NCBI RefSeq assembly: GCF_022483985.1
Contig: NZ_JAKVME010000001.1
Span: 1,550,001 to 1,614,000, forward strand
Direction of reading: 5' to 3'
Length of the DNA stretch: 64,000 nt
Source: Acetobacter sp.
GTDB taxonomy: Bacteria; Pseudomonadota; Alphaproteobacteria; Acetobacterales; Acetobacteraceae
Of this stretch, positions 1-64,000 are shown one piece after another (positions within the stretch are counted from its first letter, which is position 1; every line of letters begins with the position of its first letter). A program made the translations under genes and the position numbers. The notes under the pieces were generated by a model. That model had not been told where the DNA came from and searched no databases. It saw nothing but the letters and a program-made list of their open reading frames with translations.

Positions 1-1914
1 CTTGCGCATGTCGAAGTTGCGGGCTTCGACTTTCTTCTGCGCGCGTTCCAGAGCCTTGTTCAGCCAGGGATGAACGATCGCTTCCCCTTCCTGCATCCCC
101 ATTTTCTGGAGCATGCCGGTCATGCGATCGGACCCGAAAATCCGCATCAGGTCGTCCTGAAGCGATACAAAGAAGCGTGAGTTTCCGGGATCACCCTGAC
201 GACCCGCGCGGCCACGAAGCTGATTGTCGATACGCCGACTCTCGTGACGCTCGGTGCCGATCACATACAGACCGCCCGCAGCCTTCACGATGGCCTGATT
301 CTTCGACACCTCGTCACGGATGGCCTGCTCGCCCGCCGCACGCTCGGCCGGGTCGGTAATATGTCCCAGCTCCTGCTGAGTCCGCATCTCGACATTGCCG
401 CCGAGCTTGATGTCCGTGCCGCGTCCCGCCATGTTCGTGGCGATGGTGATCGCGCCGGGCGCACCCGCCTGCGCCACGATCGCGGCTTCCATCTCGTGGA
501 AACGGGCGTTGAGCACATTGTGCGGAATGCCGTCGCGCTTCAGCAGCGCGGAAAGCGCCTCGCTTTTTTCGACCGACGTGGTGCCGACCAGAATAGGTTG
601 CCCGCCTTTGTGGATTTCCTCAACCAGCTTGACCACGGCGGCGAATTTCTGCGCCTCGTCAAGATAGATTTCGTCATCCGTGTCCTTGCGGGCGACGGGG
701 AGATTGGTCGGGATTTCGACCACATCCAGCTTGTAGATTTCCGCGAATTCATCCGCTTCCGTCATCGCCGTGCCGGTCATGCCAGACAGCTTGGGATAGA
801 GCCGGAAGTAGTTCTGGAAGGTGATGGAGGCCAGCGTCTGATTTTCCTGCTGGACCTCGACATGCTCCTTCGCTTCAAGCGCCTGGTGCAGACCATCCGA
901 ATAACGGCGGCCATCCATCATACGTCCCGTGAACTCATCAATGATGGTCACCTTGCCGTCACGAACGATGTAATCCACATCGCGCGAGAACAGCGTATGG
1001 GCGCGCAGGGATTGCTGCACATGGTGGACGACGGCGACATTCTGCACGTCATACAGGCCACCGTCGCTCAGTACGCCCGCTGCACGAAGCAGCTCTTCCA
1101 CCCTGTCAGAGCCGGTTTCCGTCAAGATCGCCGTGCGAAGCTTCTCGTCCTTGTCGAAGGCCGCCGGGTCCCGGACCAGCTCGGCCATGACAGCATCCAC
1201 GGCACGATAAAGCTCCGAGCTGTCTTCCGCCGGACCGGAAATGATCAGCGGTGTCCGGGCCTCGTCAATCAGGATGGAATCGACTTCATCGACAATGGCG
1301 TGGTTGAAAGGCCGCTGGACCATTTCTTCCAGCCGGTATTTCATGTTGTCGCGGAGATAGTCGAAGCCGAATTCGTTGTTCGTGCCGTAGGTGATGTCGC
1401 AGGCATAGGCTTCGCGACGCGCCTCATCGGGCAGGTTCGGCACGATTGTACCGGTCGTCAGACCGAGGAAGCCGTACAGCCGACTCATTTCCTCGGCGTC
1501 ACGACGCGCCAGATAATCGTTGACCGTGACGACGTGAACGCCCCTGCCGCTCAATGCATTGAGGTAGACCGCGAGTGTCGCGACGAGGGTCTTGCCCTCA
1601 CCGGTCCGCATTTCAGCGATTTTGCCGGAATGCAGCACCATGCCGCCGATGAGCTGCACATCGAAGTGGCGCATCCCGAGCACACGCTTCGAGGCTTCCC
1701 GGCAGACCGCGAACGCTTCGGGCAGCAGGCCGTCCAGCGTTTCTCCCTGAGCCAGACGCTCCCGGAACTCTACCGTCTTGTGAGCGAGGGCGTCGTCATC
1801 AAGCGGGGCGATACCAGCCTCAAGCGCATTGATTTCAGGTACGCGGCGCTGAAACGCTTTGAGCGAACGGTCATTGGCAGTGCCGAAGAGGGCGCGAGCG
1901 AGCGAGGCGAACAT
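1..1914 (-). CDS. secA: Preprotein translocase ATPase SecA (3' part missing at the window edge)
   Basis: This is the ATPase motor that pushes unfolded preproteins through SecYEG at the inner membrane. The reverse strand reads from ATG at 1914 to the window edge, giving 638 residues of a protein normally about 900 long, so the C-terminal domains lie outside. Visible features are the N-terminus ([11 protein letters not shown]), the Walker A motif GEGKT at about residues 105-109, the DEVD Walker B segment followed by [14 protein letters not shown], the NMAGRGTDI segment and the [10 protein letters not shown] motif of the second nucleotide-binding domain. The gene diverges from the foldase gene starting at 2172, so secretion and periplasmic folding functions share an intergenic region. 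Identification is secure; only the 3' end is unseen. Confidence 0.97.
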
Positions 1915-2171
1915 GAAGACCTTTCCGGAACAGCACACCCGGAGCCGACCCCGCGTTCCTGCCCTGCATCTTGAGCACAGACAGGGACCGAAAAGCCGAC
2001 GGTGTGCGCCCACTCAGATAAAGCCGCCACTGCTCAGGGTCAACCGATGCCCCCGGCACGCCCTCGGGAAAGTGGCCATTTCTTAACAAAACAGACTTAC
2101 ACCATGCCCTTGCGGGTGTCTTCAGGGTCGGCCATGATGCGCCCATTCTGTTCACACTGGGTTTCTTACTG
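1915..2171. other. Intergenic region between divergent secA and the foldase gene
   Basis: These 257 bases must hold both promoters for two divergent genes. I see no convincing -35/-10 pair, no strong Shine-Dalgarno for the foldase start and no small ORF that looks real. Confidence 0.5.
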
Positions 2172-3152
2172 ATGCGTTTTTCCTGCTCGGGCTCGCTTTT
2201 TGCAGCGACAGCTCTGTTTGCCTCCACGCTCCTTTCCTCCGTCTGTGTTCAGGGCGCGCATGCAGCGGATGCTGCGGCCTCCAAGGCTCCTGCCGCCGCC
2301 AGTGGCGCGGCCGCACAGTCCGCACCCGCCCCGGCTCCAATGGACCCGAACAGCGTGATCGCCACAGTCAATGGTGAGAAGATCACGCTCGACGACATCC
2401 GCAAGTCAGCCGCGAACATGCCGCCCCAGTTGCGTCAGATGCCGCAGAACATGATTTTCCCGATGCTGGTGAATCAGGCGGTCGATCAGAAGGCGATCCA
2501 GATTGCCGCCCGCAAGGACGGCCTGCAGAACGATCCTGAAGTGAAAACCGCGATGGAAACCGCCGCGAACACGGCCCTCCAGAACGCATGGCTCTCCAAG
2601 CAGGTCGTGCCGCAGCTCACGGACGCCGCGATCCACGACTTCTACGTCAAGAACTACGCCAGCAAGACTCCCGAGAAAGAGGTGCATGCCCGCCATATTC
2701 TCGTGAAGACCGAAGCTGAAGCGCAGGACGCCATCAAGAAGCTCAAGGGCGGCGCCAACTTCGGCACGCTGGCCGAGAGCCTCTCGACCGACAAAGGCAG
2801 CGCCAAGAACAATGGCGGTGACCTCGGCTGGTTCAAGAAAGGCGACATGGTTCCGGCTTTCTCCGATGCCGCCTTCAACATGAAGCCCGGCACCTACAGC
2901 CAGACACCAGTAAAGAGCCAGTTCGGCTATCATGTGATTCAGGTTCTCGCGGACCGTACTGTGCCGGTGCCGAAGGAAGACGAGGTCAAGGACAAGATCC
3001 GTCAGCAACTGATCCAGCAGGACGTTCGCGGCGCGGTTGATAAGGCGACCTCCGCAGTGAAGATCGTCCGCTTCGGACCTGATGGAAAACCGGTGCCGGA
3101 AGGGGCGCAGCCCGCCATCGCAGGCAACCCGACAGCCTCTCCCGCGAAATAA
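2172..3152 (+). CDS. Periplasmic parvulin-type peptidyl-prolyl isomerase (PrsA/SurA-like foldase)
   Basis: A 326-residue secreted foldase. Residues 1-31 form a signal peptide (MRFSC..., hydrophobic core, then GAHAADA as the probable cleavage site), followed by an Ala/Pro-rich linker. An N-terminal chaperone-like region begins near VIATVNGEKITLDDI, and the rotamase domain spans about residues 172-265 with the typical HARHILVK start, GGDLGWF and FGYHVIQV segments. Parvulins catalyse cis-trans isomerisation of prolyl bonds and help fold exported or outer-membrane proteins. The gene is monocistronic: it diverges from secA and is followed by a strong hairpin terminator. The start at 2172 has no clear Shine-Dalgarno but is supported by the signal peptide. 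The exact name (PrsA, SurA, PpiD-like) cannot be settled from the sequence. Confidence 0.9.
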   Translation: MRFSCSGSLFAATALFASTLLSSVCVQGAHAADAAASKAPAAASGAAAQSAPAPAPMDPNSVIATVNGEKITLDDIRKSAANMPPQLRQMPQNMIFPMLVNQAVDQKAIQIAARKDGLQNDPEVKTAMETAANTALQNAWLSKQVVPQLTDAAIHDFYVKNYASKTPEKEVHARHILVKTEAEAQDAIKKLKGGANFGTLAESLSTDKGSAKNNGGDLGWFKKGDMVPAFSDAAFNMKPGTYSQTPVKSQFGYHVIQVLADRTVPVPKEDEVKDKIRQQLIQQDVRGAVDKATSAVKIVRFGPDGKPVPEGAQPAIAGNPTASPAK

Positions 3153-3199
3153 TCAGCAGGGGGCCTTATGGCCTCCCCTGACAGCTTGCGGTAAAGACA

Positions 3200-3240
3200 A
3201 AGGAAGAACGTCTCCCCGACGTTCTTCCTTTTTCGTTTAT
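3200..3240 (+). terminator. Rho-independent terminator after the foldase gene
   Basis: A perfect 12-bp stem (3200-3211 pairing with 3219-3230) with a 7-base loop is followed directly by a T-rich tract. A second, weaker GC hairpin (GGGGGCC / GGCCTCCCC) sits just upstream near 3160-3179. Confidence 0.85.
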
Positions 3241-3307
3241 ATCCTGTCCCTCGGGAATTCAGGATCGCCGGTCCTGCCGTTTCCATCCCGCACAAGGTTC
3301 GTCACCG

Positions 3308-4543
3308 ATGGCCAAGCCTCTGCCCGTCTCTCCCCTCGCCTCGCCCCTGCCCGTTCTCGGCACCGTTCCGGGTGTGCGCCTCGGCGCCGTGGCCGCAGGC
3401 ATCCGCTACAAGGGACGTACGGATCTGGTCGTCGCGGAATTCGATGCCGGAACGACGGTCGGCGGCGTTTTCACCAAATCAAAGTGTCCCGGCGCTCCGG
3501 TGGACTGGTCCCGCACTGCGCTCAAGGGCGGTCTGGCGCGGGCGCTGGTGGTCAATGCCGGAAACGCCAATGTCTTCACCGGCAAGGCCGGGGTCGAGAC
3601 TTGCCGGGCCACGGCGGAAGCCGAAGCTGCGCTTGCGGGCTGCGCCGCCACGGAGGTCTTTCTTGCCTCCACCGGCGTCATCGGCGAAGTGCTTCCGGCT
3701 GAACGGATCACGGCGGCCCTGCCCGCCCTTCATAGCGCCCTGACGGAAGATGGCTGGGAAGCCGCGGCCCGTGGCATCATGACGACCGACACCTTCCCCA
3801 AGGCCTCTGTCAGAAAAACCGAAATCGACGGCGTGACGGTCACCATTCAGGGCATCGCCAAGGGGAGCGGCATGATCGCCCCCGACATGGCCACGATGCT
3901 CTCTTTCGTCGCCACGGACGCGGCATTGCCCGCCTCTGTCGTGCAGGCCATGCTGTCCTCCGGCACTGTCCAGAGCTTCAACGCCATCACGGTCGACTCG
4001 GACACCTCGACCTCCGACATGGTGCTGCTTTTCGCAACGGGGAAAGCGGGCAATCCGGTCGTGACCAACGCTGATGACCCGCGTCTGACCCCGTTCCGGA
4101 ACGCTCTGAACGATCTTCTGCTTGAACTGGCGCTTATGGTCGTCCGTGACGGCGAGGGCGCGACGAAGCAGATTCGTGTCCGTGTGAGCGGCGCCGTGTC
4201 CGATCAGTCGGCCCGCATCGTTGCGAAAGCCATTGCGGACTCCCCTCTGGTCAAGACGGCGATCGCCGGAGAAGACGCCAACTGGGGCCGTGTCGTCATG
4301 GCTGTCGGCAAAAGCGGCGAACCGGCGGACCGGGATTTGCTGGCCGTGACCATCGGCGGTGTCACCATCGCCAGCGAAGGGACCGTCGTGGAAGGTTATG
4401 ATGAAACACCGGTCGTTGCCCACATGAAGGGACAGGATATCGACATCGACGTTGATCTCGGCCTCGGTGACGGCAGATCAACCGTCTGGACCTGCGATCT
4501 GACGCATGGCTACATCGATATCAACGGCTCTTACAGGAGCTGA
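3308..4543 (+). CDS. argJ: Bifunctional ornithine acetyltransferase / N-acetylglutamate synthase ArgJ
   Basis: ArgJ transfers the acetyl group from N-acetylornithine to glutamate (and can use acetyl-CoA), closing the acetyl cycle of arginine synthesis in the cytoplasm. The 411-residue length matches the family. The self-cleavage site lies in KGSGMIAPDMATMLSF, where the nucleophilic threonine is about residue 196 and becomes the N-terminus of the beta chain. Other family signatures are NAGNANVFTG near residue 80, SDTSTSDM, GEDANWGR and the C-terminal WTCDLTHGYIDINGSYRS end. An RDD membrane protein follows after only three bases. Identification is secure. Confidence 0.97.
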   Translation: MAKPLPVSPLASPLPVLGTVPGVRLGAVAAGIRYKGRTDLVVAEFDAGTTVGGVFTKSKCPGAPVDWSRTALKGGLARALVVNAGNANVFTGKAGVETCRATAEAEAALAGCAATEVFLASTGVIGEVLPAERITAALPALHSALTEDGWEAAARGIMTTDTFPKASVRKTEIDGVTVTIQGIAKGSGMIAPDMATMLSFVATDAALPASVVQAMLSSGTVQSFNAITVDSDTSTSDMVLLFATGKAGNPVVTNADDPRLTPFRNALNDLLLELALMVVRDGEGATKQIRVRVSGAVSDQSARIVAKAIADSPLVKTAIAGEDANWGRVVMAVGKSGEPADRDLLAVTIGGVTIASEGTVVEGYDETPVVAHMKGQDIDIDVDLGLGDGRSTVWTCDLTHGYIDINGSYRS

Positions 4544-4546
4544 TCG

Positions 4547-5155
4547 ATGTCCGACTCTCTTCCTCCCGGCTGGGGTGCGCCGCCGACACAGACAGGCATT
4601 ATCGGCGGAGCAGGTAGTCTGACGCCCGATGGCCGGATGCTGGCCTATGCCGGTTTCTGGGTAAGGACGGCAGCCGCCGTGCTGGATTATTTCCTGCTGA
4701 GCGTGATCAGTCTGGTCGTGGGCATCTTCACGCTGCCGACTGTCCGGCTGGAAGAGTGGCAGGGGGACACTCCATCGTATCAGGTCGCCTTCCGGGATAC
4801 CGATTTTGCCACGAGTTTTCACATGCCTTGGCCGCATGTGGAAATCCATGACACCGGCACGCATTTTCTGCTGTTCCAGTTGCTCTACTTCGTCCTGCTT
4901 GAAGCGTCGCCGCTGCGAGCTTCGCTCGGCAAGCTGGCGCTGGGACTGCGTGTGAGCGATCTGACGGGAGGCCGCATCTCACTCTTACGGTCCCTCATCC
5001 GCAATCTGGTCAAGATGTTCGTGTCTTTTCCCGTACTGTTCATTGGCGTGATCATGATTGCCTTCACGCCACGCAAGCAGGGGTTGCACGATATGGTCGC
5101 CCGCACGCTGGTTCTCCGCCGGGAGCGGATCGTGCGCTTTGACCACGTCGGCTGA
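4547..5155 (+). CDS. RDD family membrane protein
   Basis: A 202-residue integral membrane protein of the RDD family, whose members are poorly characterised and in some cases linked to ion transport. The N-terminal 40 residues are Gly/Pro-rich and cytoplasmic; about three hydrophobic segments follow: residues 40-66 (containing WVRTAAAVLDYFLL), 105-122 and 160-180. The segment LGKLALGLRVSDLTG is typical of the RDD fold. It begins three bases after argJ with GGAGCTGATCG serving as ribosome binding site, so the two are probably cotranscribed. A perfect inverted repeat follows the gene. No substrate can be inferred. Confidence 0.8.
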   Translation: MSDSLPPGWGAPPTQTGIIGGAGSLTPDGRMLAYAGFWVRTAAAVLDYFLLSVISLVVGIFTLPTVRLEEWQGDTPSYQVAFRDTDFATSFHMPWPHVEIHDTGTHFLLFQLLYFVLLEASPLRASLGKLALGLRVSDLTGGRISLLRSLIRNLVKMFVSFPVLFIGVIMIAFTPRKQGLHDMVARTLVLRRERIVRFDHVG

Positions 5156-5160
5156 CGCGC

Positions 5161-5195
5161 TCCCGATCCGGACCTTCACCTGATCCGGATCGGGA
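5161..5195. terminator. Putative terminator hairpin after the argJ-RDD operon
   Basis: A perfect 12-bp inverted repeat, TCCCGATCCGGA (5161-5172) and its complement (5184-5195), with an 11-base loop. Only a short AGTTT tract follows, so it is a weaker terminator candidate than the one at 3200. Confidence 0.55.
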
Positions 5196-5243
5196 AGTTT
5201 CCAACCAAAAACAGACACTAAAACCAGATGAGGTGAAGACAGG

Positions 5244-7853
5244 ATGCAGGTGAATAACGTGGATCATCGTTCCGGCGCCCCGGCCATCAAGCGATCACGA
5301 CCGCGACGGCACCTCTCCCTGATCTGCTGGCTCTTTGCCGCCATTTTGCTGATATCTCCCGTCACATTACAGAATGCTCTGGCGGCTGACAGCACGGCAG
5401 CCACGGCTTCGGCTTCCCCGGGCAATGGCGCCGCCCTCTCTCCCAAGGAGGCGCAGCAACTCCTGAACGTGCTGAACGATCCGAAGCAGAGAGAGAGCTT
5501 CACCCACACGCTTTCCCTGATGGTGAAAGGGGTTTCCGTAACACCGGAAGCCGCGACCGCAGCTGCTCCGGCAGCGACGGGTGATGCGCTGGTGTCGCAG
5601 AACGCGGTGGTCCTCCATAGCGATCTGGTGTCCAGCGTTTCTTCCCTCAAGCAGACCTTCCGCAGCTATCTGGATAACTTTCTCGGACTGTTCACTGACC
5701 TGAAAACGGTCGGGAGATGGTTCGAGGCAGAGATTTCCAACCCGCAGACCCGCGCCCTGCTTCTCGGCACGTTATGGCGGGCGGGACTGGTGATCATCGT
5801 CGCCATGCTGGTTGAATGGGGCGCATCTCTCGCTCTTCACAAGCCCCTGCAAACAGTGACCATCCGGGCGGAAAAGCGTGAGAAACGGGAAAATAGCAGC
5901 CTGTCGGCTCAGGACAGTCCAGATGCCGACACCGCTCAGGACGAGGCCGATCAGAATGCCGCCATAGCAGCCGCCGCTCTGGCGAAGGCGAATGGCGCAC
6001 AGACGGAAGAAATCAACACGCTCAAAACGCGCGCGGATGATCAGCGCCGACAGATCGAGACGCTGAAATTTCTTGCCCGTGTGCCTTATGCACTGGGTCA
6101 TTTCGGCCTCAAACTGCTGCCCGTTCTACTGTTTCTGGGTGTAGCCATGGCAGGCTCGGCCCTCGCCACCGACACGACACAGGCGGAAACCGTTACGGAA
6201 ACCCTGGCCGAAGCCTATGCGGTCGCACGGTTCCTGTTCGTGCTTCTGGAGTCAGCGCTGGCGCCCCGTTCTCCGATGATCCGTCTGGCGCCTGTTTCCG
6301 ACAGCACGGCGCGGATGCTGACCCGCTGGTGGAATTTCCTTGTGGCCGCGCCATCCATCGTGGTCTGCCTGTCCGTGCTGGGCGGAGAGTTCGACCTTTC
6401 CAATCGCGGCACGGAAGCAATGATCCGCGCCGTCATTCTGATCGAGCACATTCTGATCGCCATTTTCATCTGGCGGCTTCGCCCCATCGTTGCGAAAACC
6501 ATCGCTCCCAAACAGGCTAAGATCAAGAACGGCTTCTGGTCCTTCATGCTGACGCTGGCGCGTTTCTGGTGGATTCCGGCGCTTTTTCTGGACGCGGCGC
6601 TGTGGCTCGTCTGGGCCGCCCATCTCCGAGGCGGCTATGACTGGATCCTGCGCACGACATTGCTGACGGTTCTTATCGTCGCCCTGACCCGGCTTCTGGC
6701 CGTGCTGGCATATGGCTGGCAGGACCGGCTTTTCCGTATCGATCCGGTTCTGGCCCAGAAACATCCGGAATTTCAGGAACGCGCGGACCGCTACTACCCC
6801 TTCGTACGGGGTGCGCTCACAACGATGATCGTGTTCATCGGCTTTGTCGGTCTGACTGAATCATGGGGCATCAGCAGCCTCCACTTCTTCTTTTCCAGCC
6901 CGCTTGGTTCGCGTCTGTTCGGAGCGGTCATGACACTTGTCATCGCCATTTCGGTGGCGGCCACAATCTGGGAAGTGGTCAATGCGCTCCTGAACCGCCA
7001 ACTGGAGAAATTCAACCGGACAGGTCAGGGCATGCGTGCGACCCGTCTGAAAACGGTGCTGCCGATCATTCGGACCGTGATGCTGGCGCTCATCATCATC
7101 ATCGTGCTTGTGACCAGCCTCTCCCAGATCGGCATCAATGTCGCGCCGCTGCTGACCGGCGCCGGGATCATGGGTGCCGCCATCGCCTTCGGCTCCCAGA
7201 GCCTTGTGAAGGACTTCATCACAGGCTTCTTCATGCTGGTCGAGGATGCGATTCAGGTCGGCGACTGGGTAACGACGGGCGGCGTTTCCGGCACGGTCGA
7301 ACATCTTTCCATCCGGACCGTGCGGGTGCGTGCGATCAATGGAGATCTGCACATCATCCCATTCTCCTCCGTCACCTCAATCGCCAACACGGGACGCGAC
7401 TTCAACCAGATCATCGTCAACCAGACGGTCGACCTGTCCGAGGACATACCCCGCGTGGTGAAGGTCATGGCGGATACGGTCACGGAAATGCGCAAGGAAG
7501 ACGCGTTCAAGACGATCATCTACTCGGACTACAATGATCTCGGCGTGGACAAGACTGACTCCAATGGCGCGGTGCTGGTCGGCTCCATCCGGACCGCCGC
7601 GATGATGAAGTGGAAAGTCCAGCGCGAATTCTACAAGCGGATCGCCAACCGCATGGCGGCCGCGAACATCAGGTTCTACACACCGACCTCCTACACGGCC
7701 TCCGCGCCGGGCACCTCTCTCGTGATTTCGGGAGAGCTACAGTCCCCGACCGATGGCCATGCAGCGAACGCCAACACCCCTTCTTCGTCTCCGGCTCGGC
7801 CAGAAGAGCCGACCGAGAACCCTGCGGAAAAACCCGACCATGACAAAACCTGA
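5244..7853 (+). CDS. Large mechanosensitive channel of the MscS family
   Basis: An 869-residue inner-membrane channel expected to open under membrane tension and release solutes on osmotic downshock. Residues 14-45 are a signal-like hydrophobic segment ending LAADS. A periplasmic N-terminal region follows, then a charged region rich in Lys, Glu and Ala (about 205-275) that probably forms a coiled coil, several transmembrane helices (280-600) and the conserved MscS core: the pore helix begins near residue 632 (NVAPLLTGAGIMGAAIAFG) with GSQSLVKDFITG, followed by the beta domain (VGDWVTTGGVSGTVE). The N-terminal extension is like that of MscK/YbiO-type channels. The C-terminus is Pro/Glu-rich and its last 14 bases overlap the start of the next gene. 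Confidence 0.92.
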   Translation: MQVNNVDHRSGAPAIKRSRPRRHLSLICWLFAAILLISPVTLQNALAADSTAATASASPGNGAALSPKEAQQLLNVLNDPKQRESFTHTLSLMVKGVSVTPEAATAAAPAATGDALVSQNAVVLHSDLVSSVSSLKQTFRSYLDNFLGLFTDLKTVGRWFEAEISNPQTRALLLGTLWRAGLVIIVAMLVEWGASLALHKPLQTVTIRAEKREKRENSSLSAQDSPDADTAQDEADQNAAIAAAALAKANGAQTEEINTLKTRADDQRRQIETLKFLARVPYALGHFGLKLLPVLLFLGVAMAGSALATDTTQAETVTETLAEAYAVARFLFVLLESALAPRSPMIRLAPVSDSTARMLTRWWNFLVAAPSIVVCLSVLGGEFDLSNRGTEAMIRAVILIEHILIAIFIWRLRPIVAKTIAPKQAKIKNGFWSFMLTLARFWWIPALFLDAALWLVWAAHLRGGYDWILRTTLLTVLIVALTRLLAVLAYGWQDRLFRIDPVLAQKHPEFQERADRYYPFVRGALTTMIVFIGFVGLTESWGISSLHFFFSSPLGSRLFGAVMTLVIAISVAATIWEVVNALLNRQLEKFNRTGQGMRATRLKTVLPIIRTVMLALIIIIVLVTSLSQIGINVAPLLTGAGIMGAAIAFGSQSLVKDFITGFFMLVEDAIQVGDWVTTGGVSGTVEHLSIRTVRVRAINGDLHIIPFSSVTSIANTGRDFNQIIVNQTVDLSEDIPRVVKVMADTVTEMRKEDAFKTIIYSDYNDLGVDKTDSNGAVLVGSIRTAAMMKWKVQREFYKRIANRMAAANIRFYTPTSYTASAPGTSLVISGELQSPTDGHAANANTPSSSPARPEEPTENPAEKPDHDKT

Positions 7854-8586
7854 CGAAGACCTGACCGAGGCCGTGCTCAACGAGATCGAGGCCGCAACAG
7901 GGAACAGATTCTTCGCGCATATTCCTGCGGGGCAGATGCACGCCCTTCTGGAAGACTACGGCATGACTGACTGGGAGAGTTTCGCCGCCAGTTGGCAGCG
8001 GCTGGGCATGGATGTCTATATGGCTGACGGCGGTCGTTACCGCCGACGCCGCCACGCCACCTTTGCCCTGTCGAAGAACACCGTCGTTCGGAAAAAGCAC
8101 CAGCCGCATTACCAGAGCCGTGATTACAATACCCTGAATGGCGGGATCGAGCGCTGGTTCGATCCGATTGAAAAACGGATCGGCGAGCATCCGGTCATGA
8201 AAGCGGTGTTGTCACTGGTCAGTCGGCTGGCGACCGATCTGACCCCCGAGGCTGAACAGCCCGAAACATGGCATGCGGAAGTGCACCAGTTCAGGATCGA
8301 AACCGGCAGGGAAATGACGGGCCAACCAACGCCGGAAGGTCTTCACCGCGATGGTGTCGACTGGGTTCTTGTCATGATGGTGCAGCGGGAAAATGTTGGG
8401 AACGGAACCACCAGCATCCATGACCTGCTGGGGAACGAAGTCGGCAGTTTCACCCTGACCGGCCCGATGGACGCTGCTTTCGTGAATGATCACATGGTTT
8501 ACCACGGCGTAACGCCAATCGAACCGGTCGATCCCGACCGGCCCGCATTCCGGGATGTGCTGGTCGTCACGCTGCGTCACCAGTAA
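7840..8586 (+). CDS. 2-oxoglutarate/Fe(II)-dependent dioxygenase (2OG-Fe dioxygenase family, amino-acid hydroxylase-like)
   Basis: A 248-residue soluble protein resembling the 2OG-Fe dioxygenase family that includes free L-amino-acid hydroxylases such as isoleucine dioxygenase; that assignment is from remembered family features. The iron-binding facial triad is visible: HRDG (His169, Asp171) and VYHGVTPI (His222), with Arg246 in the final TLRHQ available for 2-oxoglutarate. The open frame extends upstream to 7753, but the ATG at 7840 fits better because it overlaps the MscS stop by 14 bases and begins a sensible N-terminus (MTKPDEDL). Expression is therefore likely coupled to the channel gene. 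The substrate is unknown; a compatible solute or amino acid would fit the osmotic neighbour, but that is inference. Confidence 0.78.
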   Translation: MTKPDEDLTEAVLNEIEAATGNRFFAHIPAGQMHALLEDYGMTDWESFAASWQRLGMDVYMADGGRYRRRRHATFALSKNTVVRKKHQPHYQSRDYNTLNGGIERWFDPIEKRIGEHPVMKAVLSLVSRLATDLTPEAEQPETWHAEVHQFRIETGREMTGQPTPEGLHRDGVDWVLVMMVQRENVGNGTTSIHDLLGNEVGSFTLTGPMDAAFVNDHMVYHGVTPIEPVDPDRPAFRDVLVVTLRHQ

Positions 8587-8646
8587 ACGCTCCGGGAGCA
8601 TGGGGTTGTCTCAGCCGAAGGACGCAAACGGGGAACAGGGGCTCGT

Positions 8647-8964
8647 TCAGTAGGGCCATGCCCCTGAGTAATGGGCTGCATGCCAGCCCGCAGCGGTCAG
8701 GAGTGCGACGAACGCCATCGCACCAATCATCTGGGCCAGTTCCCTGAACGCAGGACCGTCCATCCTGTCCTGACTGGCGGCATCATCCGCTGCTGACGGT
8801 GTTACGGCAGCGACGGCGCCCGACCTCACAACAGGAGCAGGATCATTCACCGGAACCGGGGATGGTGTGACAAGATCAGTGTTGGAAAGACCTGCTGCAT
8901 CGTGCGCCGCATCATTCTCTCCCGCATGTGGGTCCGATGGGCTGTCTGGCGACTGCGCTTGCAT
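8647..8964 (-). CDS. Small tail-anchored hypothetical membrane protein
   Basis: A 105-residue protein I do not recognise. The first 70 residues are hydrophilic, rich in Ala, Asp, Pro and Ser and probably disordered; a single hydrophobic helix lies at the very C-terminus (LAQMIGAMAFVALLTAAGW), suggesting a tail anchor. The frame is open to 9039, but the ATG at 8964 is preceded by AGAGGAAA at good spacing and is the better start. It is divergent from the TonB-dependent receptor gene and convergent with the dioxygenase gene. Confidence 0.6.
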   Translation of the reverse strand: MQAQSPDSPSDPHAGENDAAHDAAGLSNTDLVTPSPVPVNDPAPVVRSGAVAAVTPSAADDAASQDRMDGPAFRELAQMIGAMAFVALLTAAGWHAAHYSGAWPY

Positions 8965-9137
8965 ATGGCTGTTTCCTCTGACGTCTTCATCGCATCGTGA
9001 CCTGAAGCGTAACCCTATTGCGTCCTGATTTCCATTCACATCCCGCGGACTGCTTTCCTCCGTTTTCAGGAAGGCATTTTAACCAAGCTGTAATCTGGTT
9101 GACCACATAGTCAGTCGATAGTCTGAATGTGGGTCAA

Positions 9138-11189
9138 ATGTCGGTGCCTGCCACCAAGCGTCATAACCGTCTGTGTCTGCGGTTTTCATCCGTTCTGTCT
9201 TTCAGTACGGCGCTTGCTCTCTGTTCCCTGATATTTCCGGACCATCAGGCATACGCCCAGAATCTGGATTACGGCACGTTTGAAAAACTCTTCAACGAGC
9301 CAATCACGAGTTCCGCTACAGGCAAGCCGCAACGGGCAAGTGAACTCCCCACGGATATTCAGGTCGTCACGGCAGAGCAGATCAGGACTTCCGGCGCGCA
9401 AACCTTGCCTGAAGTTCTACGCATGGTGCCGGGTGTGGATGTAAGGCGTTACTCCGTTCTGAGCGCAAATGTCTCGATCCGTGGAAATGACGCGGCAGGC
9501 GGTTCCCGTACGCTGGTCCTTATCGACGGACGGCAGGTCTATCTCGATGGATATAACTACACGGACTGGGGAGCCCTTCCCGTCTCGATACGCGACATCC
9601 GGCAGATTGAAGTTATTAAAGGCCCCAACTCAGCCGTGTATGGCTTCAACGCGTCCGGCGGTGTGATCAACATCGTCACACGCGATCCTCAGCACGAAAA
9701 CAAAAGCTACGTGCATGTTGAGGGAGGCAGCCTCAACGGGTTCGCTGGGGAACTGGTCGCGTCCCATAAATTTTCAGATGCGTTCGCGGCGAAACTCTCG
9801 CTCAACGGTCTGAGGTCGGATGAATATGACCGGCGCAGTGGCCGGAACGTTCCCGCCCAGACCAGCAATATCAACGCCGCTCTGGAATTCCGTGGACAGA
9901 TTTCCCCCCGCATTGAGTGGGGACTCACCGGCACGATTGATCAGGAACGCAGCCCTTTCTGGCTCGATATCGGCACCTATTTCACCTCGCGCCCCCTAGC
10001 GAAAAGTCTTGAGGGACGTCTTGCTGCCGACACTGACTGGGGGCTGATCGAATTCCGGGCCTATCAAAACTCGTTCATAAACGAGGCAACTGACGATATC
10101 GCCGCTTTTGGAACCATTATTCCAATCAGATTCGGCTATGATCTGGAAACGACGGTCTCACAGCTTTCCGATACAATTGCCATCAACAGTAAGAATGATC
10201 TACGCCTTGGAGTGGAATATCGTTATTCCAGCCTCTCGGGGACACAGGCCGGCACGAAAATAGGCAGTGAAAGCGATATGCTGGCATCTGGATCTGCCGT
10301 CTGGGACTACCGTATCCTGCCTGAACTCACTCTGACGAACGCCGTTCGCGTGGACTCCTTTCTCGTGTCGTCCGTCAAAAGTCCCATTATGGTTAATGCT
10401 CCCACGGCCCCGGCACGATATTACGTGGAACCAAGCTTCAACAGCCGCATTCGCTACGATGCCGGAGATCTGGGTACATTTGGACTGAACGCAGCCCGGG
10501 GCATCCAGCTTCCCGCGCTCTTTGATTTTGCGCCAACGACAATGCTTGGCCCTGTAACAATTATCAATAATCCTTCGCTGGCGCCATCGACAACCATCAA
10601 TATTGGCTTCAATTATTCACACGGCATCAAACCACTGGACGGCAGCCTGTCCATTGCCCTTTTCGCCCAGCGCACCAGTGAGATGCTCGGAACACCTTTC
10701 GCTTCAAACTATTCTTATGTTCCTCCCGCATCGCTCACGATGTTTCCTCAAAACTACAATCGGGTCGATGATGCCGGTGGCGAAATCCGTCTGGAAGGCA
10801 AAACGGATTTCAACCTCCACTGGGATCTGAGCTATGCCATGGCGTCTGTGCGTGACCCTAACAAATCTTCCGCCATCAATTTCCAGCGGCAGACACCGGT
10901 CAACACAGTCATTGGTGGTTTTGAGTATGTTCTGGGACAGGTGGAATTCAGTGCTCACGCCAGATGGCAGTCACATTATCAGGATGTCGCCGCTGACTTT
11001 TCCACGTTTCAGCTCAAGGACATTAAAGTAAAGGATTTCGTGACGCTGAACGCGCGTGTAGGCTGGAAAATCGACGAGCATTTCCGGCTGTCACTCAGCG
11101 GACAGCAGCTTGGTGACGCCCGGCTTAAAGAAACATCCGGCTTAAGAATTGACCGTCGTATTATTGCCGGTCTGACAGCAGGTTTCTGA
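9138..11189 (+). CDS. TonB-dependent outer-membrane receptor
   Basis: A 683-residue outer-membrane transporter powered by TonB-ExbBD. A signal peptide ends near AYAQN (about residue 43). The plug domain follows with VVTAEQIRTSGAQTLPEVLR, the GVDVRRYS and SIRGND segments and the classic EVIKGPNSAVYGFNASGGVINIVTR motif; the rest is a beta barrel with alternating aromatic residues and a terminal phenylalanine (LTAGF). A GTG at 9129 is an alternative start; ATG at 9138 is preferred but neither has a strong Shine-Dalgarno. The ligand cannot be read from the sequence; the plug resembles vitamin B12/colicin-type receptors. It stands alone, convergent with the lysR gene, with no siderophore or heme genes nearby. 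Confidence 0.92.
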   Translation: MSVPATKRHNRLCLRFSSVLSFSTALALCSLIFPDHQAYAQNLDYGTFEKLFNEPITSSATGKPQRASELPTDIQVVTAEQIRTSGAQTLPEVLRMVPGVDVRRYSVLSANVSIRGNDAAGGSRTLVLIDGRQVYLDGYNYTDWGALPVSIRDIRQIEVIKGPNSAVYGFNASGGVINIVTRDPQHENKSYVHVEGGSLNGFAGELVASHKFSDAFAAKLSLNGLRSDEYDRRSGRNVPAQTSNINAALEFRGQISPRIEWGLTGTIDQERSPFWLDIGTYFTSRPLAKSLEGRLAADTDWGLIEFRAYQNSFINEATDDIAAFGTIIPIRFGYDLETTVSQLSDTIAINSKNDLRLGVEYRYSSLSGTQAGTKIGSESDMLASGSAVWDYRILPELTLTNAVRVDSFLVSSVKSPIMVNAPTAPARYYVEPSFNSRIRYDAGDLGTFGLNAARGIQLPALFDFAPTTMLGPVTIINNPSLAPSTTINIGFNYSHGIKPLDGSLSIALFAQRTSEMLGTPFASNYSYVPPASLTMFPQNYNRVDDAGGEIRLEGKTDFNLHWDLSYAMASVRDPNKSSAINFQRQTPVNTVIGGFEYVLGQVEFSAHARWQSHYQDVAADFSTFQLKDIKVKDFVTLNARVGWKIDEHFRLSLSGQQLGDARLKETSGLRIDRRIIAGLTAGF

Positions 11190-11209
11190 CCAGATACCGC
11201 CAGTTCCGG

Positions 11210-12130
11210 CTATGACAGTATCTCCGGGACCGTGGAGAGATGGACGCTGGCAAGGTCTTCCAGAAAAGCTTTTGGTATGTCGCCAAGATTCTGTCTCTGC
11301 CGTGTAACCGCGTGAAACATCACATCGTATCGCAGCACCTGTGTATTCAGAGGGGCAATCAGCCCCTGTTCTTCATAAGATCTGGAAAAATGCTGCGGCA
11401 GAAAGGCCAGATGATGTCCCGACAGGACAAGCATGGCCAAGGCCTCCATGTTGTCCGCTGTCGCCGTGATGGATTTGGGACTGTCTGGAAAGACTGACTG
11501 TGGAAGAGGGTACGTCCTCCAACCCCAGTCATATTCCCAGGCCTGCGCCTGCGAGATCTGTCCAGCCTGCGAAAAAAGGGGATGATCCCGTCCGCAATAG
11601 GCGACCTGCCTTTCGATGAAAAGCGGTGTGAACTGGAGACTTGGTATTCTGTGCCAGAAATATCCCATCGCTATATCAAGCGTTCCACTCAGCAAACGCT
11701 CTTCCTGTTCGCCGGGTGAACAGACGCGGATATCCAGCCTGACGGCTTCATCCCGCTGCCTGAAACGAGCAATGGCCTGACTGATCCGGATATTTTCACT
11801 AAACGGCGTATGGCCTATGATCCCGATCCGCAGGCTGCCGACAAGACGACGGTCCATGTTACGGGCCTGAACGCTGAAATCTTCGATGGCGCCCACCAGA
11901 TGACGCGCCAGTTCCGTAAAGCGTTCACCTTTTGCCGTCAGTCGAAATCCGCCCCGACCGCGCTCACAGAGTCGAAAGCCCAGTCGTGTTTCCAGCGTCG
12001 CCAACTGAGTGCTGATCGTGGACTGCCCGACATTCAGGATGCTTTGCGCCGTGGAAATTCCTCCTGCATCCACAATCGCCAGAAAAACACGGATCAGACG
12101 CAGGTCCAGATCACTGAGGCTACCAAGCAT
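11210..12130 (-). CDS. LysR-family transcriptional regulator
   Basis: A 306-residue LysR-type regulator. The N-terminal winged helix-turn-helix is clear (LRLIRVFLAIVDAGGIS, then QSTISTQLATLE as recognition helix, residues 5-63), followed by a substrate-binding domain with two alpha/beta lobes (RIGIIGHTPF, DIAMGYF). The preferred start is ATG at 12130; a TTG at 12139 is possible. It diverges from the NCS1 permease gene at 12258 and an inverted repeat typical of LysR sites lies between them, so it most likely controls that permease in response to a nucleobase-like compound, which is an inference from context. Confidence 0.92.
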   Translation of the reverse strand: MLGSLSDLDLRLIRVFLAIVDAGGISTAQSILNVGQSTISTQLATLETRLGFRLCERGRGGFRLTAKGERFTELARHLVGAIEDFSVQARNMDRRLVGSLRIGIIGHTPFSENIRISQAIARFRQRDEAVRLDIRVCSPGEQEERLLSGTLDIAMGYFWHRIPSLQFTPLFIERQVAYCGRDHPLFSQAGQISQAQAWEYDWGWRTYPLPQSVFPDSPKSITATADNMEALAMLVLSGHHLAFLPQHFSRSYEEQGLIAPLNTQVLRYDVMFHAVTRQRQNLGDIPKAFLEDLASVHLSTVPEILS

Positions 12131-12147
12131 GACACCCAAACATCGAT

Positions 12148-12164
12148 TTCAATCAATGTTTGAA
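12148..12164. promoter_or_regulatory. Candidate LysR operator
   Basis: An inverted repeat TTCAA-N7-TTGAA (12148-12152 / 12160-12164) just upstream of the lysR start and about 95 bases before the divergent permease. LysR regulators typically bind interrupted palindromes in such divergent promoters. Support is position and symmetry only. Confidence 0.4.
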
Positions 12165-12257
12165 TCTTAGATTTGGAATTGGCCCTGTCAATACGCGCGC
12201 CATATCATTACGAATACAAATCGTTCTACCCCCAGACATCCTTCAGAGGGGCACTCG

Positions 12258-13760
12258 ATGTCAGCCACACCTACCCTCACCCAGGACACTCCCTCCCGTC
12301 AGGGAGGGATCGAAACCCGCTCCATCGACTATGTACCCGAGAACGAGCGTCATGGTCGTGTCGCCGATCAGGGACCGTTCTGGTTTCTGGGCAACTTCCA
12401 GTTCTTTACCATCGCCATCGGGTTTGTCGGACCCAGCATGGGTCTCTCACTTGGTTACACGGCGCTGGCGGGTATCATCGGCATTCTGTTCGGCACGCTG
12501 TTCATGGCGTTTCACGCGTCACAGGGCGCGGAACTGGGCCTGCCGCAGATGATTCAATCCCGCGCCCAGTTCGGCTACCGAGGGGTATCTCTCGTCCTGA
12601 TTGGGACGCTGGTCACGTTTATCGGCTTCAATGTTGTTGACACGGTGCTGCTTTCCGCTGGCCTGAACGGGATCTTCGGCTGGAATATCACCGCCGTCAC
12701 GATCGGCATGGCCATCATCGCCGCCCTGTTCGCCATCTATGGGCATGACTGCCTGCACACGATCTTCAAGCTGTGCTTCTACGTTTCTCTTCCTCTCTAC
12801 ATCATCCTCACGGGCGCGATCCTGACGGGCCACGCCGGAGGGGCTGCACCAACCATCGTCGGGTTCAGCTGGGTCGCCTTCATCGGACAGATCGCCGCCA
12901 GCGCCAGCTACAACATCACCTACGCGCCATATGTTTCCGATTATTCCCGCTATCTGCCGCGCAATACCCGTCCGGTTTCAATCATCACGGCGGTGATGTT
13001 CGGCGCGTCGTCCTCCGCCATCTGGCTCATCATACTCGGCGCATGGCTTGCAACCCGCCTTGGCGCTTCTGACGGACTGGTCGCTCTCCATCAGGCAGGC
13101 GACGCGGTCTTTCCGGGGTTTGGATCGATTGTTTCTCTTGCATCTGTCGTCGCCTTGATCGCAACGATGGGTCTCAATGCCTATAGCTGCATGCTGACCA
13201 TCCTGACCGGAATAGACTCTTTTCGCCCGCTCAATCCGACCCGCAGCGCCCGTATTCTGACCGTGATCGCCGTTGCCGCGATCTGGACAGGCCTGTCCCT
13301 GAAATGTCCTTCGGACGCCATCGGGCTGCTTTTCGCGACCCTGACGGTCATGCTGTATCTGCTGGTGCCGTGGACTGCGGTCAATCTGGTCGATTATTTT
13401 GTGGTCCGCAAAGGTCGTTACGCCATCACAAACCTCTTCATGCCCGATGGTGGCATCTACGGTATGTGGCAATCTCGTGGCCTGTTGGCCTACGCAATCG
13501 GGTTTATTATCACGATCCCGTTCGCCGTGCTGCCTGAAATCTATACCGGACCGATCGCAAAAATGCTTGGCGGGGTCGATATCGGATGGCTTGTCGGGCT
13601 GATCGTTTCCGGCAGTGTCTATGCGTTGCTGAGCCGGTCTCTGGATCTGAAGACGGAAGAAACTGCCATTGCGAAAAGCGAAGCTGAGCTGAAATCCATG
13701 CAGGTCGCTGTGCCGACAGAAGCCTCGGCTGTGCCTGTCATGGACGATATGTGGAAATAG
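12258..13760 (+). CDS. NCS1-family purine/cytosine permease
   Basis: A 500-residue inner-membrane transporter of the nucleobase:cation symporter-1 family (cytosine permease CodB / purine-cytosine permease type). About twelve hydrophobic segments follow a hydrophilic 45-residue N-terminus. The segment QFGYRG near residue 100 and the unwound helix motif SYNITYAPYVSDYSRYLP near residue 215 are family landmarks. The ribosome binding site AGAGGGG precedes ATG at 12258. It is divergent from a LysR gene, its probable regulator. No deaminase or purine catabolic enzyme is adjacent, so cytosine, purines, allantoin or a thiazole cannot be distinguished. Confidence 0.9.
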   Translation: MSATPTLTQDTPSRQGGIETRSIDYVPENERHGRVADQGPFWFLGNFQFFTIAIGFVGPSMGLSLGYTALAGIIGILFGTLFMAFHASQGAELGLPQMIQSRAQFGYRGVSLVLIGTLVTFIGFNVVDTVLLSAGLNGIFGWNITAVTIGMAIIAALFAIYGHDCLHTIFKLCFYVSLPLYIILTGAILTGHAGGAAPTIVGFSWVAFIGQIAASASYNITYAPYVSDYSRYLPRNTRPVSIITAVMFGASSSAIWLIILGAWLATRLGASDGLVALHQAGDAVFPGFGSIVSLASVVALIATMGLNAYSCMLTILTGIDSFRPLNPTRSARILTVIAVAAIWTGLSLKCPSDAIGLLFATLTVMLYLLVPWTAVNLVDYFVVRKGRYAITNLFMPDGGIYGMWQSRGLLAYAIGFIITIPFAVLPEIYTGPIAKMLGGVDIGWLVGLIVSGSVYALLSRSLDLKTEETAIAKSEAELKSMQVAVPTEASAVPVMDDMWK

Positions 13761-13770
13761 ACCCCGGCAT

Positions 13771-13802
13771 TCTGACGACTGATAGTCCAGTCAGTCGTCA
13801 GA
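13771..13802. terminator. Bidirectional hairpin between the permease gene and arfB
   Basis: A perfect 12-bp inverted repeat (13771-13782 and 13791-13802) with an 8-base loop sits between two convergent genes and overlaps the arfB stop codon. No U-tract follows on either strand. Confidence 0.55.
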
Positions 13803-14213
13803 CCTGACTTTGCGGTTCTGCTTGATGCCAGACCGGTGAGCCTTGCCATCCAAACGCCGTTGCCGGGCGGCGCGTCCCGGTCTCGTCGCGACACGGAATG
13901 CGGGGCGATGCGCCGCCTCCCTGATCAGGTCAATCAGGCGTTGAATAACGTCCTCACGGTTTCTCTGCTGGCTGCGAAAGCGCCTGCCGGTGATGACGAT
14001 CGCTCCATCACGGGTCGCCCGTGTTCCTGCCAGTTCCAGTGCTTTAAGACGGATGCGTTCCGGTATGCCCTGAGCACTGATCAGATTGAATCGTAACTGG
14101 GCAGCCGTCGCGACCTTATTCACGTTCTGTCCACCGGGGCCTGAAGCGAGAATATAGGTGATCTCAAGATCATCTTCATCAAGAACCACACCAGGCAGAA
14201 TAGTCTGTTTCAT
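13791..14213 (-). CDS. arfB: Alternative ribosome-rescue factor ArfB (peptidyl-tRNA hydrolase, YaeJ family)
   Basis: ArfB enters the A site of ribosomes stalled on mRNA without a stop codon and hydrolyses the peptidyl-tRNA. The 140-residue protein has the catalytic GGQ in ASGPGGQNVNK (about residues 24-34) and a strongly basic C-terminal tail (RPGRAARQRR ... HRSGIKQNRKVRSDD) that in the family inserts into the mRNA entry channel. It lacks the extra domains of release factors RF1/RF2, which settles the assignment. Start is ATG at 14213. Confidence 0.92.
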   Translation of the reverse strand: MKQTILPGVVLDEDDLEITYILASGPGGQNVNKVATAAQLRFNLISAQGIPERIRLKALELAGTRATRDGAIVITGRRFRSQQRNREDVIQRLIDLIREAAHRPAFRVATRPGRAARQRRLDGKAHRSGIKQNRKVRSDD

Positions 14214-14278
14214 GCTACCAACATTTCCAGTTCCACCTGACGGCGGGCTTCTGACGCTCGCCCGAACACGATCACCGT

Positions 14279-14665
14279 CTATTTTCCGGCAGAAGTAACG
14301 CAGGCCCGCAACACTGGAGCGCAGGCCGCGTCCTTCCCCTGCCAGGTTGAGGAAGGGCCGGTATAAGCCACTCGCGCGACTTTGCCATCCCTTATGCTGG
14401 CGATGACATGACAGGCGCCGTTGGTGTTGATGGTCATGGCAACATCGAGAGGCGCGGAAATGGAAAATGTACCGCTCCCGGACTTCTCAATTTTCCAGAC
14501 AAGGACTTCCTGACTATCCCTTGTTTCGTCCTGATCAGGTACGCCCGCACATGCCACGAGATCTGAACGGGAAACTCCAATCAGATCATGCTGCGCTTCT
14601 GCGGGGATTGTCGTGCACCCTTCACACCCAAGACACAGGACGCAGAGCAGAAGGAACGCCTTCAC
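14279..14665 (-). CDS. Small secreted protein, probable lipoprotein
   Basis: A 128-residue hypothetical protein with an N-terminal signal segment (MKAFLLLCVLCLGCEGCTT). Three cysteines near its end could be lipidated, although none sits in a textbook lipobox. The rest is a small beta-rich domain without a recognisable family. The start codon is GTG and its GTGA overlaps the stop of the 42-residue gene upstream, so it is the third gene of a translationally coupled operon with a glycosyltransferase. An envelope role is likely but not shown. Confidence 0.7.
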   Translation of the reverse strand: MKAFLLLCVLCLGCEGCTTIPAEAQHDLIGVSRSDLVACAGVPDQDETRDSQEVLVWKIEKSGSGTFSISAPLDVAMTINTNGACHVIASIRDGKVARVAYTGPSSTWQGKDAACAPVLRACVTSAGK

Positions 14666-14790
14666 TTCCTTGCATCCCAGTATGTCTGGTCCTGTTTCTT
14701 CCTTATCCAGACAAAACAGGTGACCAGTCCAGCATTGATGAGCGTTGCACTGATCGCCCCCAGACCGCAGAACAAGGCCCAGTCAGGCAT
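14662..14790 (-). CDS. 42-residue single-helix membrane protein in the glycosyltransferase operon
   Basis: A short frame overlooked because of its size. Reading from ATG at 14790 to TGA at 14662-14664 it gives MPDWALFCGLG... with a hydrophobic helix at about residues 4-28 ending in IRKKQ, then a short polar tail DQTYWDARK. It overlaps the glycosyltransferase stop by 8 bases and its own TGA overlaps the GTG start of the next gene by 4. This packing on both sides, plus the helix followed by positive charges (N-out or N-in anchor), supports a real gene. Function unknown; a partner of the glycosyltransferase is the natural guess. Confidence 0.6.
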   Translation of the reverse strand: MPDWALFCGLGAISATLINAGLVTCFVWIRKKQDQTYWDARK

Positions 14791-15862
14791 TCGCCACGTC
14801 CCGCAGCGCCATGTCAGACAGTCGGGTCCCTCCACCGAAACGTCGCCGCCATGTTGCCGACGAACGTGCGCAATACACTTCCATGTCGCGCCGCTGTTTC
14901 AGAAGTCGGCTCAGACGTTCATGCTCATTTTCATTCCAGATCGCATACAGTCCCTGCGCCATGTCAGCGGCGTCGGTCGGGTTTCGATGTGCGTAATGAC
15001 CAATCCACGGAAGTTCGGATGACACCAGAACCGGAACACTCATGGCCATCGCGTCAGCGGCAACAATATTGAATGTCTCCGTAAAGGAGACCTGCATGAG
15101 AATATCAATCCCGGAAAGCACGGTCAGAAACTCCGCATGTGGCATCCACCCATGCTCGACCAGTTCATGATCCGATCTGGCAAAGAGTTCACGCAGGTTT
15201 TTCAGAACCGGGCTGCCCTGCCCCTCCACACGCGTTGCATTGATATGGAAGCGCAGAACCATGCCGATGGATTCAGCAAATGCGATGGCGGCGATCGCCT
15301 GTGTCATATGGTTTTTCAGGGGTCTCACAGCCCCGAAACACCCGATATTGACGACACCCTGCTGGCGGGCATGAAGAGCGATGTCACACAGACGCGGGAT
15401 CGGATAGACATTCGGCCCATAGGTAATGCCGGACGGGTCCAGTCCACAGCCCATCGCCACAACCGCCATATCCGACACGGCGCGCGGCGCATTGCACATG
15501 ACCTCAACACCGCGTCGCAGATAATCGACGGTCCAGCCGAAGGCGATGCCTTCATTGGCAAGAAATGGGGTTTCCGAATGATCCCTGACGATCCACTGCA
15601 CATTTGGATGCAGTTTTTTCAGAACATCGAACTTGTCCGGCACAACCCAGAACGCCTCAATGATCACATGGGTAGGCCTGTAGGCTGTTACCTCACGATC
15701 AATCGAATTGTTATCTGCGACTTCAACAGATTGTGCTTCAACACCACCGGCATTGAGCATATCCACGACGAAACGGACAGAGTTTGAAAGACCAGATTCA
15801 CGCGAACCGTAGCCCCAGTGACCTTCACGGGACTTTAAAACAAACAGAAGACGATTTTTCAT
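14783..15862 (-). CDS. Glycosyltransferase of GT-B fold (family 1/4-like)
   Basis: A 359-residue cytoplasmic glycosyltransferase, probably moving a sugar from a nucleotide donor to a lipid or polysaccharide acceptor. The C-terminal donor-binding half is recognisable: NIGCFGAVRPLKNH near residue 170, then SFTETFNIVAADAMAMSVPVLVS near residues 265-290, which corresponds to the EX7E-type donor motif. It is the first gene of a tight operon with a 42-residue membrane protein and a lipoprotein. It is preceded by a long AT-rich untranslated stretch. The acceptor is unknown. Confidence 0.82.
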   Translation of the reverse strand: MKNRLLFVLKSREGHWGYGSRESGLSNSVRFVVDMLNAGGVEAQSVEVADNNSIDREVTAYRPTHVIIEAFWVVPDKFDVLKKLHPNVQWIVRDHSETPFLANEGIAFGWTVDYLRRGVEVMCNAPRAVSDMAVVAMGCGLDPSGITYGPNVYPIPRLCDIALHARQQGVVNIGCFGAVRPLKNHMTQAIAAIAFAESIGMVLRFHINATRVEGQGSPVLKNLRELFARSDHELVEHGWMPHAEFLTVLSGIDILMQVSFTETFNIVAADAMAMSVPVLVSSELPWIGHYAHRNPTDAADMAQGLYAIWNENEHERLSRLLKQRRDMEVYCARSSATWRRRFGGGTRLSDMALRDVANA

Positions 15863-16290
15863 GTATATTATGACTTGTTAAAAATTATATTTATAAAAAC
15901 ACCAACAAACCCACCAATCCATAGACCGAAGATAAAATACACCATACATCATATTCTTTTTGTTGAAAATAAAACAGATTTATAGAAACAGATTCTGGTC
16001 AGACAAATGAACTGGCGACTCAATGACCCGACTTTCTATAACCGTCCCCTACGCAGGAGCCGAATCATTCCTGCTTCTTAAAATGACTGAACAATGATGA
16101 TAAGAAACAAATCCTTCCTGACAGTCAGGATGTTTCTTTCCAATGACATTTTGTGTGGATGTCCTCAAAACAGCCAGGACAGCGCGGCCCACACAGTGTG
16201 CACGCTGCGGCGTTTTTACAAAAAAACGCATCAAAAAATGGAACTTTATACGTCCTGATACGCTTTCTGGAAATCTACAGGAGGCTATCC
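15863..16290. other. AT-rich intergenic region between divergent glycosyltransferase and lipoprotein genes
   Basis: A 428-base gap. The part next to the glycosyltransferase (15863-16000) is strongly AT-rich with runs such as TTAAAAATTATATTTATAAAA, unlike the surroundings. A palindrome CCTGAC-A-GTCAGG lies at 16117-16129 and an inverted repeat GCGTTTTT / AAAAACGC at 16210-16229. No convincing gene is present on either strand. Confidence 0.5.
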
Positions 16291-16461
16291 ATGCGTTCCA
16301 CTCTCTTTGCTCTTCTGGCGCTTTCAGTAGCCTGTGCCAGTCTGACTGCCTGCAAGCCACACGAGCGGACTTTTGGTGAAAAAGTGCGCGATACTGTCGA
16401 TCCGCCGAAAGGACCACTTGAAAAGGCTGGTCGCGCAGTAGACCGTGCGACTGACAACTAA
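16291..16461 (+). CDS. Small lipoprotein, entericidin-like in size
   Basis: A 56-residue lipoprotein. The start at 16291 is set by a perfect AGGAGG six bases upstream. The signal peptide ends in a textbook lipobox (SLTAC, Cys21), leaving a mature peptide of 36 residues that is charged (FGEKVRDTVDPPKGPLEKAGRAVDRATDN). Size and architecture recall entericidin-type lipoproteins, but the mature sequence does not match them clearly, so it is left as hypothetical. A hairpin follows. Confidence 0.75.
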   Translation: MRSTLFALLALSVACASLTACKPHERTFGEKVRDTVDPPKGPLEKAGRAVDRATDN

Positions 16462-16467
16462 ACAGAA

Positions 16468-16501
16468 TTCAGGAGGCAGCCATCAAACGCTGCCTCCTGA
16501 A
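16468..16501 (+). terminator. Putative terminator after the small lipoprotein gene
   Basis: A perfect 13-bp stem TTCAGGAGGCAGC (16468-16480) with its complement at 16489-16501 and an 8-base loop. There is no U-tract after it. Confidence 0.5.
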
Positions 16502-16666
16502 TACCACGATATGTTTGTGGAAATTTTATCCTCCGATATCCACAGGATAAAACAGAAATGATTTCAGTATTTCAGAAAAGCCAGCGCGCCTGACCGTGCG
16601 ATCCGTGTGCGCACGCTGCTCTCAGTTCAGAGCATAAGCCCCGGGCCCGCAGACCGAAGACGCTAC

Positions 16667-16837
16667 CTATCTGGAAACCGTAATCTCTTTCGCAATGATC
16701 CGCCGGGGCTTAGGGCAACAGGATTGTTCAGCCTGCCAACGCGCATCCCTGATCACAATGACAAAGCCAAGCAGCAGCGGCAGAACGAAAAACATGAAAA
16801 CAGCAATGAGCATGGACACCAGACCCTGCCATTCCAT
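16667..16837 (-). CDS. Small single-helix membrane protein
   Basis: A 56-residue frame, MEWQGLVSM..., with a long hydrophobic helix at residues 5-30 (LIAVFMFFVLPLLLGFVIVI) and a basic, cysteine-containing tail (EQSCCPKPRR). The ATG at 16837 has AGGGAGG nine bases upstream, which argues that it is translated; upstream ATGs at 16846 and 16861 are less well placed. It lies 140 bases downstream of the UDP-glucose dehydrogenase gene on the same strand. No family is recognised. Confidence 0.5.
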   Translation of the reverse strand: MEWQGLVSMLIAVFMFFVLPLLLGFVIVIRDARWQAEQSCCPKPRRIIAKEITVSR

Positions 16838-16976
16838 CCTGTCCATCCTCCCTGCACACATACTTGCTGACGCGGAAGATAACGAAGATCTTCCCCTCTG
16901 TCATATCAAGTTTATTTGCCAGCTTTGAGCAGGGCGTCAGGGAAGCACATACAGCGTCTTCCCTGACATTTTAACC

Positions 16977-18302
16977 TCAGGGACGACCGACCGACTGGTA
17001 ATCCAGACCGACTGCGCGCATCGCCGCCGGGTCAAAGATGTTACGCAGATCGACGACAACCTTGCCGTTCATGGCTTCCACAAGCGCCTTGGGTGCGAGT
17101 GCTCGGAAGACATTCCACTCCGTCAGCACAACCAGCGCATCCGCTCCCTTGGCGGCATCCAGGGCATCGGTGCAGTACGTCGTGGTCGGCGGCAGCATCG
17201 GTGCGGCCACTTCCATGCCAACCGGATCAAACGCCCGCAGTTTCGCCCCGGCTTCCGCCAGACGATGCAGAATGGGGATCGACGGAGCCTCACGCATATC
17301 GTCTGTTTCAGGTTTGAAGGTCAGACCGAGGATCGCAATCGTCTTGCCTTCCGCCGAACCGCCACAGGCTGCGATGATACGACCGGCCATGCCGATCTTG
17401 CGGGCATCGTTGACCTGCACGGTCGTCTCGACCAGACGACACGGGCTTCCCGCTTCCTGACCAATACGCGACAGGGCCAGCGTGTCCTTCGGAAAGCAGG
17501 AACCGCCATAGCCCGGCCCCGGATGCAGGAACTTGCGGCCGATACGGCCATCAAGCCCCATGCCCTTGGCCAGATCATGCACATCAGCACCCAGCTTTTC
17601 ACACAGGCTGGCCATCTCGTTGATGAAGGAAATCTTCACCGCAAGGAACGAGTTGGACGCATATTTGGTGAGTTCCGATGTCTCCAGCGACGTAAAGAGC
17701 AGCGGCGCTTCGATCAGAGACAGCGGACGGTAGACCTTGCGCATGACAGCTTCCGCACGTGCGCCGCCATCAGGAGCCGTCTTGTCGAGACCGATGATCA
17801 CACGATCCGGACGCATGAAGTCACCGATTGCGCTGCCTTCACGCAGGAACTCGGGATTGGATGCGACGTCGAAATCGGCATCGGGGCGCGTGGCCCGGAT
17901 AATCTCGGCGATGCGGCGGCTGGTGCCGGCCGGTACCGTCGATTTCGTCACGACAACCGCATAGTTGGTCAGCGATCGGGCGATCTGTTGCGCCGCCGCA
18001 TGGACATACTGCATGTCCGCAGCGCCATCGCCATTCCGCGGCGGCGTGCCGACGGCGATAAACACAGCCTCCGCGTCTTTTACAGCAGAGGCGATGTCAT
18101 CACCGAAAGACAGGCGTCCCGCCTGCATATTCGATTCGACGAGCTTGTCGAGGCCGGGCTCATAGATAGGAATCTGGCCTTTCTGCAGAGCGGCCAGACG
18201 TGTCGGGCTGTTTTCAACCACAGCCACTTCAATTCCGAATTCCGCAAAACACGCAGCCGAAACGAGGCCGACATAGCCTCCCCCGATCATTGCAATACGC
18301 AC
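16977..18302 (-). CDS. UDP-glucose 6-dehydrogenase
   Basis: Oxidises UDP-glucose to UDP-glucuronate with two NAD+, supplying glucuronate for exopolysaccharide. The 441-residue protein has the N-terminal Rossmann motif (IAMIGGGYVGLVSA, where the family usually has GTGYVG), the central dimerisation domain and the catalytic cysteine in PGPGYGGSCFPKDT, then a C-terminal UDP-binding domain. The start is GTG at 18302: GGGAGGAG sits eight bases upstream and the protein then begins with the Rossmann strand; the frame extends further to 18335. Many acetic acid bacteria make acidic exopolysaccharides such as acetan, which would fit. The nearby glycosyltransferase may share the pathway, which is inference. 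Confidence 0.93.
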   Translation of the reverse strand: MRIAMIGGGYVGLVSAACFAEFGIEVAVVENSPTRLAALQKGQIPIYEPGLDKLVESNMQAGRLSFGDDIASAVKDAEAVFIAVGTPPRNGDGAADMQYVHAAAQQIARSLTNYAVVVTKSTVPAGTSRRIAEIIRATRPDADFDVASNPEFLREGSAIGDFMRPDRVIIGLDKTAPDGGARAEAVMRKVYRPLSLIEAPLLFTSLETSELTKYASNSFLAVKISFINEMASLCEKLGADVHDLAKGMGLDGRIGRKFLHPGPGYGGSCFPKDTLALSRIGQEAGSPCRLVETTVQVNDARKIGMAGRIIAACGGSAEGKTIAILGLTFKPETDDMREAPSIPILHRLAEAGAKLRAFDPVGMEVAAPMLPPTTTYCTDALDAAKGADALVVLTEWNVFRALAPKALVEAMNGKVVVDLRNIFDPAAMRAVGLDYQSVGRP

Positions 18303-18574
18303 CGAAGTCTCCTCCCGATTTTCCGGGCCTGTCATCAGACGAACAGGGCGCCCGCCCGAAATCGCACAGACTTGAACCTGTCCGGTCCCTCGCGGTCAAG
18401 ACCAGAAAAAAAACAGTTCCAGAGAGATTTTTTAGGACTCTCACCTCAGCAAAACAGATTCAAAGCAAAAACGAGTTTTGACGCCATTCGGCTGACCGGC
18501 TACGGCTATATGACTGTAATGCTGTTGTTTGTGCAAAATTGGCACATTCCAGAGGCAAGGACCAAACACGCCGG

Positions 18575-19360
18575 ATGAACACCTTACTTGATCTTGTCGC
18601 CCTGCTGGGCCGAACGGTGTTTGTCGTGACGCGAGGGGCAGGTTCCATAGCCCTGTTTGCTCTGGAAGGGGTTTCCTGCTTTTTCCGCCCCCCTTTTTAC
18701 TGGCGCGTCTTTCTCCAGTCGCTTACGGACACCGGCTTCCTGTCCCTGCCCGTCGTAGCACTAACAGCCCTGTTCTCGGGCGGCGTGATCGCCCTCCAGT
18801 CCTACACCGGTTTCGCACAGTACCACGCACAAAGCGCCATCGCGAACATCGTCGTGCTGGCAGTGACCCGCGAACTCGGTCCGGTCATGGCCGGCCTCAT
18901 GGTGGCAGGCCGCGTGGGCGCCGCCATGGCGGCGCAGATCGGCACCATGCGGGTGACGGACCAGATCGACGCCCTGACGACCCTGCGCACCCATCCGATG
19001 AAATATCTCGTCGCCCCCCGCCTCGCAGCAGGTGTGATCGCCCTTCCCCTGCTGGTGGTCGTGGCAGATATTCTCGGCGTCGCAGGCGGTTTTACGGTGG
19101 CAACAGTCAAGCTCGGCTTCGCGCCGGACAATTATATCGCCGCCACCATGAACGCCCTGAAAACCGAAGATGTCATGGTGGGGCTGGTGAAAGCGACCGT
19201 CTTCGGTTTCCTCATCACCCTGATGGGCTGTTACTACGGCTACACAAGTCGGGGTGGCGCAGAAGGCGTGGGCAGCGCCACAACCTCCGCCGTCGTCTCC
19301 GCGTCGATCCTCGTGCTCGCGTTCGATTACCTCCTGACAGACCTGTTCTTCGCGCAATGA
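18575..19360 (+). CDS. mlaE: MlaE-family ABC transporter permease (phospholipid transport)
   Basis: A 261-residue inner-membrane permease of the MlaE family, which with MlaF moves phospholipids between the inner and outer membrane to keep outer-leaflet asymmetry. Hydrophobic helices cover most of the protein; the conserved cytoplasmic loop ELGPVMAGLMVAGRVGAAMAAQIGTM (shown here in part, residues about 98-123) and the IDALTTLRTHPMKYLVAPR segment are family signatures. The frame is open to 18539 but ATG at 18575 is the better start. It overlaps mlaF by 4 bases. The MlaD substrate-binding and MlaC/MlaB genes are not adjacent. Confidence 0.9.
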   Translation: MNTLLDLVALLGRTVFVVTRGAGSIALFALEGVSCFFRPPFYWRVFLQSLTDTGFLSLPVVALTALFSGGVIALQSYTGFAQYHAQSAIANIVVLAVTRELGPVMAGLMVAGRVGAAMAAQIGTMRVTDQIDALTTLRTHPMKYLVAPRLAAGVIALPLLVVVADILGVAGGFTVATVKLGFAPDNYIAATMNALKTEDVMVGLVKATVFGFLITLMGCYYGYTSRGGAEGVGSATTSAVVSASILVLAFDYLLTDLFFAQ

Positions 19361-20169
19361 CAGACAACACACCTTCCTCGCCAAAAATCCGTATTCGCGG
19401 ACTCCGCAAGGCTTTCGGCACGAAAGTCGTGCTCGACGGCATTGATCTCGATGTCCCGACAGGCACCTCATTCGTGATTATCGGTGGCTCCGGCTCGGGA
19501 AAATCCGTCCTGCTCCGCTGCATTCTGGGACTTATCCAGCCGGATGAAGGTCTGATCGAGATTGACGGGGTGGACGTTCTGCGTGCGCCCCGCCGTGAGC
19601 GGGAAGAACGGATCGGCGAAATCGGCATGCTGTTCCAGAACGCCGCCCTGTTCGACAGTCTGCCGGTCTGGGAAAACGTCGCCTTCGGCCTGCTTGCCCC
19701 TGAACCCACCAGACATTCCGAAAAGCATCCGCGCCTGTCGCGGGCGGAAGCGCGGGTGCGGGCAAACGCCGTGCTGGAACAGGTCGGTCTCGACCCATCG
19801 GTCGGTGACCTTTCCCCCTCCGAACTGTCCGGCGGCATGCAGAAACGCGTCGGGCTCGCCCGCGCCATCGCCGACCGGCCCGAGATCCTGTTCTTCGATG
19901 AGCCGACAACCGGCCTCGATCCCATCATGGGCGCGGTCATTGACGGGCTGATTGTCGACTGCGTGAAAACGATGGGATCGACCGCCATCGCCATTACCCA
20001 CGACATGGCCTCCGCCCAGCGGATCGGCGATGAAGCTGCCATGCTGTATCAGGGCAGGCTGGTGTGGCAGGGACCAGCCTCCTCACTCATGCACTCAGGC
20101 AACGACATGGTGGATCAGTTCACGCACGGTCGCCGTGAAGGCCCGATCTCCATGGAACTCCGCCGCTAG
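19357..20169 (+). CDS. mlaF: MlaF-family ABC transporter ATP-binding protein
   Basis: The 270-residue ATPase partner of MlaE. Walker A is GGSGSGKS (about residues 46-53), the ABC signature is LSGGMQKR (about 156-163) and Walker B is ILFFDEPTTGLDP. The ATGA overlap with mlaE shows translational coupling and a shared complex. Its start codon, the first A of ATGA at 19357, is unambiguous. The C-terminal end (GPISMELRR) is normal for the family. After the gene come two unusual palindromes. Confidence 0.92.
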   Translation: MTDNTPSSPKIRIRGLRKAFGTKVVLDGIDLDVPTGTSFVIIGGSGSGKSVLLRCILGLIQPDEGLIEIDGVDVLRAPRREREERIGEIGMLFQNAALFDSLPVWENVAFGLLAPEPTRHSEKHPRLSRAEARVRANAVLEQVGLDPSVGDLSPSELSGGMQKRVGLARAIADRPEILFFDEPTTGLDPIMGAVIDGLIVDCVKTMGSTAIAITHDMASAQRIGDEAAMLYQGRLVWQGPASSLMHSGNDMVDQFTHGRREGPISMELRR

Positions 20170-20270
20170 AGCAACATCTGATCGGACGGAATCGTCTGGT
20201 CGGATAAAGTGGCTCGATAAACACTGAGTTGGAGCGGTATCCGTGATTCAGTCTGAACGGATACCGCTCC
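20170..20270. repeat. Pair of palindromes between mlaF and anmK
   Basis: Right after the mlaF stop lies an imperfect dyad (about 20170-20217, GAGCAACATCTGATCGGAC... to ...GGCTC), followed by a perfect 14-bp inverted repeat GGAGCGGTATCCGT at 20231-20244 with its complement at 20257-20270 around a 12-base loop. Neither is followed by a T-tract. They look like dispersed extragenic palindromes (REP-like) or a mRNA-stabilising 3' structure; within this window I saw no second copy. Confidence 0.5.
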
Positions 20271-20304
20271 AGAATCTGTCCCTGTCCAGCCGGAGTTTGT
20301 CGTC

Positions 20305-21432
20305 ATGAGTCGTCCACTCAACGTGATCGGCCTGATGAGCGGCACATCGCTCGACGGAGTGGACGCCGCCGTCATCCGTACGGACGGCGTTACGGTTTTT
20401 GAACGTGGCCCCTCTCTGTCCCTGCCGTATGATCCCGATCTTCGTCAGTGTGCCCGAACACTTCTCGACCATGCGGCATACCTCGCGCCGGACTCGCCCG
20501 AAGTTCTGGAGTTCGAACGGCTTCTGACAGAACGCCATGTGCAAGCCGTCCAAGCCTTGCGGCTCCAGACAGGTCCCGTCGATCTGATCGGTTTTCACGG
20601 CCAGACGATCTACCATGCCCCCGCCCTGCATCGGACCTGGCAGATTGGTGATGCGACGCTGCTGTCACGCAAAACACAGCTTCCGGTCGTGCATGATTTC
20701 CGAAGCGCCGATGTCGCTGCCGGTGGCGAAGGAGCGCCTCTCGCGCCCTGGTATCACGCAGCGCTTTTGCAGAATGCTCCGAGACCGGTGGCCATCCTCA
20801 ACATCGGCGGCGTGGCCAATGTCACCTTCCTCGGGCGGAGTGGCGAGATCATCGCCTGCGACACCGGGCCGGGCAACGCGCTGATGGATGACTGGGCGCT
20901 CCGACATACAGGCGTGGCCTGTGATACGGACGGCGCGCTGGCCCGGAACGGGCATGTCGATCAGGCTATTCTCGACATGCTTCTCGCGGATCCCTATTTC
21001 AGCCGCCCCGCCCCGAAATCCCTTGACCGTCAGAGTTTCATCGCGGCTCTCGATGCAGTTTCCCGCTGCTCTCCCGCTGATGGCGCCGCCACTCTCGCTG
21101 CTTTCACCATCGCCGCCGTGGCGCGCACAGAATTTCCGGAAGAGCCCGACGTCTGGTACGTCTGCGGCGGCGGACGCCATAATCCCGTGCTGATGGAAGG
21201 GCTGCAAAAGGCCCTGAACGCCCCCGTTTTATTGGGAGACAGCCTTGGCTGGAACGGCGATGCCCTGGAAGCCGAGTGTTTCGGCTTTCTCGCCGTGCGG
21301 GTTTTACGCCAGCTCCCCCTCTCCGCCCCCGGCATCACCGGAGCGCCTGATTTCCTGCCCGGCGGACGCCTGACCTGCGCCGGTCTGAGCACGCTTCCCC
21401 GGTGGGTTTCCCTGCCTGACGAAGACCCTTGA
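20305..21432 (+). CDS. anmK: Anhydro-N-acetylmuramic acid kinase
   Basis: Phosphorylates 1,6-anhydro-N-acetylmuramate with ring hydrolysis, feeding peptidoglycan recycling. The 375-residue length fits. Diagnostic motifs: GLMSGTSLDGVDAA at residues 9-22 (phosphate 1), GFHGQTIYH, HDFRSADVAAGGEGAPLAPW near residue 131 with the catalytic Asp, and CDTGPGNALMD near 190. Start is ATG at 20305. It precedes the tRNA-Thr gene. Confidence 0.95.
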   Translation: MSRPLNVIGLMSGTSLDGVDAAVIRTDGVTVFERGPSLSLPYDPDLRQCARTLLDHAAYLAPDSPEVLEFERLLTERHVQAVQALRLQTGPVDLIGFHGQTIYHAPALHRTWQIGDATLLSRKTQLPVVHDFRSADVAAGGEGAPLAPWYHAALLQNAPRPVAILNIGGVANVTFLGRSGEIIACDTGPGNALMDDWALRHTGVACDTDGALARNGHVDQAILDMLLADPYFSRPAPKSLDRQSFIAALDAVSRCSPADGAATLAAFTIAAVARTEFPEEPDVWYVCGGGRHNPVLMEGLQKALNAPVLLGDSLGWNGDALEAECFGFLAVRVLRQLPLSAPGITGAPDFLPGGRLTCAGLSTLPRWVSLPDEDP

Positions 21433-21468
21433 CGCTCCGAGCGGACACGCGATATACCCCGCCACGTT

Positions 21469-21543
21469 GCCGGCGTAGCACAGTGGTAGTGCAGCGGTTT
21501 TGTAAACCGAAGGCCGGGAGTTCGAATCTCTCCGCCGGCACCA
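21469..21543 (+). tRNA. tRNA-Thr (anticodon TGT)
   Basis: A 75-base cloverleaf: acceptor stem GCCGGCG pairing with CGCCGGC, D arm GCAC-AGTGGTA-GTGC, anticodon loop TTTGTAA giving anticodon TGT (threonine, ACA codons), T arm GGGAG-TTCGAAT-CTCTC (allowing one weak pair), discriminator A and an encoded CCA at 21541-21543. The first anticodon-stem pair appears to be a G.A mismatch. It lies 36 bases after anmK. Confidence 0.93.
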
Positions 21544-21737
21544 TTTTCCGCAGAAATCAACGATTCTTTATCGACGCACGCGGCGCATAATGCGCCCAAA
21601 GCGCACATGACCTCGGACAAAAAGCCGGATACATTTTCTGCTATCAAAACTGGCCGTTGCGACCACTCAAACACCCTCGCACCACCCGGCACAAGCCCCG
21701 TCCCTCCCCTCAAGCATCGCACTCGGTCCGGAATACG

Positions 21738-21923
21738 TCACCCAAACGGATCATCCTTCCGCCGCGCCCTGATTGTCGCCCATGTCAGCACGAGAACTGA
21801 CGCAATGCCGCCGACAGCACCTACGAGGACGGAGATGGGGTTCAAGTATCGGGAAACCGGCAAGGGATTAGCCCTGCGGCCCACGCTTGCCGCCACAGGG
21901 CGCGGGCATAGTCCCGCCATCAT
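21738..21923 (-). CDS. Possible small membrane protein
   Basis: A 61-residue frame with one hydrophobic helix (PISVLVGAVGGIASVLVLTW, residues 29-48) followed by a basic stop-transfer RARRKDD. Its ATGATG start overlaps the stop of the upstream fragment, the way coupled small genes often do. No Shine-Dalgarno is clear and no family is recognised. It could be a holin-like phage remnant; that is a guess from architecture. Confidence 0.35.
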   Translation of the reverse strand: MMAGLCPRPVAASVGRRANPLPVSRYLNPISVLVGAVGGIASVLVLTWATIRARRKDDPFG

Positions 21924-22036
21924 TCACGATCACGCATGATATGCTCTATCTCGCGACGTTCCGCCTCAATCACTCGCCGCTCTGCATCGTGAGCGGGCGA
22001 GTAGATAGAGTCGTAGCCTGGCCAGCCCTTCCTCAC
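21920..22036 (-). pseudogene. Fragment of a charged hypothetical protein
   Basis: From GTG at 22036 to TGA at 21920-21922 the frame reads 38 residues (RKGWPGYDSIY then a charged helix ERRVIEAERREIEHIMRDRE). There is no ribosome binding site and a stop lies a few codons upstream, so it looks like the C-terminal remainder of a longer gene. It overlaps the 61-residue frame downstream. Confidence 0.25.
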
Positions 22037-22194
22037 GACGTCTGAATGGCTGCGTTAGCCACGCACGATACGAGCAAGCGTTGGCCGCGACGCGGACTGG
22101 TATGCGATCAGTTTAAGGAATAGCCGTTGCACGTGTGACGAGACAGGACAATTATTCAAACTGTTTCTATCCGTCACACTTTCGGGGATAATTG

Positions 22195-22701
22195 ATGTTC
22201 AGGAGCTTTCTCGCTGCCGTTGCCGCATGCTCAGCGCTTGCTGCATGTGCATCACCCTATACAATCAAAACTGTTTTTAACCCTGCTGACGTAGCGTGGT
22301 CTCAGCAGCCAGGAACTGCGACCATCTATGGGCAGGCATTTCTTAGAACGCGAGGCGGGGATGTCAGAACCTGCGCCGGAAACAAAGTTATTCTTTTTCC
22401 AAAGAGCGCCTATACCACAGAAATATACCACGTATACCAGCAGGAGATAACTCACGAAGTTCATTATTCAAAGGTTATAAATCGTGATCCTGAGGCGTTG
22501 GTCTATAAGCGGGAAACCAGATGTGACGTATCCGGGAGCTTCCATTTTGACAATTTACCAGTCGGTGACTGGTACGTAGCAGCTCGCGTCGTGTGGGAAG
22601 CCCGGAGTTCCGGGTATGGACTGTCTCCACAGGGAGGAACGATTTTCACCCCTGCGCATACAAATGCCAATGAGAAAACCGAAGTTATCTTAACGCGCTG
22701 A
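22195..22701 (+). CDS. Hypothetical lipoprotein
   Basis: A 168-residue lipoprotein of unknown function. The signal peptide MFRSFLAAVAACSALAAC has a clean lipobox (LAAC, Cys18). The mature part contains a segment GSFHFDNLPVGDWYVAARV that resembles the end of a carboxypeptidase-regulatory-like or SpaA-like beta-sandwich, where a peptide backbone is decorated, but this is only suggestive. ATG at 22195 is preferred over TTG at 22192, with GGGGA upstream. AT content is somewhat above that of its neighbours. Confidence 0.75.
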   Translation: MFRSFLAAVAACSALAACASPYTIKTVFNPADVAWSQQPGTATIYGQAFLRTRGGDVRTCAGNKVILFPKSAYTTEIYHVYQQEITHEVHYSKVINRDPEALVYKRETRCDVSGSFHFDNLPVGDWYVAARVVWEARSSGYGLSPQGGTIFTPAHTNANEKTEVILTR

Positions 22702-23183
22702 GAGCGTTATTCTCTTTCGCCATGCAGCGAGCATCTGGAATACATCCCGGTTACCGTAACCGCCCGCTGCACTGCGCCTTCTTCCATCCGATAAAGAACT
22801 CCTCCGGGATATCCGGACCAAGAAGGTGTTCCCGTGCCTTCAGCGCATGTGGTGCGTTTTGATTCGTCCGCAACCTGAGCGGAGATGCTGGATTGTTCTT
22901 TTTCAAAATCAGGACAGGGAGCATCCCCTCGTTCAGCTTCACCCTACACCGTGAAGCGCATGACACCCCCAATCTCCGTCGAACAGGTCCGCGCTTGTGT
23001 TCAACATCCATGGCTTTCCCGACTACTGACCCGGCTAATGAATGGTCACAATCATGAACGGTCATACATAGGCTTGCAGGACATTCAGCCTGAGTTGATC
23101 AGTTCCCGAAGCGCCTCCCCCTTGGTCTTCCCGCCGGAGTAAGGCACAACAGCGCCCCAACGTGCCGAACAACGGAGACGGAG
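22702..23183. other. Intergenic region before panB without a confident gene
   Basis: A 482-base stretch. Reverse frame 22751-23065 (104 residues) and forward frame 22885-23142 (85 residues) are open, but neither has a Shine-Dalgarno, a domain or convincing composition. The panB promoter should lie in the last 100 bases; GGAGACGGAG at about 23171 serves as the panB ribosome binding site. Confidence 0.45.
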
Positions 23184-24029
23184 ATGCGGGTTACAGTCGC
23201 TGACATGCAGAAGATGAAGCGGAATGGCGAGCGCATCGCCATGATAACGGCTTATGACTGCTCGTCCGCCCTTATTGCCGAACGTGCGGGCGCTCCCGTT
23301 CTGCTTGTCGGCGATTCACTGGGCATGGTCATGCTCGGACACAGCACAACGCTGCCTGTCACCCTTGAAGATATGGAGCGACATGCCGCCGCCGTCATGC
23401 GCGTCAGCCAAAAGGCGCTTGTTGTCGCGGATCTTCCTTTTCTGAGCTACGCCACTATCGAGGACGCGGTCTCCTCTGCCCGCCGTCTCATGCAGTCGTC
23501 AGGTGTGCAGGCTGTCAAACTGGAAGGCGGGAAAAGCATTACACCGCAGATCCGCCGTCTGGTTGACTGTGGTGTGCCGGTCATGGGGCATCTGGGGCTG
23601 ACACCTCAGTCACAGCACCAGATCGGCCTGCGTGTGCAGGCCCGTCGTGCGAACGAGGCACGCCAGTTGATTGAAGACGCTCTTGCTCTCGAAGCGGCCG
23701 GTGCTTTTGCGCTTGTGCTGGAAGTCGTGCCCGCCCCGCTGGCCGCCGCCGTGTCTGAAAAAGTAGGCATTCCCGTCATCGGCATCGGAGCAGGGGCCGG
23801 CTGTGACGGACAGGTGCAGGTCTGGCACGATATTCTTGGCCTGTTTGAAGGCCGCCCCCCCCGTCATGCCAAGCGGTTTGCCGATATCGGAGCCGCCATG
23901 GAACAGGCTGTCCGCGCCTATGCCGAGGATGTTCGCTCAGGCGCTTTTCCAACAGACGCGCAGAGTTCCACGATGGACCCTGACGAACTCACTGCGGCAA
24001 TTGCCTCTCTGGACCATAAAGATCACTGA
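23184..24029 (+). CDS. panB: 3-methyl-2-oxobutanoate hydroxymethyltransferase
   Basis: First committed step of pantothenate synthesis: transfers a hydroxymethyl group from methylene-tetrahydrofolate to 2-oxoisovalerate, giving ketopantoate. The 281-residue TIM-barrel protein shows [17 protein letters not shown], the metal-binding [14 protein letters not shown] (Asp about 44), the VKLEGG segment (Glu about 113) and [13 protein letters not shown], then [21 protein letters not shown]. It is separated from panC by one base, forming a two-gene vitamin B5 operon. Confidence 0.96.
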
Positions 24030-24030
24030 C

Positions 24031-24870
24031 ATGCAGATTGTTTCCACTATCGCCGCCGCTCGCGAAACACGGGCCAGACTGGATGGCACGCTTGGTTTCG
24101 TCCCGACCATGGGTTTCCTGCATGAAGGACACCTCAGTCTTGTCCGCCGCGCGCAGGAAGAATGTGACGCTGTTGCTGTCAGCATCTTTGTGAATCCAAC
24201 ACAGTTCGCGCCAGATGAAGACCTGAACCGTTATCCACGAGCCCTCGAACGGGATCTGTCGCTTCTCAGGGAAGCCGGTGTTTCTCTCGTTTTCACACCG
24301 GATGCAGGCGAAATTTACCCACCGGGTTTCGACACGAGTATCGATGTTGGAGAGGTTTCGAGACCACTGGAAGGCGCTTTCCGTCCCGGACATTTTTCTG
24401 GTGTCGCCACGGTCGTTGCCAAGCTTTTCAATATCATTCAGCCGACAAAGGCTTTTTTCGGTCAGAAAGATGCGCAGCAATGCGCCGTGATCAGCAAACT
24501 GGTCACTGACCTGAACATTCCCGTTGAGGTTGTGGTCTGCGATATTGTCCGCAATGAAAAAGGCCTCGCACTCTCCAGTCGCAATTCCTATCTGAGTAAA
24601 AGCGAGCAGGAACGGGCTCTCCTGCTGCATGACAGTCTTGGAAAGGCGGAGGGACACATTGCTGCGGGTGAGCGCAATGCATCGACCATCAGAGCGCTGA
24701 TTGGCGACATTCTTTCAAAGGATGCTGATTTTTGCGTGGATTATATCAGTGTTGCTGATCCTCACACCCTGACAGAACTTGAGAACATCGACGACGAGGC
24801 GCTGATCTCGCTGGCTGTCAGAGTTGGCGCCACACGTCTGATTGACAATGTGGTCGTCAGGAAAAAATAA
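24031..24870 (+). CDS. panC: Pantothenate synthetase (pantoate-beta-alanine ligase)
   Basis: Joins pantoate and beta-alanine with ATP via a pantoyl adenylate, the last step of pantothenate synthesis. The 279-residue protein has the HIGH-like motif PTMGFLHEGHLSLV near residues 26-39, FVNPTQFAP, the FFGQKDAQQ segment and the KMSKS-like LSSRNSYLS. The frame is open from 23803 inside panB, but ATG at 24031, one base past the panB stop, is the start. Two hairpins follow. Confidence 0.96.
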   Translation: MQIVSTIAAARETRARLDGTLGFVPTMGFLHEGHLSLVRRAQEECDAVAVSIFVNPTQFAPDEDLNRYPRALERDLSLLREAGVSLVFTPDAGEIYPPGFDTSIDVGEVSRPLEGAFRPGHFSGVATVVAKLFNIIQPTKAFFGQKDAQQCAVISKLVTDLNIPVEVVVCDIVRNEKGLALSSRNSYLSKSEQERALLLHDSLGKAEGHIAAGERNASTIRALIGDILSKDADFCVDYISVADPHTLTELENIDDEALISLAVRVGATRLIDNVVVRKK

Positions 24871-24882
24871 TTCCAGAACTCA

Positions 24883-24939
24883 TTCAGGGATGGAAACACA
24901 CCCTGAAGATTTATCTTCAGAGAGCAAACGCTCTCTGAA
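24883..24939. terminator. Two hairpins between convergent panC and the 25.1 kb gene
   Basis: Stem 1: TTCAGGG (24883-24889) with CCCTGAA (24901-24907). Stem 2: TTCAGAGAGC (24916-24925) with GCTCTCTGAA (24930-24939) around an AAAC tetraloop. The second is a stable structure and may end transcription from either side, although the T-tract is weak. Confidence 0.5.
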
Positions 24940-25095
24940 CCTTTACAGACACAGATGATCTTTTGAAAAACTTCCCTGTTGCAAAACGCCAGCGCCGCGA
25001 AACCAGCAGCACGATGTCTTGTGCCCAGTATTGAAACGATTATTGAAAAGATGACCGGGTTGTGGAGGCTCTTCAACAACCCGGCAGTTCCGCCC

Positions 25096-26628
25096 TCAGT
25101 GTTTTTCTGTGGAAGAGGCAGGCGCACCCATCTTGGGCGCCACCGATGCCCCCGGAGCGAGCACTTCAGGGTCAACCGGTTCGTCGGTTGTCATGTTTGG
25201 GTCTGGCGCGTGCGTGTCGTCGCCTGACGCGGATGTCGGCCCCTGCACGCTCATCCCCAGAGACTCCGCCAGTTGCCTGTGCGTCACAGCCTCGGGGATT
25301 ACCGCGAGCGCCAGAAGCGGCACAGGTTTTTCCGGCGCCAGCATGACGGTAAGAGGACCTGCCGCCGGATTTGCGATATATCCGGCGAGTTGTGCTCCCA
25401 TGCTGTCTGACGGCGTGCCCGCAGGCGACCATGTCCGTCTCAGCAGGGTAATATAGGCATCAGGATCCATACCCTGATTGACCGCGGCGTTGTTGAGAAT
25501 ACGGGGAACAAGCCCCGCATCCCGCCATGAAAAATCGAGATGCAGGAGTTGAGGCTGAGGCAGGGTTCCCTGCTGTGCAACCAGTTGGGTAAAATCGCCC
25601 GCGATATTCAGATGTCCAAATTCAGGCGCATTCACATCAAACTCCGTGACATGGGCCACGTCCGCCCCCCGATCCACAATCGCGTTCAGCACAATCGCCG
25701 CGTCAAATTTCTCATATCCAAGCGTCTTGATGCCCATGGTGCGCGGACCGGTCGGCCAGAGTCTGAAATGCGTGAGACTCTCCGTTACACGGCTTTTCTG
25801 ACCATCCGTATCGATGTGCAGATGGGCCTTTTCAAATCCCGCGAGACGGTCTTCTGCGCTTCCCGGCCCATCCACTTCTCCTTTGAGAAGAAAATCCTGA
25901 GCAATGATGGACTGATTGCCATCGTGAAACAGCAGACCATCGCCTTTCAGATACGACTGCAACAGCCCCGCCAGATCAGACCCGTCTGACACCAGTTGTC
26001 CAATGCTGGCATCCCTCACAGGATGGTCGCCGTAATGAAGCTGAAGCTTCTCGAAGGTCAGACGGGAGACCCGCCCCGTCCCGTACTGATCCAGAATGAT
26101 ATGGTCGGCCCTCGCGCTTTCCAGTCCATCAGTCGAGGCGAGAACAGCCTGCGTCGCCTCCCCATGATCCATCATCAGGCTGCTGACCTGATCTTCAGTC
26201 GGCGGCGGCAGCATGATGCCGTCCAGCGACAGCCGTTTCGCCTGCATGGAGCCTCCGGTTCCCGTAACCTGAAGCGTGTAGGCAATGACATGATCAAAAT
26301 GCAGGGAACTGTGATCGGGCGCGCCTTTACTCTCCGTCGGAGAGCCGACAACAGCTCCAATCAGTTCGATCGTGGCGGCGGAGATCGTACCGGTGGGGTC
26401 TTTCAGCACGACATCTGTGAGCCGCGCACCATGACTGGTGGGCAGGGCGACAGCCTTGCTCCAGGTGAATTCAACGCCCGGTGGCAGATGGGTCTTCGCG
26501 TCTTCCAGCGCCTCGATCAGTTCGTGGTTGGCTTCCCTGTGGACCCAGATCCACCCCGCAGAGCCGAGTCCGATAACCGCAAGAGCGGACAGGGTAATGA
26601 TGGTGCGGCGCGTGGTTTCTCGGTTCAT
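25096..26628 (-). CDS. Membrane-anchored periplasmic hypothetical protein
   Basis: A 510-residue protein with one N-terminal transmembrane segment (TIITLSALAVIGLGSAGWIW, residues 9-28) and a large periplasmic domain of beta-rich, AsmA/DUF945-like character, including repeated patterns such as ADHIILDQYG and AKRLSLDGI. The last 50 residues are Pro/Ala/Asp-rich and probably disordered. Families of this architecture are linked to outer-membrane lipid or protein homeostasis, but I cannot assign this one. It is convergent with panC and divergent from rplM. Confidence 0.7.
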   Translation of the reverse strand: MNRETTRRTIITLSALAVIGLGSAGWIWVHREANHELIEALEDAKTHLPPGVEFTWSKAVALPTSHGARLTDVVLKDPTGTISAATIELIGAVVGSPTESKGAPDHSSLHFDHVIAYTLQVTGTGGSMQAKRLSLDGIMLPPPTEDQVSSLMMDHGEATQAVLASTDGLESARADHIILDQYGTGRVSRLTFEKLQLHYGDHPVRDASIGQLVSDGSDLAGLLQSYLKGDGLLFHDGNQSIIAQDFLLKGEVDGPGSAEDRLAGFEKAHLHIDTDGQKSRVTESLTHFRLWPTGPRTMGIKTLGYEKFDAAIVLNAIVDRGADVAHVTEFDVNAPEFGHLNIAGDFTQLVAQQGTLPQPQLLHLDFSWRDAGLVPRILNNAAVNQGMDPDAYITLLRRTWSPAGTPSDSMGAQLAGYIANPAAGPLTVMLAPEKPVPLLALAVIPEAVTHRQLAESLGMSVQGPTSASGDDTHAPDPNMTTDEPVDPEVLAPGASVAPKMGAPASSTEKH

Positions 26629-26727
26629 GTTAAGACAGCAACCCTCTGATCAGCCTTGGTTCCTTTTACATATCAGGGCCTTGCTTCAAGAGCATCAGGA
26701 AAAACCACCCACGGATTTCTGCGGTTT

Positions 26728-26763
26728 TTGCAGCATCCGATATTACGGTATAATGTTACCGTA
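26728..26763 (+). promoter_or_regulatory. Candidate promoter of rplM-rpsI with embedded palindrome
   Basis: A consensus -10 TATAAT at 26749-26754 is preceded by TTGCAG at 26728-26733 with 15-base spacing. The -10 lies inside an inverted repeat TACGGTA (26744-26750) / TACCGTA (26757-26763). It is about 140 bases before rplM, in an AT-rich gap. A repressor or anti-terminator site overlapping the -10 would be possible. Confidence 0.45.
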
Positions 26764-26899
26764 TAAAAATAATCCTTATAAATAAAAGAACAAAATGAAA
26801 TTGATATTTTTCTTCCGTCTTTTCTCTTGACGGACCATCTCAGCTTACGCATAAGGCCCCACCCGAACCGCTCAAGATTTCTGGACGGACATAGAAACA

Positions 26900-27379
26900 A
26901 TGAAAACCACCCGCTCGCTTAAGCCCGCGGAAGTGACGAAGAACTGGATCCTGATCGACGCCGAAGGGCTCGTTCTTGGCCGTCTCGCCACTCTTGTTGC
27001 AGCGCGTCTGCGCGGCAAGCACAAGCCGCAGTTCACCCCGCACGTTGATTGCGGCGACCATGTCGTCATCATCAACGCCGAGAAAGTGAAGCTGACCGGC
27101 AATAAAGTCGATCAGAAGCTTTTCCATTACCACACCGGTTATGCCGGTGGCATCAAGCAGCGCACGATCACGCAGCGTCTGAACGGCAAGCACCCCGGCG
27201 AAGTCGTCGAGAAAGCTGTCGAGCGTATGATCACGCGTGGCCCGCTGCAGCGCGCCCAGATGCGTAACCTGCATGTCTATGCCGGTTCCGAGCATCCGCA
27301 TGACGGCCAGCAGCCAGTGAAGCTGGATGTCGCCGCGATGAACCGCAAGAACACCGCCATTGCGAAGAGTGGGGTCTGA
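26900..27379 (+). CDS. rplM: Large-subunit ribosomal protein L13
   Basis: A 159-residue 50S protein; L13 is an early assembly protein bound to 23S rRNA. Landmarks are [16 protein letters not shown] at about residues 16-31, [17 protein letters not shown], the HTGYAGG segment and RMLPRG-like [25 protein letters not shown] at 26900 follows ACGGACATAG. It is the first gene of the conserved rplM-rpsI pair, with five bases to rpsI. Confidence 0.97.
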
Positions 27380-27384
27380 TCGCC

Positions 27385-27876
27385 ATGTCTGAAACGATTG
27401 AACGCACAGGCACGCTCGCCGACCTCAAGGACGTCGCTCCTCAGGTTGTGGCTTCAGAAGCTCCTGTCTACGAAGTGAAGCGCGACGCTCAGGGCCGCTC
27501 CTACGCCACCGGCCGTCGTAAAGAGTCCGTCGCTCGCGTCTGGATCAAGCCCGGCAAAGGTGAGGTCACGGTGAACGGTCGTCCGATCGGCACCTACTTC
27601 GCCCGTCCGGTCCTGCGCATGCTGCTGACACAGCCTTTCCTCGTGACCGACCGTTACAACCAGTTCGACGTTGTCTGCACCGTCGTTGGTGGCGGTCTGT
27701 CCGGTCAGGCTGGCGCTGTCCGTCACGGCATCAGCCGTGCGCTGACGCACTATGAGCCGGAACTGCGCGGCGTTCTGAAGGCAGCCGGGTTCCTGACCCG
27801 TGACTCCCGTCAGGTCGAGCGTAAGAAATACGGTAAGGCCAAGGCCCGTCGTTCCTTCCAGTTCAGCAAGCGCTGA
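27385..27876 (+). CDS. rpsI: Small-subunit ribosomal protein S9
   Basis: A 163-residue 30S protein whose C-terminal tail contacts the P-site tRNA. Residues 1-35 form an extension common in Alphaproteobacteria; the S9 core begins at [14 protein letters not shown] and includes [21 protein letters not shown]. The tail ends in the expected basic sequence (RRSFQFSKR). Cotranscribed with rplM and followed by a strong terminator. Confidence 0.97.
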
Positions 27877-27917
27877 TCTGGAACGCACCTTCCGCTCCGT
27901 GCGGAAGGGGGTTTTGG

Positions 27918-27951
27918 AAGCCGCCGGCCTTCGGGCTGGCGGCTTTTTTTG
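27918..27951 (+). terminator. Rho-independent terminator after rpsI
   Basis: AAGCCGCC-GGCC stem with a TTCG loop and matching GGC-GGCGGCTT arm, followed by eight T residues at the 3' side. A classic strong terminator. Confidence 0.93.
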
Positions 27952-27966
27952 TCTGGAGAAGAAAGC

Positions 27967-29163
27967 GTGAGCGGCAAACGGCAGGAAACATTCGACGCAG
28001 TCGTCATCGGTGCGGGGGCTGCGGGACTGATGACGGCGCTCACGGCCGGACAGCGTGGTAAACGGGTTCTGGTCCTTGACCACAATGACGAGCCGGGCCG
28101 AAAGATCCTGATTTCCGGTGGTGGACGGTGCAATTTCACCAATCTACAGACCGTGCCGGACCGCTTCCTGTCCCAGAACCGGCACTTTGCCCGATCAGCC
28201 CTGGCACGCTACAAGCCTGCCGATTTTCTGGCGTTGGTCGAAAAGCATCGTATCGCATGGCATGAAAAGACGCTGGGACAGCTCTTCTGCGACGGCTCTG
28301 CCCGTCAGATCCTCGCCATGTTGCTGGATGAGTGCGCCAAGGGCGACGTTACGATCCGCCTCGGCGAGACGATCAGGGATGTCCGGTTTTCAGATCGCTT
28401 TACGGTGGAAACCGATACTCTCACCATAGAGGCGCAGTCGCTCGTCCTTGCAACCGGCGGCCTTTCCATTCCCAAACTCGGCGCGACGGGGCTGGCCCAT
28501 CGTCTGGCCCGCCAGTTTGATATTCCTCTGGTCTCGCCAGCACCCGGTCTTGTGCCACTGCAAGCCAATATCGACGATCTGGGCTGGATGCCCGCCCTCT
28601 CCGGCGTATCTCTCCCCGTGCGCGTACAGAGCGGCAAAACCATTTTCGAAGAGGCCATGCTGTTCACGCATAAAGGCCTGTCAGGTCCGGCCATCCTCCA
28701 GATTTCATCCTTCTGGAAACCGGGGCAGTCCATCAGGATTGATCTGCTTCCGGAAAAGGATGCTTTCGAGACCCTCAAAAACGCCAGAAAAGAACGCTCA
28801 CGCGCCCACGCCGTGGCCATCCTGTCCGAGCAGATGCCGCGGCGGCTTGCTGAAGAGCTTGGCCCGCGTCTGCTCGGTGAGAAAGCCGCGGCGGAATGGC
28901 CCGACAAACTGCTTCGTGCAGCGGCGGAAACCCTGAAAAACTGGCAGTTCACTCCCTCGGGCACGGAAGGATATGCCAAAGCCGAAGTGACCACGGGTGG
29001 CGTGGATACCAAGGCGCTCTCGTCCCGCACCATGGCCAGCACGAACCTGCCGCAGCTTTATTTCGTTGGCGAGGCCGTCGATGTCACCGGCTGGCTGGGT
29101 GGCTATAATTTCCAGTGGGCATGGGCGAGCGGCTACGCTGCGGGAACCGCTCTTTCGGAGTGA
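27967..29163 (+). CDS. FAD-dependent oxidoreductase of the HI0933/YhiN (BaiN-like) family
   Basis: A 398-residue flavoprotein. The N-terminal dinucleotide-binding motif is VVIGAGAAGLMTA, followed by the HI0933-type GRKILISGGGRCNFTN; the C-terminal end contains ATGG and FVGEAVDVTGWLGGYNFQWAWASG, which completes the FAD site. Family members are annotated as aminoacetone oxidase or as flavoproteins reducing bile-acid or unsaturated intermediates; the physiological substrate is unclear. The start is GTG at 27967 with GGAGAAG in front; a TTG at 27949 lies inside the rpsI terminator and is unlikely. Confidence 0.9.
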   Translation: MSGKRQETFDAVVIGAGAAGLMTALTAGQRGKRVLVLDHNDEPGRKILISGGGRCNFTNLQTVPDRFLSQNRHFARSALARYKPADFLALVEKHRIAWHEKTLGQLFCDGSARQILAMLLDECAKGDVTIRLGETIRDVRFSDRFTVETDTLTIEAQSLVLATGGLSIPKLGATGLAHRLARQFDIPLVSPAPGLVPLQANIDDLGWMPALSGVSLPVRVQSGKTIFEEAMLFTHKGLSGPAILQISSFWKPGQSIRIDLLPEKDAFETLKNARKERSRAHAVAILSEQMPRRLAEELGPRLLGEKAAAEWPDKLLRAAAETLKNWQFTPSGTEGYAKAEVTTGGVDTKALSSRTMASTNLPQLYFVGEAVDVTGWLGGYNFQWAWASGYAAGTALSE

Positions 29164-29262
29164 TGTTATGCCTTCCGGACAAGCAACACTCTGCTTTTAC
29201 TGACTTCCCGGAAAAAGCCGGCTAGTCTGGCCTAACCATTTCATCCTTGAGGAGATTTTCCG

Positions 29263-29526
29263 ATGGATATGTCCGTTTTCCAGTCTGCAAAACGCCGTGG
29301 GGCACGCGCGCTCGTGCTCGGTCTTGCCGCCGCCGCGCTGGCCGCCTGCACAGGTCAGGCAGGCACTCCCATCGCACCCGGCACCTACCCGCCCGGAACG
29401 CCGCTCGGTGGCACATGCAAGGCCGGTCTCTACACCTGCCAACTGCCTCTGGCCTCCCCGGTCGGTGCGCCATGCAGTTGTCCCGGACTGGGAGCAGCCT
29501 CCTACGGGCAGGTCTATCTCAAATAA
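29263..29526 (+). CDS. Small cysteine-containing lipoprotein
   Basis: An 87-residue lipoprotein with a good ribosome binding site (TTGAGGAGATT) and a clean lipobox (LAAC, Cys30). The mature portion is rich in Pro, Gly and Cys (GGTCKAGLYTC ... PCSCPGLGAASYGQVYL), the cysteines possibly forming disulfides. No family is recognised. It lies alone between the flavoprotein and a membrane protein gene. Confidence 0.75.
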   Translation: MDMSVFQSAKRRGARALVLGLAAAALAACTGQAGTPIAPGTYPPGTPLGGTCKAGLYTCQLPLASPVGAPCSCPGLGAASYGQVYLK

Positions 29527-29683
29527 TAAATTGCAGAGGAACCGCTGGCGTGGCATGGCCTGAGGGCTTTTTGCCACGCCGGATGGCCATCCGTCAGCAT
29601 GTTCTGCGGACAGCCGGTCTGGTATAGGGGCGTGAAGATCATCGTCGATCTTCTGCCGGACCCACAGAGAGAGACCGTAACGC

Positions 29684-30091
29684 ATGAGCTTCAGTGACGA
29701 CCGTTATTCCCCTTCCCGCGCCTCGGCGGGACGTCAGAACGGAAGCTCGAATGGCCTGTCTTCCCTGCTCAGACTGGGAATCTGGTCTGTGCTGTATTTC
29801 CTGTTCTACATGGCGCAGCAGGTTGCCGAGCTACTGGCTCCACTGCTGCTGATCGCAGGGATCGGCTGGGCGGCCCTGCCCCATGTCGTGAGCGCAGTGT
29901 CCTCCAGCGCAAGCCATGTGGACGCGCAGGCCCATGATGTGATGTCGCATGTTTCAGAGGCCATCCCGCATGAAGTCATGCTCGGTTCGCATCTGCTGAC
30001 ACCATCAGGACTGATTTTCGATGGTATCCTGCTCATGGCTGTCGCTGCTTTTGGTGCTACCCTGTCCGCCATCGCCGCACGGTCCATGTAA
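29684..30091 (+). CDS. Hypothetical inner-membrane protein
   Basis: A 135-residue protein with two hydrophobic parts: residues 30-72 (LGIWSVLYFLFYMAQQ... and LLAPLLLIAGIGWAAL) and 110-133 at the C-terminus (DGILLMAVAAFGATLSAIAA). The middle is a His- and Ser-rich stretch (SHVDAQAHDVMSHVSEAIPHEVM). GAGAGA precedes ATG at 29684. Function unknown. Confidence 0.7.
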   Translation: MSFSDDRYSPSRASAGRQNGSSNGLSSLLRLGIWSVLYFLFYMAQQVAELLAPLLLIAGIGWAALPHVVSAVSSSASHVDAQAHDVMSHVSEAIPHEVMLGSHLLTPSGLIFDGILLMAVAAFGATLSAIAARSM

Positions 30092-30221
30092 AAGGCGGCA
30101 ACAGGACCAAACGATCAGCCGTTCCAGCAGACCGGACGCTATCTTTGCCTGCCCCCGCCGAGGAAGACTATCCGGCGACGGGAGCAGGCCTCTCAAACAC
30201 GAAACGCCTGCCCCGCTATTC

Positions 30222-32027
30222 TCAGAGCAGGTTCAGGGCAGGCCACAGGTGACGCAATGCGCTGAACCAGTGCGCGCAAGCCGCCAGTGCGACAACAGTC
30301 CCAACGCCACTGACAAGCCACGCTTTCCGCCAGAAAGCCGCACTTTCGAGAAAAGAAGTCCCACTGTCCTCGGCCTGCTCGGTGCGCTTGAGAACATCGC
30401 TCCGCAGGCGGCTGGATATGTCGATTGCCGGCGTGACATGACGAGGCGTGGCGGCAGGCTCTTCCTCCACCTCAGTTTCTTCTGCGGTTTCGATGTGCCC
30501 GGAAGGCACGGTGGCATCGCCCTCCGATACCTCCTCATGCTCCCAGATCGCCTCATCATGATGGTCTTCCGCAGGAGCAGTTGCTTCCGCCTCTTCCTGC
30601 TCAGGCTCGGCAACGCGATCCCACACCGGCACCCAGGGCGCCGTTGTCGAATGTTCGGTTTTTTTCGGAGCCGGAGTAGGTGTGCTTTCCTCGCCTGCCA
30701 GACTTTCCTGACTGCCTGGATTATTTCTGGCGGCCCGCAGACGCATGATGACGTCATCGAACGTCGCGTCCTGCGGCGCTGGCGATGCAGACGCGTCACT
30801 CTCTTCCGCGTGGTTCCGGGATGCTCCGGATTCAGGCTCCGGCTGTGGATGTCCTGATACGTCTTTCAGACGATCCGAATTTTTGGAGTCTTCAAGAAGA
30901 CTTTCATCCTGATGACCTGATCCAGAAAAACCGGTGTTGCCAACGTTGAAATGTTCGTCGAGGTCCTTTTCATGCCATTCATGAGACTCTTCCTCATGCT
31001 TTGTCCCAAAGCCGGTCTGCTGCGGAGCCGGTTCGGGCTCATCATCCCAGATGCTGCGATAGGCGACGTTCTTTTTAGGCGGAGCCGCTTCAGCAACGGG
31101 CGGTGAAACCGGAGAAGGCTGAACAGGGAGATCAAGGAAACTGAAAGGCTTCGCAAACCCGCCCGCCTCCTCATCCTGGGGCTCTTGAACCATCTTCTCC
31201 TGACGGGGCGTAATCCGCGTGGAGAAATGCTGGTCAGTCGGGAGCTCGGAAACAGTCGAGAATGTTTCGTGCTCCGTCTCGTCCGGCGTCTGCGAGGTGA
31301 CGGGCTCCCTCGCCTCGTCTGACAGCGCCTCGCTATGCGTTTCACTTTCAGGCGTCCGTTCTTCTTTCGGAACAGACGGAAGAGCCGCTTCCCCATTCGC
31401 AACAGTGGAATCTGTTACATCCTGCTGCAGTCCTATTTCAGGTTCCGCAACCGACTCCTGCCGAATATCATGCTCTTCATTCTGGACAGGCGTTTCGAGC
31501 CGGGGCGATGCTTCATGAGTAAACGGCGCTGATTTTTCTCCGGCGACAGGCTGGGGCAGACTGCTTTCCCAACCCGTTTCCGGAGAGACCGACGGCTGTG
31601 CGGCTTCTGCAAGAACCTCAGAGGCAGGCGGCAGGGGAGAAGACGGCTCTTCCGGAGCCGCAGCCATCTCGGTCTCTGGTGCGACGGGCTGTTCATCCTC
31701 CTGTGAGACTTCCGGTTTCCGTTCCTCCGGCTGCGCTTCAGTGACAGAAGAAACTGGAGGACCGTCGGAGACCACAGCGGAGGCGACGGCATCCGTCTGG
31801 GGATCGACCGATTCTGACGGCGTCGCTACAGGATGATCACGCGTCTCAGGTTCCGGCGACCGGGATACTGCCACAGGAGAAGGCGCTACGGCTTCAGCAG
31901 CCGTGGGCTGGACAGCCTTGACGACCCAGCTTGTGCCGCACCCTGCGCACTTCAATGTCCTGTCCTTTGTCAGGTAAGACGCAGGCACATTATATTTGAT
32001 GCCACAGGACGGGCAGACAATCAGCAT
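30222..32027 (-). CDS. Zinc-ribbon membrane protein with a long acidic disordered region
   Basis: A 601-residue protein. The N-terminus is an MJ0042-type zinc ribbon: MLIVCPSCGIKYNVPASY followed by CAGCGTSW, giving two CxxC knuckles. Residues about 50-540 are rich in Glu, Pro, Ser and Ala, with few hydrophobic residues, and almost certainly disordered. A single transmembrane helix follows near the C-terminus (AWLVSGVGTVVALAACAHW) and the protein ends 14 residues later, so the extracytoplasmic DUF3426 domain that often follows this arrangement is missing. The frame opens at 32072 but ATG at 32027, preceded by AGAGAGGAA and starting the zinc ribbon, is right. It diverges from ftsE. Function unknown. 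Confidence 0.8.
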   Translation of the reverse strand: MLIVCPSCGIKYNVPASYLTKDRTLKCAGCGTSWVVKAVQPTAAEAVAPSPVAVSRSPEPETRDHPVATPSESVDPQTDAVASAVVSDGPPVSSVTEAQPEERKPEVSQEDEQPVAPETEMAAAPEEPSSPLPPASEVLAEAAQPSVSPETGWESSLPQPVAGEKSAPFTHEASPRLETPVQNEEHDIRQESVAEPEIGLQQDVTDSTVANGEAALPSVPKEERTPESETHSEALSDEAREPVTSQTPDETEHETFSTVSELPTDQHFSTRITPRQEKMVQEPQDEEAGGFAKPFSFLDLPVQPSPVSPPVAEAAPPKKNVAYRSIWDDEPEPAPQQTGFGTKHEEESHEWHEKDLDEHFNVGNTGFSGSGHQDESLLEDSKNSDRLKDVSGHPQPEPESGASRNHAEESDASASPAPQDATFDDVIMRLRAARNNPGSQESLAGEESTPTPAPKKTEHSTTAPWVPVWDRVAEPEQEEAEATAPAEDHHDEAIWEHEEVSEGDATVPSGHIETAEETEVEEEPAATPRHVTPAIDISSRLRSDVLKRTEQAEDSGTSFLESAAFWRKAWLVSGVGTVVALAACAHWFSALRHLWPALNLL

Positions 32028-32249
32028 CCGGGTTCCTCTCTCGCGCTGCGTAATCGCTCTGGCCGCAGACACGCATCATCCTCGTTAAACAGTATGCCTT
32101 ATAATCGGTTCCCAATTTCTAAACATGATCCGACAACGGTGAAAGAGGGAGAAGGGTCCTCTGGCGAAGATCGACAGTTTCGTCAGCAACGCGTTATGAT
32201 ATCACGTGTTTCTCATGACTGACCTCATCCCTCAGGGAGTATGCCTCGC

Positions 32250-32924
32250 ATGATCCGGCTCCGTGACGTCACCTGGCATCACGGCACTCCGCCGGATGGA
32301 GGTCAGGCCACGCTCAGAAACATCACCTTCGCGATCCCGCAGGGCGGGTTCCGCTGGCTGCTCGGTCCCTCCGGCGCGGGAAAATCCACATTGCTGCGCC
32401 TTCTGCACATGGAAGCGCTGCCCCGCTCGGGCGATATGGAAATTCTCGGCACCGAAATCGGATTACGCAGCAAGCGCTCGACCCTCACGCGGCTCAGACA
32501 GCGAATCGGGATGATCCATCAGGATTTCCGGCTGATGCCGACTCTTTCGGTTGCCGACAACATCGCCCTGCCCCTGCGGCTTCAGAAGCGGGTGGAAGGC
32601 GAAATTTCACAGGAAGTGGATGCTCTGCTGGACTGGCTGGGGCTTGTCGAACGCAGGAAAGCCCGTCCCATCGAACTCTCAGGCGGAGAGCAGCAGAGGA
32701 CGACCATCGCTCGCGCCGTGATCATGCGACCCAGCCTCCTGCTTGCGGATGAGCCGACCAATGCGCTGGAAGACACTCAGGCGGCGCGTGTCATCGGCAT
32801 GCTGAGAGAACTGTCGGACCTCGGAACCACCGTCATCGTCGCCACGCACAATGACACGCTCGTCCAGCGCTTTCCCGCGCCCGCCCTGCAACTCCGACAG
32901 GGACGGCTGTTCTCGGATGAGTAA
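32250..32924 (+). CDS. ftsE: Cell-division ABC transporter ATP-binding protein FtsE
   Basis: FtsE and FtsX form a membrane complex that links the divisome to activation of peptidoglycan hydrolases. The 224-residue ATPase has Walker A GPSGAGKSTLL, signature LSGGEQQR, Walker B LLLADEPTNALE and the switch histidine in VIVATHN. ATG at 32250 is preferred because CAGGGAG lies at good spacing to it, whereas for the ATG at 32241 the spacing is a single base. It overlaps ftsX by 8 bases and starts a three-gene cell-envelope operon. Confidence 0.93.
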   Translation: MIRLRDVTWHHGTPPDGGQATLRNITFAIPQGGFRWLLGPSGAGKSTLLRLLHMEALPRSGDMEILGTEIGLRSKRSTLTRLRQRIGMIHQDFRLMPTLSVADNIALPLRLQKRVEGEISQEVDALLDWLGLVERRKARPIELSGGEQQRTTIARAVIMRPSLLLADEPTNALEDTQAARVIGMLRELSDLGTTVIVATHNDTLVQRFPAPALQLRQGRLFSDE

Positions 32925-33879
32925 GCACACACGCGTCCGCGACGGCCTCGCCCTGTCCCGGGCGCTTCCCGACCGCAGCCTGCTCACCATGGTCGCGGCC
33001 ATGAGTCTGCTGATCGCCCTGACCTTTACGGCGGCTGTCGGCGCCCAGAGTCTGTCGGAGAGATGGGCCAAAGGCGCCGCCAATCTGATCACCGTGCAGG
33101 TTCCCGATCCAGACAAGACATCCGTGACAGACGGACGTCCGGCTGGCCGCACGCGCATTGAGAGCGTGCTCGACGCACTGAAAACAGCGCCGGATATCAT
33201 GCGGCTGCACAGGCTGGATGAGCAGGAACTCGACACACTGCTGAAACCGTGGCTCGGCAATGCCGGGACAGCCGCACTCCCTCTTCCCGCTGTGATCGAG
33301 GTCGATCTCACCCCGGGCGGCGTCTTGTCCGATGACCTCGTCTCGACCCTCGTCACCAGCGCGCCCGACACGCTTATCGAGAAGAACGATGACTGGCGTT
33401 CCCAGCTTCACACGGTCGCCCGCAGCCTTCTGTTCTGCTCCGGCCTTGCGATAGCGCTTGTAGGCGCAATCGGCGCGGCGGTCATCGGGATGGCGACGCG
33501 TCTGGGTCTGGGCTCACGACGTGAAAGCGTGACCATTCTTCACGAACTGGGCGCATCCGACGGTTACGTCGCCCGGCGCTTCGCATCCCGCGTAGCGTTT
33601 CTGTCCTTTCTCGGAGGGCTGGCCGGAACACTGGTCTCCCTCCCTCCAATTGCCATTCTCACGCATCTTATGGCGCCTTTTTCAGGGAGCGTGCCGACCG
33701 CGACACAGAATGGTGAAAGCTGGCTTTCCATCCTGCAGGACTCTCTGCCTGCGTTCTGGCAGGGAGCCGCCCCACACTCCCTTCTGATCGGGCTGGGCTG
33801 CATCCCCTTTGTCGTCACTCTGATCGGATGGCTGACGGCGCAGATCATCGTACGGGTATGGCTGCGACGGCTGCCATGA
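32917..33879 (+). CDS. ftsX: Cell-division permease-like protein FtsX
   Basis: The 320-residue membrane partner of FtsE. One transmembrane helix lies near residues 22-43 (LTMVAAMSLLIALTFTAAVG), then a periplasmic domain (45-160) that in the family contacts hydrolase activators, then three C-terminal helices (170-195, 230-255, 290-315). The cytoplasmic segment RRESVTILHELGASDGYVARRF is typical of FtsX. The start at 32917 overlaps the ftsE end, and the stop forms an ATGA with the next gene. Confidence 0.92.
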   Translation: MSKHTRVRDGLALSRALPDRSLLTMVAAMSLLIALTFTAAVGAQSLSERWAKGAANLITVQVPDPDKTSVTDGRPAGRTRIESVLDALKTAPDIMRLHRLDEQELDTLLKPWLGNAGTAALPLPAVIEVDLTPGGVLSDDLVSTLVTSAPDTLIEKNDDWRSQLHTVARSLLFCSGLAIALVGAIGAAVIGMATRLGLGSRRESVTILHELGASDGYVARRFASRVAFLSFLGGLAGTLVSLPPIAILTHLMAPFSGSVPTATQNGESWLSILQDSLPAFWQGAAPHSLLIGLGCIPFVVTLIGWLTAQIIVRVWLRRLP

Positions 33880-34478
33880 AGGAAAAGCGCCCCGGACACG
33901 GCTGGTGGCGGGCGGCGGGTCTCTTTCTCACGGCCAGTCTCTCGCTGGTCGTCATCGGCTTCGGGCTGTTTCTCCGAAGCGCCCTGCACACCCCGGACCT
34001 GCCGCCTGTTTCCGACGGAATCGTCGTTCTCACCGGTGGCAACGGACGCGTGGAGACGTCTCTTTCCCTGCTGGAGCAGGAGCGCGGACGCCTGCTGCTC
34101 GTTTCAGGCGTCGATCCCAAAGTGACCTTGCAGGAACTGGCTCCCAACCTTCCCGCAACCCTGACAGGGCGCATCACCCTTGGACGGGAGGCTACATCCA
34201 CAGCGGGAAACGCCACGGAAACGAAGCACTGGGTGAAAGCCAACAGGCTGCACAGCCTGATCATTGTCACCGCTGGCTATCATATGTGGCGGGCGGAACT
34301 GGAAATCAGACGCATGCTGCCCGGCGTTCACCTCAACCCTTATCCTGTGCAGCCCCCCGCCATGAAGCGTCCTTTCACACGCGGCACATGGAACCTGCTT
34401 GTGCGGGAATACGGCAAGTTCCTGCTGGCCTGTATCGGCCCGGTCAAGGCGTTCCGGCATACGGTGGACGCGACCTGA
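33876..34478 (+). CDS. YdcF/SanA-family (DUF218) membrane-associated protein
   Basis: A 200-residue protein with an N-terminal transmembrane helix (AAGLFLTASLSLVVIGFGLFL, residues 12-32) and a DUF218 Rossmann-like domain: IVVLTGGNGRVETSLSLLEQERGRLLLVSGVD, then ATSTAGNATETKHWV and the LIIVTAGYHMWRAELEIRR segment (fragments of longer stretches). The ElyC/SanA/YdcF family is tied to envelope integrity, and coupling by ATGA to ftsX supports a cell-wall role. Start chosen for that overlap. Confidence 0.88.
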   Translation: MKEKRPGHGWWRAAGLFLTASLSLVVIGFGLFLRSALHTPDLPPVSDGIVVLTGGNGRVETSLSLLEQERGRLLLVSGVDPKVTLQELAPNLPATLTGRITLGREATSTAGNATETKHWVKANRLHSLIIVTAGYHMWRAELEIRRMLPGVHLNPYPVQPPAMKRPFTRGTWNLLVREYGKFLLACIGPVKAFRHTVDAT

Positions 34479-34505
34479 GCAGTCTGGCGAACCCGCGTCA
34501 GCAGT

Positions 34506-35018
34506 TCAGAAATTCAGCAATACGCCCATGAAAGTTTCCTCCACCACACTCACCGGCGCGAAATCCGCCCGCTTTACGATCGCCGTGTTGCGGATCACAG
34601 GAGCCGAAGGCGGCGGTGGACTGTCGTTATTCCACAGGCGAATATTTTCCAGCGTTTCCCGACTGATGGAAAAAGGCCCTACGACACGTCCAAACGGCAC
34701 TGTGGTCGTATCCAGCTTGCGGGTCATGTCCGGCGTCAGCCTTTCCGGGGAATACCAGTTGCCTGCATGCGCCACAGCCAGATCCCCACAGAACATGGTG
34801 ACATGTCGATAGCGCAGGGACTCACCCGCCCCGAAAATACCGGCGGCGATGGCGGGTAACGGGGCATCCTCTTTGTGCTCCACCTGTACCCTCAGCCGGA
34901 CGGGCGGGACACCAAGGCCGCTTTGCTCACACCACGTCTCCAAAGCGATGGTGGCGCTGGAAGCCTTGAGCAGCACCATGTCCAGTCTGCCGATCCGGTC
35001 CAGAACGGACTCCGTCAT
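34506..35018 (-). CDS. Chorismate-lyase-like protein
   Basis: A 170-residue protein that resembles the UbiC/DUF98 chorismate lyase fold: LRYRHVTMFCGDLAVAHAGNWYSPERL, followed by a leucine/threonine stretch and VPFGRVVGPF, matches the typical order of the family's core strands and the Arg-rich product-site segment; the stretch given is broken here into pieces of the larger motif. A chorismate lyase would provide 4-hydroxybenzoate for ubiquinone, which acetic acid bacteria need in large amounts. Similarity is judged by pattern only. It overlaps the upstream methyltransferase gene by 4 bases, suggesting coupled expression. Confidence 0.5.
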   Translation of the reverse strand: MTESVLDRIGRLDMVLLKASSATIALETWCEQSGLGVPPVRLRVQVEHKEDAPLPAIAAGIFGAGESLRYRHVTMFCGDLAVAHAGNWYSPERLTPDMTRKLDTTTVPFGRVVGPFSISRETLENIRLWNNDSPPPPSAPVIRNTAIVKRADFAPVSVVEETFMGVLLNF

Positions 35019-35728
35019 CGGGCTTTCACCAGACGACGTCCCAGGCTGAATGTTCGGTTTTCTACAGTCAGCGGAACGCCTCCCCAGAGATTTTTGACAG
35101 CCTCCAGAATGACCACACCACCACAGGCGGGCAAGACCGTTTCTCCGGCACGCTCAATCGCCGTGCTGAGACGCGGACTGCGCAGAAGAGGGAATAACGG
35201 TGGATAAAGGGCCGTTTCACATGTTTCGACATGGAACATGGCTTCCTGCAACAGGCGTCGCACCTGACGCTGGGAATAAGGTGTCCCCTGCCCGAAAGGC
35301 GTCGTGTCGCTCAATGCCCAGAGGCCGCGCCGGTTGGGTACTATGACGATCAGCCTTCCATTGTCACGGAGGACTTTCCACACTGAACGCAGAAGGTCGC
35401 GGCCGGACGGCGCGGTCTCCAGCGCATGGACCATGAGAATGCGGTCAAACGACAGATCGGGGAATGGAAAGTGACTGCCGCTTACAATGCAGTCAGCCTG
35501 ATGACGGCGTAGCGCCTCCTCCTGTGGCACGTCAGGGCGAGCCGCCACCGTCAATGTCGCCTGTTCCCGCCAGCCTGAAAGAAAAGGGGCCGTGCAGCCC
35601 AGTCCGAGAAGATCAAGCCCCCGGACATCCGTCCACCGGGCCGTCAGGCGTCGGGCAAGAAGCCGCACGACCCCGGCGCCCGCCGATGTGTCATAGAATA
35701 TGTCAGCAGAACGAACTTCATCGAGCAT
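35015..35728 (-). CDS. SAM-dependent methyltransferase
   Basis: A 237-residue class I methyltransferase. The SAM site is degenerate but visible (VRGLDLLGLGCTAPFL, residues 35-50), followed by the acidic LSFDRILMVHALETA motif and RDLLRSVWKVLRDNGRLIVIVPNRRG, which are motif post-I/II/III positions of the Methyltransf_11 family. The gene diverges from gloB with 52 bases between, an arrangement I recall from other Alphaproteobacteria. It overlaps the chorismate-lyase-like gene. The methyl acceptor is unknown. Confidence 0.82.
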   Translation of the reverse strand: MLDEVRSADIFYDTSAGAGVVRLLARRLTARWTDVRGLDLLGLGCTAPFLSGWREQATLTVAARPDVPQEEALRRHQADCIVSGSHFPFPDLSFDRILMVHALETAPSGRDLLRSVWKVLRDNGRLIVIVPNRRGLWALSDTTPFGQGTPYSQRQVRRLLQEAMFHVETCETALYPPLFPLLRSPRLSTAIERAGETVLPACGGVVILEAVKNLWGGVPLTVENRTFSLGRRLVKAR

Positions 35729-35780
35729 GGCGCGTACAGTATCATAATGCTCCCAGACGCAGCACTACCGGAGTCCCGCC

Positions 35781-36506
35781 ATGTCGATCACCGTTCTGCC
35801 CATTCCGGCCCTTTCCGATAATTACGTCTGGATGCTGACGGACACGGAAACCGGCATGGTCGCCGTGGTCGACCCCGGCGAATGCGCTCCGGTCCGGGCA
35901 GCCATTGAAGCCCACGGCGGGCGGCTCGACGGCATTTTTCTGACCCATCATCATGCCGATCATACAGGCGGTGCCGAAACCCTGCGTGACCGTTACGGCG
36001 CCCGCATTATCGGCGCGGTAGCCGATGCAGCCCGCCTCCCTGCCCTTGATCAGGCCGTGAAGGCCGGGGATTGGGTCACATTCGGCGACAGTCAGGCACT
36101 GGTTCTGGAAACACCGGGACATACTCTGGGACATATTGCCTACTACTTCGACGATCCCGCCTCGCTTTTCTGCGGCGACACGCTGTTCAGTCTTGGATGT
36201 GGCCGTCTGTTTGAAGGTACGCCGGACCAGCTATACGCCAGCCTGCGCGCGTTCGACGCCCTGCCGGACGAAACGCTGGTTTACTGCGGCCATGAATACA
36301 CGGCGTCCAATGCGCGCTTCGCCCTTTCCGTGTCTCCTGACAACACGGCGCTCCAGCACCGTGCTGAAGAAGTCTCCCGGTTGAGAGCAGAAGGTCTGTC
36401 AACCGTTCCCTCCACTCTCGGGTCGGAGCGGGCATGCAACCCTTTCCTGCGGGCCACATCAGCAGCGGAGTTGGGCAGGCTACGCCGACAGAAAGATCAG
36501 GCATGA
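35781..36506 (+). CDS. gloB: Hydroxyacylglutathione hydrolase (glyoxalase II)
   Basis: Hydrolyses S-lactoylglutathione to lactate and glutathione, completing methylglyoxal detoxification. The 241-residue metallo-beta-lactamase-fold protein has the di-metal motif THHHADHTGG (residues about 54-63), the later ligands in TPGHTLGHIAY and FCGDTLFSLGCGRLFEG, and YCGHEYTASNARFAL for the glutathione-binding end. Start at ATG 35781. D-lactate made here could feed lactate oxidation pathways. Confidence 0.94.
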   Translation: MSITVLPIPALSDNYVWMLTDTETGMVAVVDPGECAPVRAAIEAHGGRLDGIFLTHHHADHTGGAETLRDRYGARIIGAVADAARLPALDQAVKAGDWVTFGDSQALVLETPGHTLGHIAYYFDDPASLFCGDTLFSLGCGRLFEGTPDQLYASLRAFDALPDETLVYCGHEYTASNARFALSVSPDNTALQHRAEEVSRLRAEGLSTVPSTLGSERACNPFLRATSAAELGRLRRQKDQA

Positions 36507-36946
36507 ATTCAAGGCCGTAAATATCTCGTTCCTATTGGACAAATCCTTACACCATAAATGATTTTCCGATGACACCCGATGTGGTTTCTTCCGTTTTTCA
36601 TGCTGCAACCAGCTTGCCGCAGTTGATGAAACCGATACCTCTCCGCCCCAGTCCGAATCACGGATAAGGCGATAAGTGCATTTCAGGAAACAGACGATGG
36701 GTACAACATCGTTATCAATCCCGCACCATCGCGGCAGAGTTCCTTTCAGACGTCCATATGCTGCAACATTTGGAGGATATTCCGGACATAGTCGCCGCAC
36801 TGGGCACACCACGCCTTCATCTGCCCTGTGCAGACATCACGACATATTAAAACGGCACAGTGTTGAGTGGAGGCAACGACAGCACCCGCTACCGCTGCCA
36901 GACAACGCGCTTCGCAACCAGTCTGACCAGTGGACCGACTGTAAAA
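36507..36946. other. Intergenic region between convergent gloB and the DUF2125-like gene
   Basis: A 440-base gap, long for two convergent genes. Reverse frame 36480-36812 and forward frame 36676-37065 are open but have no Shine-Dalgarno or domain. The base composition is closer to decayed coding DNA than to AT-rich spacer. I could not tie it to any transposase. Confidence 0.4.
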
Positions 36947-38116
36947 TCACTGATGGAGGAAAGACTGTCCGTCTTTTCCTGATCGCCACGCTTCCAGCAA
37001 GGTCGCAGCGGGCAAAGCCCCGACCATCCACTCGCCGTTTCTCAGCCTCAACGGCAGATCAATGATCGTGTCAGGAGCAGCAGAATCCCCGGCTTTCTGC
37101 ACGTCTGAAAGCGGCTGAAGGTTTCCCTGCGCCCTGAAACGCTCGATCAGCAGAGTCATGCGACGCACATCCGGAGTGACCGCACGAGCCGCAACCATCG
37201 CATCAACGATTTTTTCCAGACCATGTAAGGTAAGGTCGAAATCGCCGACTGCATCATGCTGGAGAACAAGTTTTCCCGTGACAGAAAAAGAAGCCGCTCC
37301 AAACCGCGCCTCCCCAATATGCACTGTCAGTTTCCGGTCTTCCTCCTGCATCCCAGTAGCAGAAAAGGCCACATGCACGCGCTCGGCCAGATTACCGACA
37401 CCGGGCCATGCGACAGGCAGGGAAACAGACGAAATCGTCATATCCGCGGCCATTCCTTCGACACGACTCTGTTTCAGATACCATACCGTTCTGCCCTGAA
37501 GTTTTTTCAACCCGATACTGAACGGAAGCATCGGGTCCGCGAACCGGAAAGGCATCGCATGCACTTCTAGCCGGTCATCGTCCGCTGAAAGAGATGCGTG
37601 AATTTCTTTTCCATCATCAACCGGAAAAGCAGTCGCACGGACGCCATTACCGGTCAGCCTGAACGCCAGATCCGGATGGTCGGGATCATGACCCAGCAAG
37701 AGTGCCTGTGGTCCTGTAAAATCCATTCTGACTGAAGAGGAAAACGGTCCGGTGGGAGACAGGATCACGGCGTCACCACCATACACCAGATGCGAGTCTT
37801 TCAGGGGGCCTTCCAGACGGACGTCACGCAGCGTCACCTGCCACGGGACGGAAAAGGGACTGAACCCCGACACCCGCCATGAAACAGTCCAACCCTGCTT
37901 CAGAAAGCTGACACGTTCTGCATCAATCTTCCTGATAAGCCCCTGTCTGGCGACCATCATCCCGGCGCAGGCCATCACAACCAGAACGAGAACAGATCCA
38001 AAGACTGCAAGAAGACGGATGTGCTGTTTCAGTTGATACTTCCCTTTTCTGCCATGATCGTTACTCAGGCCTGCACCACACCACAGTTCAAGCCGACAGG
38101 CAGCGGAGCCGTTCAA
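36947..38116 (-). CDS. DUF2125-like membrane-anchored periplasmic protein
   Basis: A protein of about 389 residues with one transmembrane helix near its N-terminus (LLAVFGSVLVLVVMACAGMMV) and a large periplasmic beta-rich domain. GWTVSWRVSGFSPFSVPWQVTL followed by LRDVRLEGP matches the opening of DUF2125 (pattern judged by eye, shown in part). DUF2125 proteins are common in Alphaproteobacteria and of unknown role. The start is uncertain: the frame opens at ATG 38191, but TTG at 38116 has AGAGGA at good spacing, and no ATG or GTG lies between that and the helix. Confidence 0.65.
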   Translation of the reverse strand: MNGSAACRLELWCGAGLSNDHGRKGKYQLKQHIRLLAVFGSVLVLVVMACAGMMVARQGLIRKIDAERVSFLKQGWTVSWRVSGFSPFSVPWQVTLRDVRLEGPLKDSHLVYGGDAVILSPTGPFSSSVRMDFTGPQALLLGHDPDHPDLAFRLTGNGVRATAFPVDDGKEIHASLSADDDRLEVHAMPFRFADPMLPFSIGLKKLQGRTVWYLKQSRVEGMAADMTISSVSLPVAWPGVGNLAERVHVAFSATGMQEEDRKLTVHIGEARFGAASFSVTGKLVLQHDAVGDFDLTLHGLEKIVDAMVAARAVTPDVRRMTLLIERFRAQGNLQPLSDVQKAGDSAAPDTIIDLPLRLRNGEWMVGALPAATLLEAWRSGKDGQSFLHQ

Positions 38117-38160
38117 TAAAATCCTCTGCACATATGAGGATCGGTATGGATCGGGGAAAC

Positions 38161-38411
38161 TTATCCACAATTCATCAGCCGAAGCATCCACGTTTCAGGA
38201 AGAGCAGTTTTCCTTGAAACATCCGGAAAGAATATTATCATACGATTGTATAAATTTATAGAAATCCGCAGTATTCTGCCAAAAAATCGTACCGTTGTGT
38301 TTTATGCGAGAAACAGGCTTGACTTCATTGAAGCATGGGAAAAGCGGGAGATTTTACGGATCCCGCTTTCTACGTTCGAAGCCGCCATTTTATCCCACAG
38401 AGTTATCCACA
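38161..38411. other. Intergenic region with two consensus DnaA boxes and an AT-rich core
   Basis: TTATCCACA, the strong DnaA-box consensus, occurs at 38161-38169 and again at 38403-38411. A near-match TTATCCCACA lies at 38390-38399. Between them is an AT-rich stretch (about 38225-38290, with TTGTATAAATTTATAG). An inverted repeat AAAGCGGGA (38341-38349) / TCCCGCTTT (38361-38369) is also inside and can act as the terminator of plsC on the reverse strand. The arrangement could be a replication origin, a DnaA titration site or a DnaA-regulated promoter. Confidence 0.45.
38341..38369 (-). terminator. Putative terminator downstream of plsC
   Basis: A 9-bp stem AAAGCGGGA / TCCCGCTTT with an 11-base loop, 70 bases after the plsC stop; on the reverse strand TTT and then TCCC follow the second arm. 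Moderate support. Confidence 0.45.
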
Positions 38412-38439
38412 GGAAAGATTTTCTGAGGATTCAAGAGTT

Positions 38440-39156
38440 TCAGGCTCCCATACGGTCCTGCTCTTCCCTCCAGACCCGCTCAATCGCCTGAAGCATCTCT
38501 CCGCGCCCGGCGCCCTGCACCGGGTCACCGATAACGACCGAAATGGTTCCCGCACGCTTGAGAAAGCCCCTGTTGGGCCAGCAGAGCCCGGAATTGGTCG
38601 CGACAGGATAGACCGGCAGGCCGGTGTGCCGCGCCATGGCGACGATCCCCGGCTTGAGGGGAACCGTCTCTCCGTAGGCCATACGGGTGCCTTCCGGAAA
38701 AATGATCATCTGCCGTCCCTCGGCCGCCGCCCGCTCGGTTTCCTTCAGCAGATTGCGCATCGCCCTGCTCCCGCCCTCGCGCTGAACGGGAATCATGCCC
38801 GTAAGCTTCAGCATCGGCCCGACGAGCGGCACTTTCAGCAGTTCTTCCTTCATGATGTAGGTAGGCTTCGGGACGAGATTCATCCAGACCAGCGTGTCGA
38901 ACGCCGACTGATGCTGGGATGCGATGATGAACGGCCTGTCCGGAGGCAATTTGTCCAGCCCCTCGATATGCGTACGGATACCGCAGCAGAAACGACCGCC
39001 CGCCAGATAGAGTCGCGCCCAGAGCTTCGCATAAGGCATCGCGTACCGTGGCGCGAACAGGCGCACAGGCATGGCCGCCCACCCCATCAGAACGGAAATG
39101 ACGATGATATAGATCCGGAACAGGGCAGAACGGATCACTCTCATGACAGGGCTCAT
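38440..39156 (-). CDS. plsC: 1-acyl-sn-glycerol-3-phosphate acyltransferase (PlsC family)
   Basis: Acylates lysophosphatidate to phosphatidate at the inner membrane. The 238-residue protein has the catalytic HX4D motif in HQSAFD, the substrate-binding FPEGTRMAYGE and the IPVQREGGSRAM segment, after an N-terminal hydrophobic helix (IYIIVISVLMGWAAM). Two in-frame ATGs, 39156 and 39144, lie in a 12-bp tandem repeat; the first has GGGAGC at suitable distance. The frame is open to 39348, but that part overlaps psd upstream sequence and is unlikely. The gene is divergent from psd, so phospholipid genes cluster here. Confidence 0.9.
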   Translation of the reverse strand: MSPVMRVIRSALFRIYIIVISVLMGWAAMPVRLFAPRYAMPYAKLWARLYLAGGRFCCGIRTHIEGLDKLPPDRPFIIASQHQSAFDTLVWMNLVPKPTYIMKEELLKVPLVGPMLKLTGMIPVQREGGSRAMRNLLKETERAAAEGRQMIIFPEGTRMAYGETVPLKPGIVAMARHTGLPVYPVATNSGLCWPNRGFLKRAGTISVVIGDPVQGAGRGEMLQAIERVWREEQDRMGA

Positions 39157-39163
39157 GACAGGG
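39140..39163. repeat. 12-bp tandem duplication containing the plsC start codon
   Basis: CTCATGACAGGG occurs twice in direct succession (39140-39151, 39152-39163). Each copy carries an in-frame plsC ATG on the reverse strand. Confidence 0.9.
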
Positions 39164-39325
39164 CTCCCGGCTGGGCCTCGCGGCTGGATTGACGAGCTTT
39201 TCCGGTGCGCTCCCGCGGATCGGACAGGTGCGGATGGAGACCAGAAAAGCCCGAATGACGCAAGCCGGAGCCGGAATGTCACCTTTCTCTTGATTCCGCA
39301 GCGATGAACGGCCAAGAACGGGAAC

Positions 39326-40021
39326 ATGTCACTCCTAGGCTCTCTCAAGTTCGTCCTTTCCCGCCCGCATCGCGAGGCCTATCCGTTCCTTGGCGTCTCC
39401 GGCGCCGTGACGGTCGCCGCCCGCTATCTTGGCTGGCGCCGCAACTGCCCGGTTTCCCGGGGGATCGGCACCGTCAGCGGCCTGTTCTTCGGATTCTGCC
39501 TTTACTTCTTCCGTGACCCGGAACGGATCGCACCCGCGCGGGAAGGTCTGGTTCTGGCCCCGGCTGACGGGCGGATCGTGTCGATCGAAAAGATCGCCCC
39601 TCCCATCGAACTCGGCATGGGCGAGACACCCGTCTGGCGGGTCGCCACGTTCCTGTCCGTGCTGGATGTGCATGTGAACCGTATGCCGGTCGCCGGAACC
39701 GTCACGCGCATTGCCTACCATGAGGGCAAGTTCCTCAATGCCAGCCTCGACAAGGCTTCGACGGACAATGAACGCAACGCCATGAGCATCACGCTGCCGG
39801 ACGGCCGCATGGTCGCCGTAGTGCAGATTGCCGGGCTGATCGCCCGCCGCATCGTCTGTTCGGTCAAGCCGGGCGAGCGTCTGGAAGCCGGTGAGCGGTT
39901 CGGTCTGATCCGCTTCGGTTCGCGCACGGACGTTTATCTCCCGCCCGGTGTCGAGCCGCTGGTGGAAGTCGGTCAGACCATGATCGGCGGCGAGACGGTC
40001 GTGGCCGAGCTTGACGCCTGA
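39326..40021 (+). CDS. psd: Phosphatidylserine decarboxylase proenzyme
   Basis: Converts phosphatidylserine to phosphatidylethanolamine at the inner membrane, using a pyruvoyl group made by self-cleavage. The 231-residue length identifies the short, type II-like form common in Alphaproteobacteria. A hydrophobic segment lies near residues 50-62 ([11 protein letters not shown]); the active region includes [24 protein letters not shown] and, near the end, [13 protein letters not shown] with cleavage expected between Gly198 and Ser199 (the family usually has LGST; here FGSR). Downstream is pssA, the gene for the preceding step, 47 bases on. Confidence 0.93.
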
Positions 40022-40068
40022 TCCAGTGCTGCTCCGTCTTTTCCCCGTGATACGGGAGCATTGTGTTC

Positions 40069-40938
40069 ATGGCTGAAAGCGTAAGACGCAGGCGTCGCCG
40101 CCTGCGCGGGAGCCGTCCTGCCCGGGCGCGTGTGCGCGGGCCATCCTTCAATCGGCTCATCCCCAATCTGCTGACCATGCTGGGGCTTTGCAGCGGCCTG
40201 ATGGGCATGCGATTCGCGCTTGATGGCCGTTTTCATCATGCCGCCCTTGCCCTGCTGGCCTCGGCGATCATCGACGGCCTCGATGGCCGCATCGCACGTC
40301 TTCTGCGCGGCTCCACCCGCTTCGGCGCCGAGTTCGACAGTCTTTCCGACTTCCTCTGCTTCGGTGTGGCCCCTTCCTTCGTCCTCTATCTCTGGGCGCT
40401 GAAAGATGCCGGCCGTTACTCGTTCCTGCCCGGTATTCTGTTCACCGTCTGCATGGCGCTGCGTCTGGCCCGCTTCAACGCCAGCCTCGACGGCGAGGAA
40501 GAGCGTCCGAAATATGCGAGCAATTTCTTCACCGGCGTTCCGGCTCCGGCTGGCGCTGGGCTGGCGCTTTTCCCTCTCTTTCTGGGGCTTGAGGCGGAAA
40601 AGCTCGGCTATACCAGCCTCTACGAGATGACCCGTCTGCCCTGGCTGCCCATAGTGAGTCTGATCGGGACCGGCTTCCTGCTGGTATCCACCCTGCCTGT
40701 CTGGTCCTTCAAGAACTTCAAGGTGCCCGCCAAATATGTCCTTCCCATGATGCTGGGCATAGGCGCTTACCTCGTCGCTCTCGTAGCGGACCCATGGGGC
40801 GTTCTGGCGGGCATGGGCGTCGTTTATATCGCTCTGCTGCCTGTCAGCAGAATGAGTTTTCAGAGACTCAGAAGAGCCGCTGAAGCCTTGCAGGAAGACG
40901 AGGATGAGACGCTGCCGGAACATGCGGCCCGCCAGTAA
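40069..40938 (+). CDS. pssA: CDP-diacylglycerol-serine O-phosphatidyltransferase
   Basis: Makes phosphatidylserine from CDP-diacylglycerol and serine, the substrate of the Psd encoded just upstream. The 289-residue membrane protein has a very basic N-terminus (VRRRRRRLRGSRPARARVRG) and the CDP-alcohol phosphatidyltransferase signature DGLDGRIAR-x8-GAEFDSLSD at about residues 70-95, with multiple transmembrane helices. ATG at 40069 is used, with CGGGAG upstream; a GTG at 40063 is an alternative. The charged C-terminus extends past the last helix (residues 265-289). Confidence 0.92.
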   Translation: MAESVRRRRRRLRGSRPARARVRGPSFNRLIPNLLTMLGLCSGLMGMRFALDGRFHHAALALLASAIIDGLDGRIARLLRGSTRFGAEFDSLSDFLCFGVAPSFVLYLWALKDAGRYSFLPGILFTVCMALRLARFNASLDGEEERPKYASNFFTGVPAPAGAGLALFPLFLGLEAEKLGYTSLYEMTRLPWLPIVSLIGTGFLLVSTLPVWSFKNFKVPAKYVLPMMLGIGAYLVALVADPWGVLAGMGVVYIALLPVSRMSFQRLRRAAEALQEDEDETLPEHAARQ

Positions 40939-41169
40939 CACCAGCGGCCTTACGGCGTGATTTTTATGCGGGTTTGCGTGCCCCTTGAAGGGACCACAGT
41001 CCCCTTCACCCCAATGTACTGGCGATAAACAGTCTCTGAAGGCCCGGCTTTGGCGGGGGCCGGGACAACACCCCGTCAATCTCTCCCGCAAAAAGGATCA
41101 GTCCATAGGACGGTTGGATGAGAAGCAAAGCGTCCCAGATACACACGCCCGACGTAAGACCGGATGGAC

Positions 41170-41658
41170 TTACGCGTCCATGACGGGCGCAGGTGTGGGG
41201 GAGAGAAGGCTTACGATCCCCTGCAGGATGGCATCGGGCGTCGGAGGGCAGCCGGGGATGGCGCAATCCACCGAGGCCCGCTTCTCCAGCCCTCCGAGAA
41301 CAGCGTAATTCTCGGCGAACGGTCCTCCGTCAATCGCGCAGGCTCCGACCGCCAGCAGGCCTTTCGGCTGAGGCATGGCTTCCCATGCGGCCTTGACCAC
41401 GGGAGCCTGCATCCGGGTGCAGGTGCCGGTCACAAGCAGCATATCCGCAAGTCGGGGCGCGTCCGTGAACACAATTCCCGCTTCAGCCAGACCGTAATCA
41501 CCCTTCCTGAGAGCCTCGATCTCAAGACTACAGGCCTCGCAGCCACCGCTGTCCACATGAAAGAAAACCAGCGGAGAACGGGAGACAACCGGCGGCAGAG
41601 CGGGACCGGATGGCGCAAGCAGGGAGGTGAACAGTGCACGGATCAGAACAGTCGACAC
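41170..41658 (-). CDS. NuoB/HyfI-like small [4Fe-4S] subunit of an Ehr-type complex
   Basis: A 162-residue protein like complex I NuoB and the small subunit of group 4 hydrogenases, which carries the proximal [4Fe-4S] cluster next to the large subunit. All four cluster ligands appear present: C40 and C43 in CEAC, C107 in GACA and C137 in PGCPP. CEAC, with spaced cysteines, is the hydrogenase-like rather than the NuoB (CC) pattern. It is the last gene of the operon, 55 bases after the large-subunit gene. Electron transfer in or out of the complex thus remains plausible although no ferredoxin-type subunit is encoded. Confidence 0.82.
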   Translation of the reverse strand: MSTVLIRALFTSLLAPSGPALPPVVSRSPLVFFHVDSGGCEACSLEIEALRKGDYGLAEAGIVFTDAPRLADMLLVTGTCTRMQAPVVKAAWEAMPQPKGLLAVGACAIDGGPFAENYAVLGGLEKRASVDCAIPGCPPTPDAILQGIVSLLSPTPAPVMDA

Positions 41659-41713
41659 GGTAACCTCCTCCCTTCCGGCTTGTCACAGACATGAAACAGC
41701 CGCAGGAGTATCC

Positions 41714-43345
41714 TTACAGATCAACAGCCGCGACCGAAACACCGAACGAACAGCGCACGGCATCAAATCTGGAAGGGCAGCCTCCCGAAAGCGCCATCTC
41801 CTGCACGTCCTGCAACACACCCGCAGGATCAGCGATGAACGTGCGCTCCACACGCCCTTCCCGCAAAATCACAACGTGACAGATCAGTCCGTCCGGCCCT
41901 TCAACGGCGGCATACCCCTCGCAGCGTTCATGAGGAACCTTGACCGGGCTGAGAAATGACAACGGCCCGGATTCACTCTCAACCGTAAACATGGCTCCGA
42001 AAGCGGCAATCATCCGCAGACTTTCCGCAATATCCTCAAGACGGATACGGCAACGGGCAGCGGCATCGCCCTCAATCGTGACGGGAGTGCGGATTCGCAC
42101 GCTTGAATACGCTTCCATGGACTGGCGCAGATCGGCTCCCCTGCCGCAACTCCGACCAACCGCGCCGCCCAGAACGAGATCATCCGCCAGCCGCCTCGGC
42201 ACCACTCCCTCACCGACCAGACCGGACGTCACAACGCCGGTTGCCTGCCAGAGCGCCTGCATATCGGGAAAGTCTCCCGTCCCGAAGACGGCGATTTCCT
42301 CGCAGAGGGCTCTGAGCCCATCGAGAACGACATCCTGATGCACCTGTTCATGCCCGGAAACAGCAAGCGTAACGCCACCCGGCACCACGCAGTCCAGCAA
42401 CAGACGCCGTCCGATGGTCGCCTGACAGACGCGGGAAAGGATGTCGCGCGCCTTGTAGAGTCGGGCTGCCAGCATCTCCGCTCCAGCGGCATCCGCTGTC
42501 CGCGCCAGCCAGATGAGATGCGTATGAACCCGCTCGATCTCACACAACATCGCACGGATATGTCCGACCATCGGCGTGACCGTCACGCCTGCCGCCTGTT
42601 CGACTGCAGCGCTGAAAGCCCATTGATGCGCCAGCGTCGCGCCCACATGGATTCGCCCACTCAACCCCGCCGCGTCAGCAAGCGGGACTCCCGCCATCCG
42701 CGCTTCCATGCCCCGATGCGCAAAGCCGGTCAGGGTCTCGACGGTACGGATCCGCCCGTTTGCGACACCAAGGCGAAAATGCACAGGTCCCTCAGCGCCA
42801 CCGGATGCCGGTCCACGCGAAAAAACCATTCCCTGTGCCGCGACCAGCGGGTCCGGCGCGGAAAACTCCGGCATGTCGGTCATGCCCGAGGCTGGCACCG
42901 GTCGTTTCACCAGTGGAGCCGTCACCGTCCACGCACCACGATCCACCAGCGGTCGTGTGTCCGCCGCGTCCATGGCCTCGACGCCCCACAGGTCGCGGAT
43001 CATCCGCTCGAACGGCGCGGTCCGATGGCGGATCGCTGAAAAACCGCGATAACGGGGGCCGTCCAGCACCAGAGACGCCATCAGCGGTCTCAACCCGACC
43101 TCGCCCCCCGGCACGCCGTCATTGAAAAAAGCATGCACAGACCGACCGTCACACCAGAGCCCCAGCAAGGTCGCCGGATCGTCACGCAGACGCTCCACCA
43201 GATCGAACCATGTGTCTTCGGTCAGTTCAAAACGCCATGACGTTTCGGTTTTTCGGCCACTCCGAATGAGTGTCCGCACGGAGGGCGCAGACGTGTCCTG
43301 AACAGCCAGAGCACCGCCGCCGAACAGGATGGGTGGAATGCTCAT
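41714..43345 (-). CDS. NuoC-NuoD fusion (HyfG/HycE-like large subunit) without NiFe ligands
   Basis: A 543-residue fusion. Residues about 30-135 are a NuoC-like domain (FERMIRDLWGVEAMDAADTRPL matches the NuoC signature, in part); residues 160-543 are NuoD/hydrogenase-large-subunit-like with HRGMEARMAG at 210-219. The first NiFe motif, normally RxCGxC, reads SGRIHVGATLAHQW at about 229-242, with no cysteine, and the C-terminal DPCxxC is absent: the end is VRCSFGVSVAAVDL. It therefore cannot hold a NiFe site. This matches the Ehr class described in the literature, whose reaction is unknown. Coupled by ATGA to the gene before it. Confidence 0.85.
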   Translation of the reverse strand: MSIPPILFGGGALAVQDTSAPSVRTLIRSGRKTETSWRFELTEDTWFDLVERLRDDPATLLGLWCDGRSVHAFFNDGVPGGEVGLRPLMASLVLDGPRYRGFSAIRHRTAPFERMIRDLWGVEAMDAADTRPLVDRGAWTVTAPLVKRPVPASGMTDMPEFSAPDPLVAAQGMVFSRGPASGGAEGPVHFRLGVANGRIRTVETLTGFAHRGMEARMAGVPLADAAGLSGRIHVGATLAHQWAFSAAVEQAAGVTVTPMVGHIRAMLCEIERVHTHLIWLARTADAAGAEMLAARLYKARDILSRVCQATIGRRLLLDCVVPGGVTLAVSGHEQVHQDVVLDGLRALCEEIAVFGTGDFPDMQALWQATGVVTSGLVGEGVVPRRLADDLVLGGAVGRSCGRGADLRQSMEAYSSVRIRTPVTIEGDAAARCRIRLEDIAESLRMIAAFGAMFTVESESGPLSFLSPVKVPHERCEGYAAVEGPDGLICHVVILREGRVERTFIADPAGVLQDVQEMALSGGCPSRFDAVRCSFGVSVAAVDL

Positions 43346-44526
43346 GAGCGCCCCTCCCTGCTGCCTGATCTAACACTGGTGGTCTTAGGAACCACGACGC
43401 CGGACGGGAAGAGTCGGACGGCAGGCCGTAATGCGGGCCATATCGCCACAATCAGCAGCAGCGCGAGCGGCAGGGACGTTGTCGCCACCAGCATCACCGC
43501 CAGAAGAAGCGCCGCGAACCCCGGCAGCAGAAACGCCCTGTCAGCCAGCAGTTTCAGGCGGGAATCCGGCTTTCCGGACAAGGAAAACCATGGCGTTGCG
43601 ACAAGCGGGCCAAATACAGCCAGATCAGCCACAAGAGGATGGGCCAGTCCCGCGGAGACAGCCGCAAGCCCCATGGATGCCTGCGTGAGCAGCGCGGCAG
43701 GCTGCGCGGACCGCAATCTGAGTCGCAGGGCGGCCAGCGCCAGCGTACCGAGCCCCGCCGCAAAGAACAGTCCCCTCAGACCTAGCCCGGTTACTGGCGG
43801 CAGGGGGAAAGTCACCAGCAATGCCACCACGGCCAGCGTTGCGGCATTGGCTCGCAGGATTTCAGAAGCGTCGCCTGCCCGCTCTGTTCGTGTCACGTTC
43901 AGGAGCGCCGTGCAGGGAAACAGGCTGGCGAGCAGGCAGAACCCACATCCGGCGAGCACCCCTTCGATAACCGGATCAGGATGCAGGAATCCACTACAGA
44001 CCAGCAGAGCGCCCGTGGCGGTCCGACGAAGTGTGTTCCAGCCCGAAAGTGCGCGACCCGGACCCGTATCGAGCAGAATCACGGTCAGAACAGGAGCCGA
44101 CAGCAGCATGGCCGCGCGGGCGACGGGCTCCGAGAGCATCATGGCCAGAACCAGCAGTCCCGTGGTCCAGAACGGAACAGCATCACGGGCGACCAGAGCC
44201 CGCTCTTCTTCAGGCTGCGGGGGTGCAAAGCACTGCGATACCAGACCGGCATGCAGGAGCAGGCAGCCGACCGCAGCCAACGGCGCTTCGATCATCCATC
44301 CCAGTTTCACGCCTTGTCCGGTTGCGGCCAGATAGAGGGAGAAAGGCACATTGAGCGCCGCCAGTCCCAGCGCGACAAGGGAGAAATTGGCGGCAAGCTG
44401 GGAGAAGCGGTTTTTCGTCTCCTCATCGCCCACCCGACTCTCCGGACCGAAAGCCGCGATGATCACACCGGCGAGAAACGGCCAGACAAGGCTGAGAAAG
44501 AGGATGATATCCGCTGCCATGAGCAT
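43342..44526 (-). CDS. HyfF-like antiporter-type membrane subunit (short)
   Basis: A 394-residue polytopic membrane protein (about twelve helices) at the place where HyfF/NuoN-type subunits occur in hydrogenase-4 operons. It is shorter than HyfF (about 520 residues). The usual discontinuous-helix motif of the family (FHxWLPxAHxxAP) is not visible. ATG at 44526 overlaps the previous stop by one base; the frame open to 44949 is the reverse complement of the upstream gene's coding region and is not used. Assignment rests on context plus general antiporter-like pattern. Confidence 0.65.
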   Translation of the reverse strand: MLMAADIILFLSLVWPFLAGVIIAAFGPESRVGDEETKNRFSQLAANFSLVALGLAALNVPFSLYLAATGQGVKLGWMIEAPLAAVGCLLLHAGLVSQCFAPPQPEEERALVARDAVPFWTTGLLVLAMMLSEPVARAAMLLSAPVLTVILLDTGPGRALSGWNTLRRTATGALLVCSGFLHPDPVIEGVLAGCGFCLLASLFPCTALLNVTRTERAGDASEILRANAATLAVVALLVTFPLPPVTGLGLRGLFFAAGLGTLALAALRLRLRSAQPAALLTQASMGLAAVSAGLAHPLVADLAVFGPLVATPWFSLSGKPDSRLKLLADRAFLLPGFAALLLAVMLVATTSLPLALLLIVAIWPALRPAVRLFPSGVVVPKTTSVRSGSREGRS

Positions 44527-45140
44527 CAGAATCCGCCCTCCCCGCGCTCTGTGGATTTCAGCCGCAGAAGGGACAGACGGCGCACAAGCCACGTTCCCGC
44601 CCCGGCGAGCAGCAGCACGCATATACCGACAAGCCAGCCCGCATAGGGATTGCGGATGTTGGCCGCTGTCAGCAGCAGCCCGTCGCAGGCCGTCAGGAGA
44701 CCGGCCAACTGGTAACGTGCGCCGGAACGCAGCGACAGCGTGGCCAGCCCGATAAAGGTCACGCCGAGCGCCACCGTCACCACAGCCGCGTCGATCGGGA
44801 TGAACGGCGCCGCAAGCAGGGCCGGATTCTGAAGCATGTCCTCGGATGGCAGGCTCAGACTGGCGGCAATCAGAAGCGCCAGAGACAGGATAACCGCTCC
44901 GGCCACACGCGACGGGCCGGTTTCGTCCGTATAGCGCCCCAGCCACCATGCCGGAGCGATCGAGATCGTCAGCGCGCTGACCGCCGCGAAGAGAATGACG
45001 GCAGGAAACGGGTCAGGAGTCGCGTGACGCAGCAGCAGGATGGAAAGAGCCGTCAGCAGCCCTGTCACCGGCGTCACCATCAGACCCGTGAGAAGCGTCA
45101 GCAGAGCCAGCAGAGGCAGAAGGGCAAGCGCGAGCGTCAT
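44526..45140 (-). CDS. HyfE-like membrane subunit
   Basis: A 204-residue membrane protein with six to seven hydrophobic helices (ALLPLLALLTLLTGLM; SALTISIAPAWWLG; GAVILSLALLIAASLSL; VVTVALGVTFIGLATLSL; AGLLTACDGLLLTAANI; LVGICVLLLAGAG). Length, position and the late AANIRNPYAGW segment fit the HyfE / NuoK-extended subunit of hydrogenase-4-like complexes. It overlaps the gene on each side: ATGA upstream, TGATG downstream. A membrane-arm role is inferred from the operon. Confidence 0.7.
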   Translation of the reverse strand: MTLALALLPLLALLTLLTGLMVTPVTGLLTALSILLLRHATPDPFPAVILFAAVSALTISIAPAWWLGRYTDETGPSRVAGAVILSLALLIAASLSLPSEDMLQNPALLAAPFIPIDAAVVTVALGVTFIGLATLSLRSGARYQLAGLLTACDGLLLTAANIRNPYAGWLVGICVLLLAGAGTWLVRRLSLLRLKSTERGEGGF

Positions 45141-46189
45141 CGTTTTTCGATATCCGTTCGACGGACGGCAGGATGTTCCGGGGACGGTGTTTCCGGACCC
45201 TTCTTTTCTGCCTTTTCTGTTTTTTCTGTGGGCCTGTCACCGACCGGCGGCATCAGGCGGGCAGACGTCATCAACTGAAGCGCCAGCACGGCCAGCAGCA
45301 GCGCCGACGCCGCCCGCAGACGCACCGCAGTCAGATCACCGAGCGCCAATGCCCGACCGGTCGCAAGAACGATCGCCAGCAGAAAACTCCGCAGAAACCA
45401 GCACAGCACACCAAGCACCAACGCGCCGCAGCCACTCAGGAACGATGGACTGCCGAGAACCGAGACCAGCGAACCCGGCCACATCAGATCACTGGCCAGA
45501 GTGAGCCATGTCAGAGCCGCGATATCCCGCGACAGCATCAGAAGCGCCCCATCGCTTCCCGGCTCCTCAAAATCATACCTTTCCACCGGATCGACAGCCG
45601 CCAGCAAAGCCGCACCGGCCAGCACACAGGGCGCACCATCCACGAACGGGTTTTCATGGCTCATGCCCGCCAGCACGGAAGCAAGACCGGTCGTCGCACC
45701 GGCGCTGAAAAGAAGCGCCACCAGCAGAAACAGACAGGGCAACACCAGCGCCAGAGCGAGCGCCCGTCCGAATGCAACCGTGGCGCGCTCCGCAGGCTGG
45801 GCCAGCCCCGGCAGCAGCGCAGTGAAACGGGCCAGCACCAGCAGTAATCCCACGAGCAGAAGGTCCGACCATGAGCCGGTCCCAAGTTCCTGCGTGAAAG
45901 CGGGGACAAGCAATACTGCACATAGGGCGGCGGCCAGAGAAAACGGCGCGACGATCCCGGTGATCGTCCCTTCGACCAGTGGCGGCGCGTCGCTCTGCCG
46001 GACAGGCGGCGCATGGCCCCATTCACGCCCGATGACAAACCAGCGCCGCAGCACAGGCGATGCGGGAACACCCGACATTCTCGCCGAGAAGAAACTGCGG
46101 AATCCGCTTAGAAGCGGTCCGACAAGCACCACCAGCGCCAGTTGCAGCACTGTCAGCAGAACGGAGAGAACGATCTGAAGAATGGTCAT
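45137..46189 (-). CDS. HyfC/HycD-like (NuoH-family) membrane subunit
   Basis: A 350-residue membrane protein corresponding to NuoH/HycD, the subunit that anchors the hydrophilic arm. About eight hydrophobic helices are separated by polar loops; VERYDFEEPGSDGALLMLSRDIAAL resembles the family's acidic loop (PFDxPE...), broken here, and the C-terminus is a charged tail (EKTEKAEKKGPETPSPEHPAVRR). Overlaps the preceding and following genes by 4 bases each. NuoH-type subunits couple electron transfer to ion movement, so the acidic residues may matter. Confidence 0.75.
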   Translation of the reverse strand: MTILQIVLSVLLTVLQLALVVLVGPLLSGFRSFFSARMSGVPASPVLRRWFVIGREWGHAPPVRQSDAPPLVEGTITGIVAPFSLAAALCAVLLVPAFTQELGTGSWSDLLLVGLLLVLARFTALLPGLAQPAERATVAFGRALALALVLPCLFLLVALLFSAGATTGLASVLAGMSHENPFVDGAPCVLAGAALLAAVDPVERYDFEEPGSDGALLMLSRDIAALTWLTLASDLMWPGSLVSVLGSPSFLSGCGALVLGVLCWFLRSFLLAIVLATGRALALGDLTAVRLRAASALLLAVLALQLMTSARLMPPVGDRPTEKTEKAEKKGPETPSPEHPAVRRTDIEKR

Positions 46190-47961
46190 GGCGTCAACGC
46201 CGACAGGGAAACGCCAAGCGCTGCCAGAACAAGCACCACGGCAGTCGCGTGGTCCGCGAACGGTGCGGTTTTCAGCAGCATCCGTCGAAGCCTATGCAGA
46301 CAACGCGCACCAGACCGCAGGATCAGCGAGCGGGACATGATCCTGCGTCGTCCCTGAGGGAACAGCACAGCACGCAGCGCGGACGGCACCATATCGACGC
46401 CCGACCAGATCAGCGGCTCGCCGAATGGCAGCCACGGCGCCCGTGCCGTCAGCCCGCCCAGCCAGGGCGTCGTCTCGCCTGTGTGAATATCCGGCAAGAT
46501 CTCGCGTTTCAGAGTGGGCGCACGCCCCCGCGAGCGCAGGGTCTCCTGCTGCGCCAGCCGTATAATCAACACGATCAGCAGCAGGAGCGCCGTGACACCG
46601 ACCGGCATCCATGAGGACAGTCCATCGGGAGCCACCAGCGTAAAGAAGGGTTGAGGCGTCGGACGCGCCTCGCCTGTCAGTTGGTGCAGGACTGGCTCGG
46701 CCAGACGCAGCACGCCGCCCGGCACCAATCCGGCCACAACAGCGAACAACACTGAGCCGGAGACTGGTAGTAGAGTGGGCCAGACCGCATCCGGGCAGGC
46801 CGCCATGCGGGGACTGCGGGCGCTGCCGAGCAGAAGGAGCGCGGCCAGTCTCAGCGCCGCCAGTCCGGTCAACGCGACAAGGACGCCAAGCGCGAGCAGA
46901 AAAGCCAGTGACGGCAGAGCGGCGGCAAATCCATCCGGCAGCAGGCCAAGAGCCGTTTCAACCAGAAGCCACAGGATGGTGAAGCCGCTCGCGGGCGGCA
47001 GAAAGGTGAGAATCAACAATGTCGCAGCGAACAGGCCCGCCAGTCGGGGCGCGAAGAGGATGAGTCCTCCCAAACGCCCGAGCTGATCCGAACCGGCTCC
47101 TTCCGCGATCAGGCCACCGGTCCGCAGAAACGCTATGGAGACGGGCCAGAGAATCACTAGCCCCAGTACCAGCGCACTGGCCGCCACGTGCGCCGTCAGG
47201 GCGGAACCGGACGCGCCGGCAAGGAGCAGCAACCCAAGCGAGCTGATGCTCAGCGCGGCAGGCAGACCAGCTAACCCGACAGTCGCGATACTGCCTTTAC
47301 GTGTGGTGAGCGTGGAAAGCACACGCCCGAACGCCAGCATCATCCCGCCGACAATCAGCGTCGCGGTCATGACGGGTGTGATCACGCTGTCGGGTCTGAG
47401 AAGAACACGGCAGAGCAGCAGCAGGCCGCAACCGGCTTCCAGCATTGGCGCCACTGCGAAATCAGGCTGCCTGCGTCCCGCCCCTGCCGTACAGGCCAGA
47501 GCGGCGGCGATCGCCATCCATTCAACGCCAGAAGCAGAACCCGGCGCGCAGGCGGCGGCGAAAAGAAGCGTCCGCAGACACCCGGCTGAGGCCTTCTGAC
47601 GTTCCGGGAATGCCAGTATCAGCGCCAGACAGCCGGTCACCATCAAGGCCGCCGTGTCGCTGGCGAAGGCGACCAGACAGGCTGACGCACAGGCGAGAGG
47701 CAGACGTCCTCCGGGCCTGATCCAACGCTCCGAACAGCAGCCGAGAATGGCGAACACCACCAGAAACAGGCAACCGAGCGGGTCAGGCGTGAAGAACGGC
47801 AGAACGGAGGACATCACGCCCGCGCTCCACGGCAGCACAAACAGCGCAACCATCGCCGCGATCAGCCACATTCCCTGACAGACCAGCCGCTGTTGCCCCG
47901 GAGGCAGCCCGACCCACCGTTCAGGCGTGCCCGAAAGCAGACTGGCTAGAAGAACCGGCAA
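46186..47961 (-). CDS. HyfB-like antiporter-type membrane subunit
   Basis: A 591-residue protein with some sixteen hydrophobic segments, resembling the NuoL/HyfB subunit at the head of hydrogenase-4-type operons. Like the HyfF-like protein it shows no FHxWLPxAH motif, and lysine is scarce within its helices. The only available start is TTG at 47961; the frame upstream stays open into parC and reads a hydrophobic helix (HFLILTILILL), so the true start may be an atypical codon further up. It is the first gene of the six-gene operon and directly follows parC. Confidence 0.68.
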   Translation of the reverse strand: MPVLLASLLSGTPERWVGLPPGQQRLVCQGMWLIAAMVALFVLPWSAGVMSSVLPFFTPDPLGCLFLVVFAILGCCSERWIRPGGRLPLACASACLVAFASDTAALMVTGCLALILAFPERQKASAGCLRTLLFAAACAPGSASGVEWMAIAAALACTAGAGRRQPDFAVAPMLEAGCGLLLLCRVLLRPDSVITPVMTATLIVGGMMLAFGRVLSTLTTRKGSIATVGLAGLPAALSISSLGLLLLAGASGSALTAHVAASALVLGLVILWPVSIAFLRTGGLIAEGAGSDQLGRLGGLILFAPRLAGLFAATLLILTFLPPASGFTILWLLVETALGLLPDGFAAALPSLAFLLALGVLVALTGLAALRLAALLLLGSARSPRMAACPDAVWPTLLPVSGSVLFAVVAGLVPGGVLRLAEPVLHQLTGEARPTPQPFFTLVAPDGLSSWMPVGVTALLLLIVLIIRLAQQETLRSRGRAPTLKREILPDIHTGETTPWLGGLTARAPWLPFGEPLIWSGVDMVPSALRAVLFPQGRRRIMSRSLILRSGARCLHRLRRMLLKTAPFADHATAVVLVLAALGVSLSALTP

Positions 47962-48046
47962 CAGGATAAGGATCGTCAGGATGAGAAAATGTCCCGCATG
48001 ATGCGAACCAACGCGATGACGCGGGCGCTCACCCGCAAGGAGTAGA

Positions 48047-50266
48047 TCAGGCTTTCTTCATCGCCCATGGTGGAGCCGCCTTGCCCGTGGCAGCGCGTTT
48101 TCCGGCCCAGGGCTCAAGCTCGGCAAAGCCACGGACCCTCACAGCGCCCGGCCAGAGCAGCCCTTCCGCCGCACTGAACACCACGGCCTGACGGAGACCG
48201 AGCTTCGCACCGCCATCCGGATATTTCTGGAGCGTGACGCCCAGCCCCTTCGCCATCACGGGGAGCTGATCGACCGGGAAGACGAGCAGACGCTTGTCTC
48301 CACCATAGACCGCGACCTGATCACCCTGAGCAGGGACGCAGAGACGTGCACTTTCGTCATCCTTGAGATTGAGCACCTGCTTTCCGCTGCGCTTCTCAGC
48401 GGCAAAGTCGGTATCGGCCACAATCATGCCGCGTCCGACACTGGAGGCGACAAGACGCTTCATGCCTTCTTCAATGACGAACACGGAGAGAATCTCCTCG
48501 TCGTTGGACAGATCCATCAGCAGACGTACGGGCTGGCCGTCACCGCGACCACGCGGGATATCGCCCACACTGACTGTGAAGGCACGGCCATCCGTGGCGA
48601 AGAAGCAGATACGGTCCGTGCTCTGACAGGGCAGAGCGAGGCGGAGGTCGTCGCCTTCCTTGAATTTCTGGGTGCTGGCGTCGATGCCGTGGCCCTTCAC
48701 GGCACGGACCCAGCCCTTTTCGGACAGTATCAGGGTCAGCGGCTCGCGCTCGACCAGCGTAGCGGCGGACAGGTCGATCTGCGGCGGTGGTGCGCCGAGC
48801 GTGCTGCGACGTGCGCCCAGCGGACCAGAACCAAAATTCCTGCCGATTTCCTTCACCTCGGCGGCGATGCGGGACCAGCGGAGTTTTTCGTCGGCCAGCA
48901 GAGCGCGGAGTTCATCGCGTTCAGCGGAGAGCGCGCCATGCTCCTTGCGGATTTCGATCTCCTCCAGCTTTCGCAGGCTGCGCAGGCGCATGTTGAGGAC
49001 GGCTTCGGCCTGCATGTCCGTCAGGCGGAAGGTCGCCATCAGGCTGGCCTTGGCGTCATCCTCCTCGCGGATGATGCGGATCACCTCATCGAGATTGAGA
49101 TAGACGGCGAGGAAGCCTTCGAGAATTTCGAGACGTTTTTCGACGGCGGCGAGACGATGGGCGCTCCGGCGCTCCAGTACTTCGTGACGATGATCGAGCC
49201 ACGCCTGCAACACGGATCGCAGATCGAGCACGGCGGGAGCGCGATCCGGGCCGATGACGTTCATGTTCAGAGAGAAGCGGCTTTCGAGCTGGGTCGCCCT
49301 GAACAGCGTCTCCATCAGCACTTCCGGCTCGATGGTGCGGTTTTTCGGCTCCAGCACCAGACGGATATCAGCCGAGCTTTCGTCGCGGATATCGGCCAGA
49401 AGGGGCAGTTTTTTCTGCACCAGCAGGTCGGCGATCTGCTCGATCAGACGGGATTTCTGCACCTGATAGGGGATTTCCGTGACCACCACCTGCCATGTGC
49501 CGAAACGGCCCTGTTCGACTTCCCAGCGGGAGCGGATACGGAAACCGCCACGTCCGGTCTCATACGCCTTCAGGATGGCGTCCGAATCCTCGACGATGAT
49601 GCCGCCCGTCGGGAAATCCGGTCCGGGCATATGCTGGAGAAGCTCGGCCACAGTGGCCTCGGGCTTGCGGATCAGAAGCGCGGCGGCGGCGCAGATTTCA
49701 CCGGCATTGTGCGGTGGAATGCTGGTGGCCATGCCGACGGCGATTCCCGCCGCACCATTGGCGAGCAGATTCGGGAAGGCGGCGGGCAGGACGATCGGCT
49801 CGGCGTCCTCGCCGTCATAGGTGGGACGGAAATCGACGGCGTCGTCATTGATGCCTTCGAGCAGCGCCTGCGCGACCTTGGTCAGCCGGGCTTCGGTATA
49901 TCGCATGGCGGCGGCGTTATCGCCGTCCACGGACCCGAAATTGCCCTGCCCTTCCACGAGCGGGAATCGGACGGCGAAATCCTGTGCGAGCCGGACGAGC
50001 GCCTCGTAGACCGAGGCGTCACCGTGCGGATGGTATTTACCGATCACGTCACCGACGACGCGTGCACACTTTTTAAACCCGGATGCGGGATCAAGGCGGA
50101 GCTGGTGCATGGCGAAGATGAGTCGCCTGTGCACCGGCTTGAGACCGTCCCGCACATCCGGCAGCGAGCGGGACATGATTGTCGACAGCGCGTAAGCCAG
50201 ATACCGCTCGCTCAGGGCGTCGGTAAGTCGGGTATCCTCGATATGGCCTGCGAACGTGTCACTCAT
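48047..50266 (-). CDS. parC: DNA topoisomerase IV subunit A
   Basis: The 739-residue DNA-cleaving subunit of topoisomerase IV, which decatenates daughter chromosomes. The catalytic tyrosine lies in AAMRYTEARLT near residue 121, after the quinolone-region HPHGDASVYEALVRLAQDF (residues about 78-96); these identify the type IIA fold. The length and a short C-terminal domain favour ParC over GyrA (usually about 870-900). The gene is monocistronic or read through into the membrane-complex operon, since the HyfB-like gene starts less than 100 bases downstream on the same strand. Reported start ATG at 50266. Confidence 0.95.
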   Translation of the reverse strand: MSDTFAGHIEDTRLTDALSERYLAYALSTIMSRSLPDVRDGLKPVHRRLIFAMHQLRLDPASGFKKCARVVGDVIGKYHPHGDASVYEALVRLAQDFAVRFPLVEGQGNFGSVDGDNAAAMRYTEARLTKVAQALLEGINDDAVDFRPTYDGEDAEPIVLPAAFPNLLANGAAGIAVGMATSIPPHNAGEICAAAALLIRKPEATVAELLQHMPGPDFPTGGIIVEDSDAILKAYETGRGGFRIRSRWEVEQGRFGTWQVVVTEIPYQVQKSRLIEQIADLLVQKKLPLLADIRDESSADIRLVLEPKNRTIEPEVLMETLFRATQLESRFSLNMNVIGPDRAPAVLDLRSVLQAWLDHRHEVLERRSAHRLAAVEKRLEILEGFLAVYLNLDEVIRIIREEDDAKASLMATFRLTDMQAEAVLNMRLRSLRKLEEIEIRKEHGALSAERDELRALLADEKLRWSRIAAEVKEIGRNFGSGPLGARRSTLGAPPPQIDLSAATLVEREPLTLILSEKGWVRAVKGHGIDASTQKFKEGDDLRLALPCQSTDRICFFATDGRAFTVSVGDIPRGRGDGQPVRLLMDLSNDEEILSVFVIEEGMKRLVASSVGRGMIVADTDFAAEKRSGKQVLNLKDDESARLCVPAQGDQVAVYGGDKRLLVFPVDQLPVMAKGLGVTLQKYPDGGAKLGLRQAVVFSAAEGLLWPGAVRVRGFAELEPWAGKRAATGKAAPPWAMKKA

Positions 50267-50311
50267 GTCCTGTGTCCTCCGTCGTGCGCACCCATAACGG
50301 AGAGATACGCT

Positions 50312-50764
50312 TTGGCCAACGTCCTGACAGGTTTTTCACACAGTCCGACATTTCGCCTCATCTCTCTGTTCGCCACATTGGGCGGCCTTTCCGCCTGTTC
50401 ACCGGCTGACCGGTATCTCCGGACCGGTGAACAACTCGCTTACAGCGGCTTTACGGCGCATGCCGCCAATACCACAGCCCGCGACGAGATGATGAATCTT
50501 ATCCCGGCCGGAATGCTGACCTATCGTCCGACCACCACAGGCCCCGTCTACCTTTACGCCGACCGTATCGGGTGTGGGTGCGTCTATATGGGCAGTCAGG
50601 CCGCTTTCGTGGACTACTCCCACAAAACGCTGAAGGGCGTGCCCAGTCAGGCGGCGATGACAGCCGAGATCAACCAGCATCCGGGCTGGGACTGGAGCGT
50701 CTGGTCAGAAAACGCCGATCCCGGTCCCAACCAGCCAAAGCATGTCATCGGCGCTGAATGGTGA
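50312..50764 (+). CDS. Hypothetical lipoprotein divergent from parC
   Basis: A 150-residue lipoprotein. The start is TTG at 50312 with CGGAGAGA eight bases upstream; an ATG-initiated reading would lose the signal peptide. The lipobox is GLSAC (about residue 29). The mature protein has a small well-spaced domain with CGCVYMGSQAAFVDY and a Trp-rich end (HPGWDWSVWSENADP). No family recognised. The frame continues upstream across the parC antisense strand, but that part is a shadow. Divergent from parC with 45 bases between. Confidence 0.75.
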   Translation: MANVLTGFSHSPTFRLISLFATLGGLSACSPADRYLRTGEQLAYSGFTAHAANTTARDEMMNLIPAGMLTYRPTTTGPVYLYADRIGCGCVYMGSQAAFVDYSHKTLKGVPSQAAMTAEINQHPGWDWSVWSENADPGPNQPKHVIGAEW

Positions 50765-50987
50765 ATTTCTTCAGCATGGGAACAAACGGAAAGATCGCAG
50801 TCTTTCAGTCCTGATCTGCCGTGCGAATCAGGAACCTGCTCTCCGTTTGTGAAAATGAAAGACATCCATCCGGTTTCAGACAAGCAGAATGGGGAAAGCA
50901 GGATTTTCCTTTCCTGCGTCTTTCGTCCGAGCCGGTTAAAGCCCTATAAATCAGAGACAGAATTTTACACCCGGACACAGGCAGATC

Positions 50988-51755
50988 ATGCCCGAAAGCC
51001 TCAGCAAACCGACCAGTTCCCTGATACTGGCGCGTACCCTGCATGTCGTCCGCAAAGGCGATGCGCCTCCCATCATCTCGCTTCCTCCTCATTTCATCCC
51101 GGACTCAGAAGAAGCCGCCTATGAGGTCCAGAATCATGTCGCAGCCCTGAGCGGTCCCGTGCGTGGTTGGAAGGTCGGCGCATCCGGTCCGGACGCGGAA
51201 CCTTCTGCCGCCCCTCTGCATGCTGAGACCTTGTTTACAGATGGTGTCATCCTCCCGGCCGATTTCTTCAATCATCGCGGGGTGGAAGCCGAAATCGCCT
51301 ATCGTTTCGACAGAGCCGTCGGCACGGATCTGACCCCGGATGCCGTTCTATCCGCCATCGGCAGCGTCCATCCGGCCATTGAGGTCGTGGATACCCGCTT
51401 CATCGCACCCGACACCCAGCCACGTCTGGCGCATATGGCTGACCAGCAGAATCACGGAGCGCTCATTCTTGGTCCGGCTTTTTCAGACTGGCGGCGCTTC
51501 GATCCCGCTCAGGAAAAGTTCGTGATGAGAATTGATCACCGCCGCGTATCGGAGCAGATCGGAGGTAATGCGGCGGGCGACCTGACGCGGCTGCTGATCT
51601 GGCTGGCTGCTCATGCGGCGCGGCGCGGACTGCCGATCGAGGCAGGAACCATCGTGACAACCGGTTCTCTGTCTGGTGCATTTTTCGTGCCGCACCGGAC
51701 CCATGTGAGCGTCCAGTTCGATACACTTGGAACAGTGACAGCGTTTCTAGAATAG
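50988..51755 (+). CDS. 2-keto-4-pentenoate hydratase / fumarylacetoacetate hydrolase-family enzyme
   Basis: A 255-residue enzyme of the FAH superfamily (MhpD-type), which hydrates 2-keto-4-pentenoates in aromatic ring-cleavage routes or decarboxylates related oxo-acids with Mg2+. The early GPVRGWKVGASG and the central metal-binding GVEAEIAYRF (Glu-x-Glu) with AIEVVDTRF and then the C-terminal TIVTTGSLSG segments are typical. There are no other ring-cleavage genes nearby, so the reaction is uncertain. Start at ATG 50988. Confidence 0.82.
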   Translation: MPESLSKPTSSLILARTLHVVRKGDAPPIISLPPHFIPDSEEAAYEVQNHVAALSGPVRGWKVGASGPDAEPSAAPLHAETLFTDGVILPADFFNHRGVEAEIAYRFDRAVGTDLTPDAVLSAIGSVHPAIEVVDTRFIAPDTQPRLAHMADQQNHGALILGPAFSDWRRFDPAQEKFVMRIDHRRVSEQIGGNAAGDLTRLLIWLAAHAARRGLPIEAGTIVTTGSLSGAFFVPHRTHVSVQFDTLGTVTAFLE

Positions 51756-51962
51756 CCCGCACCCTGAGCCTGAACGCGATCCTCTTCCGCTCTCTGTGCA
51801 GACTTTCAGGCTTCAACCTCTCATCTGCCAGAAGCCGAGGTTACAGAAACCCACGCTGGAAGCCGCTGACACCACCCGTTCGATAAAACACAGGCGCGTC
51901 CGCCCTCCCGCGTGACCGCCGCACAGACTGCGGTGTCATTAACGCGTTGGGAAGACAGCCCG

Positions 51963-52733
51963 TCAGTCGCTCACCGGTCCCGCCACGAAAGACTGCACAA
52001 TATCCGTCAATCTGATTCGCGCCGCGGGAAGCGGGCGATGAAGAGGACCAAATACGTCGCGGGAGAGAAAATGGCCTGTCAGACGCAGACCGTCCCTCCA
52101 GTCCTCTGGTGCGCCACAGTCGGCGTCCTCAATCAGGAAGCCGGGTAGCGGCAACAGGCGTGAGGCCCATTCTCCCGCTCCTTCCCGGGATACGGCGCGC
52201 CCCGTACGGGGCGACACGTAGATCAGTGCATCGGCCTGACCCGTAACGGCACAGCAGGACAAATCCAGTGCGAAACCAAGGTCCCGCAACAGGACCGTCT
52301 CCCACCGGATGAGCGTCGAAATCTCCGTTTCCACGCCCTGTGTCCCGAGCATCGCGAGCACCTGCGCACTATCCTGACATAGCCCGGGATAAGGCTCGCC
52401 TTCCGCCAGCGCGCTATCCGCGACAGCGCAGAGAGAGCTCAGACAGGCGAGACTGGCGCGCGATGACAATGCACGGGCGGCATTTGGTCCTGCCAGTTCG
52501 CCGGAAATCGTCCCGAGCTGCCCCGGAATACGCGTCCGCCACTGGGCCTGCACGAGATTGCCGTTCTGCCATGTTGCGGCATTACGGCGTCCAAGGCCGC
52601 CCTTGACCAGACCATGTGACACACCCTGAGCCGGAGAGAACAGATGCACGAGAGCATCCGCTTCTCCGAAGGGCGCGACAGATAAAACAAGGGCGGGTGC
52701 TTCCCACTCAAGAGATGCCCCGCCCCCGCTCAT
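51963..52733 (-). CDS. recO: DNA repair protein RecO
   Basis: RecO loads RecA on SSB-coated ssDNA together with RecR in gap repair. The 256-residue protein has an N-terminal OB fold (EWEAPALVLSVAPFGEADALVHLFS) and then a helical domain (LIRWETVLLRDLGFALDLSCCAVTG); the sequences are shown in fragments. Length and fold fit the family. It starts 18 bases after the tsf stop on the same strand, so it is the third gene of the rpsB-tsf-recO cluster. Confidence 0.9.
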   Translation of the reverse strand: MSGGGASLEWEAPALVLSVAPFGEADALVHLFSPAQGVSHGLVKGGLGRRNAATWQNGNLVQAQWRTRIPGQLGTISGELAGPNAARALSSRASLACLSSLCAVADSALAEGEPYPGLCQDSAQVLAMLGTQGVETEISTLIRWETVLLRDLGFALDLSCCAVTGQADALIYVSPRTGRAVSREGAGEWASRLLPLPGFLIEDADCGAPEDWRDGLRLTGHFLSRDVFGPLHRPLPAARIRLTDIVQSFVAGPVSD

Positions 52734-52751
52734 ATCAGAACGATCCGCTGA

Positions 52752-53657
52752 TTAGCCGCCAGCAGCCTTGGCCACTTCAGCAGCGAAATCGTTTTCTTCC
52801 TTCTCGATGCCTTCGCCAAGCTGGTAGCGGTCAAAGGCAACCAGCTTCACGCCAGCCTTGTCGAGAACGGCCTGCACGCGGCTTTCGCCGTCATGAACCC
52901 ACACCTGCTCCAGAAGAACGACTTCCTCATAGAACTTGCGGATACGACCGTCGATCATCTTCTCGACGATCGCTTCAGGCTTACCGGAAGCCAGAGCCTG
53001 CTCCTTCAGCACCGTGCGCTCACGCTCGACGGAAGCCGGATCAATGCTGCTGACATCCAGAGCGGCAGGGCGCGTCGCCGCGACATGCATACCGACCTGA
53101 CGACCCAGAGCAATGATGACGTCGCTCTCGGAGGGCGCCTCGATAGCAGCCAGAACACCGATCTTGCCGAGGCCCGGCTTCAGGGCACCGTGGATGTAGG
53201 TGGCGACAACGCCCGACGGTACTTCCAGAACGCGAACGCGACGGATCGACATGTTCTCACCGATCGTGGCGATGAGGTGCGTCAGTTCGTCGGCAACCGT
53301 ACGACCGGAAGCAACCACTGCGTTCTTGATCTTTTCAAGGTCTTCACCAGCCGTCAGAGCGGCCTTGGCCACTTCCTCGACAAAGCCTTGGAATGCTTCG
53401 TTACGGGCCACGAAGTCTGTCTCGGCATTCACCTCGACCATCGCAGCGCGCTTGCCTTCGGAAACAACGCCGACGAGACCTTCGGCTGTCACACGGCCGG
53501 ACTTCTTCGCTGCGGCAGCGAGGCCCTTCGTGCGGAGCCAGTCGATGGCGCCTTCGATCTCACCAGCGGCTTCGTTCAGCGCCTTCTTGCAGTCCATCAT
53601 GCCTGCGCCGGTCTTCTCGCGCAGTTCCTTCACGAGGGCAGCAGTGATTTCCGCCAT
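52752..53657 (-). CDS. tsf: Elongation factor Ts
   Basis: Nucleotide-exchange factor for EF-Tu. The 301-residue protein has the N-terminal UBA-like domain ([21 protein letters not shown]), the [14 protein letters not shown] segment that contacts EF-Tu and the [11 protein letters not shown] near the C-terminus. It is expressed with rpsB upstream, with a hairpin between them, and recO after it. Confidence 0.96.
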
Positions 53658-53678
53658 GATTCTCTCTCCACAATAGCA

Positions 53679-53709
53679 GCAAGCACGTCACCCTGCGGGA
53701 CGTGCTTGC
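53679..53709 (-). promoter_or_regulatory. Hairpin between rpsB and tsf
   Basis: A perfect 11-bp inverted repeat GCAAGCACGTC (53679-53689) / GACGTGCTTGC (53699-53709) with a 9-base loop in the 105-base rpsB-tsf spacer. It ends 22 bases upstream of the tsf start and lacks a U-tract. It may attenuate or protect the transcript and set the rpsB:tsf ratio. Confidence 0.5.
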
Positions 53710-53762
53710 AATCTTTCATCAGAAAAACATGCGGCTGGACACCGCACGCTTCCTGTATTCAA

Positions 53763-54551
53763 TCAGCCGACTTCAGCAGGAGCTTCAGCCGTTTCTTCAA
53801 CCGCGGCAGCCTCGGAAACCGGAAGCTCTTCAGCAGCGCCGAAATCGCGACCGGAAGCTGTCATCTCGGCGGAGATACCGTCGAGAACAGCGCCGGAGAC
53901 CAGGTTGCAATACAGTTCGATCGCACGGATGGCGTCATCGTTACCCGGAATCGGGTAGGTCACGCCCTCAGGGTTCGAGTTGCTGTCGAGAACGGCGACA
54001 ACCGGAATACCAAGCTTGTTGGCTTCCTCGATCGCCAGCTTCTCTTTCGTCGTGTCGATGACGAACAGGATATCGGGCAGACCGCCCATTTCCTTGATAC
54101 CACCGAGAGAGCGCTCAAGCTTCTCCTTGTCGCGGGTGATGTCGAGGATTTCCTTTTTCGTCAGACCCTGCGTTTCGCCGTCGAGCATCTCTTCGATCTG
54201 ACGCAGACGCTTGATGGAGCCCGTAATGGTCTTCCAGTTGGTCAGCATGCCGCCAAGCCAGCGATGGTTGACGTAGTACTGACCGCAGCGCTGGGCAGCC
54301 TCGGCAACCTGATCGGATGCGGCGCGCTTGGTGCCGACGAACAGAACGCGGCCACCGCCAGCGACTGTGTCACGGACCACTTTCAGGGCGCGGTCAAGCA
54401 GGACAACCGTCTGCTGCAGGTCGATGATGTGAACCTGGTTACGCACACCGAACAGGTACGGCGCCATGCGCGGGTTCCAGCGGCGGGTGTGGTGACCAAA
54501 GTGAACGCCAGCTTCAAGGAGCTGACGCAGTGTGAAATCAGGCATCGCCAT
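53763..54551 (-). CDS. rpsB: Small-subunit ribosomal protein S2
   Basis: A 262-residue 30S protein, bound last to the small subunit through S1. Landmarks are [19 protein letters not shown] at the start, [23 protein letters not shown], the [12 protein letters not shown] segment and [16 protein letters not shown]. The start is ATG at 54551 with AAGGA ten bases upstream; the longer frame from 54614 is not used. The C-terminal tail is acidic and Glu/Ala-rich ([11 protein letters not shown]), as in many Alphaproteobacteria. Confidence 0.96.
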
Positions 54552-54779
54552 GATGCAAAATCCTTGCGTTCCGGTTATTCCTCCGCAGCGCACCCAATCC
54601 GAAAAAACGGACACCAGTGCGGACGCTGCGTGTGAAGTCCTGCGCCACTGAGCACAGGCAGGCGCGGTATGACTATTTCCCGCGAAAAAATCAACCCCGA
54701 AGCTTCAACTGCAACCAAACAGTCACCTCCGGGGCTGTTACACGGAAGACTGCGCCAGACCTCGTCAGCGCATCCAGAA

Positions 54780-55925
54780 TCAGCTCTCTGCTGGCAGCGG
54801 GACACCCGAGCGGATCAGCAACTCTCTCAGATTGCGCACAACCGGGAAGACCTCGACATTGTGGTCGCCCCCCAGCTCCTTCCAGGCCTGCTGCTCCATC
54901 TCCACGATTTCCTTGTCTTCCATGAAGATGCGGTTGGTGAAGATTCCCAGCACCGGCCAGGCCAGATCAAGCAGGAATTTCCATTTCGGCCGTTTGACCG
55001 AAAGCAGGCCATAACTCTGAGTCACCGCCTCGTCCTTGCCGATGGGCACATACGCCACCCAGAGATCCATAACGAGATCGCCGTCCTTATCCCTGATCTG
55101 CAGCGTCTGATAAGGATAGGTTGTGCGAATGGTGACGATTTCATCGACCGGCTGGTCTTTGACGTCGATGGTCTTGTCATGCTTTCCAAAGATCAGCCGT
55201 TCAGCCAGCGGCTGATCGCCGCCCTTCCGGGCGAAGCTGTAGCTGGCCTCGACAAAGTTCTCGCCCTTGCTCTGCCCCATGAAGCGGGCCGTGATCTGCC
55301 CCATCTGCTTCCGATGCAGAAACTGATGATTCATGTCCATCAGATTTTCATGCATGAAAGAATAGTGGCAGTTCACAAGCGGATCGAAATGCCGGGTCTT
55401 GAACTCTGGGTTGTCGGCCTGACAGGGCACCGGGACCGGCACACTCTGCGCCAGTTCCGGATCACCGGGGAATATGAAGACCAGCCCGCCACGCTCCTGA
55501 CAGGGATACGTCTTCACACCGCGGCCAACACCGGGCTTGTTGAGATAAGGCACCGTGACGCACGAGCCTTTTCGGTCAAATGACCAGCCATGATAGCAGC
55601 AGCGGACGACATCACCATCGACAGTTCCCTTGCTGAGAGGCACCTGTCGATGGGCGCAACGATCTTCCAGAGCGTAGATGGGAGCGCCATTATCAGGGCG
55701 GACGATGACAATGGGATCACCGGCGAAGCGTGTTGCAAAAGCTTTGCCGGGCTTGATCTTGTGAGACCACGCCACCGGATACCAGAAGTCACGATTAAGA
55801 CCGACACGACGCAGGTCAGGACCAGTGCGCTGATAAAGCTGACTTGTAACCGCAGCGGCGTCCCGCTCCTGACCAGCCTGAAGCTCAGCCGCCTGATTTG
55901 CGCGGCTTTCCTGCTGCGTCAACAT
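54780..55925 (-). CDS. Rieske-type aromatic ring-hydroxylating oxygenase alpha subunit
   Basis: A 381-residue non-heme iron oxygenase. The Rieske [2Fe-2S] ligands are CAH in the N-terminal DRCAHRQVPLSKG and CCYHGWSF about 20 residues on (Cys-x-His ... Cys-x2-His). The mononuclear iron site is in HYSFMHENLMDMNHQFLHRK (Asp-x2-His-x4-His, shown in part). Start at 55925 with GGGAG upstream; the frame extends to 56027. The substrate is unknown: aromatic compounds, choline-type quaternary amines or sterol-like substrates all occur in the family. No reductase or ferredoxin gene is adjacent. Confidence 0.85.
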   Translation of the reverse strand: MLTQQESRANQAAELQAGQERDAAAVTSQLYQRTGPDLRRVGLNRDFWYPVAWSHKIKPGKAFATRFAGDPIVIVRPDNGAPIYALEDRCAHRQVPLSKGTVDGDVVRCCYHGWSFDRKGSCVTVPYLNKPGVGRGVKTYPCQERGGLVFIFPGDPELAQSVPVPVPCQADNPEFKTRHFDPLVNCHYSFMHENLMDMNHQFLHRKQMGQITARFMGQSKGENFVEASYSFARKGGDQPLAERLIFGKHDKTIDVKDQPVDEIVTIRTTYPYQTLQIRDKDGDLVMDLWVAYVPIGKDEAVTQSYGLLSVKRPKWKFLLDLAWPVLGIFTNRIFMEDKEIVEMEQQAWKELGGDHNVEVFPVVRNLRELLIRSGVPLPAES

Positions 55926-56150
55926 ATCCTGTATTCTCCCGCTACCCGCACCGGCTACCGCGCCAAGGAGCGGCTCTGCCTGCTCCACGCTTTTCGGCAA
56001 CGTGCAATGACAGCGTGGAAGGATCAACCTCCGTTACAACGAATACAAGTCGTCGATACGCATACCAGTGTAACCGAATTATGCTTCGGCCTTGATATCA
56101 ATCAATATTCTGCACAACCAAAGACCGATTGCTCACAGGACCGTGCGCAG

Positions 56151-56429
56151 TCAACTCTGGGACAGACCGTAGAGAGAATATTGCTGCATCATATGGCTGG
56201 TCGGATACTGATCAACGACCTCTCCGGTCGTATTATAGGTCTCGACCACCACAATCCCCAGCGCCGGATCGATATGCGACGCCGGATTGATCACCGGCAG
56301 GGCATTAAGACCTGTCGTTGCCGTGGAACTTGTCGCAGCTTTATTCGCTGACGAACCGTTCCGCGCCTCATCCTTCACTGGAGACGCTATGGCGGTCTGC
56401 ACAGCAGAGGCAGTTGTCGAGATATCCAT
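56151..56429 (-). CDS. Small hypothetical protein, FlaG-like in its C-terminal half
   Basis: A 92-residue protein. The first half is Ala/Ser/Thr-rich and disordered; the second half, HIDPALGIVVVETYNTTGEVVDQYP, resembles the small beta motif of FlaG/DUF-type proteins (an Ile-Asp-x-x-x-Gly-x-Val-V pattern), which is weak evidence (stretch shown in part). It sits between the Rieske gene and dnaE, on the same strand as both. Confidence 0.5.
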   Translation of the reverse strand: MDISTTASAVQTAIASPVKDEARNGSSANKAATSSTATTGLNALPVINPASHIDPALGIVVVETYNTTGEVVDQYPTSHMMQQYSLYGLSQS

Positions 56430-56483
56430 CCTGCTTCTCCGAGGACAGTTTAGTTATTCAGGATTCAAACTATGTCACTTCAT

Positions 56484-56510
56484 AGACAAAAATGCAACCA
56501 AAAGTTGCAT
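56484..56510 (-). terminator. Terminator overlapping the dnaE stop codon
   Basis: On the reverse strand the stem ATGCAAC (56510-56504) and GTTGCAT (56498-56492), loop TTTTG, is followed directly by TTTTTGTC (to 56484). The stem begins at the last base of the dnaE TGA, so the gene has essentially no 3' untranslated region. Confidence 0.75.
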
Positions 56511-59500
56511 CACCTTATTTCGATTGCCGTTATACCAGAAATCATCTTCAGAGCCTGTCCGACAACCGGACTCAACCGGTAGCCGGTACGCAGACGCACT
56601 TCCAACTCCTGTGTGTCCGAAATACGCGGCAGCAGGACAACCCTGCCTTTACCCCCCTGCTGCCGGGACAGTACGGCCTGAATATCACCGACAGCACCAG
56701 CATCCTCAAGCCATATCCGCATTTCCCCACCAGTCTGGGAAGCCACATCCTCCAGTTCCACCAGATCCGTGGCCGTGATGCGCAGTGCTTCCCCTTCCAG
56801 CTTGAGATCAGCCGTCACCAGCACGGCGCGACCCGACACCAGAAACTCCCTGACACGTCCCAACACCTCCGAAAACAGCGTCACCTCACAACTTCCAGTT
56901 GCATCAGAGAGCCGCAGCCAGGCCATCTTGCTGCCACTCCGGGTCGGGCGCTCCTTGCGGTCCACCACGCATCCCGCAATTTTGACCCGGGTGATCCCCC
57001 CCTCCGCTGTCGGCAGTAAATGGGACATGGGAACAACGCCCAGCCGCCGCATGACCGGCTTGTAGGAATCAAGCGGATGCCCAGTCATATGGAAACCGAT
57101 CGCATCCGCTTCGTAAGACAGCTTCTCGAACTCGGGCCAGTCCTGTTCCTTTGCCAGAAGCAGCGGCTCCGGCTCGGCGGGACCACCGAACAGACCGCCC
57201 TGCCCGCTATTCATTTCCTGCACACGGGCATGAGCCCGCTTGAGAATCATCTCGATAGCGCTGAACACGCGGGCCCGGTTCGGCTCCATTGAATCGAAAG
57301 CTCCCGCCCGCGCGAGGTTTTCAAGCTGCATCTTGTTGAGATTCTTCGGATCGACCCGAGCGGAAAAATCAGCCAGATCACGAAATGGCTTGCCACCCCG
57401 CGCGTCCGTCAGCCCCTGCATGGCGACAAAACCAACTTTCTTGACAGCCGCCAGCGCATAACGAATGGCGAGCGTGCCGTCCTCCTGCTTCTCCACCTTG
57501 AAGTCGGCATCGGACTTGCTGATGTCAGGAGGCAGTACACGGATACCCAGACGCTCGGCCTCCTGTCGCAGGGCCGCCAGCTTTTCCGTCCGTTCCCGCG
57601 CCAGCGACATGCAGGCAGCGAGGAACGACACGGGGTAGTTCGCCTTCATCCACGCCGTCTGATACGATACCAATGCGTAGGCGGCTGCGTGAGATTTATT
57701 GAAGCCATAGTCAGCGAACTTCGCCATAAGGTCGAAGACTTCAACAGCCTTGTCCTTCGGGATGCCGCGCCCTGTCGCGCCTTCCGTGAAAATCTCACGC
57801 TGCGTGTCCATCTCAGCACGGATTTTCTTGCCCATCGCACGACGCAGAAGGTCAGCCGCACCGAGACTATAGCCCGCCATCTTCTGGGCGATCTGCATGA
57901 CCTGTTCCTGATAGACCATGATGCCATAGGTCTCTTCCAGAATGTCACGGATTTCCTCGTGCGGGGGCTCCCATGCCTCGCCATGCTTGCGACGACAGTA
58001 ATCGGGGATGTTGGCCATCGGACCGGGACGATAGAGCGCCACAGCGGCGATGAGGTCTTCCAGACGGGTCGGGCGCATCTGTTTGAGGACATCCCTCATG
58101 CCCGCGCCTTCGAACTGGAACACGCCAGCGGTATCGCCGCGTGACAGCATTTCGTAAGTCAGCTTGTCGTCGAGCGGTATTTTCGCAAGATCGACTTCAA
58201 TACCAAGACCTTTCAGGAAGCGCACGCCACGCTGAAGAATGGTCAGCGTGGTCAGACCCAGAAAGTCGAACTTCACCAGACCGGCCTGCTCGACATATTT
58301 CATGTTGAACTGCGTGACGAGCATGTCGCTCTTTGGATCGCGATAGAGCGGGACCAGATCAACAAGCTTGCGATCACCGATCACCACGCCAGCCGCATGG
58401 GTCGAGGCGTGACGGTAAAGCCCTTCCAACTGCTGCCCGATTTCCATCAGACGACGAAGGGCTTCGTCCGTATCCCGCATTTCCTGAAGCTTCGGCTCGC
58501 CGTCTATGGCTTCCTTCAGAGTGGTGGGTTTGGCCGGGTTGTTGGGAATCAGCTCGGCAACACGATTGACCATGCCGTAGGGCAGCCCAAGCACACGTCC
58601 GACGTCACGAACTGCTGCACGGGCCTGCAATTTTCCGAAGGTGATGATCTGCGCCACACGGTCGCCACCATATTCGCGACGGACATAGGAGATCACTTCA
58701 TCGCGCCGATCCTGACAGAAATCGATATCGAAGTCGGGCATCGAAACACGTTCCGGATTCAGGAAGCGCTCGAACAGCAAATTGAACGGTAACGGATCAA
58801 TATCCGTGATGGTCAGCGCATACGCCACCAGCGAGCCTGCACCGGAACCACGGCCCGGCCCAACCGGAATATCATGGGCCTTTGCCCACTGGATGAAGTC
58901 CGCAACAATCAGGAAGTAACCCGGGAATCCCATACGCGAGATGATCTCAAGCTCGAACTCCAGACGCTCCCTGTAAACAGAAGCGGTTTTCTCATCTGCA
59001 CTGATAGCCGAGAGACGAAGCTCCAGTCCCTCCCGCGCCATCGCGCGGACGGTTTCGTCCTCGGTCTGCCCCTCTCGCACTTTTGGGCACATCGGCAAAA
59101 GCGGCTTGCGCGTTTCGACCTTGATGGCGCAGCTTTTCGCAATCGCCAGCGTGTTGTCACAGGCGTCCGGCAGATCAGCGAACAGTTTCCGCATTTCGGC
59201 TGGCGACTTGAACCAGCATTCCGGCGAGACCTTCCAGCGGTCTTTTTCCGCCATGGTCCGTCCCTGCGCGATACAGATCAACGCATCATGCGCCTCATGC
59301 ATCTTGGGTTGCGGAAAGAAACACTCATTCGTCGCGACAATCGGCAGGCGCATCCGGTCCGCAAGCGCCAGCACACCGGGTTCGACCGCCTCCTCTATCG
59401 GCAGACCGAACCGGTTAAGCTCCACAACCAGATTGTCGCCGAACGCTTCACGCAGCCGCGCCAGCCACGTTTCCGCCTGCTCATGCTGCCCCTCGGCCAG

Positions 59501-59929
59501 CATCTGATAAAGCGGACCACGGGTGCCCCCGGTCAGCAGAAAAAGCCCGTTGCTCCGTTCGCACAGCATATCAAGCGTGACTGTCGGGTCCGCCGCGTCC
59601 CCTTCCAGAAAACCCGCGGAAGACAGAAACTGAAGGTTCGACAGCCCTTCCTCATTTCTGGCCAGCAACACGATCGGCTCGGACGGCGCACCCGGCCGGT
59701 CATCACGAGATGGCAGGCCGATCTGGCATCCAATGATCGGCTGGATGCCTTTTCCCCAACAATATTGTGAGAATTCCAGTCCACCGAACAGATTGCCCGT
59801 GTCCGTGATCGCGACGGCGGGCATGTCCATCCCTTTGGCCAGCGCAACCAGTTCAGGGATTCGGATGGCTCCCTGACTGAGGGAGTAGGCGGAATGGACG
59901 CGGAGATGGACGAAATCGGCGTGTGGCAT
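56510..59929 (-). CDS. dnaE: DNA polymerase III subunit alpha (DnaE)
   Basis: The 1139-residue replicative polymerase. The N-terminal PHP domain begins FVHLRVHSAYSLSQGAI; the polymerase active site has the catalytic aspartates in MPDFDIDFCQDRR near residue 400; a tandem helix-hairpin-helix and an OB fold (ITRVKIAGCVVDRKERPTRSGSKMAW, in part) follow. The length is near the usual 1150. ATG at 59929; its 3' end carries its own terminator. Confidence 0.97.
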   Translation of the reverse strand: MPHADFVHLRVHSAYSLSQGAIRIPELVALAKGMDMPAVAITDTGNLFGGLEFSQYCWGKGIQPIIGCQIGLPSRDDRPGAPSEPIVLLARNEEGLSNLQFLSSAGFLEGDAADPTVTLDMLCERSNGLFLLTGGTRGPLYQMLAEGQHEQAETWLARLREAFGDNLVVELNRFGLPIEEAVEPGVLALADRMRLPIVATNECFFPQPKMHEAHDALICIAQGRTMAEKDRWKVSPECWFKSPAEMRKLFADLPDACDNTLAIAKSCAIKVETRKPLLPMCPKVREGQTEDETVRAMAREGLELRLSAISADEKTASVYRERLEFELEIISRMGFPGYFLIVADFIQWAKAHDIPVGPGRGSGAGSLVAYALTITDIDPLPFNLLFERFLNPERVSMPDFDIDFCQDRRDEVISYVRREYGGDRVAQIITFGKLQARAAVRDVGRVLGLPYGMVNRVAELIPNNPAKPTTLKEAIDGEPKLQEMRDTDEALRRLMEIGQQLEGLYRHASTHAAGVVIGDRKLVDLVPLYRDPKSDMLVTQFNMKYVEQAGLVKFDFLGLTTLTILQRGVRFLKGLGIEVDLAKIPLDDKLTYEMLSRGDTAGVFQFEGAGMRDVLKQMRPTRLEDLIAAVALYRPGPMANIPDYCRRKHGEAWEPPHEEIRDILEETYGIMVYQEQVMQIAQKMAGYSLGAADLLRRAMGKKIRAEMDTQREIFTEGATGRGIPKDKAVEVFDLMAKFADYGFNKSHAAAYALVSYQTAWMKANYPVSFLAACMSLARERTEKLAALRQEAERLGIRVLPPDISKSDADFKVEKQEDGTLAIRYALAAVKKVGFVAMQGLTDARGGKPFRDLADFSARVDPKNLNKMQLENLARAGAFDSMEPNRARVFSAIEMILKRAHARVQEMNSGQGGLFGGPAEPEPLLLAKEQDWPEFEKLSYEADAIGFHMTGHPLDSYKPVMRRLGVVPMSHLLPTAEGGITRVKIAGCVVDRKERPTRSGSKMAWLRLSDATGSCEVTLFSEVLGRVREFLVSGRAVLVTADLKLEGEALRITATDLVELEDVASQTGGEMRIWLEDAGAVGDIQAVLSRQQGGKGRVVLLPRISDTQELEVRLRTGYRLSPVVGQALKMISGITAIEIR

Positions 59930-60049
59930 GGGAGAGAGGATAGCACAGCCGGGGCACTTGTGGGGAGGTCGCCTTTCCGCCTCACTATATTCACAAAAAT
60001 GTTGATCTATATGACCGCAACAATATCAACCAAAAAACATTAAACAAGA

Positions 60050-60799
60050 ATGACAAAAAACATGAAAAGAAAAAAGCCACTTAGTTCTATTGCAAACAGT
60101 CTGGCTAACATACTCAACGATTGTCATGAGGCCTATCCTGAAGCATGCGCCCTGACTGACAACTACATACAGACCCTTCCTGATACAAATAAAAATATAC
60201 TGACCAACAACCTGAAAACGCCCGAACTCATTGCATCCGGCATCCTTGTCGCGGGCATGGGCACACTATTTTACACGACAGCCCCATCGACGCTGTTTCC
60301 ACCATTCTATTCAATTGCAAAAAACATAAGTGGATTTGTGCCCTTCTCGTGGGCATTCAATACATCTTTCATCATATTTTTCGGATTTGAAGTCGCAAAA
60401 ATATTTATTACCGCCGACACGGTCAACCAGATAAATATTCAATATCCAGTCAAATCACTTCAAAAAATGTGGAAAAAAATAAAAAACAACAAACCACAAC
60501 CTGATATGGCAAAAACCGAAGTTCAGGCAAAAATAACTACCCTGACTCTCGATTGCGCATGCAGATACCAGAATCATATTCGGGTTATTTTCTGGTTTGC
60601 AAGATTCTGTACAATTCTACAAGGCCTTACAGTCGCAACTACGGCATTCTCAGCTGGATGGATCGAGGAGGCACATAAGCAGTATCCGCACTGCTTTTCT
60701 GACGTAACACCGGGGGATCCAGACAAGGCAGGAAAGTGTCAGGCAGAAATCACCATGTGGCAGAAATCTCCGCCAGAAATCTGTCCACCTCATCATTAA
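60050..60799 (+). CDS. AT-rich orphan membrane protein
   Basis: A 249-residue protein I do not recognise. Helices lie at about residues 58-80 (ELIASGILVAGMGTLFY), 95-120 (SWAFNTSFIIFFGFEVAKIFI) and 180-205 (IRVIFWFARFCTILQGLTVATT). Lys and Asn are unusually frequent (KKMWKKIKNNKPQ), and the codon usage and base composition are markedly more AT-rich than in neighbouring genes. The upstream 100 bases are also AT-rich. Signs point to a recently acquired gene. The C-terminus has four cysteines that could form disulfides. Confidence 0.65.
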   Translation: MTKNMKRKKPLSSIANSLANILNDCHEAYPEACALTDNYIQTLPDTNKNILTNNLKTPELIASGILVAGMGTLFYTTAPSTLFPPFYSIAKNISGFVPFSWAFNTSFIIFFGFEVAKIFITADTVNQINIQYPVKSLQKMWKKIKNNKPQPDMAKTEVQAKITTLTLDCACRYQNHIRVIFWFARFCTILQGLTVATTAFSAGWIEEAHKQYPHCFSDVTPGDPDKAGKCQAEITMWQKSPPEICPPHH

Positions 60800-60838
60800 A
60801 AGCGCCGTTGCATTTCCACGTCACCGGAAGAAAGTCCC

Positions 60839-61384
60839 ATGATGAAACACATTCTTCTCATCGCTCTGCTTGTTACGCCCACCATGGCCCACGCAGCCAC
60901 ACAGCATGTCACCTTGACGCCTGCCAACACGACGTCCCGACTTCACGCCAAGACGCTGGTGGCATCCATCGACGGAACATTCGAGAAAGTCTCAGGTGCG
61001 CTTTCCTACGACCCTGAAACACAGGTCTGTCACGTTGATATGAGTATGGATGTCAATTCCCTGAAGGTGGGGAGCGCCGTTCTGCGGACGGCCATGCTGT
61101 CCGGGCTCATGCTGGACAGTGACAGTCATCCCTCAATGCATTTTGTTGGTGATTGTCAGCCGAAAATTACAAATGGAAAATTGGAGACCTTACTGGTTGG
61201 CAAACTCACGATGCGGGGACAGACACACCCCCTGACCTTCAAGGTCGGGATGCATTTTTCGCGTAATACACTGACCGAAATCAGCAGCACAGCAAGTTTC
61301 GATCAGCGGCAATGGGGCATGAGTACGATGCTGGATACGGTTGATCCAATCGTTCAGACCGAGGCAATCATCACTCTGAAGTAA
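60839..61384 (+). CDS. YceI-family periplasmic protein
   Basis: A 181-residue secreted protein with signal peptide MKHILLIALLVTPTMAHA (cleavage after AHA). The YceI beta-barrel fold binds isoprenoid lipids such as polyprenyl pyrophosphate or quinones; visible features are LVASIDGTFEKVSGALSYDPET, VDMSMDVNSLKVG, GDCQPK and HPLTFKVGM. The family is a lipocalin-like lipid carrier, sometimes tied to stress. Two adjacent ATGs give the start; SD is weak. Confidence 0.85.
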   Translation: MMKHILLIALLVTPTMAHAATQHVTLTPANTTSRLHAKTLVASIDGTFEKVSGALSYDPETQVCHVDMSMDVNSLKVGSAVLRTAMLSGLMLDSDSHPSMHFVGDCQPKITNGKLETLLVGKLTMRGQTHPLTFKVGMHFSRNTLTEISSTASFDQRQWGMSTMLDTVDPIVQTEAIITLK

Positions 61385-61575
61385 AAAGCAGGAAACACCC
61401 CGTCAGCGGCCAACTGTCTCACATCCCAATGCGATCAAGTCTACGGGATATGACCTACCCCGACACGGTCTCAACCTTACCGTCGAGCAGGGAGAAGCCG
61501 GAGAATTTATACATAATTGCGGCTGCACAGGGCAAATACATCATTTGACCTGTGCCAGTGAGCATGATGTCGGCA

Positions 61576-61610
61576 CGTATGCAGAGGAAAAGCATCATCC
61601 CCTGCATACG
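61576..61610 (-). terminator. Hairpin downstream of the lut operon
   Basis: CGTATGCAGAGG (61576-61587) pairs with CCCCTGCATACG (61599-61610) with one mismatch in the middle. It ends 11 bases past lutC on the reverse strand. No U-tract. Confidence 0.4.
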
Positions 61611-61621
61611 GAAAATGCCTG

Positions 61622-62242
61622 TCAACCCCGCTTCGGGCAGAACAGAACACGCAGCGACCGCACACCCTGCGCGCCGTGGATCAGGACGCCTTCAATATCT
61701 GCGGTCGCAGACGGCCCAGTCTGAAAAACCGCATATTTATGCTCACGGAATTCCGGACGACGGTAGGCGTTATGCAGATTGGCCACGATCTGAGTCGGAT
61801 CAAGCAGAACGATCAGATGTTGCGGCAGATAGCCACTTGTATTGACGATCAGTCCGTCATCCGTGAGGCAGACCGAACCTGTCTCCGCAACACCAAAAGC
61901 CGCCCGCACAACACCGATTTCCACATCAGCGAGGGAACGCGGGTCCATGTCTGGCAGAATCTGACGAATCTGGAGAGAGACATCGCCATGCAGTTCCGGC
62001 ACGCAGGTAGCGATGACTCCCTTCCCGGCCACAGCGGCCCGGAGAGCTGAAATCGGGTCCTGTCCCTGAGCATCCAGCAGTTTTCCGCCCATTTTCACAA
62101 GCATTTCCGAAAAGGCGGAGACCAGATCGGACGGCGCTTTCTCATCGAACAGCGGCACCTCCGGCAGAGGCGGCTGGATGCTGGGACGGTTGGCCCGGAT
62201 GGCGGCGAAAATCGCCGCGCGGCTGTCTGTGCTGCTCATCAC
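61622..62242 (-). CDS. lutC: LutC-like lactate utilization protein
   Basis: A 206-residue LUD-domain protein, the third subunit of the LutABC (LldEFG) lactate-oxidising complex. Features are FEVGVVRAAFGVAETGSV near the middle and YLPQHLIVLLDPTQIV, plus the GPSATADIEGVLIHGAQG near the end, characteristic of LUD proteins (shown in parts). It overlaps lutB by 4 bases. The complex oxidises L-lactate to pyruvate with iron-sulfur clusters rather than flavin. Confidence 0.88.
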   Translation of the reverse strand: MMSSTDSRAAIFAAIRANRPSIQPPLPEVPLFDEKAPSDLVSAFSEMLVKMGGKLLDAQGQDPISALRAAVAGKGVIATCVPELHGDVSLQIRQILPDMDPRSLADVEIGVVRAAFGVAETGSVCLTDDGLIVNTSGYLPQHLIVLLDPTQIVANLHNAYRRPEFREHKYAVFQTGPSATADIEGVLIHGAQGVRSLRVLFCPKRG

Positions 62243-63777
62243 TTCTTCTTTCCGTCCACACCACGGGTCCGTTTATACCACTGATGGAAAGTTTCTTTGG
62301 GCACGTGCGGCATTTCACGACCCCGCGTCCATGTGTTCAGCTTGTTGTAGAGCACGAAACGCGGCAGATGACGCAGCGCGCTGTCCGCCATTGGCAGGCT
62401 GGCGCGATACAGCTTGGGTGACGCAAGAAGCGCTCCGGCAGCTTTCATCATCGTCTTCTTGAATGCCGGAATTTCATGATTCTCGGCCAGAACCTGACGC
62501 CAGTCGGCAATCTGCTCGTGAATATTGATCTTCACCGGGCAGACATTCGTGCAGCTTCCGTTCATGGTCGAGGAGAACGGCAGGGTGGAATATTTGTGGC
62601 GGTTGAAGGTCGGGTCGATAATCAGACCAATCGGGCCCGCATAGGTCGCGCCATAGCTGAGGCCGCCGGAACGACGGAACACCGGACAGGTGTTCATGCA
62701 CGCGCCACAACGGATACATTTCAGCGACGTCCAGAACTTTTCCATTCCCAGACGCTCGGTACGACCATTGTCGACGATGACGATATGCATCTCGGCGCCA
62801 CGACGCGGCCCACGGAAATGCGACGTATACTGTGTGATCGGCGAACCGAGCGCGCTGCGGGACAGCATCCGCACAAACACCGCGAGCGCGTTCAGATTGG
62901 GAATAATCTTCTCGATCCCGACGGAGACGATATGCAGACCCGTGGTGTTGGCCGAAAGGTCCGCGTTGCCTTCGTTGGTGCAGACAACGACAGAACCGGT
63001 TTCAGCGACGGCGAAGTTACAGCCGGTCATGCCCGCATCCGCATGCAGGATCAACGGGCGTGTATGTTCACGCTGCTGCTCGGTCAGATAGCTGACATCA
63101 GAATTATTCGGATCTGAACCAATGGTTTTTGAAAACACCTCAGCCACGTCGGTCCGGAGCTTGTGAACCGCCGGCACCACGACATGGCTGGGATTCTCGT
63201 TATCAAGCTGCTGGATACGCTCGCCGAGATCGGTCTCGACAACCGTGATGCCTTCATGCGCCATCGCTTCGCGAAAGCCACATTCCTCGGTGAGCATCGA
63301 CTTGCTCTTGATGAGGCTCTTCGCGTTTTTCGAATGCAGAATTTCAGCAACGATGCTGTTGTGCTCAGCCGCATCCTTCGCCCAGTGCACCCTGATACCA
63401 TTCGCCGTCGCGTTCTTCTCGAACTGCTCCAGATAGGTATCGAGATGCGTCAGCGTGTGTGTCTTGATATCGGACGCAAGCTGGCGAAGCTCTTCCCATT
63501 CCTCGATGATCGCTTTCTGGCCGTCACGCTTCTGGCGCAGATCCCACAGGCGACGGTCATGCATTTCAAGATGCTGAGGCGCCGCCATGAAGCGCTTCGC
63601 CGCTTCCGACTGATCGACCGGCCTGTTGCCGCGAATGATCGCGCCGCGTGGCTGCGGTTCGGGACCGTAGGCCGGAAGCGTGACGGAAGCCCCCGCGGCA
63701 TGGGTCAGATGCGCCGGAGCGCCATCATCGGTGCGACCGGCAGGAGTGATCGGAGCAGCCTGATTCTCGATGCTCAT
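62239..63777 (-). CDS. lutB: LutB-like iron-sulfur subunit of L-lactate oxidation
   Basis: A 512-residue LUD protein with two [4Fe-4S] clusters. The LUD domain spans about residues 60-320 (HADAGMTGCNFAVAETGSVVVCT, in part). Cysteine motifs: CIRCGACMNTCP near 370, then GSCTNVCPV near 420, that is, two CxxCxxCxxxCP-like sets, with the last cysteines spread. An N-terminal extension of about 60 residues is Pro/Ala-rich. It overlaps lutA and lutC by 4 bases each, so the three genes are translationally coupled. Confidence 0.9.
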   Translation of the reverse strand: MSIENQAAPITPAGRTDDGAPAHLTHAAGASVTLPAYGPEPQPRGAIIRGNRPVDQSEAAKRFMAAPQHLEMHDRRLWDLRQKRDGQKAIIEEWEELRQLASDIKTHTLTHLDTYLEQFEKNATANGIRVHWAKDAAEHNSIVAEILHSKNAKSLIKSKSMLTEECGFREAMAHEGITVVETDLGERIQQLDNENPSHVVVPAVHKLRTDVAEVFSKTIGSDPNNSDVSYLTEQQREHTRPLILHADAGMTGCNFAVAETGSVVVCTNEGNADLSANTTGLHIVSVGIEKIIPNLNALAVFVRMLSRSALGSPITQYTSHFRGPRRGAEMHIVIVDNGRTERLGMEKFWTSLKCIRCGACMNTCPVFRRSGGLSYGATYAGPIGLIIDPTFNRHKYSTLPFSSTMNGSCTNVCPVKINIHEQIADWRQVLAENHEIPAFKKTMMKAAGALLASPKLYRASLPMADSALRHLPRFVLYNKLNTWTRGREMPHVPKETFHQWYKRTRGVDGKKK

Positions 63778-64000
63778 ACGTGTTCACCATTCAGAATCTG
63801 GGCGATGTGGATGTATTTGGTCGGAAGACCGAGCCGCTTGGCGCAGCCTTCCTGATGCATCATGCAGGAACTGTCGGACGATGTGACATATTCAGCGCCA
63901 GAACGCGCCTGATCGCGGGCCTTGTCCTGTCCCATCCGCGCGGAAATGGCTTCCTCGAACACGGAGAACGTGCCGCCGAAACCGCAGCATTCGTCAGGAC
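63774..64000 (-). CDS. lutA: LutA-like (LldE) iron-sulfur subunit, 5' part missing at window edge
   Basis: The last 75 codons of the cysteine-rich-domain subunit of LutABC. The visible frame has DECCGFGGTFSV, the CCG-type cysteine motif, and DSSCMMHQEGCAKR, a second conserved cysteine motif, ending LNGEHV. Its start lies outside the window. It overlaps lutB by 4 bases. Confidence 0.88.
   Translation of the reverse strand, partial: PDECCGFGGTFSVFEEAISARMGQDKARDQARSGAEYVTSSDSSCMMHQEGCAKRLGLPTKYIHIAQILNGEHV

Follow-up and report, generated by a model that had tools for sequence, protein, structure and literature searches.

The window, the whole 64,000-nucleotide stretch of Acetobacter DNA analysed here, contained six open reading frames on the minus strand, running from 47961 to 41170 in the order HyfB-C-E-F-NuoCD-NuoB. 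They were assigned to a HyfB-like antiporter-fold subunit (46186..47961, 591 residues, TTG start uncertain), a HyfC/NuoH-like membrane anchor (45137..46189, 350 residues), a HyfE-like membrane subunit (44526..45140, 204 residues), a HyfF-like antiporter subunit (43342..44526, 394 residues), a fused NuoC-NuoD large subunit resembling HycE and HyfG (41714..43345, 543 residues) and a NuoB/HycG/MbhJ-like small subunit with hydrogenase-type CxxC spacing (41170..41658, 162 residues). The junctions between consecutive genes were -4, -4, -1, -4 and +55 bases. The gene order and the chaining of five genes by overlaps of 1-4 bases given in a preliminary description of this DNA were thus borne out. Frame errors hiding the motifs, a concern raised in the same description, were not seen, since the frames of close relatives read identically. 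The small and large subunits matched PF01058 (E 3.5e-24) and PF00346 (E 2.4e-13), respectively. The four membrane subunits had no meaningful Pfam match (the best for HyfF was DUF5345, E 0.0077, below its cut-off), NCBIfam recognised only HyfB among them, weakly (E 2.3e-10), and the HyfE-like subunit had no match of its own in either collection. Their identities are putative, assigned from gene order and relatives and, for HyfB only, from the predicted fold.

Alignment of the large subunit with E. coli HycE placed GRIHVGATLAH (42626..42658, minus strand) opposite the first NiFe motif, DRVCGICGFAH, and SFGVSVAAVDL (41717..41749, minus strand) opposite the C-terminal motif, SLDPCYSCTDR. The four NiFe cysteine positions were thus occupied by H, A, S and A, in agreement with the earlier claim that all are absent; the two CxxC pairs that bind NiFe in group 4 hydrogenases were missing from the window protein and were both seen in the positive controls HycE, HyfG and L175. 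Nor did other members of the family keep cysteines there, a possibility that the preliminary description had left to be checked: none of the 101 large-subunit rows carried more than one, the second position being Cys in five and the other three positions in none. In group 4 [NiFe] hydrogenases, a C-terminal extension is removed during NiFe maturation. The family rows shown had nothing beyond the DL motif or its counterpart, while HycE and HyfG continue for 32 residues, and the window protein had no such extension. Lacking the NiFe site, the complex is not a hydrogenase. The predicted fold of the large subunit matched formate hydrogenlyase (FHL), the best match being E. coli 7z0s. Within the HRG/HKG cavity loop, the His was present in 30/30 clade rows, and no quinone-specific residue pattern was shown. 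The same His loop occurs in hydrogenases.

The small subunit had four cluster cysteines, as originally described: C40 and C43 of the CxxC motif (41530..41541), C107 (41338..41340) and C137 (41248..41250), all on the minus strand. Among 102 rows (99 from the family and three from E. coli), C40, C43 and C107 were each kept in 102 and C137 in 100. The protein matched MbhJ (6cfw_J, E 1.1e-26) in an alignment that was gapless from the seventh residue ahead of the first Cys, with one inserted residue further upstream. Universal conservation of the cysteines, borne out by the first 99 family rows but for one substitution and one gap, was overturned by wider sampling. Genus g100 kept the complex with one of the four cysteines (3/3 genomes sampled), and genomes G056, G219 and G001 each lacked one; consequently, parts of the clade must be able to do without cluster chemistry. 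Most lineages read retain the ligands. The small-subunit gene was absent from four stretches and was found elsewhere in those genomes, so the idea that some lineages had dropped it was rejected; it was kept even where it had been relocated away from the operon.

No frame with two CxxCxxCxxxC motifs was found within the window, which upheld the statement that the operon has no HyfH/NuoI ferredoxin subunit; a subunit overlooked in the first reading was looked for and not found. Six of 133 loci scanned in the same way were positive: L175, a true FHL serving as control; four loci of Belnapia/Craurococcus, with the frame outside the operon on the minus strand; and L129, whose 77-residue frame looks spurious. 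The one NuoI of the genome above the cut-off was located 5 kb from the canonical NuoD. Respiratory complex I is further set apart by the adjacent Cys-Cys pair of NuoB, a feature given in PMC7684303; the small subunit has CxxC instead, and the operon has no NuoI.

The membrane arm had lost the residues expected of a pump. In HyfB, the TM5 Glu, the TM7/TM8 Lys, the TM10 His/Lys and the TM12 Glu were all gone, as read in columns anchored on the pump-competent row L075, window HyfB being only 21-25% identical to five pump-competent rows. The seven key columns of HyfF read L, L, T, V, W, S and L, and the protein was 394 residues long compared to about 480 in pump-competent relatives. The coupling loop between TM5 and TM6 of HyfC, RxPxDxP, was missing in 29/29 clade rows and present in all 62 others. 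The window clade retained 13/399 HyfB and HyfF channel positions, as against 854/868 in the pooled relatives with L071 set apart (574/588 in other Acetobacteraceae, 280/280 in other loci of the class); alignment-free motif checks concurred for HyfB and HyfC. The "ion-pumping machine" of the preliminary description was not supported, given the loss from HyfB, HyfF and HyfC of channel and coupling residues found in relatives. The antiporter fold of HyfB appeared to be kept in a predicted structure, which drew on 32 rows, the same five pump-competent ones among them, and whose best match was again FHL. Since the Lys/Glu/His relay and the coupling loop are gone, though that fold is kept, the complex is not a canonical ion pump. 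A single loss of the pump was considered and rejected: rows labelled pump-less form one clade, but L071 is a second loss and L196 a third, a count that depends on these two loci, in both of which HyfB and HyfF were read. Earlier trees showing one pump-less clade carried L071 labelled as pump-competent. The tree behind the count of three was a quick one with long branches, in which L173 and L201, with no readable HyfB, HyfF or HyfC, were set pump-less by default, L170-L172 and L174 were labelled pump-less by HyfF alone, and several rows in which HyfB had not been read were scored as pump-competent.

The same six-gene set was widespread in Acetobacteraceae and, among the loci that were read outside this family but within its class, present in 20/20; the class was assigned because the window is akin to Acetobacter. 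Across these loci a set of six genes normally comes with no ferredoxin subunit, so the operon, called stripped down in the preliminary description, is not unusually reduced in gene content. Its gene order, missing NiFe cysteines, four cluster cysteines and missing ferredoxin subunit are not peculiar to the window, and "Ehr-like" is a fair label. The operon does lie next to parC in the window; as a general trait this failed (9/19 acetous rows) and parC is incidental, while a neighbour family read as pssA was found in 18/19, Pfam naming only the window's own copies of both. The survey for conserved partner genes that had been proposed found no neighbour family common to all four locus groups, the most widespread being lineage-specific, and no donor gene conserved beside the operon. 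A partial literature search, by title and start of abstract, found no published description of the complex in Acetobacteraceae, and a term search of the main text of PMC12041372 for essentiality in Gluconobacter gave no hit.

All six genes are preserved by natural selection. Across nine pairs from the window clade, dN/dS was 0.01-0.33 (Nei-Gojobori; dS exceeded 1 in two pairs) and well below 1 for every gene; among the genes compared, the small subunit had the lowest or tied lowest value in six pairs, ranking second in two others and third in the last. In the genus that lost ligands, the small subunit gave 0.38-0.40 versus 0.12-0.17 for the large subunit in a comparison (G157/G200) that used stop-to-stop frames. 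As the NiFe site and pumping charges were lost and yet the six genes were preserved, the complex probably has a job other than hydrogenase activity or ion pumping.

Our tentative preference, held with slightly less than even confidence, is for a non-hydrogenase, non-pumping complex that probably carries out uncoupled electron transfer via one [4Fe-4S] cluster. We infer a membrane-bound assembly with formate hydrogenlyase/hydrogenase 4 architecture, in which a NuoB-like subunit holding the cluster would be seated on the NuoCD-like subunit and a four-subunit membrane arm. The cluster would most likely link a soluble donor encoded elsewhere to a hydrophobic acceptor, most obviously a quinone, bound in the vacated cavity of the large subunit, and the arm would act as anchor and shell only. 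The loss of the NiFe cysteines while cluster ligands were kept, the lost channel residues, the FHL-like predicted folds, the low dN/dS across the clade, the mostly lowest dN/dS of the small subunit, its higher value than the large subunit in the genus that lost ligands, its retention when relocated and the cavity-loop His all support this reading; the ligand loss in g100, G056, G219 and G001, the lack of a conserved donor gene, the lack of a quinone-specific residue pattern and the sharing of the His loop with hydrogenases weaken it. The main rival is, by analogy, a pseudoenzyme scaffold with no catalytic role that would serve as a structural or regulatory membrane platform. It is a doubtful but serious reading, in that g100 lost three of four cluster cysteines with the large subunit still constrained, the membrane arm is constrained despite its lost channel residues, and PMC10715153 gives a precedent for retained deranged respiratory proteins in Acetobacteraceae; the ligands kept in most lineages and the low small-subunit dN/dS argue against it. 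That it stabilises complex I in particular is unlikely: the large subunit persists in 11 genomes that lack a NuoD match, the eight of these searched having a single PF01058 gene each.

Pumping by an unconventional route through new charged residues seems improbable. The antiporter fold is predicted to be intact, the membrane genes are under selection and HyfF E80 is E or D in 17/17 Acetobacter rows, but not one Lys or Glu position within the hydrophobic stretches of HyfB is conserved in as many as 16/17 of these rows, a search for new conserved charges in HyfB found only two Arg, those of the whole arm comprise Arg and, in HyfC, one Asp, and the coupling loop is also lost. That the operon is a relic, kept by chance while being lost, is very improbable: the membrane subunits diverge fast (86 to 18% identity to relatives for the window's HyfB), G126 and G286 have a broken-up large subunit, and G066 has neither the large- nor the small-subunit gene, but dN/dS is well below 1 throughout, all six genes are open in 17/17 Acetobacter rows and even genomes as small as about 2 Mb retain the large subunit. 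A sulfane-sulfur reductase with catalysis at the proximal cluster, proposed by analogy with Pyrococcus MBS, is the least probable reading, as the small subunit aligns to MbhJ with no deletion at the Cys motif and MBS uses a ferredoxin subunit and pumps (PMC7684303).

Complex I relatives are generally read as redox-driven ion pumps. It is possible, though we consider it doubtful, that a whole machine of this family became a pseudoenzyme complex in aerobic acetic acid bacteria, the NiFe site having been lost in an ancestor, the pump at least three times and most Fe-S ligands in one genus, with the scaffold selected for a non-bioenergetic role. A natural series within one bacterial family, in which first the metal site, then the pump and lastly the ligands of the cluster disappear while the proteins stay, offers replicate losses to compare and pump-competent sister complexes as controls. 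Acetobacter and the relatives with no NuoD match are tractable hosts in which to probe the remaining complex.

Deranged respiratory enzymes are known from Acetobacteraceae, and the operon extends that list by one complex. The deranged bc1 complex and COX1-like protein, for which a structural or regulatory role was proposed (PMC10715153), are likewise respiratory proteins kept after ligand loss in the same bacteria; they belong to another complex and a term search of the main text gave no mention of hyf. Pyrococcus MBS is also a NiFe-less complex I relative with antiporter subunits, and differs in having a ferredoxin subunit, working pumps and a site-differentiated cluster whose open iron arises from a Cys motif shortened by three residues (PMC7684303); the small subunit of the window, with no deletion relative to MbhJ, has no such three-Cys proximal cluster. 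E. coli FHL and hydrogenase 4 share the gene order B, C, E, F, G, I of hyf and, for FHL (7z0s), the best predicted fold match of HyfB and the large subunit, whereas the window has no NiFe site, HyfA, HyfD, HyfH, HyfJ or C-terminal maturation extension. The complexes elsewhere in the class that match NCBIfam hydrogenase 4 subunit F (NF005043) belong to the same six-gene family, the Acetobacteraceae copy in L075 reaching a score of 568 where the cut-off is 533. All channel residues were kept in the 20 read, and most carried, at the NiFe positions, a signature of the SGDS ... NCSYSG type; both were lost in the window. In pump-competent sisters of the Limobrevibacterium or Belnapia type, conservation at these positions hints at a defined substrate. 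Ehr complexes are group 4 hydrogenase relatives with no Ni/Fe-coordinating residues, which are suspected of coupling redox chemistry to the movement of charge across the membrane (PMC6349859). The window complex fits that description in its kinship and missing ligands and shares Mrp/HyfB-type membrane subunits, from the predicted fold for HyfB and from position and relatives for HyfF; it differs in having no ferredoxin subunit and in a clade-wide loss of the residues for ion translocation.

The six-gene operon, which runs from 47961 to 41170 on the minus strand, encodes proteins of 591, 350, 204, 394, 543 and 162 residues with gene junctions of -4, -4, -1, -4 and +55 bases. The last two proteins were plainly NuoCD-like and NuoB-like. 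Pfam gave nothing meaningful for the four membrane proteins; NCBIfam recognised just the first of them, as HyfB, with a weak match (E 2.3e-10). Besides the operon, the genome encoded a separate NuoD (398 bits) and NuoI. On a separate contig (G000:C3:129343-130197), away from the other two, lay a third protein of the Proton_antipo_M type, in a frame of 574 aa. Genes of the pssA and psd types, for phosphatidylethanolamine synthesis, adjoined the operon (39326-40938); neighbor families read as pssA and psd were found in 18 of 19 and 17 of 19 acetous rows, respectively, a neighborhood that probably represents synteny.

A protein search with the large subunit returned 37 relatives, those with organism names being Acetobacter species and one Rhodopila. 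A scan of named genomes with a single peptide pattern yielded 146 relatives, of which the best 80 were taken; the titles of these 80 were mostly Acetobacteraceae or Rhodospirillales, a few lacked a family name, and one locus (L099) was labelled Nitrosovibrio. In a class sample of 387 genomes, 31 were matched by the HyfF profile; twenty loci chosen from these matches joined the 80 and the window in a set of 101. All six genes were readable in 83 loci; the remainder were cut by contig ends, or HyfE, HyfF, HyfC, HyfB or the small subunit was not found by the search. In the family, the HyfF profile matched 208 of 397 genomes at E 1e-80 or better, and at this threshold none of the 14 genomes of the window's genus. 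The large-subunit profile matched 391 of the 397 but also picks up NuoD, so that this number is not an operon count.

It had been suggested that the operon may encode an ion-pumping machine, a suggestion not supported in view of the loss of the HyfB and HyfF channel residues and the HyfC coupling residues in the window's clade. Seven channel residues in each of HyfB and HyfF were tracked through the alignments. All were kept in the 20 added rows (280/280), as were most in the other Acetobacteraceae, locus L071 aside (HyfB 256/259; HyfF 318/329), while the window's clade retained 4/203 and 9/196, respectively, and L071 3 of 14. For the eight HyfC coupling residues the counts were 160/160 in the added rows, 327/328 in other Acetobacteraceae, 35/232 in the window's clade and 6/8 in L071. 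Independent of alignment, the TM7 motif K(A/S/G)..P.H.W was found in 55 of 87 HyfB proteins and was missing from all 29 clade rows as well as L058, L071 and L082, and RxPxDxP, present in 62 of 91 HyfC proteins, was missing from precisely the 29 clade rows. The HyfF loss rests on alignment, because alignment-free HyfF patterns missed many good rows (44/96 matched, 61/96 with a looser pattern). Of the Lys and Glu positions in HyfB hydrophobic segments, none was kept in 16 or more of the 17 Acetobacter rows. PMC7684303 places the TMH5-6 loop of the HyfC equivalent in a three-loop system linking the redox site and the membrane arm.

In a 72-row tree of the large and small subunits, in which L071 was labelled pump-competent and seven rows of the earlier set, three of them pump-less (L049, L055 and L065), were left out, the 27 rows labelled pump-less formed a single clade (support 100/100, and seen in all 200 bootstrap trees) nested in pump-competent Acetobacteraceae, and L071 grouped with Pseudoroseomonas. 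A 97-row tree, constructed without 13 of the earlier rows and without the newly read loci L178 and L207, labelled L071 and L196 pump-less and, with some labels from partial readings, required at least three pump-loss changes: a 49-row clade (SH-aLRT 99), L071 and L196. The L196 genome also carries a pump-competent copy, L197. In L082 (Pseudoroseomonas vastitatis, near L071), one channel K was replaced by R in HyfB and another by Q in HyfF with the rest intact, so that it looks like an intermediate, with pump loss apparently in progress.

The complex has nevertheless been under purifying constraint. In nine clade pairs dN/dS was 0.11-0.22 for HyfC, 0.03-0.33 for HyfF, 0.08-0.25 for the large and 0.01-0.15 for the small subunit, and in eight pairs each 0.11-0.33 for HyfB and 0.04-0.18 for HyfE; four pump-competent pairs gave 0.04-0.30. 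Eleven genomes had the large subunit and no NuoD match: G054, G131, G250, G032, G118, G061, G070 and G101 (99-100% complete), G170, and, at a cut-off of 1e-40, G302 and G323. All seven placed in the 97-row tree fell inside the 49-row clade, and the eight searched for PF01058 had one gene each. In genomes G126 and G286 the large-subunit gene was in pieces, one with an internal TGA, so that individual strains may be losing the complex by decay.

The reported absence of NiFe cysteines and of a ferredoxin subunit was confirmed. Aligned to HycE and HyfG of E. coli, none of the 101 large subunits had more than one Cys at the four ligand positions, and five had a single Cys, at the second. The first motif was CGIC in HycE, SGDS in the displayed pump-competent relatives and HVGA in the window; the last was DPCYSC, NCSYSG (in most of those displayed) and GVSVAA, respectively. 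For no ORF in the 20 added loci was the best match (1e-6) HyfA, HyfD, HyfH or HyfJ. Both CxxC pairs and ferredoxin-type frames were seen in the positive control L175, a true NiFe hydrogenlyase from a small Acetobacteraceae genome, so the tests are able to detect both. L175 (genome G029, family code f1, 1.9 Mb; 3402-9531 of the fetched stretch) encodes a formate-hydrogenlyase-type NiFe hydrogenase with CGIC, DPCYSC and ferredoxin-type frames, in an operon unlike the others read in the family. Vestigial NiFe cysteines in NuoD are discussed in PMC8879329. The large-subunit C-terminus was highly conserved in the pump-competent loci L118-L137, L195 and L197 (CNKSFNCSYSGHDL in most, with SGDS in those displayed), which suggests a defined putative active site. 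Two more NiFe-less large subunits, L203 and L204 (genome G058), branched outside the main family; the N-terminus of the L204 small subunit appears to carry a fused ferredoxin domain with two clusters, in which the missing ferredoxin subunit may have its origin.

Where the small subunit was gone from the operon, PF01058 was found elsewhere in 16 of 17 genomes searched and in 14 of 14 of a second set; the exception, G066, lacked the large-subunit gene as well. The four cluster ligands were read in 22 genomes, a non-random choice made for a moved gene or suspected ligand loss: 16 had CCCC, G056 and G219 CCCS, and G001 SCCC, while all three genomes of one genus, g100, kept one of the four. In g100 dN/dS was 0.38-0.40 for the small subunit versus 0.12-0.17 for the large. 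Judged from these ligands and rates, the cluster looks functional where its ligands are kept and dispensable in g100.

The sequence data establish the gene set, the ligand losses, the selection and the distribution. We infer the cluster, the assembly and any activity of the complex, and its fold is a model prediction. The favored role is uncoupled electron transfer, which the remaining cluster would carry. Retention as a scaffold comes close behind, because g100 retains the complex without most of the cluster ligands and because PMC10715153 reports other deranged respiratory proteins kept in Acetobacteraceae. The main text of PMC12041372, searched with regard to essentiality in Gluconobacter, held no match to the terms sought. 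Of the Ehr-like assignment in the preliminary description, the descent stands and the energy-converting part of the name does not: unlike what that name implies, the energy-converting feature is missing from the sequence of the window's complex, which is a descendant of Ehr, the group 4 hydrogenase relatives without NiFe ligands (PMC6349859).
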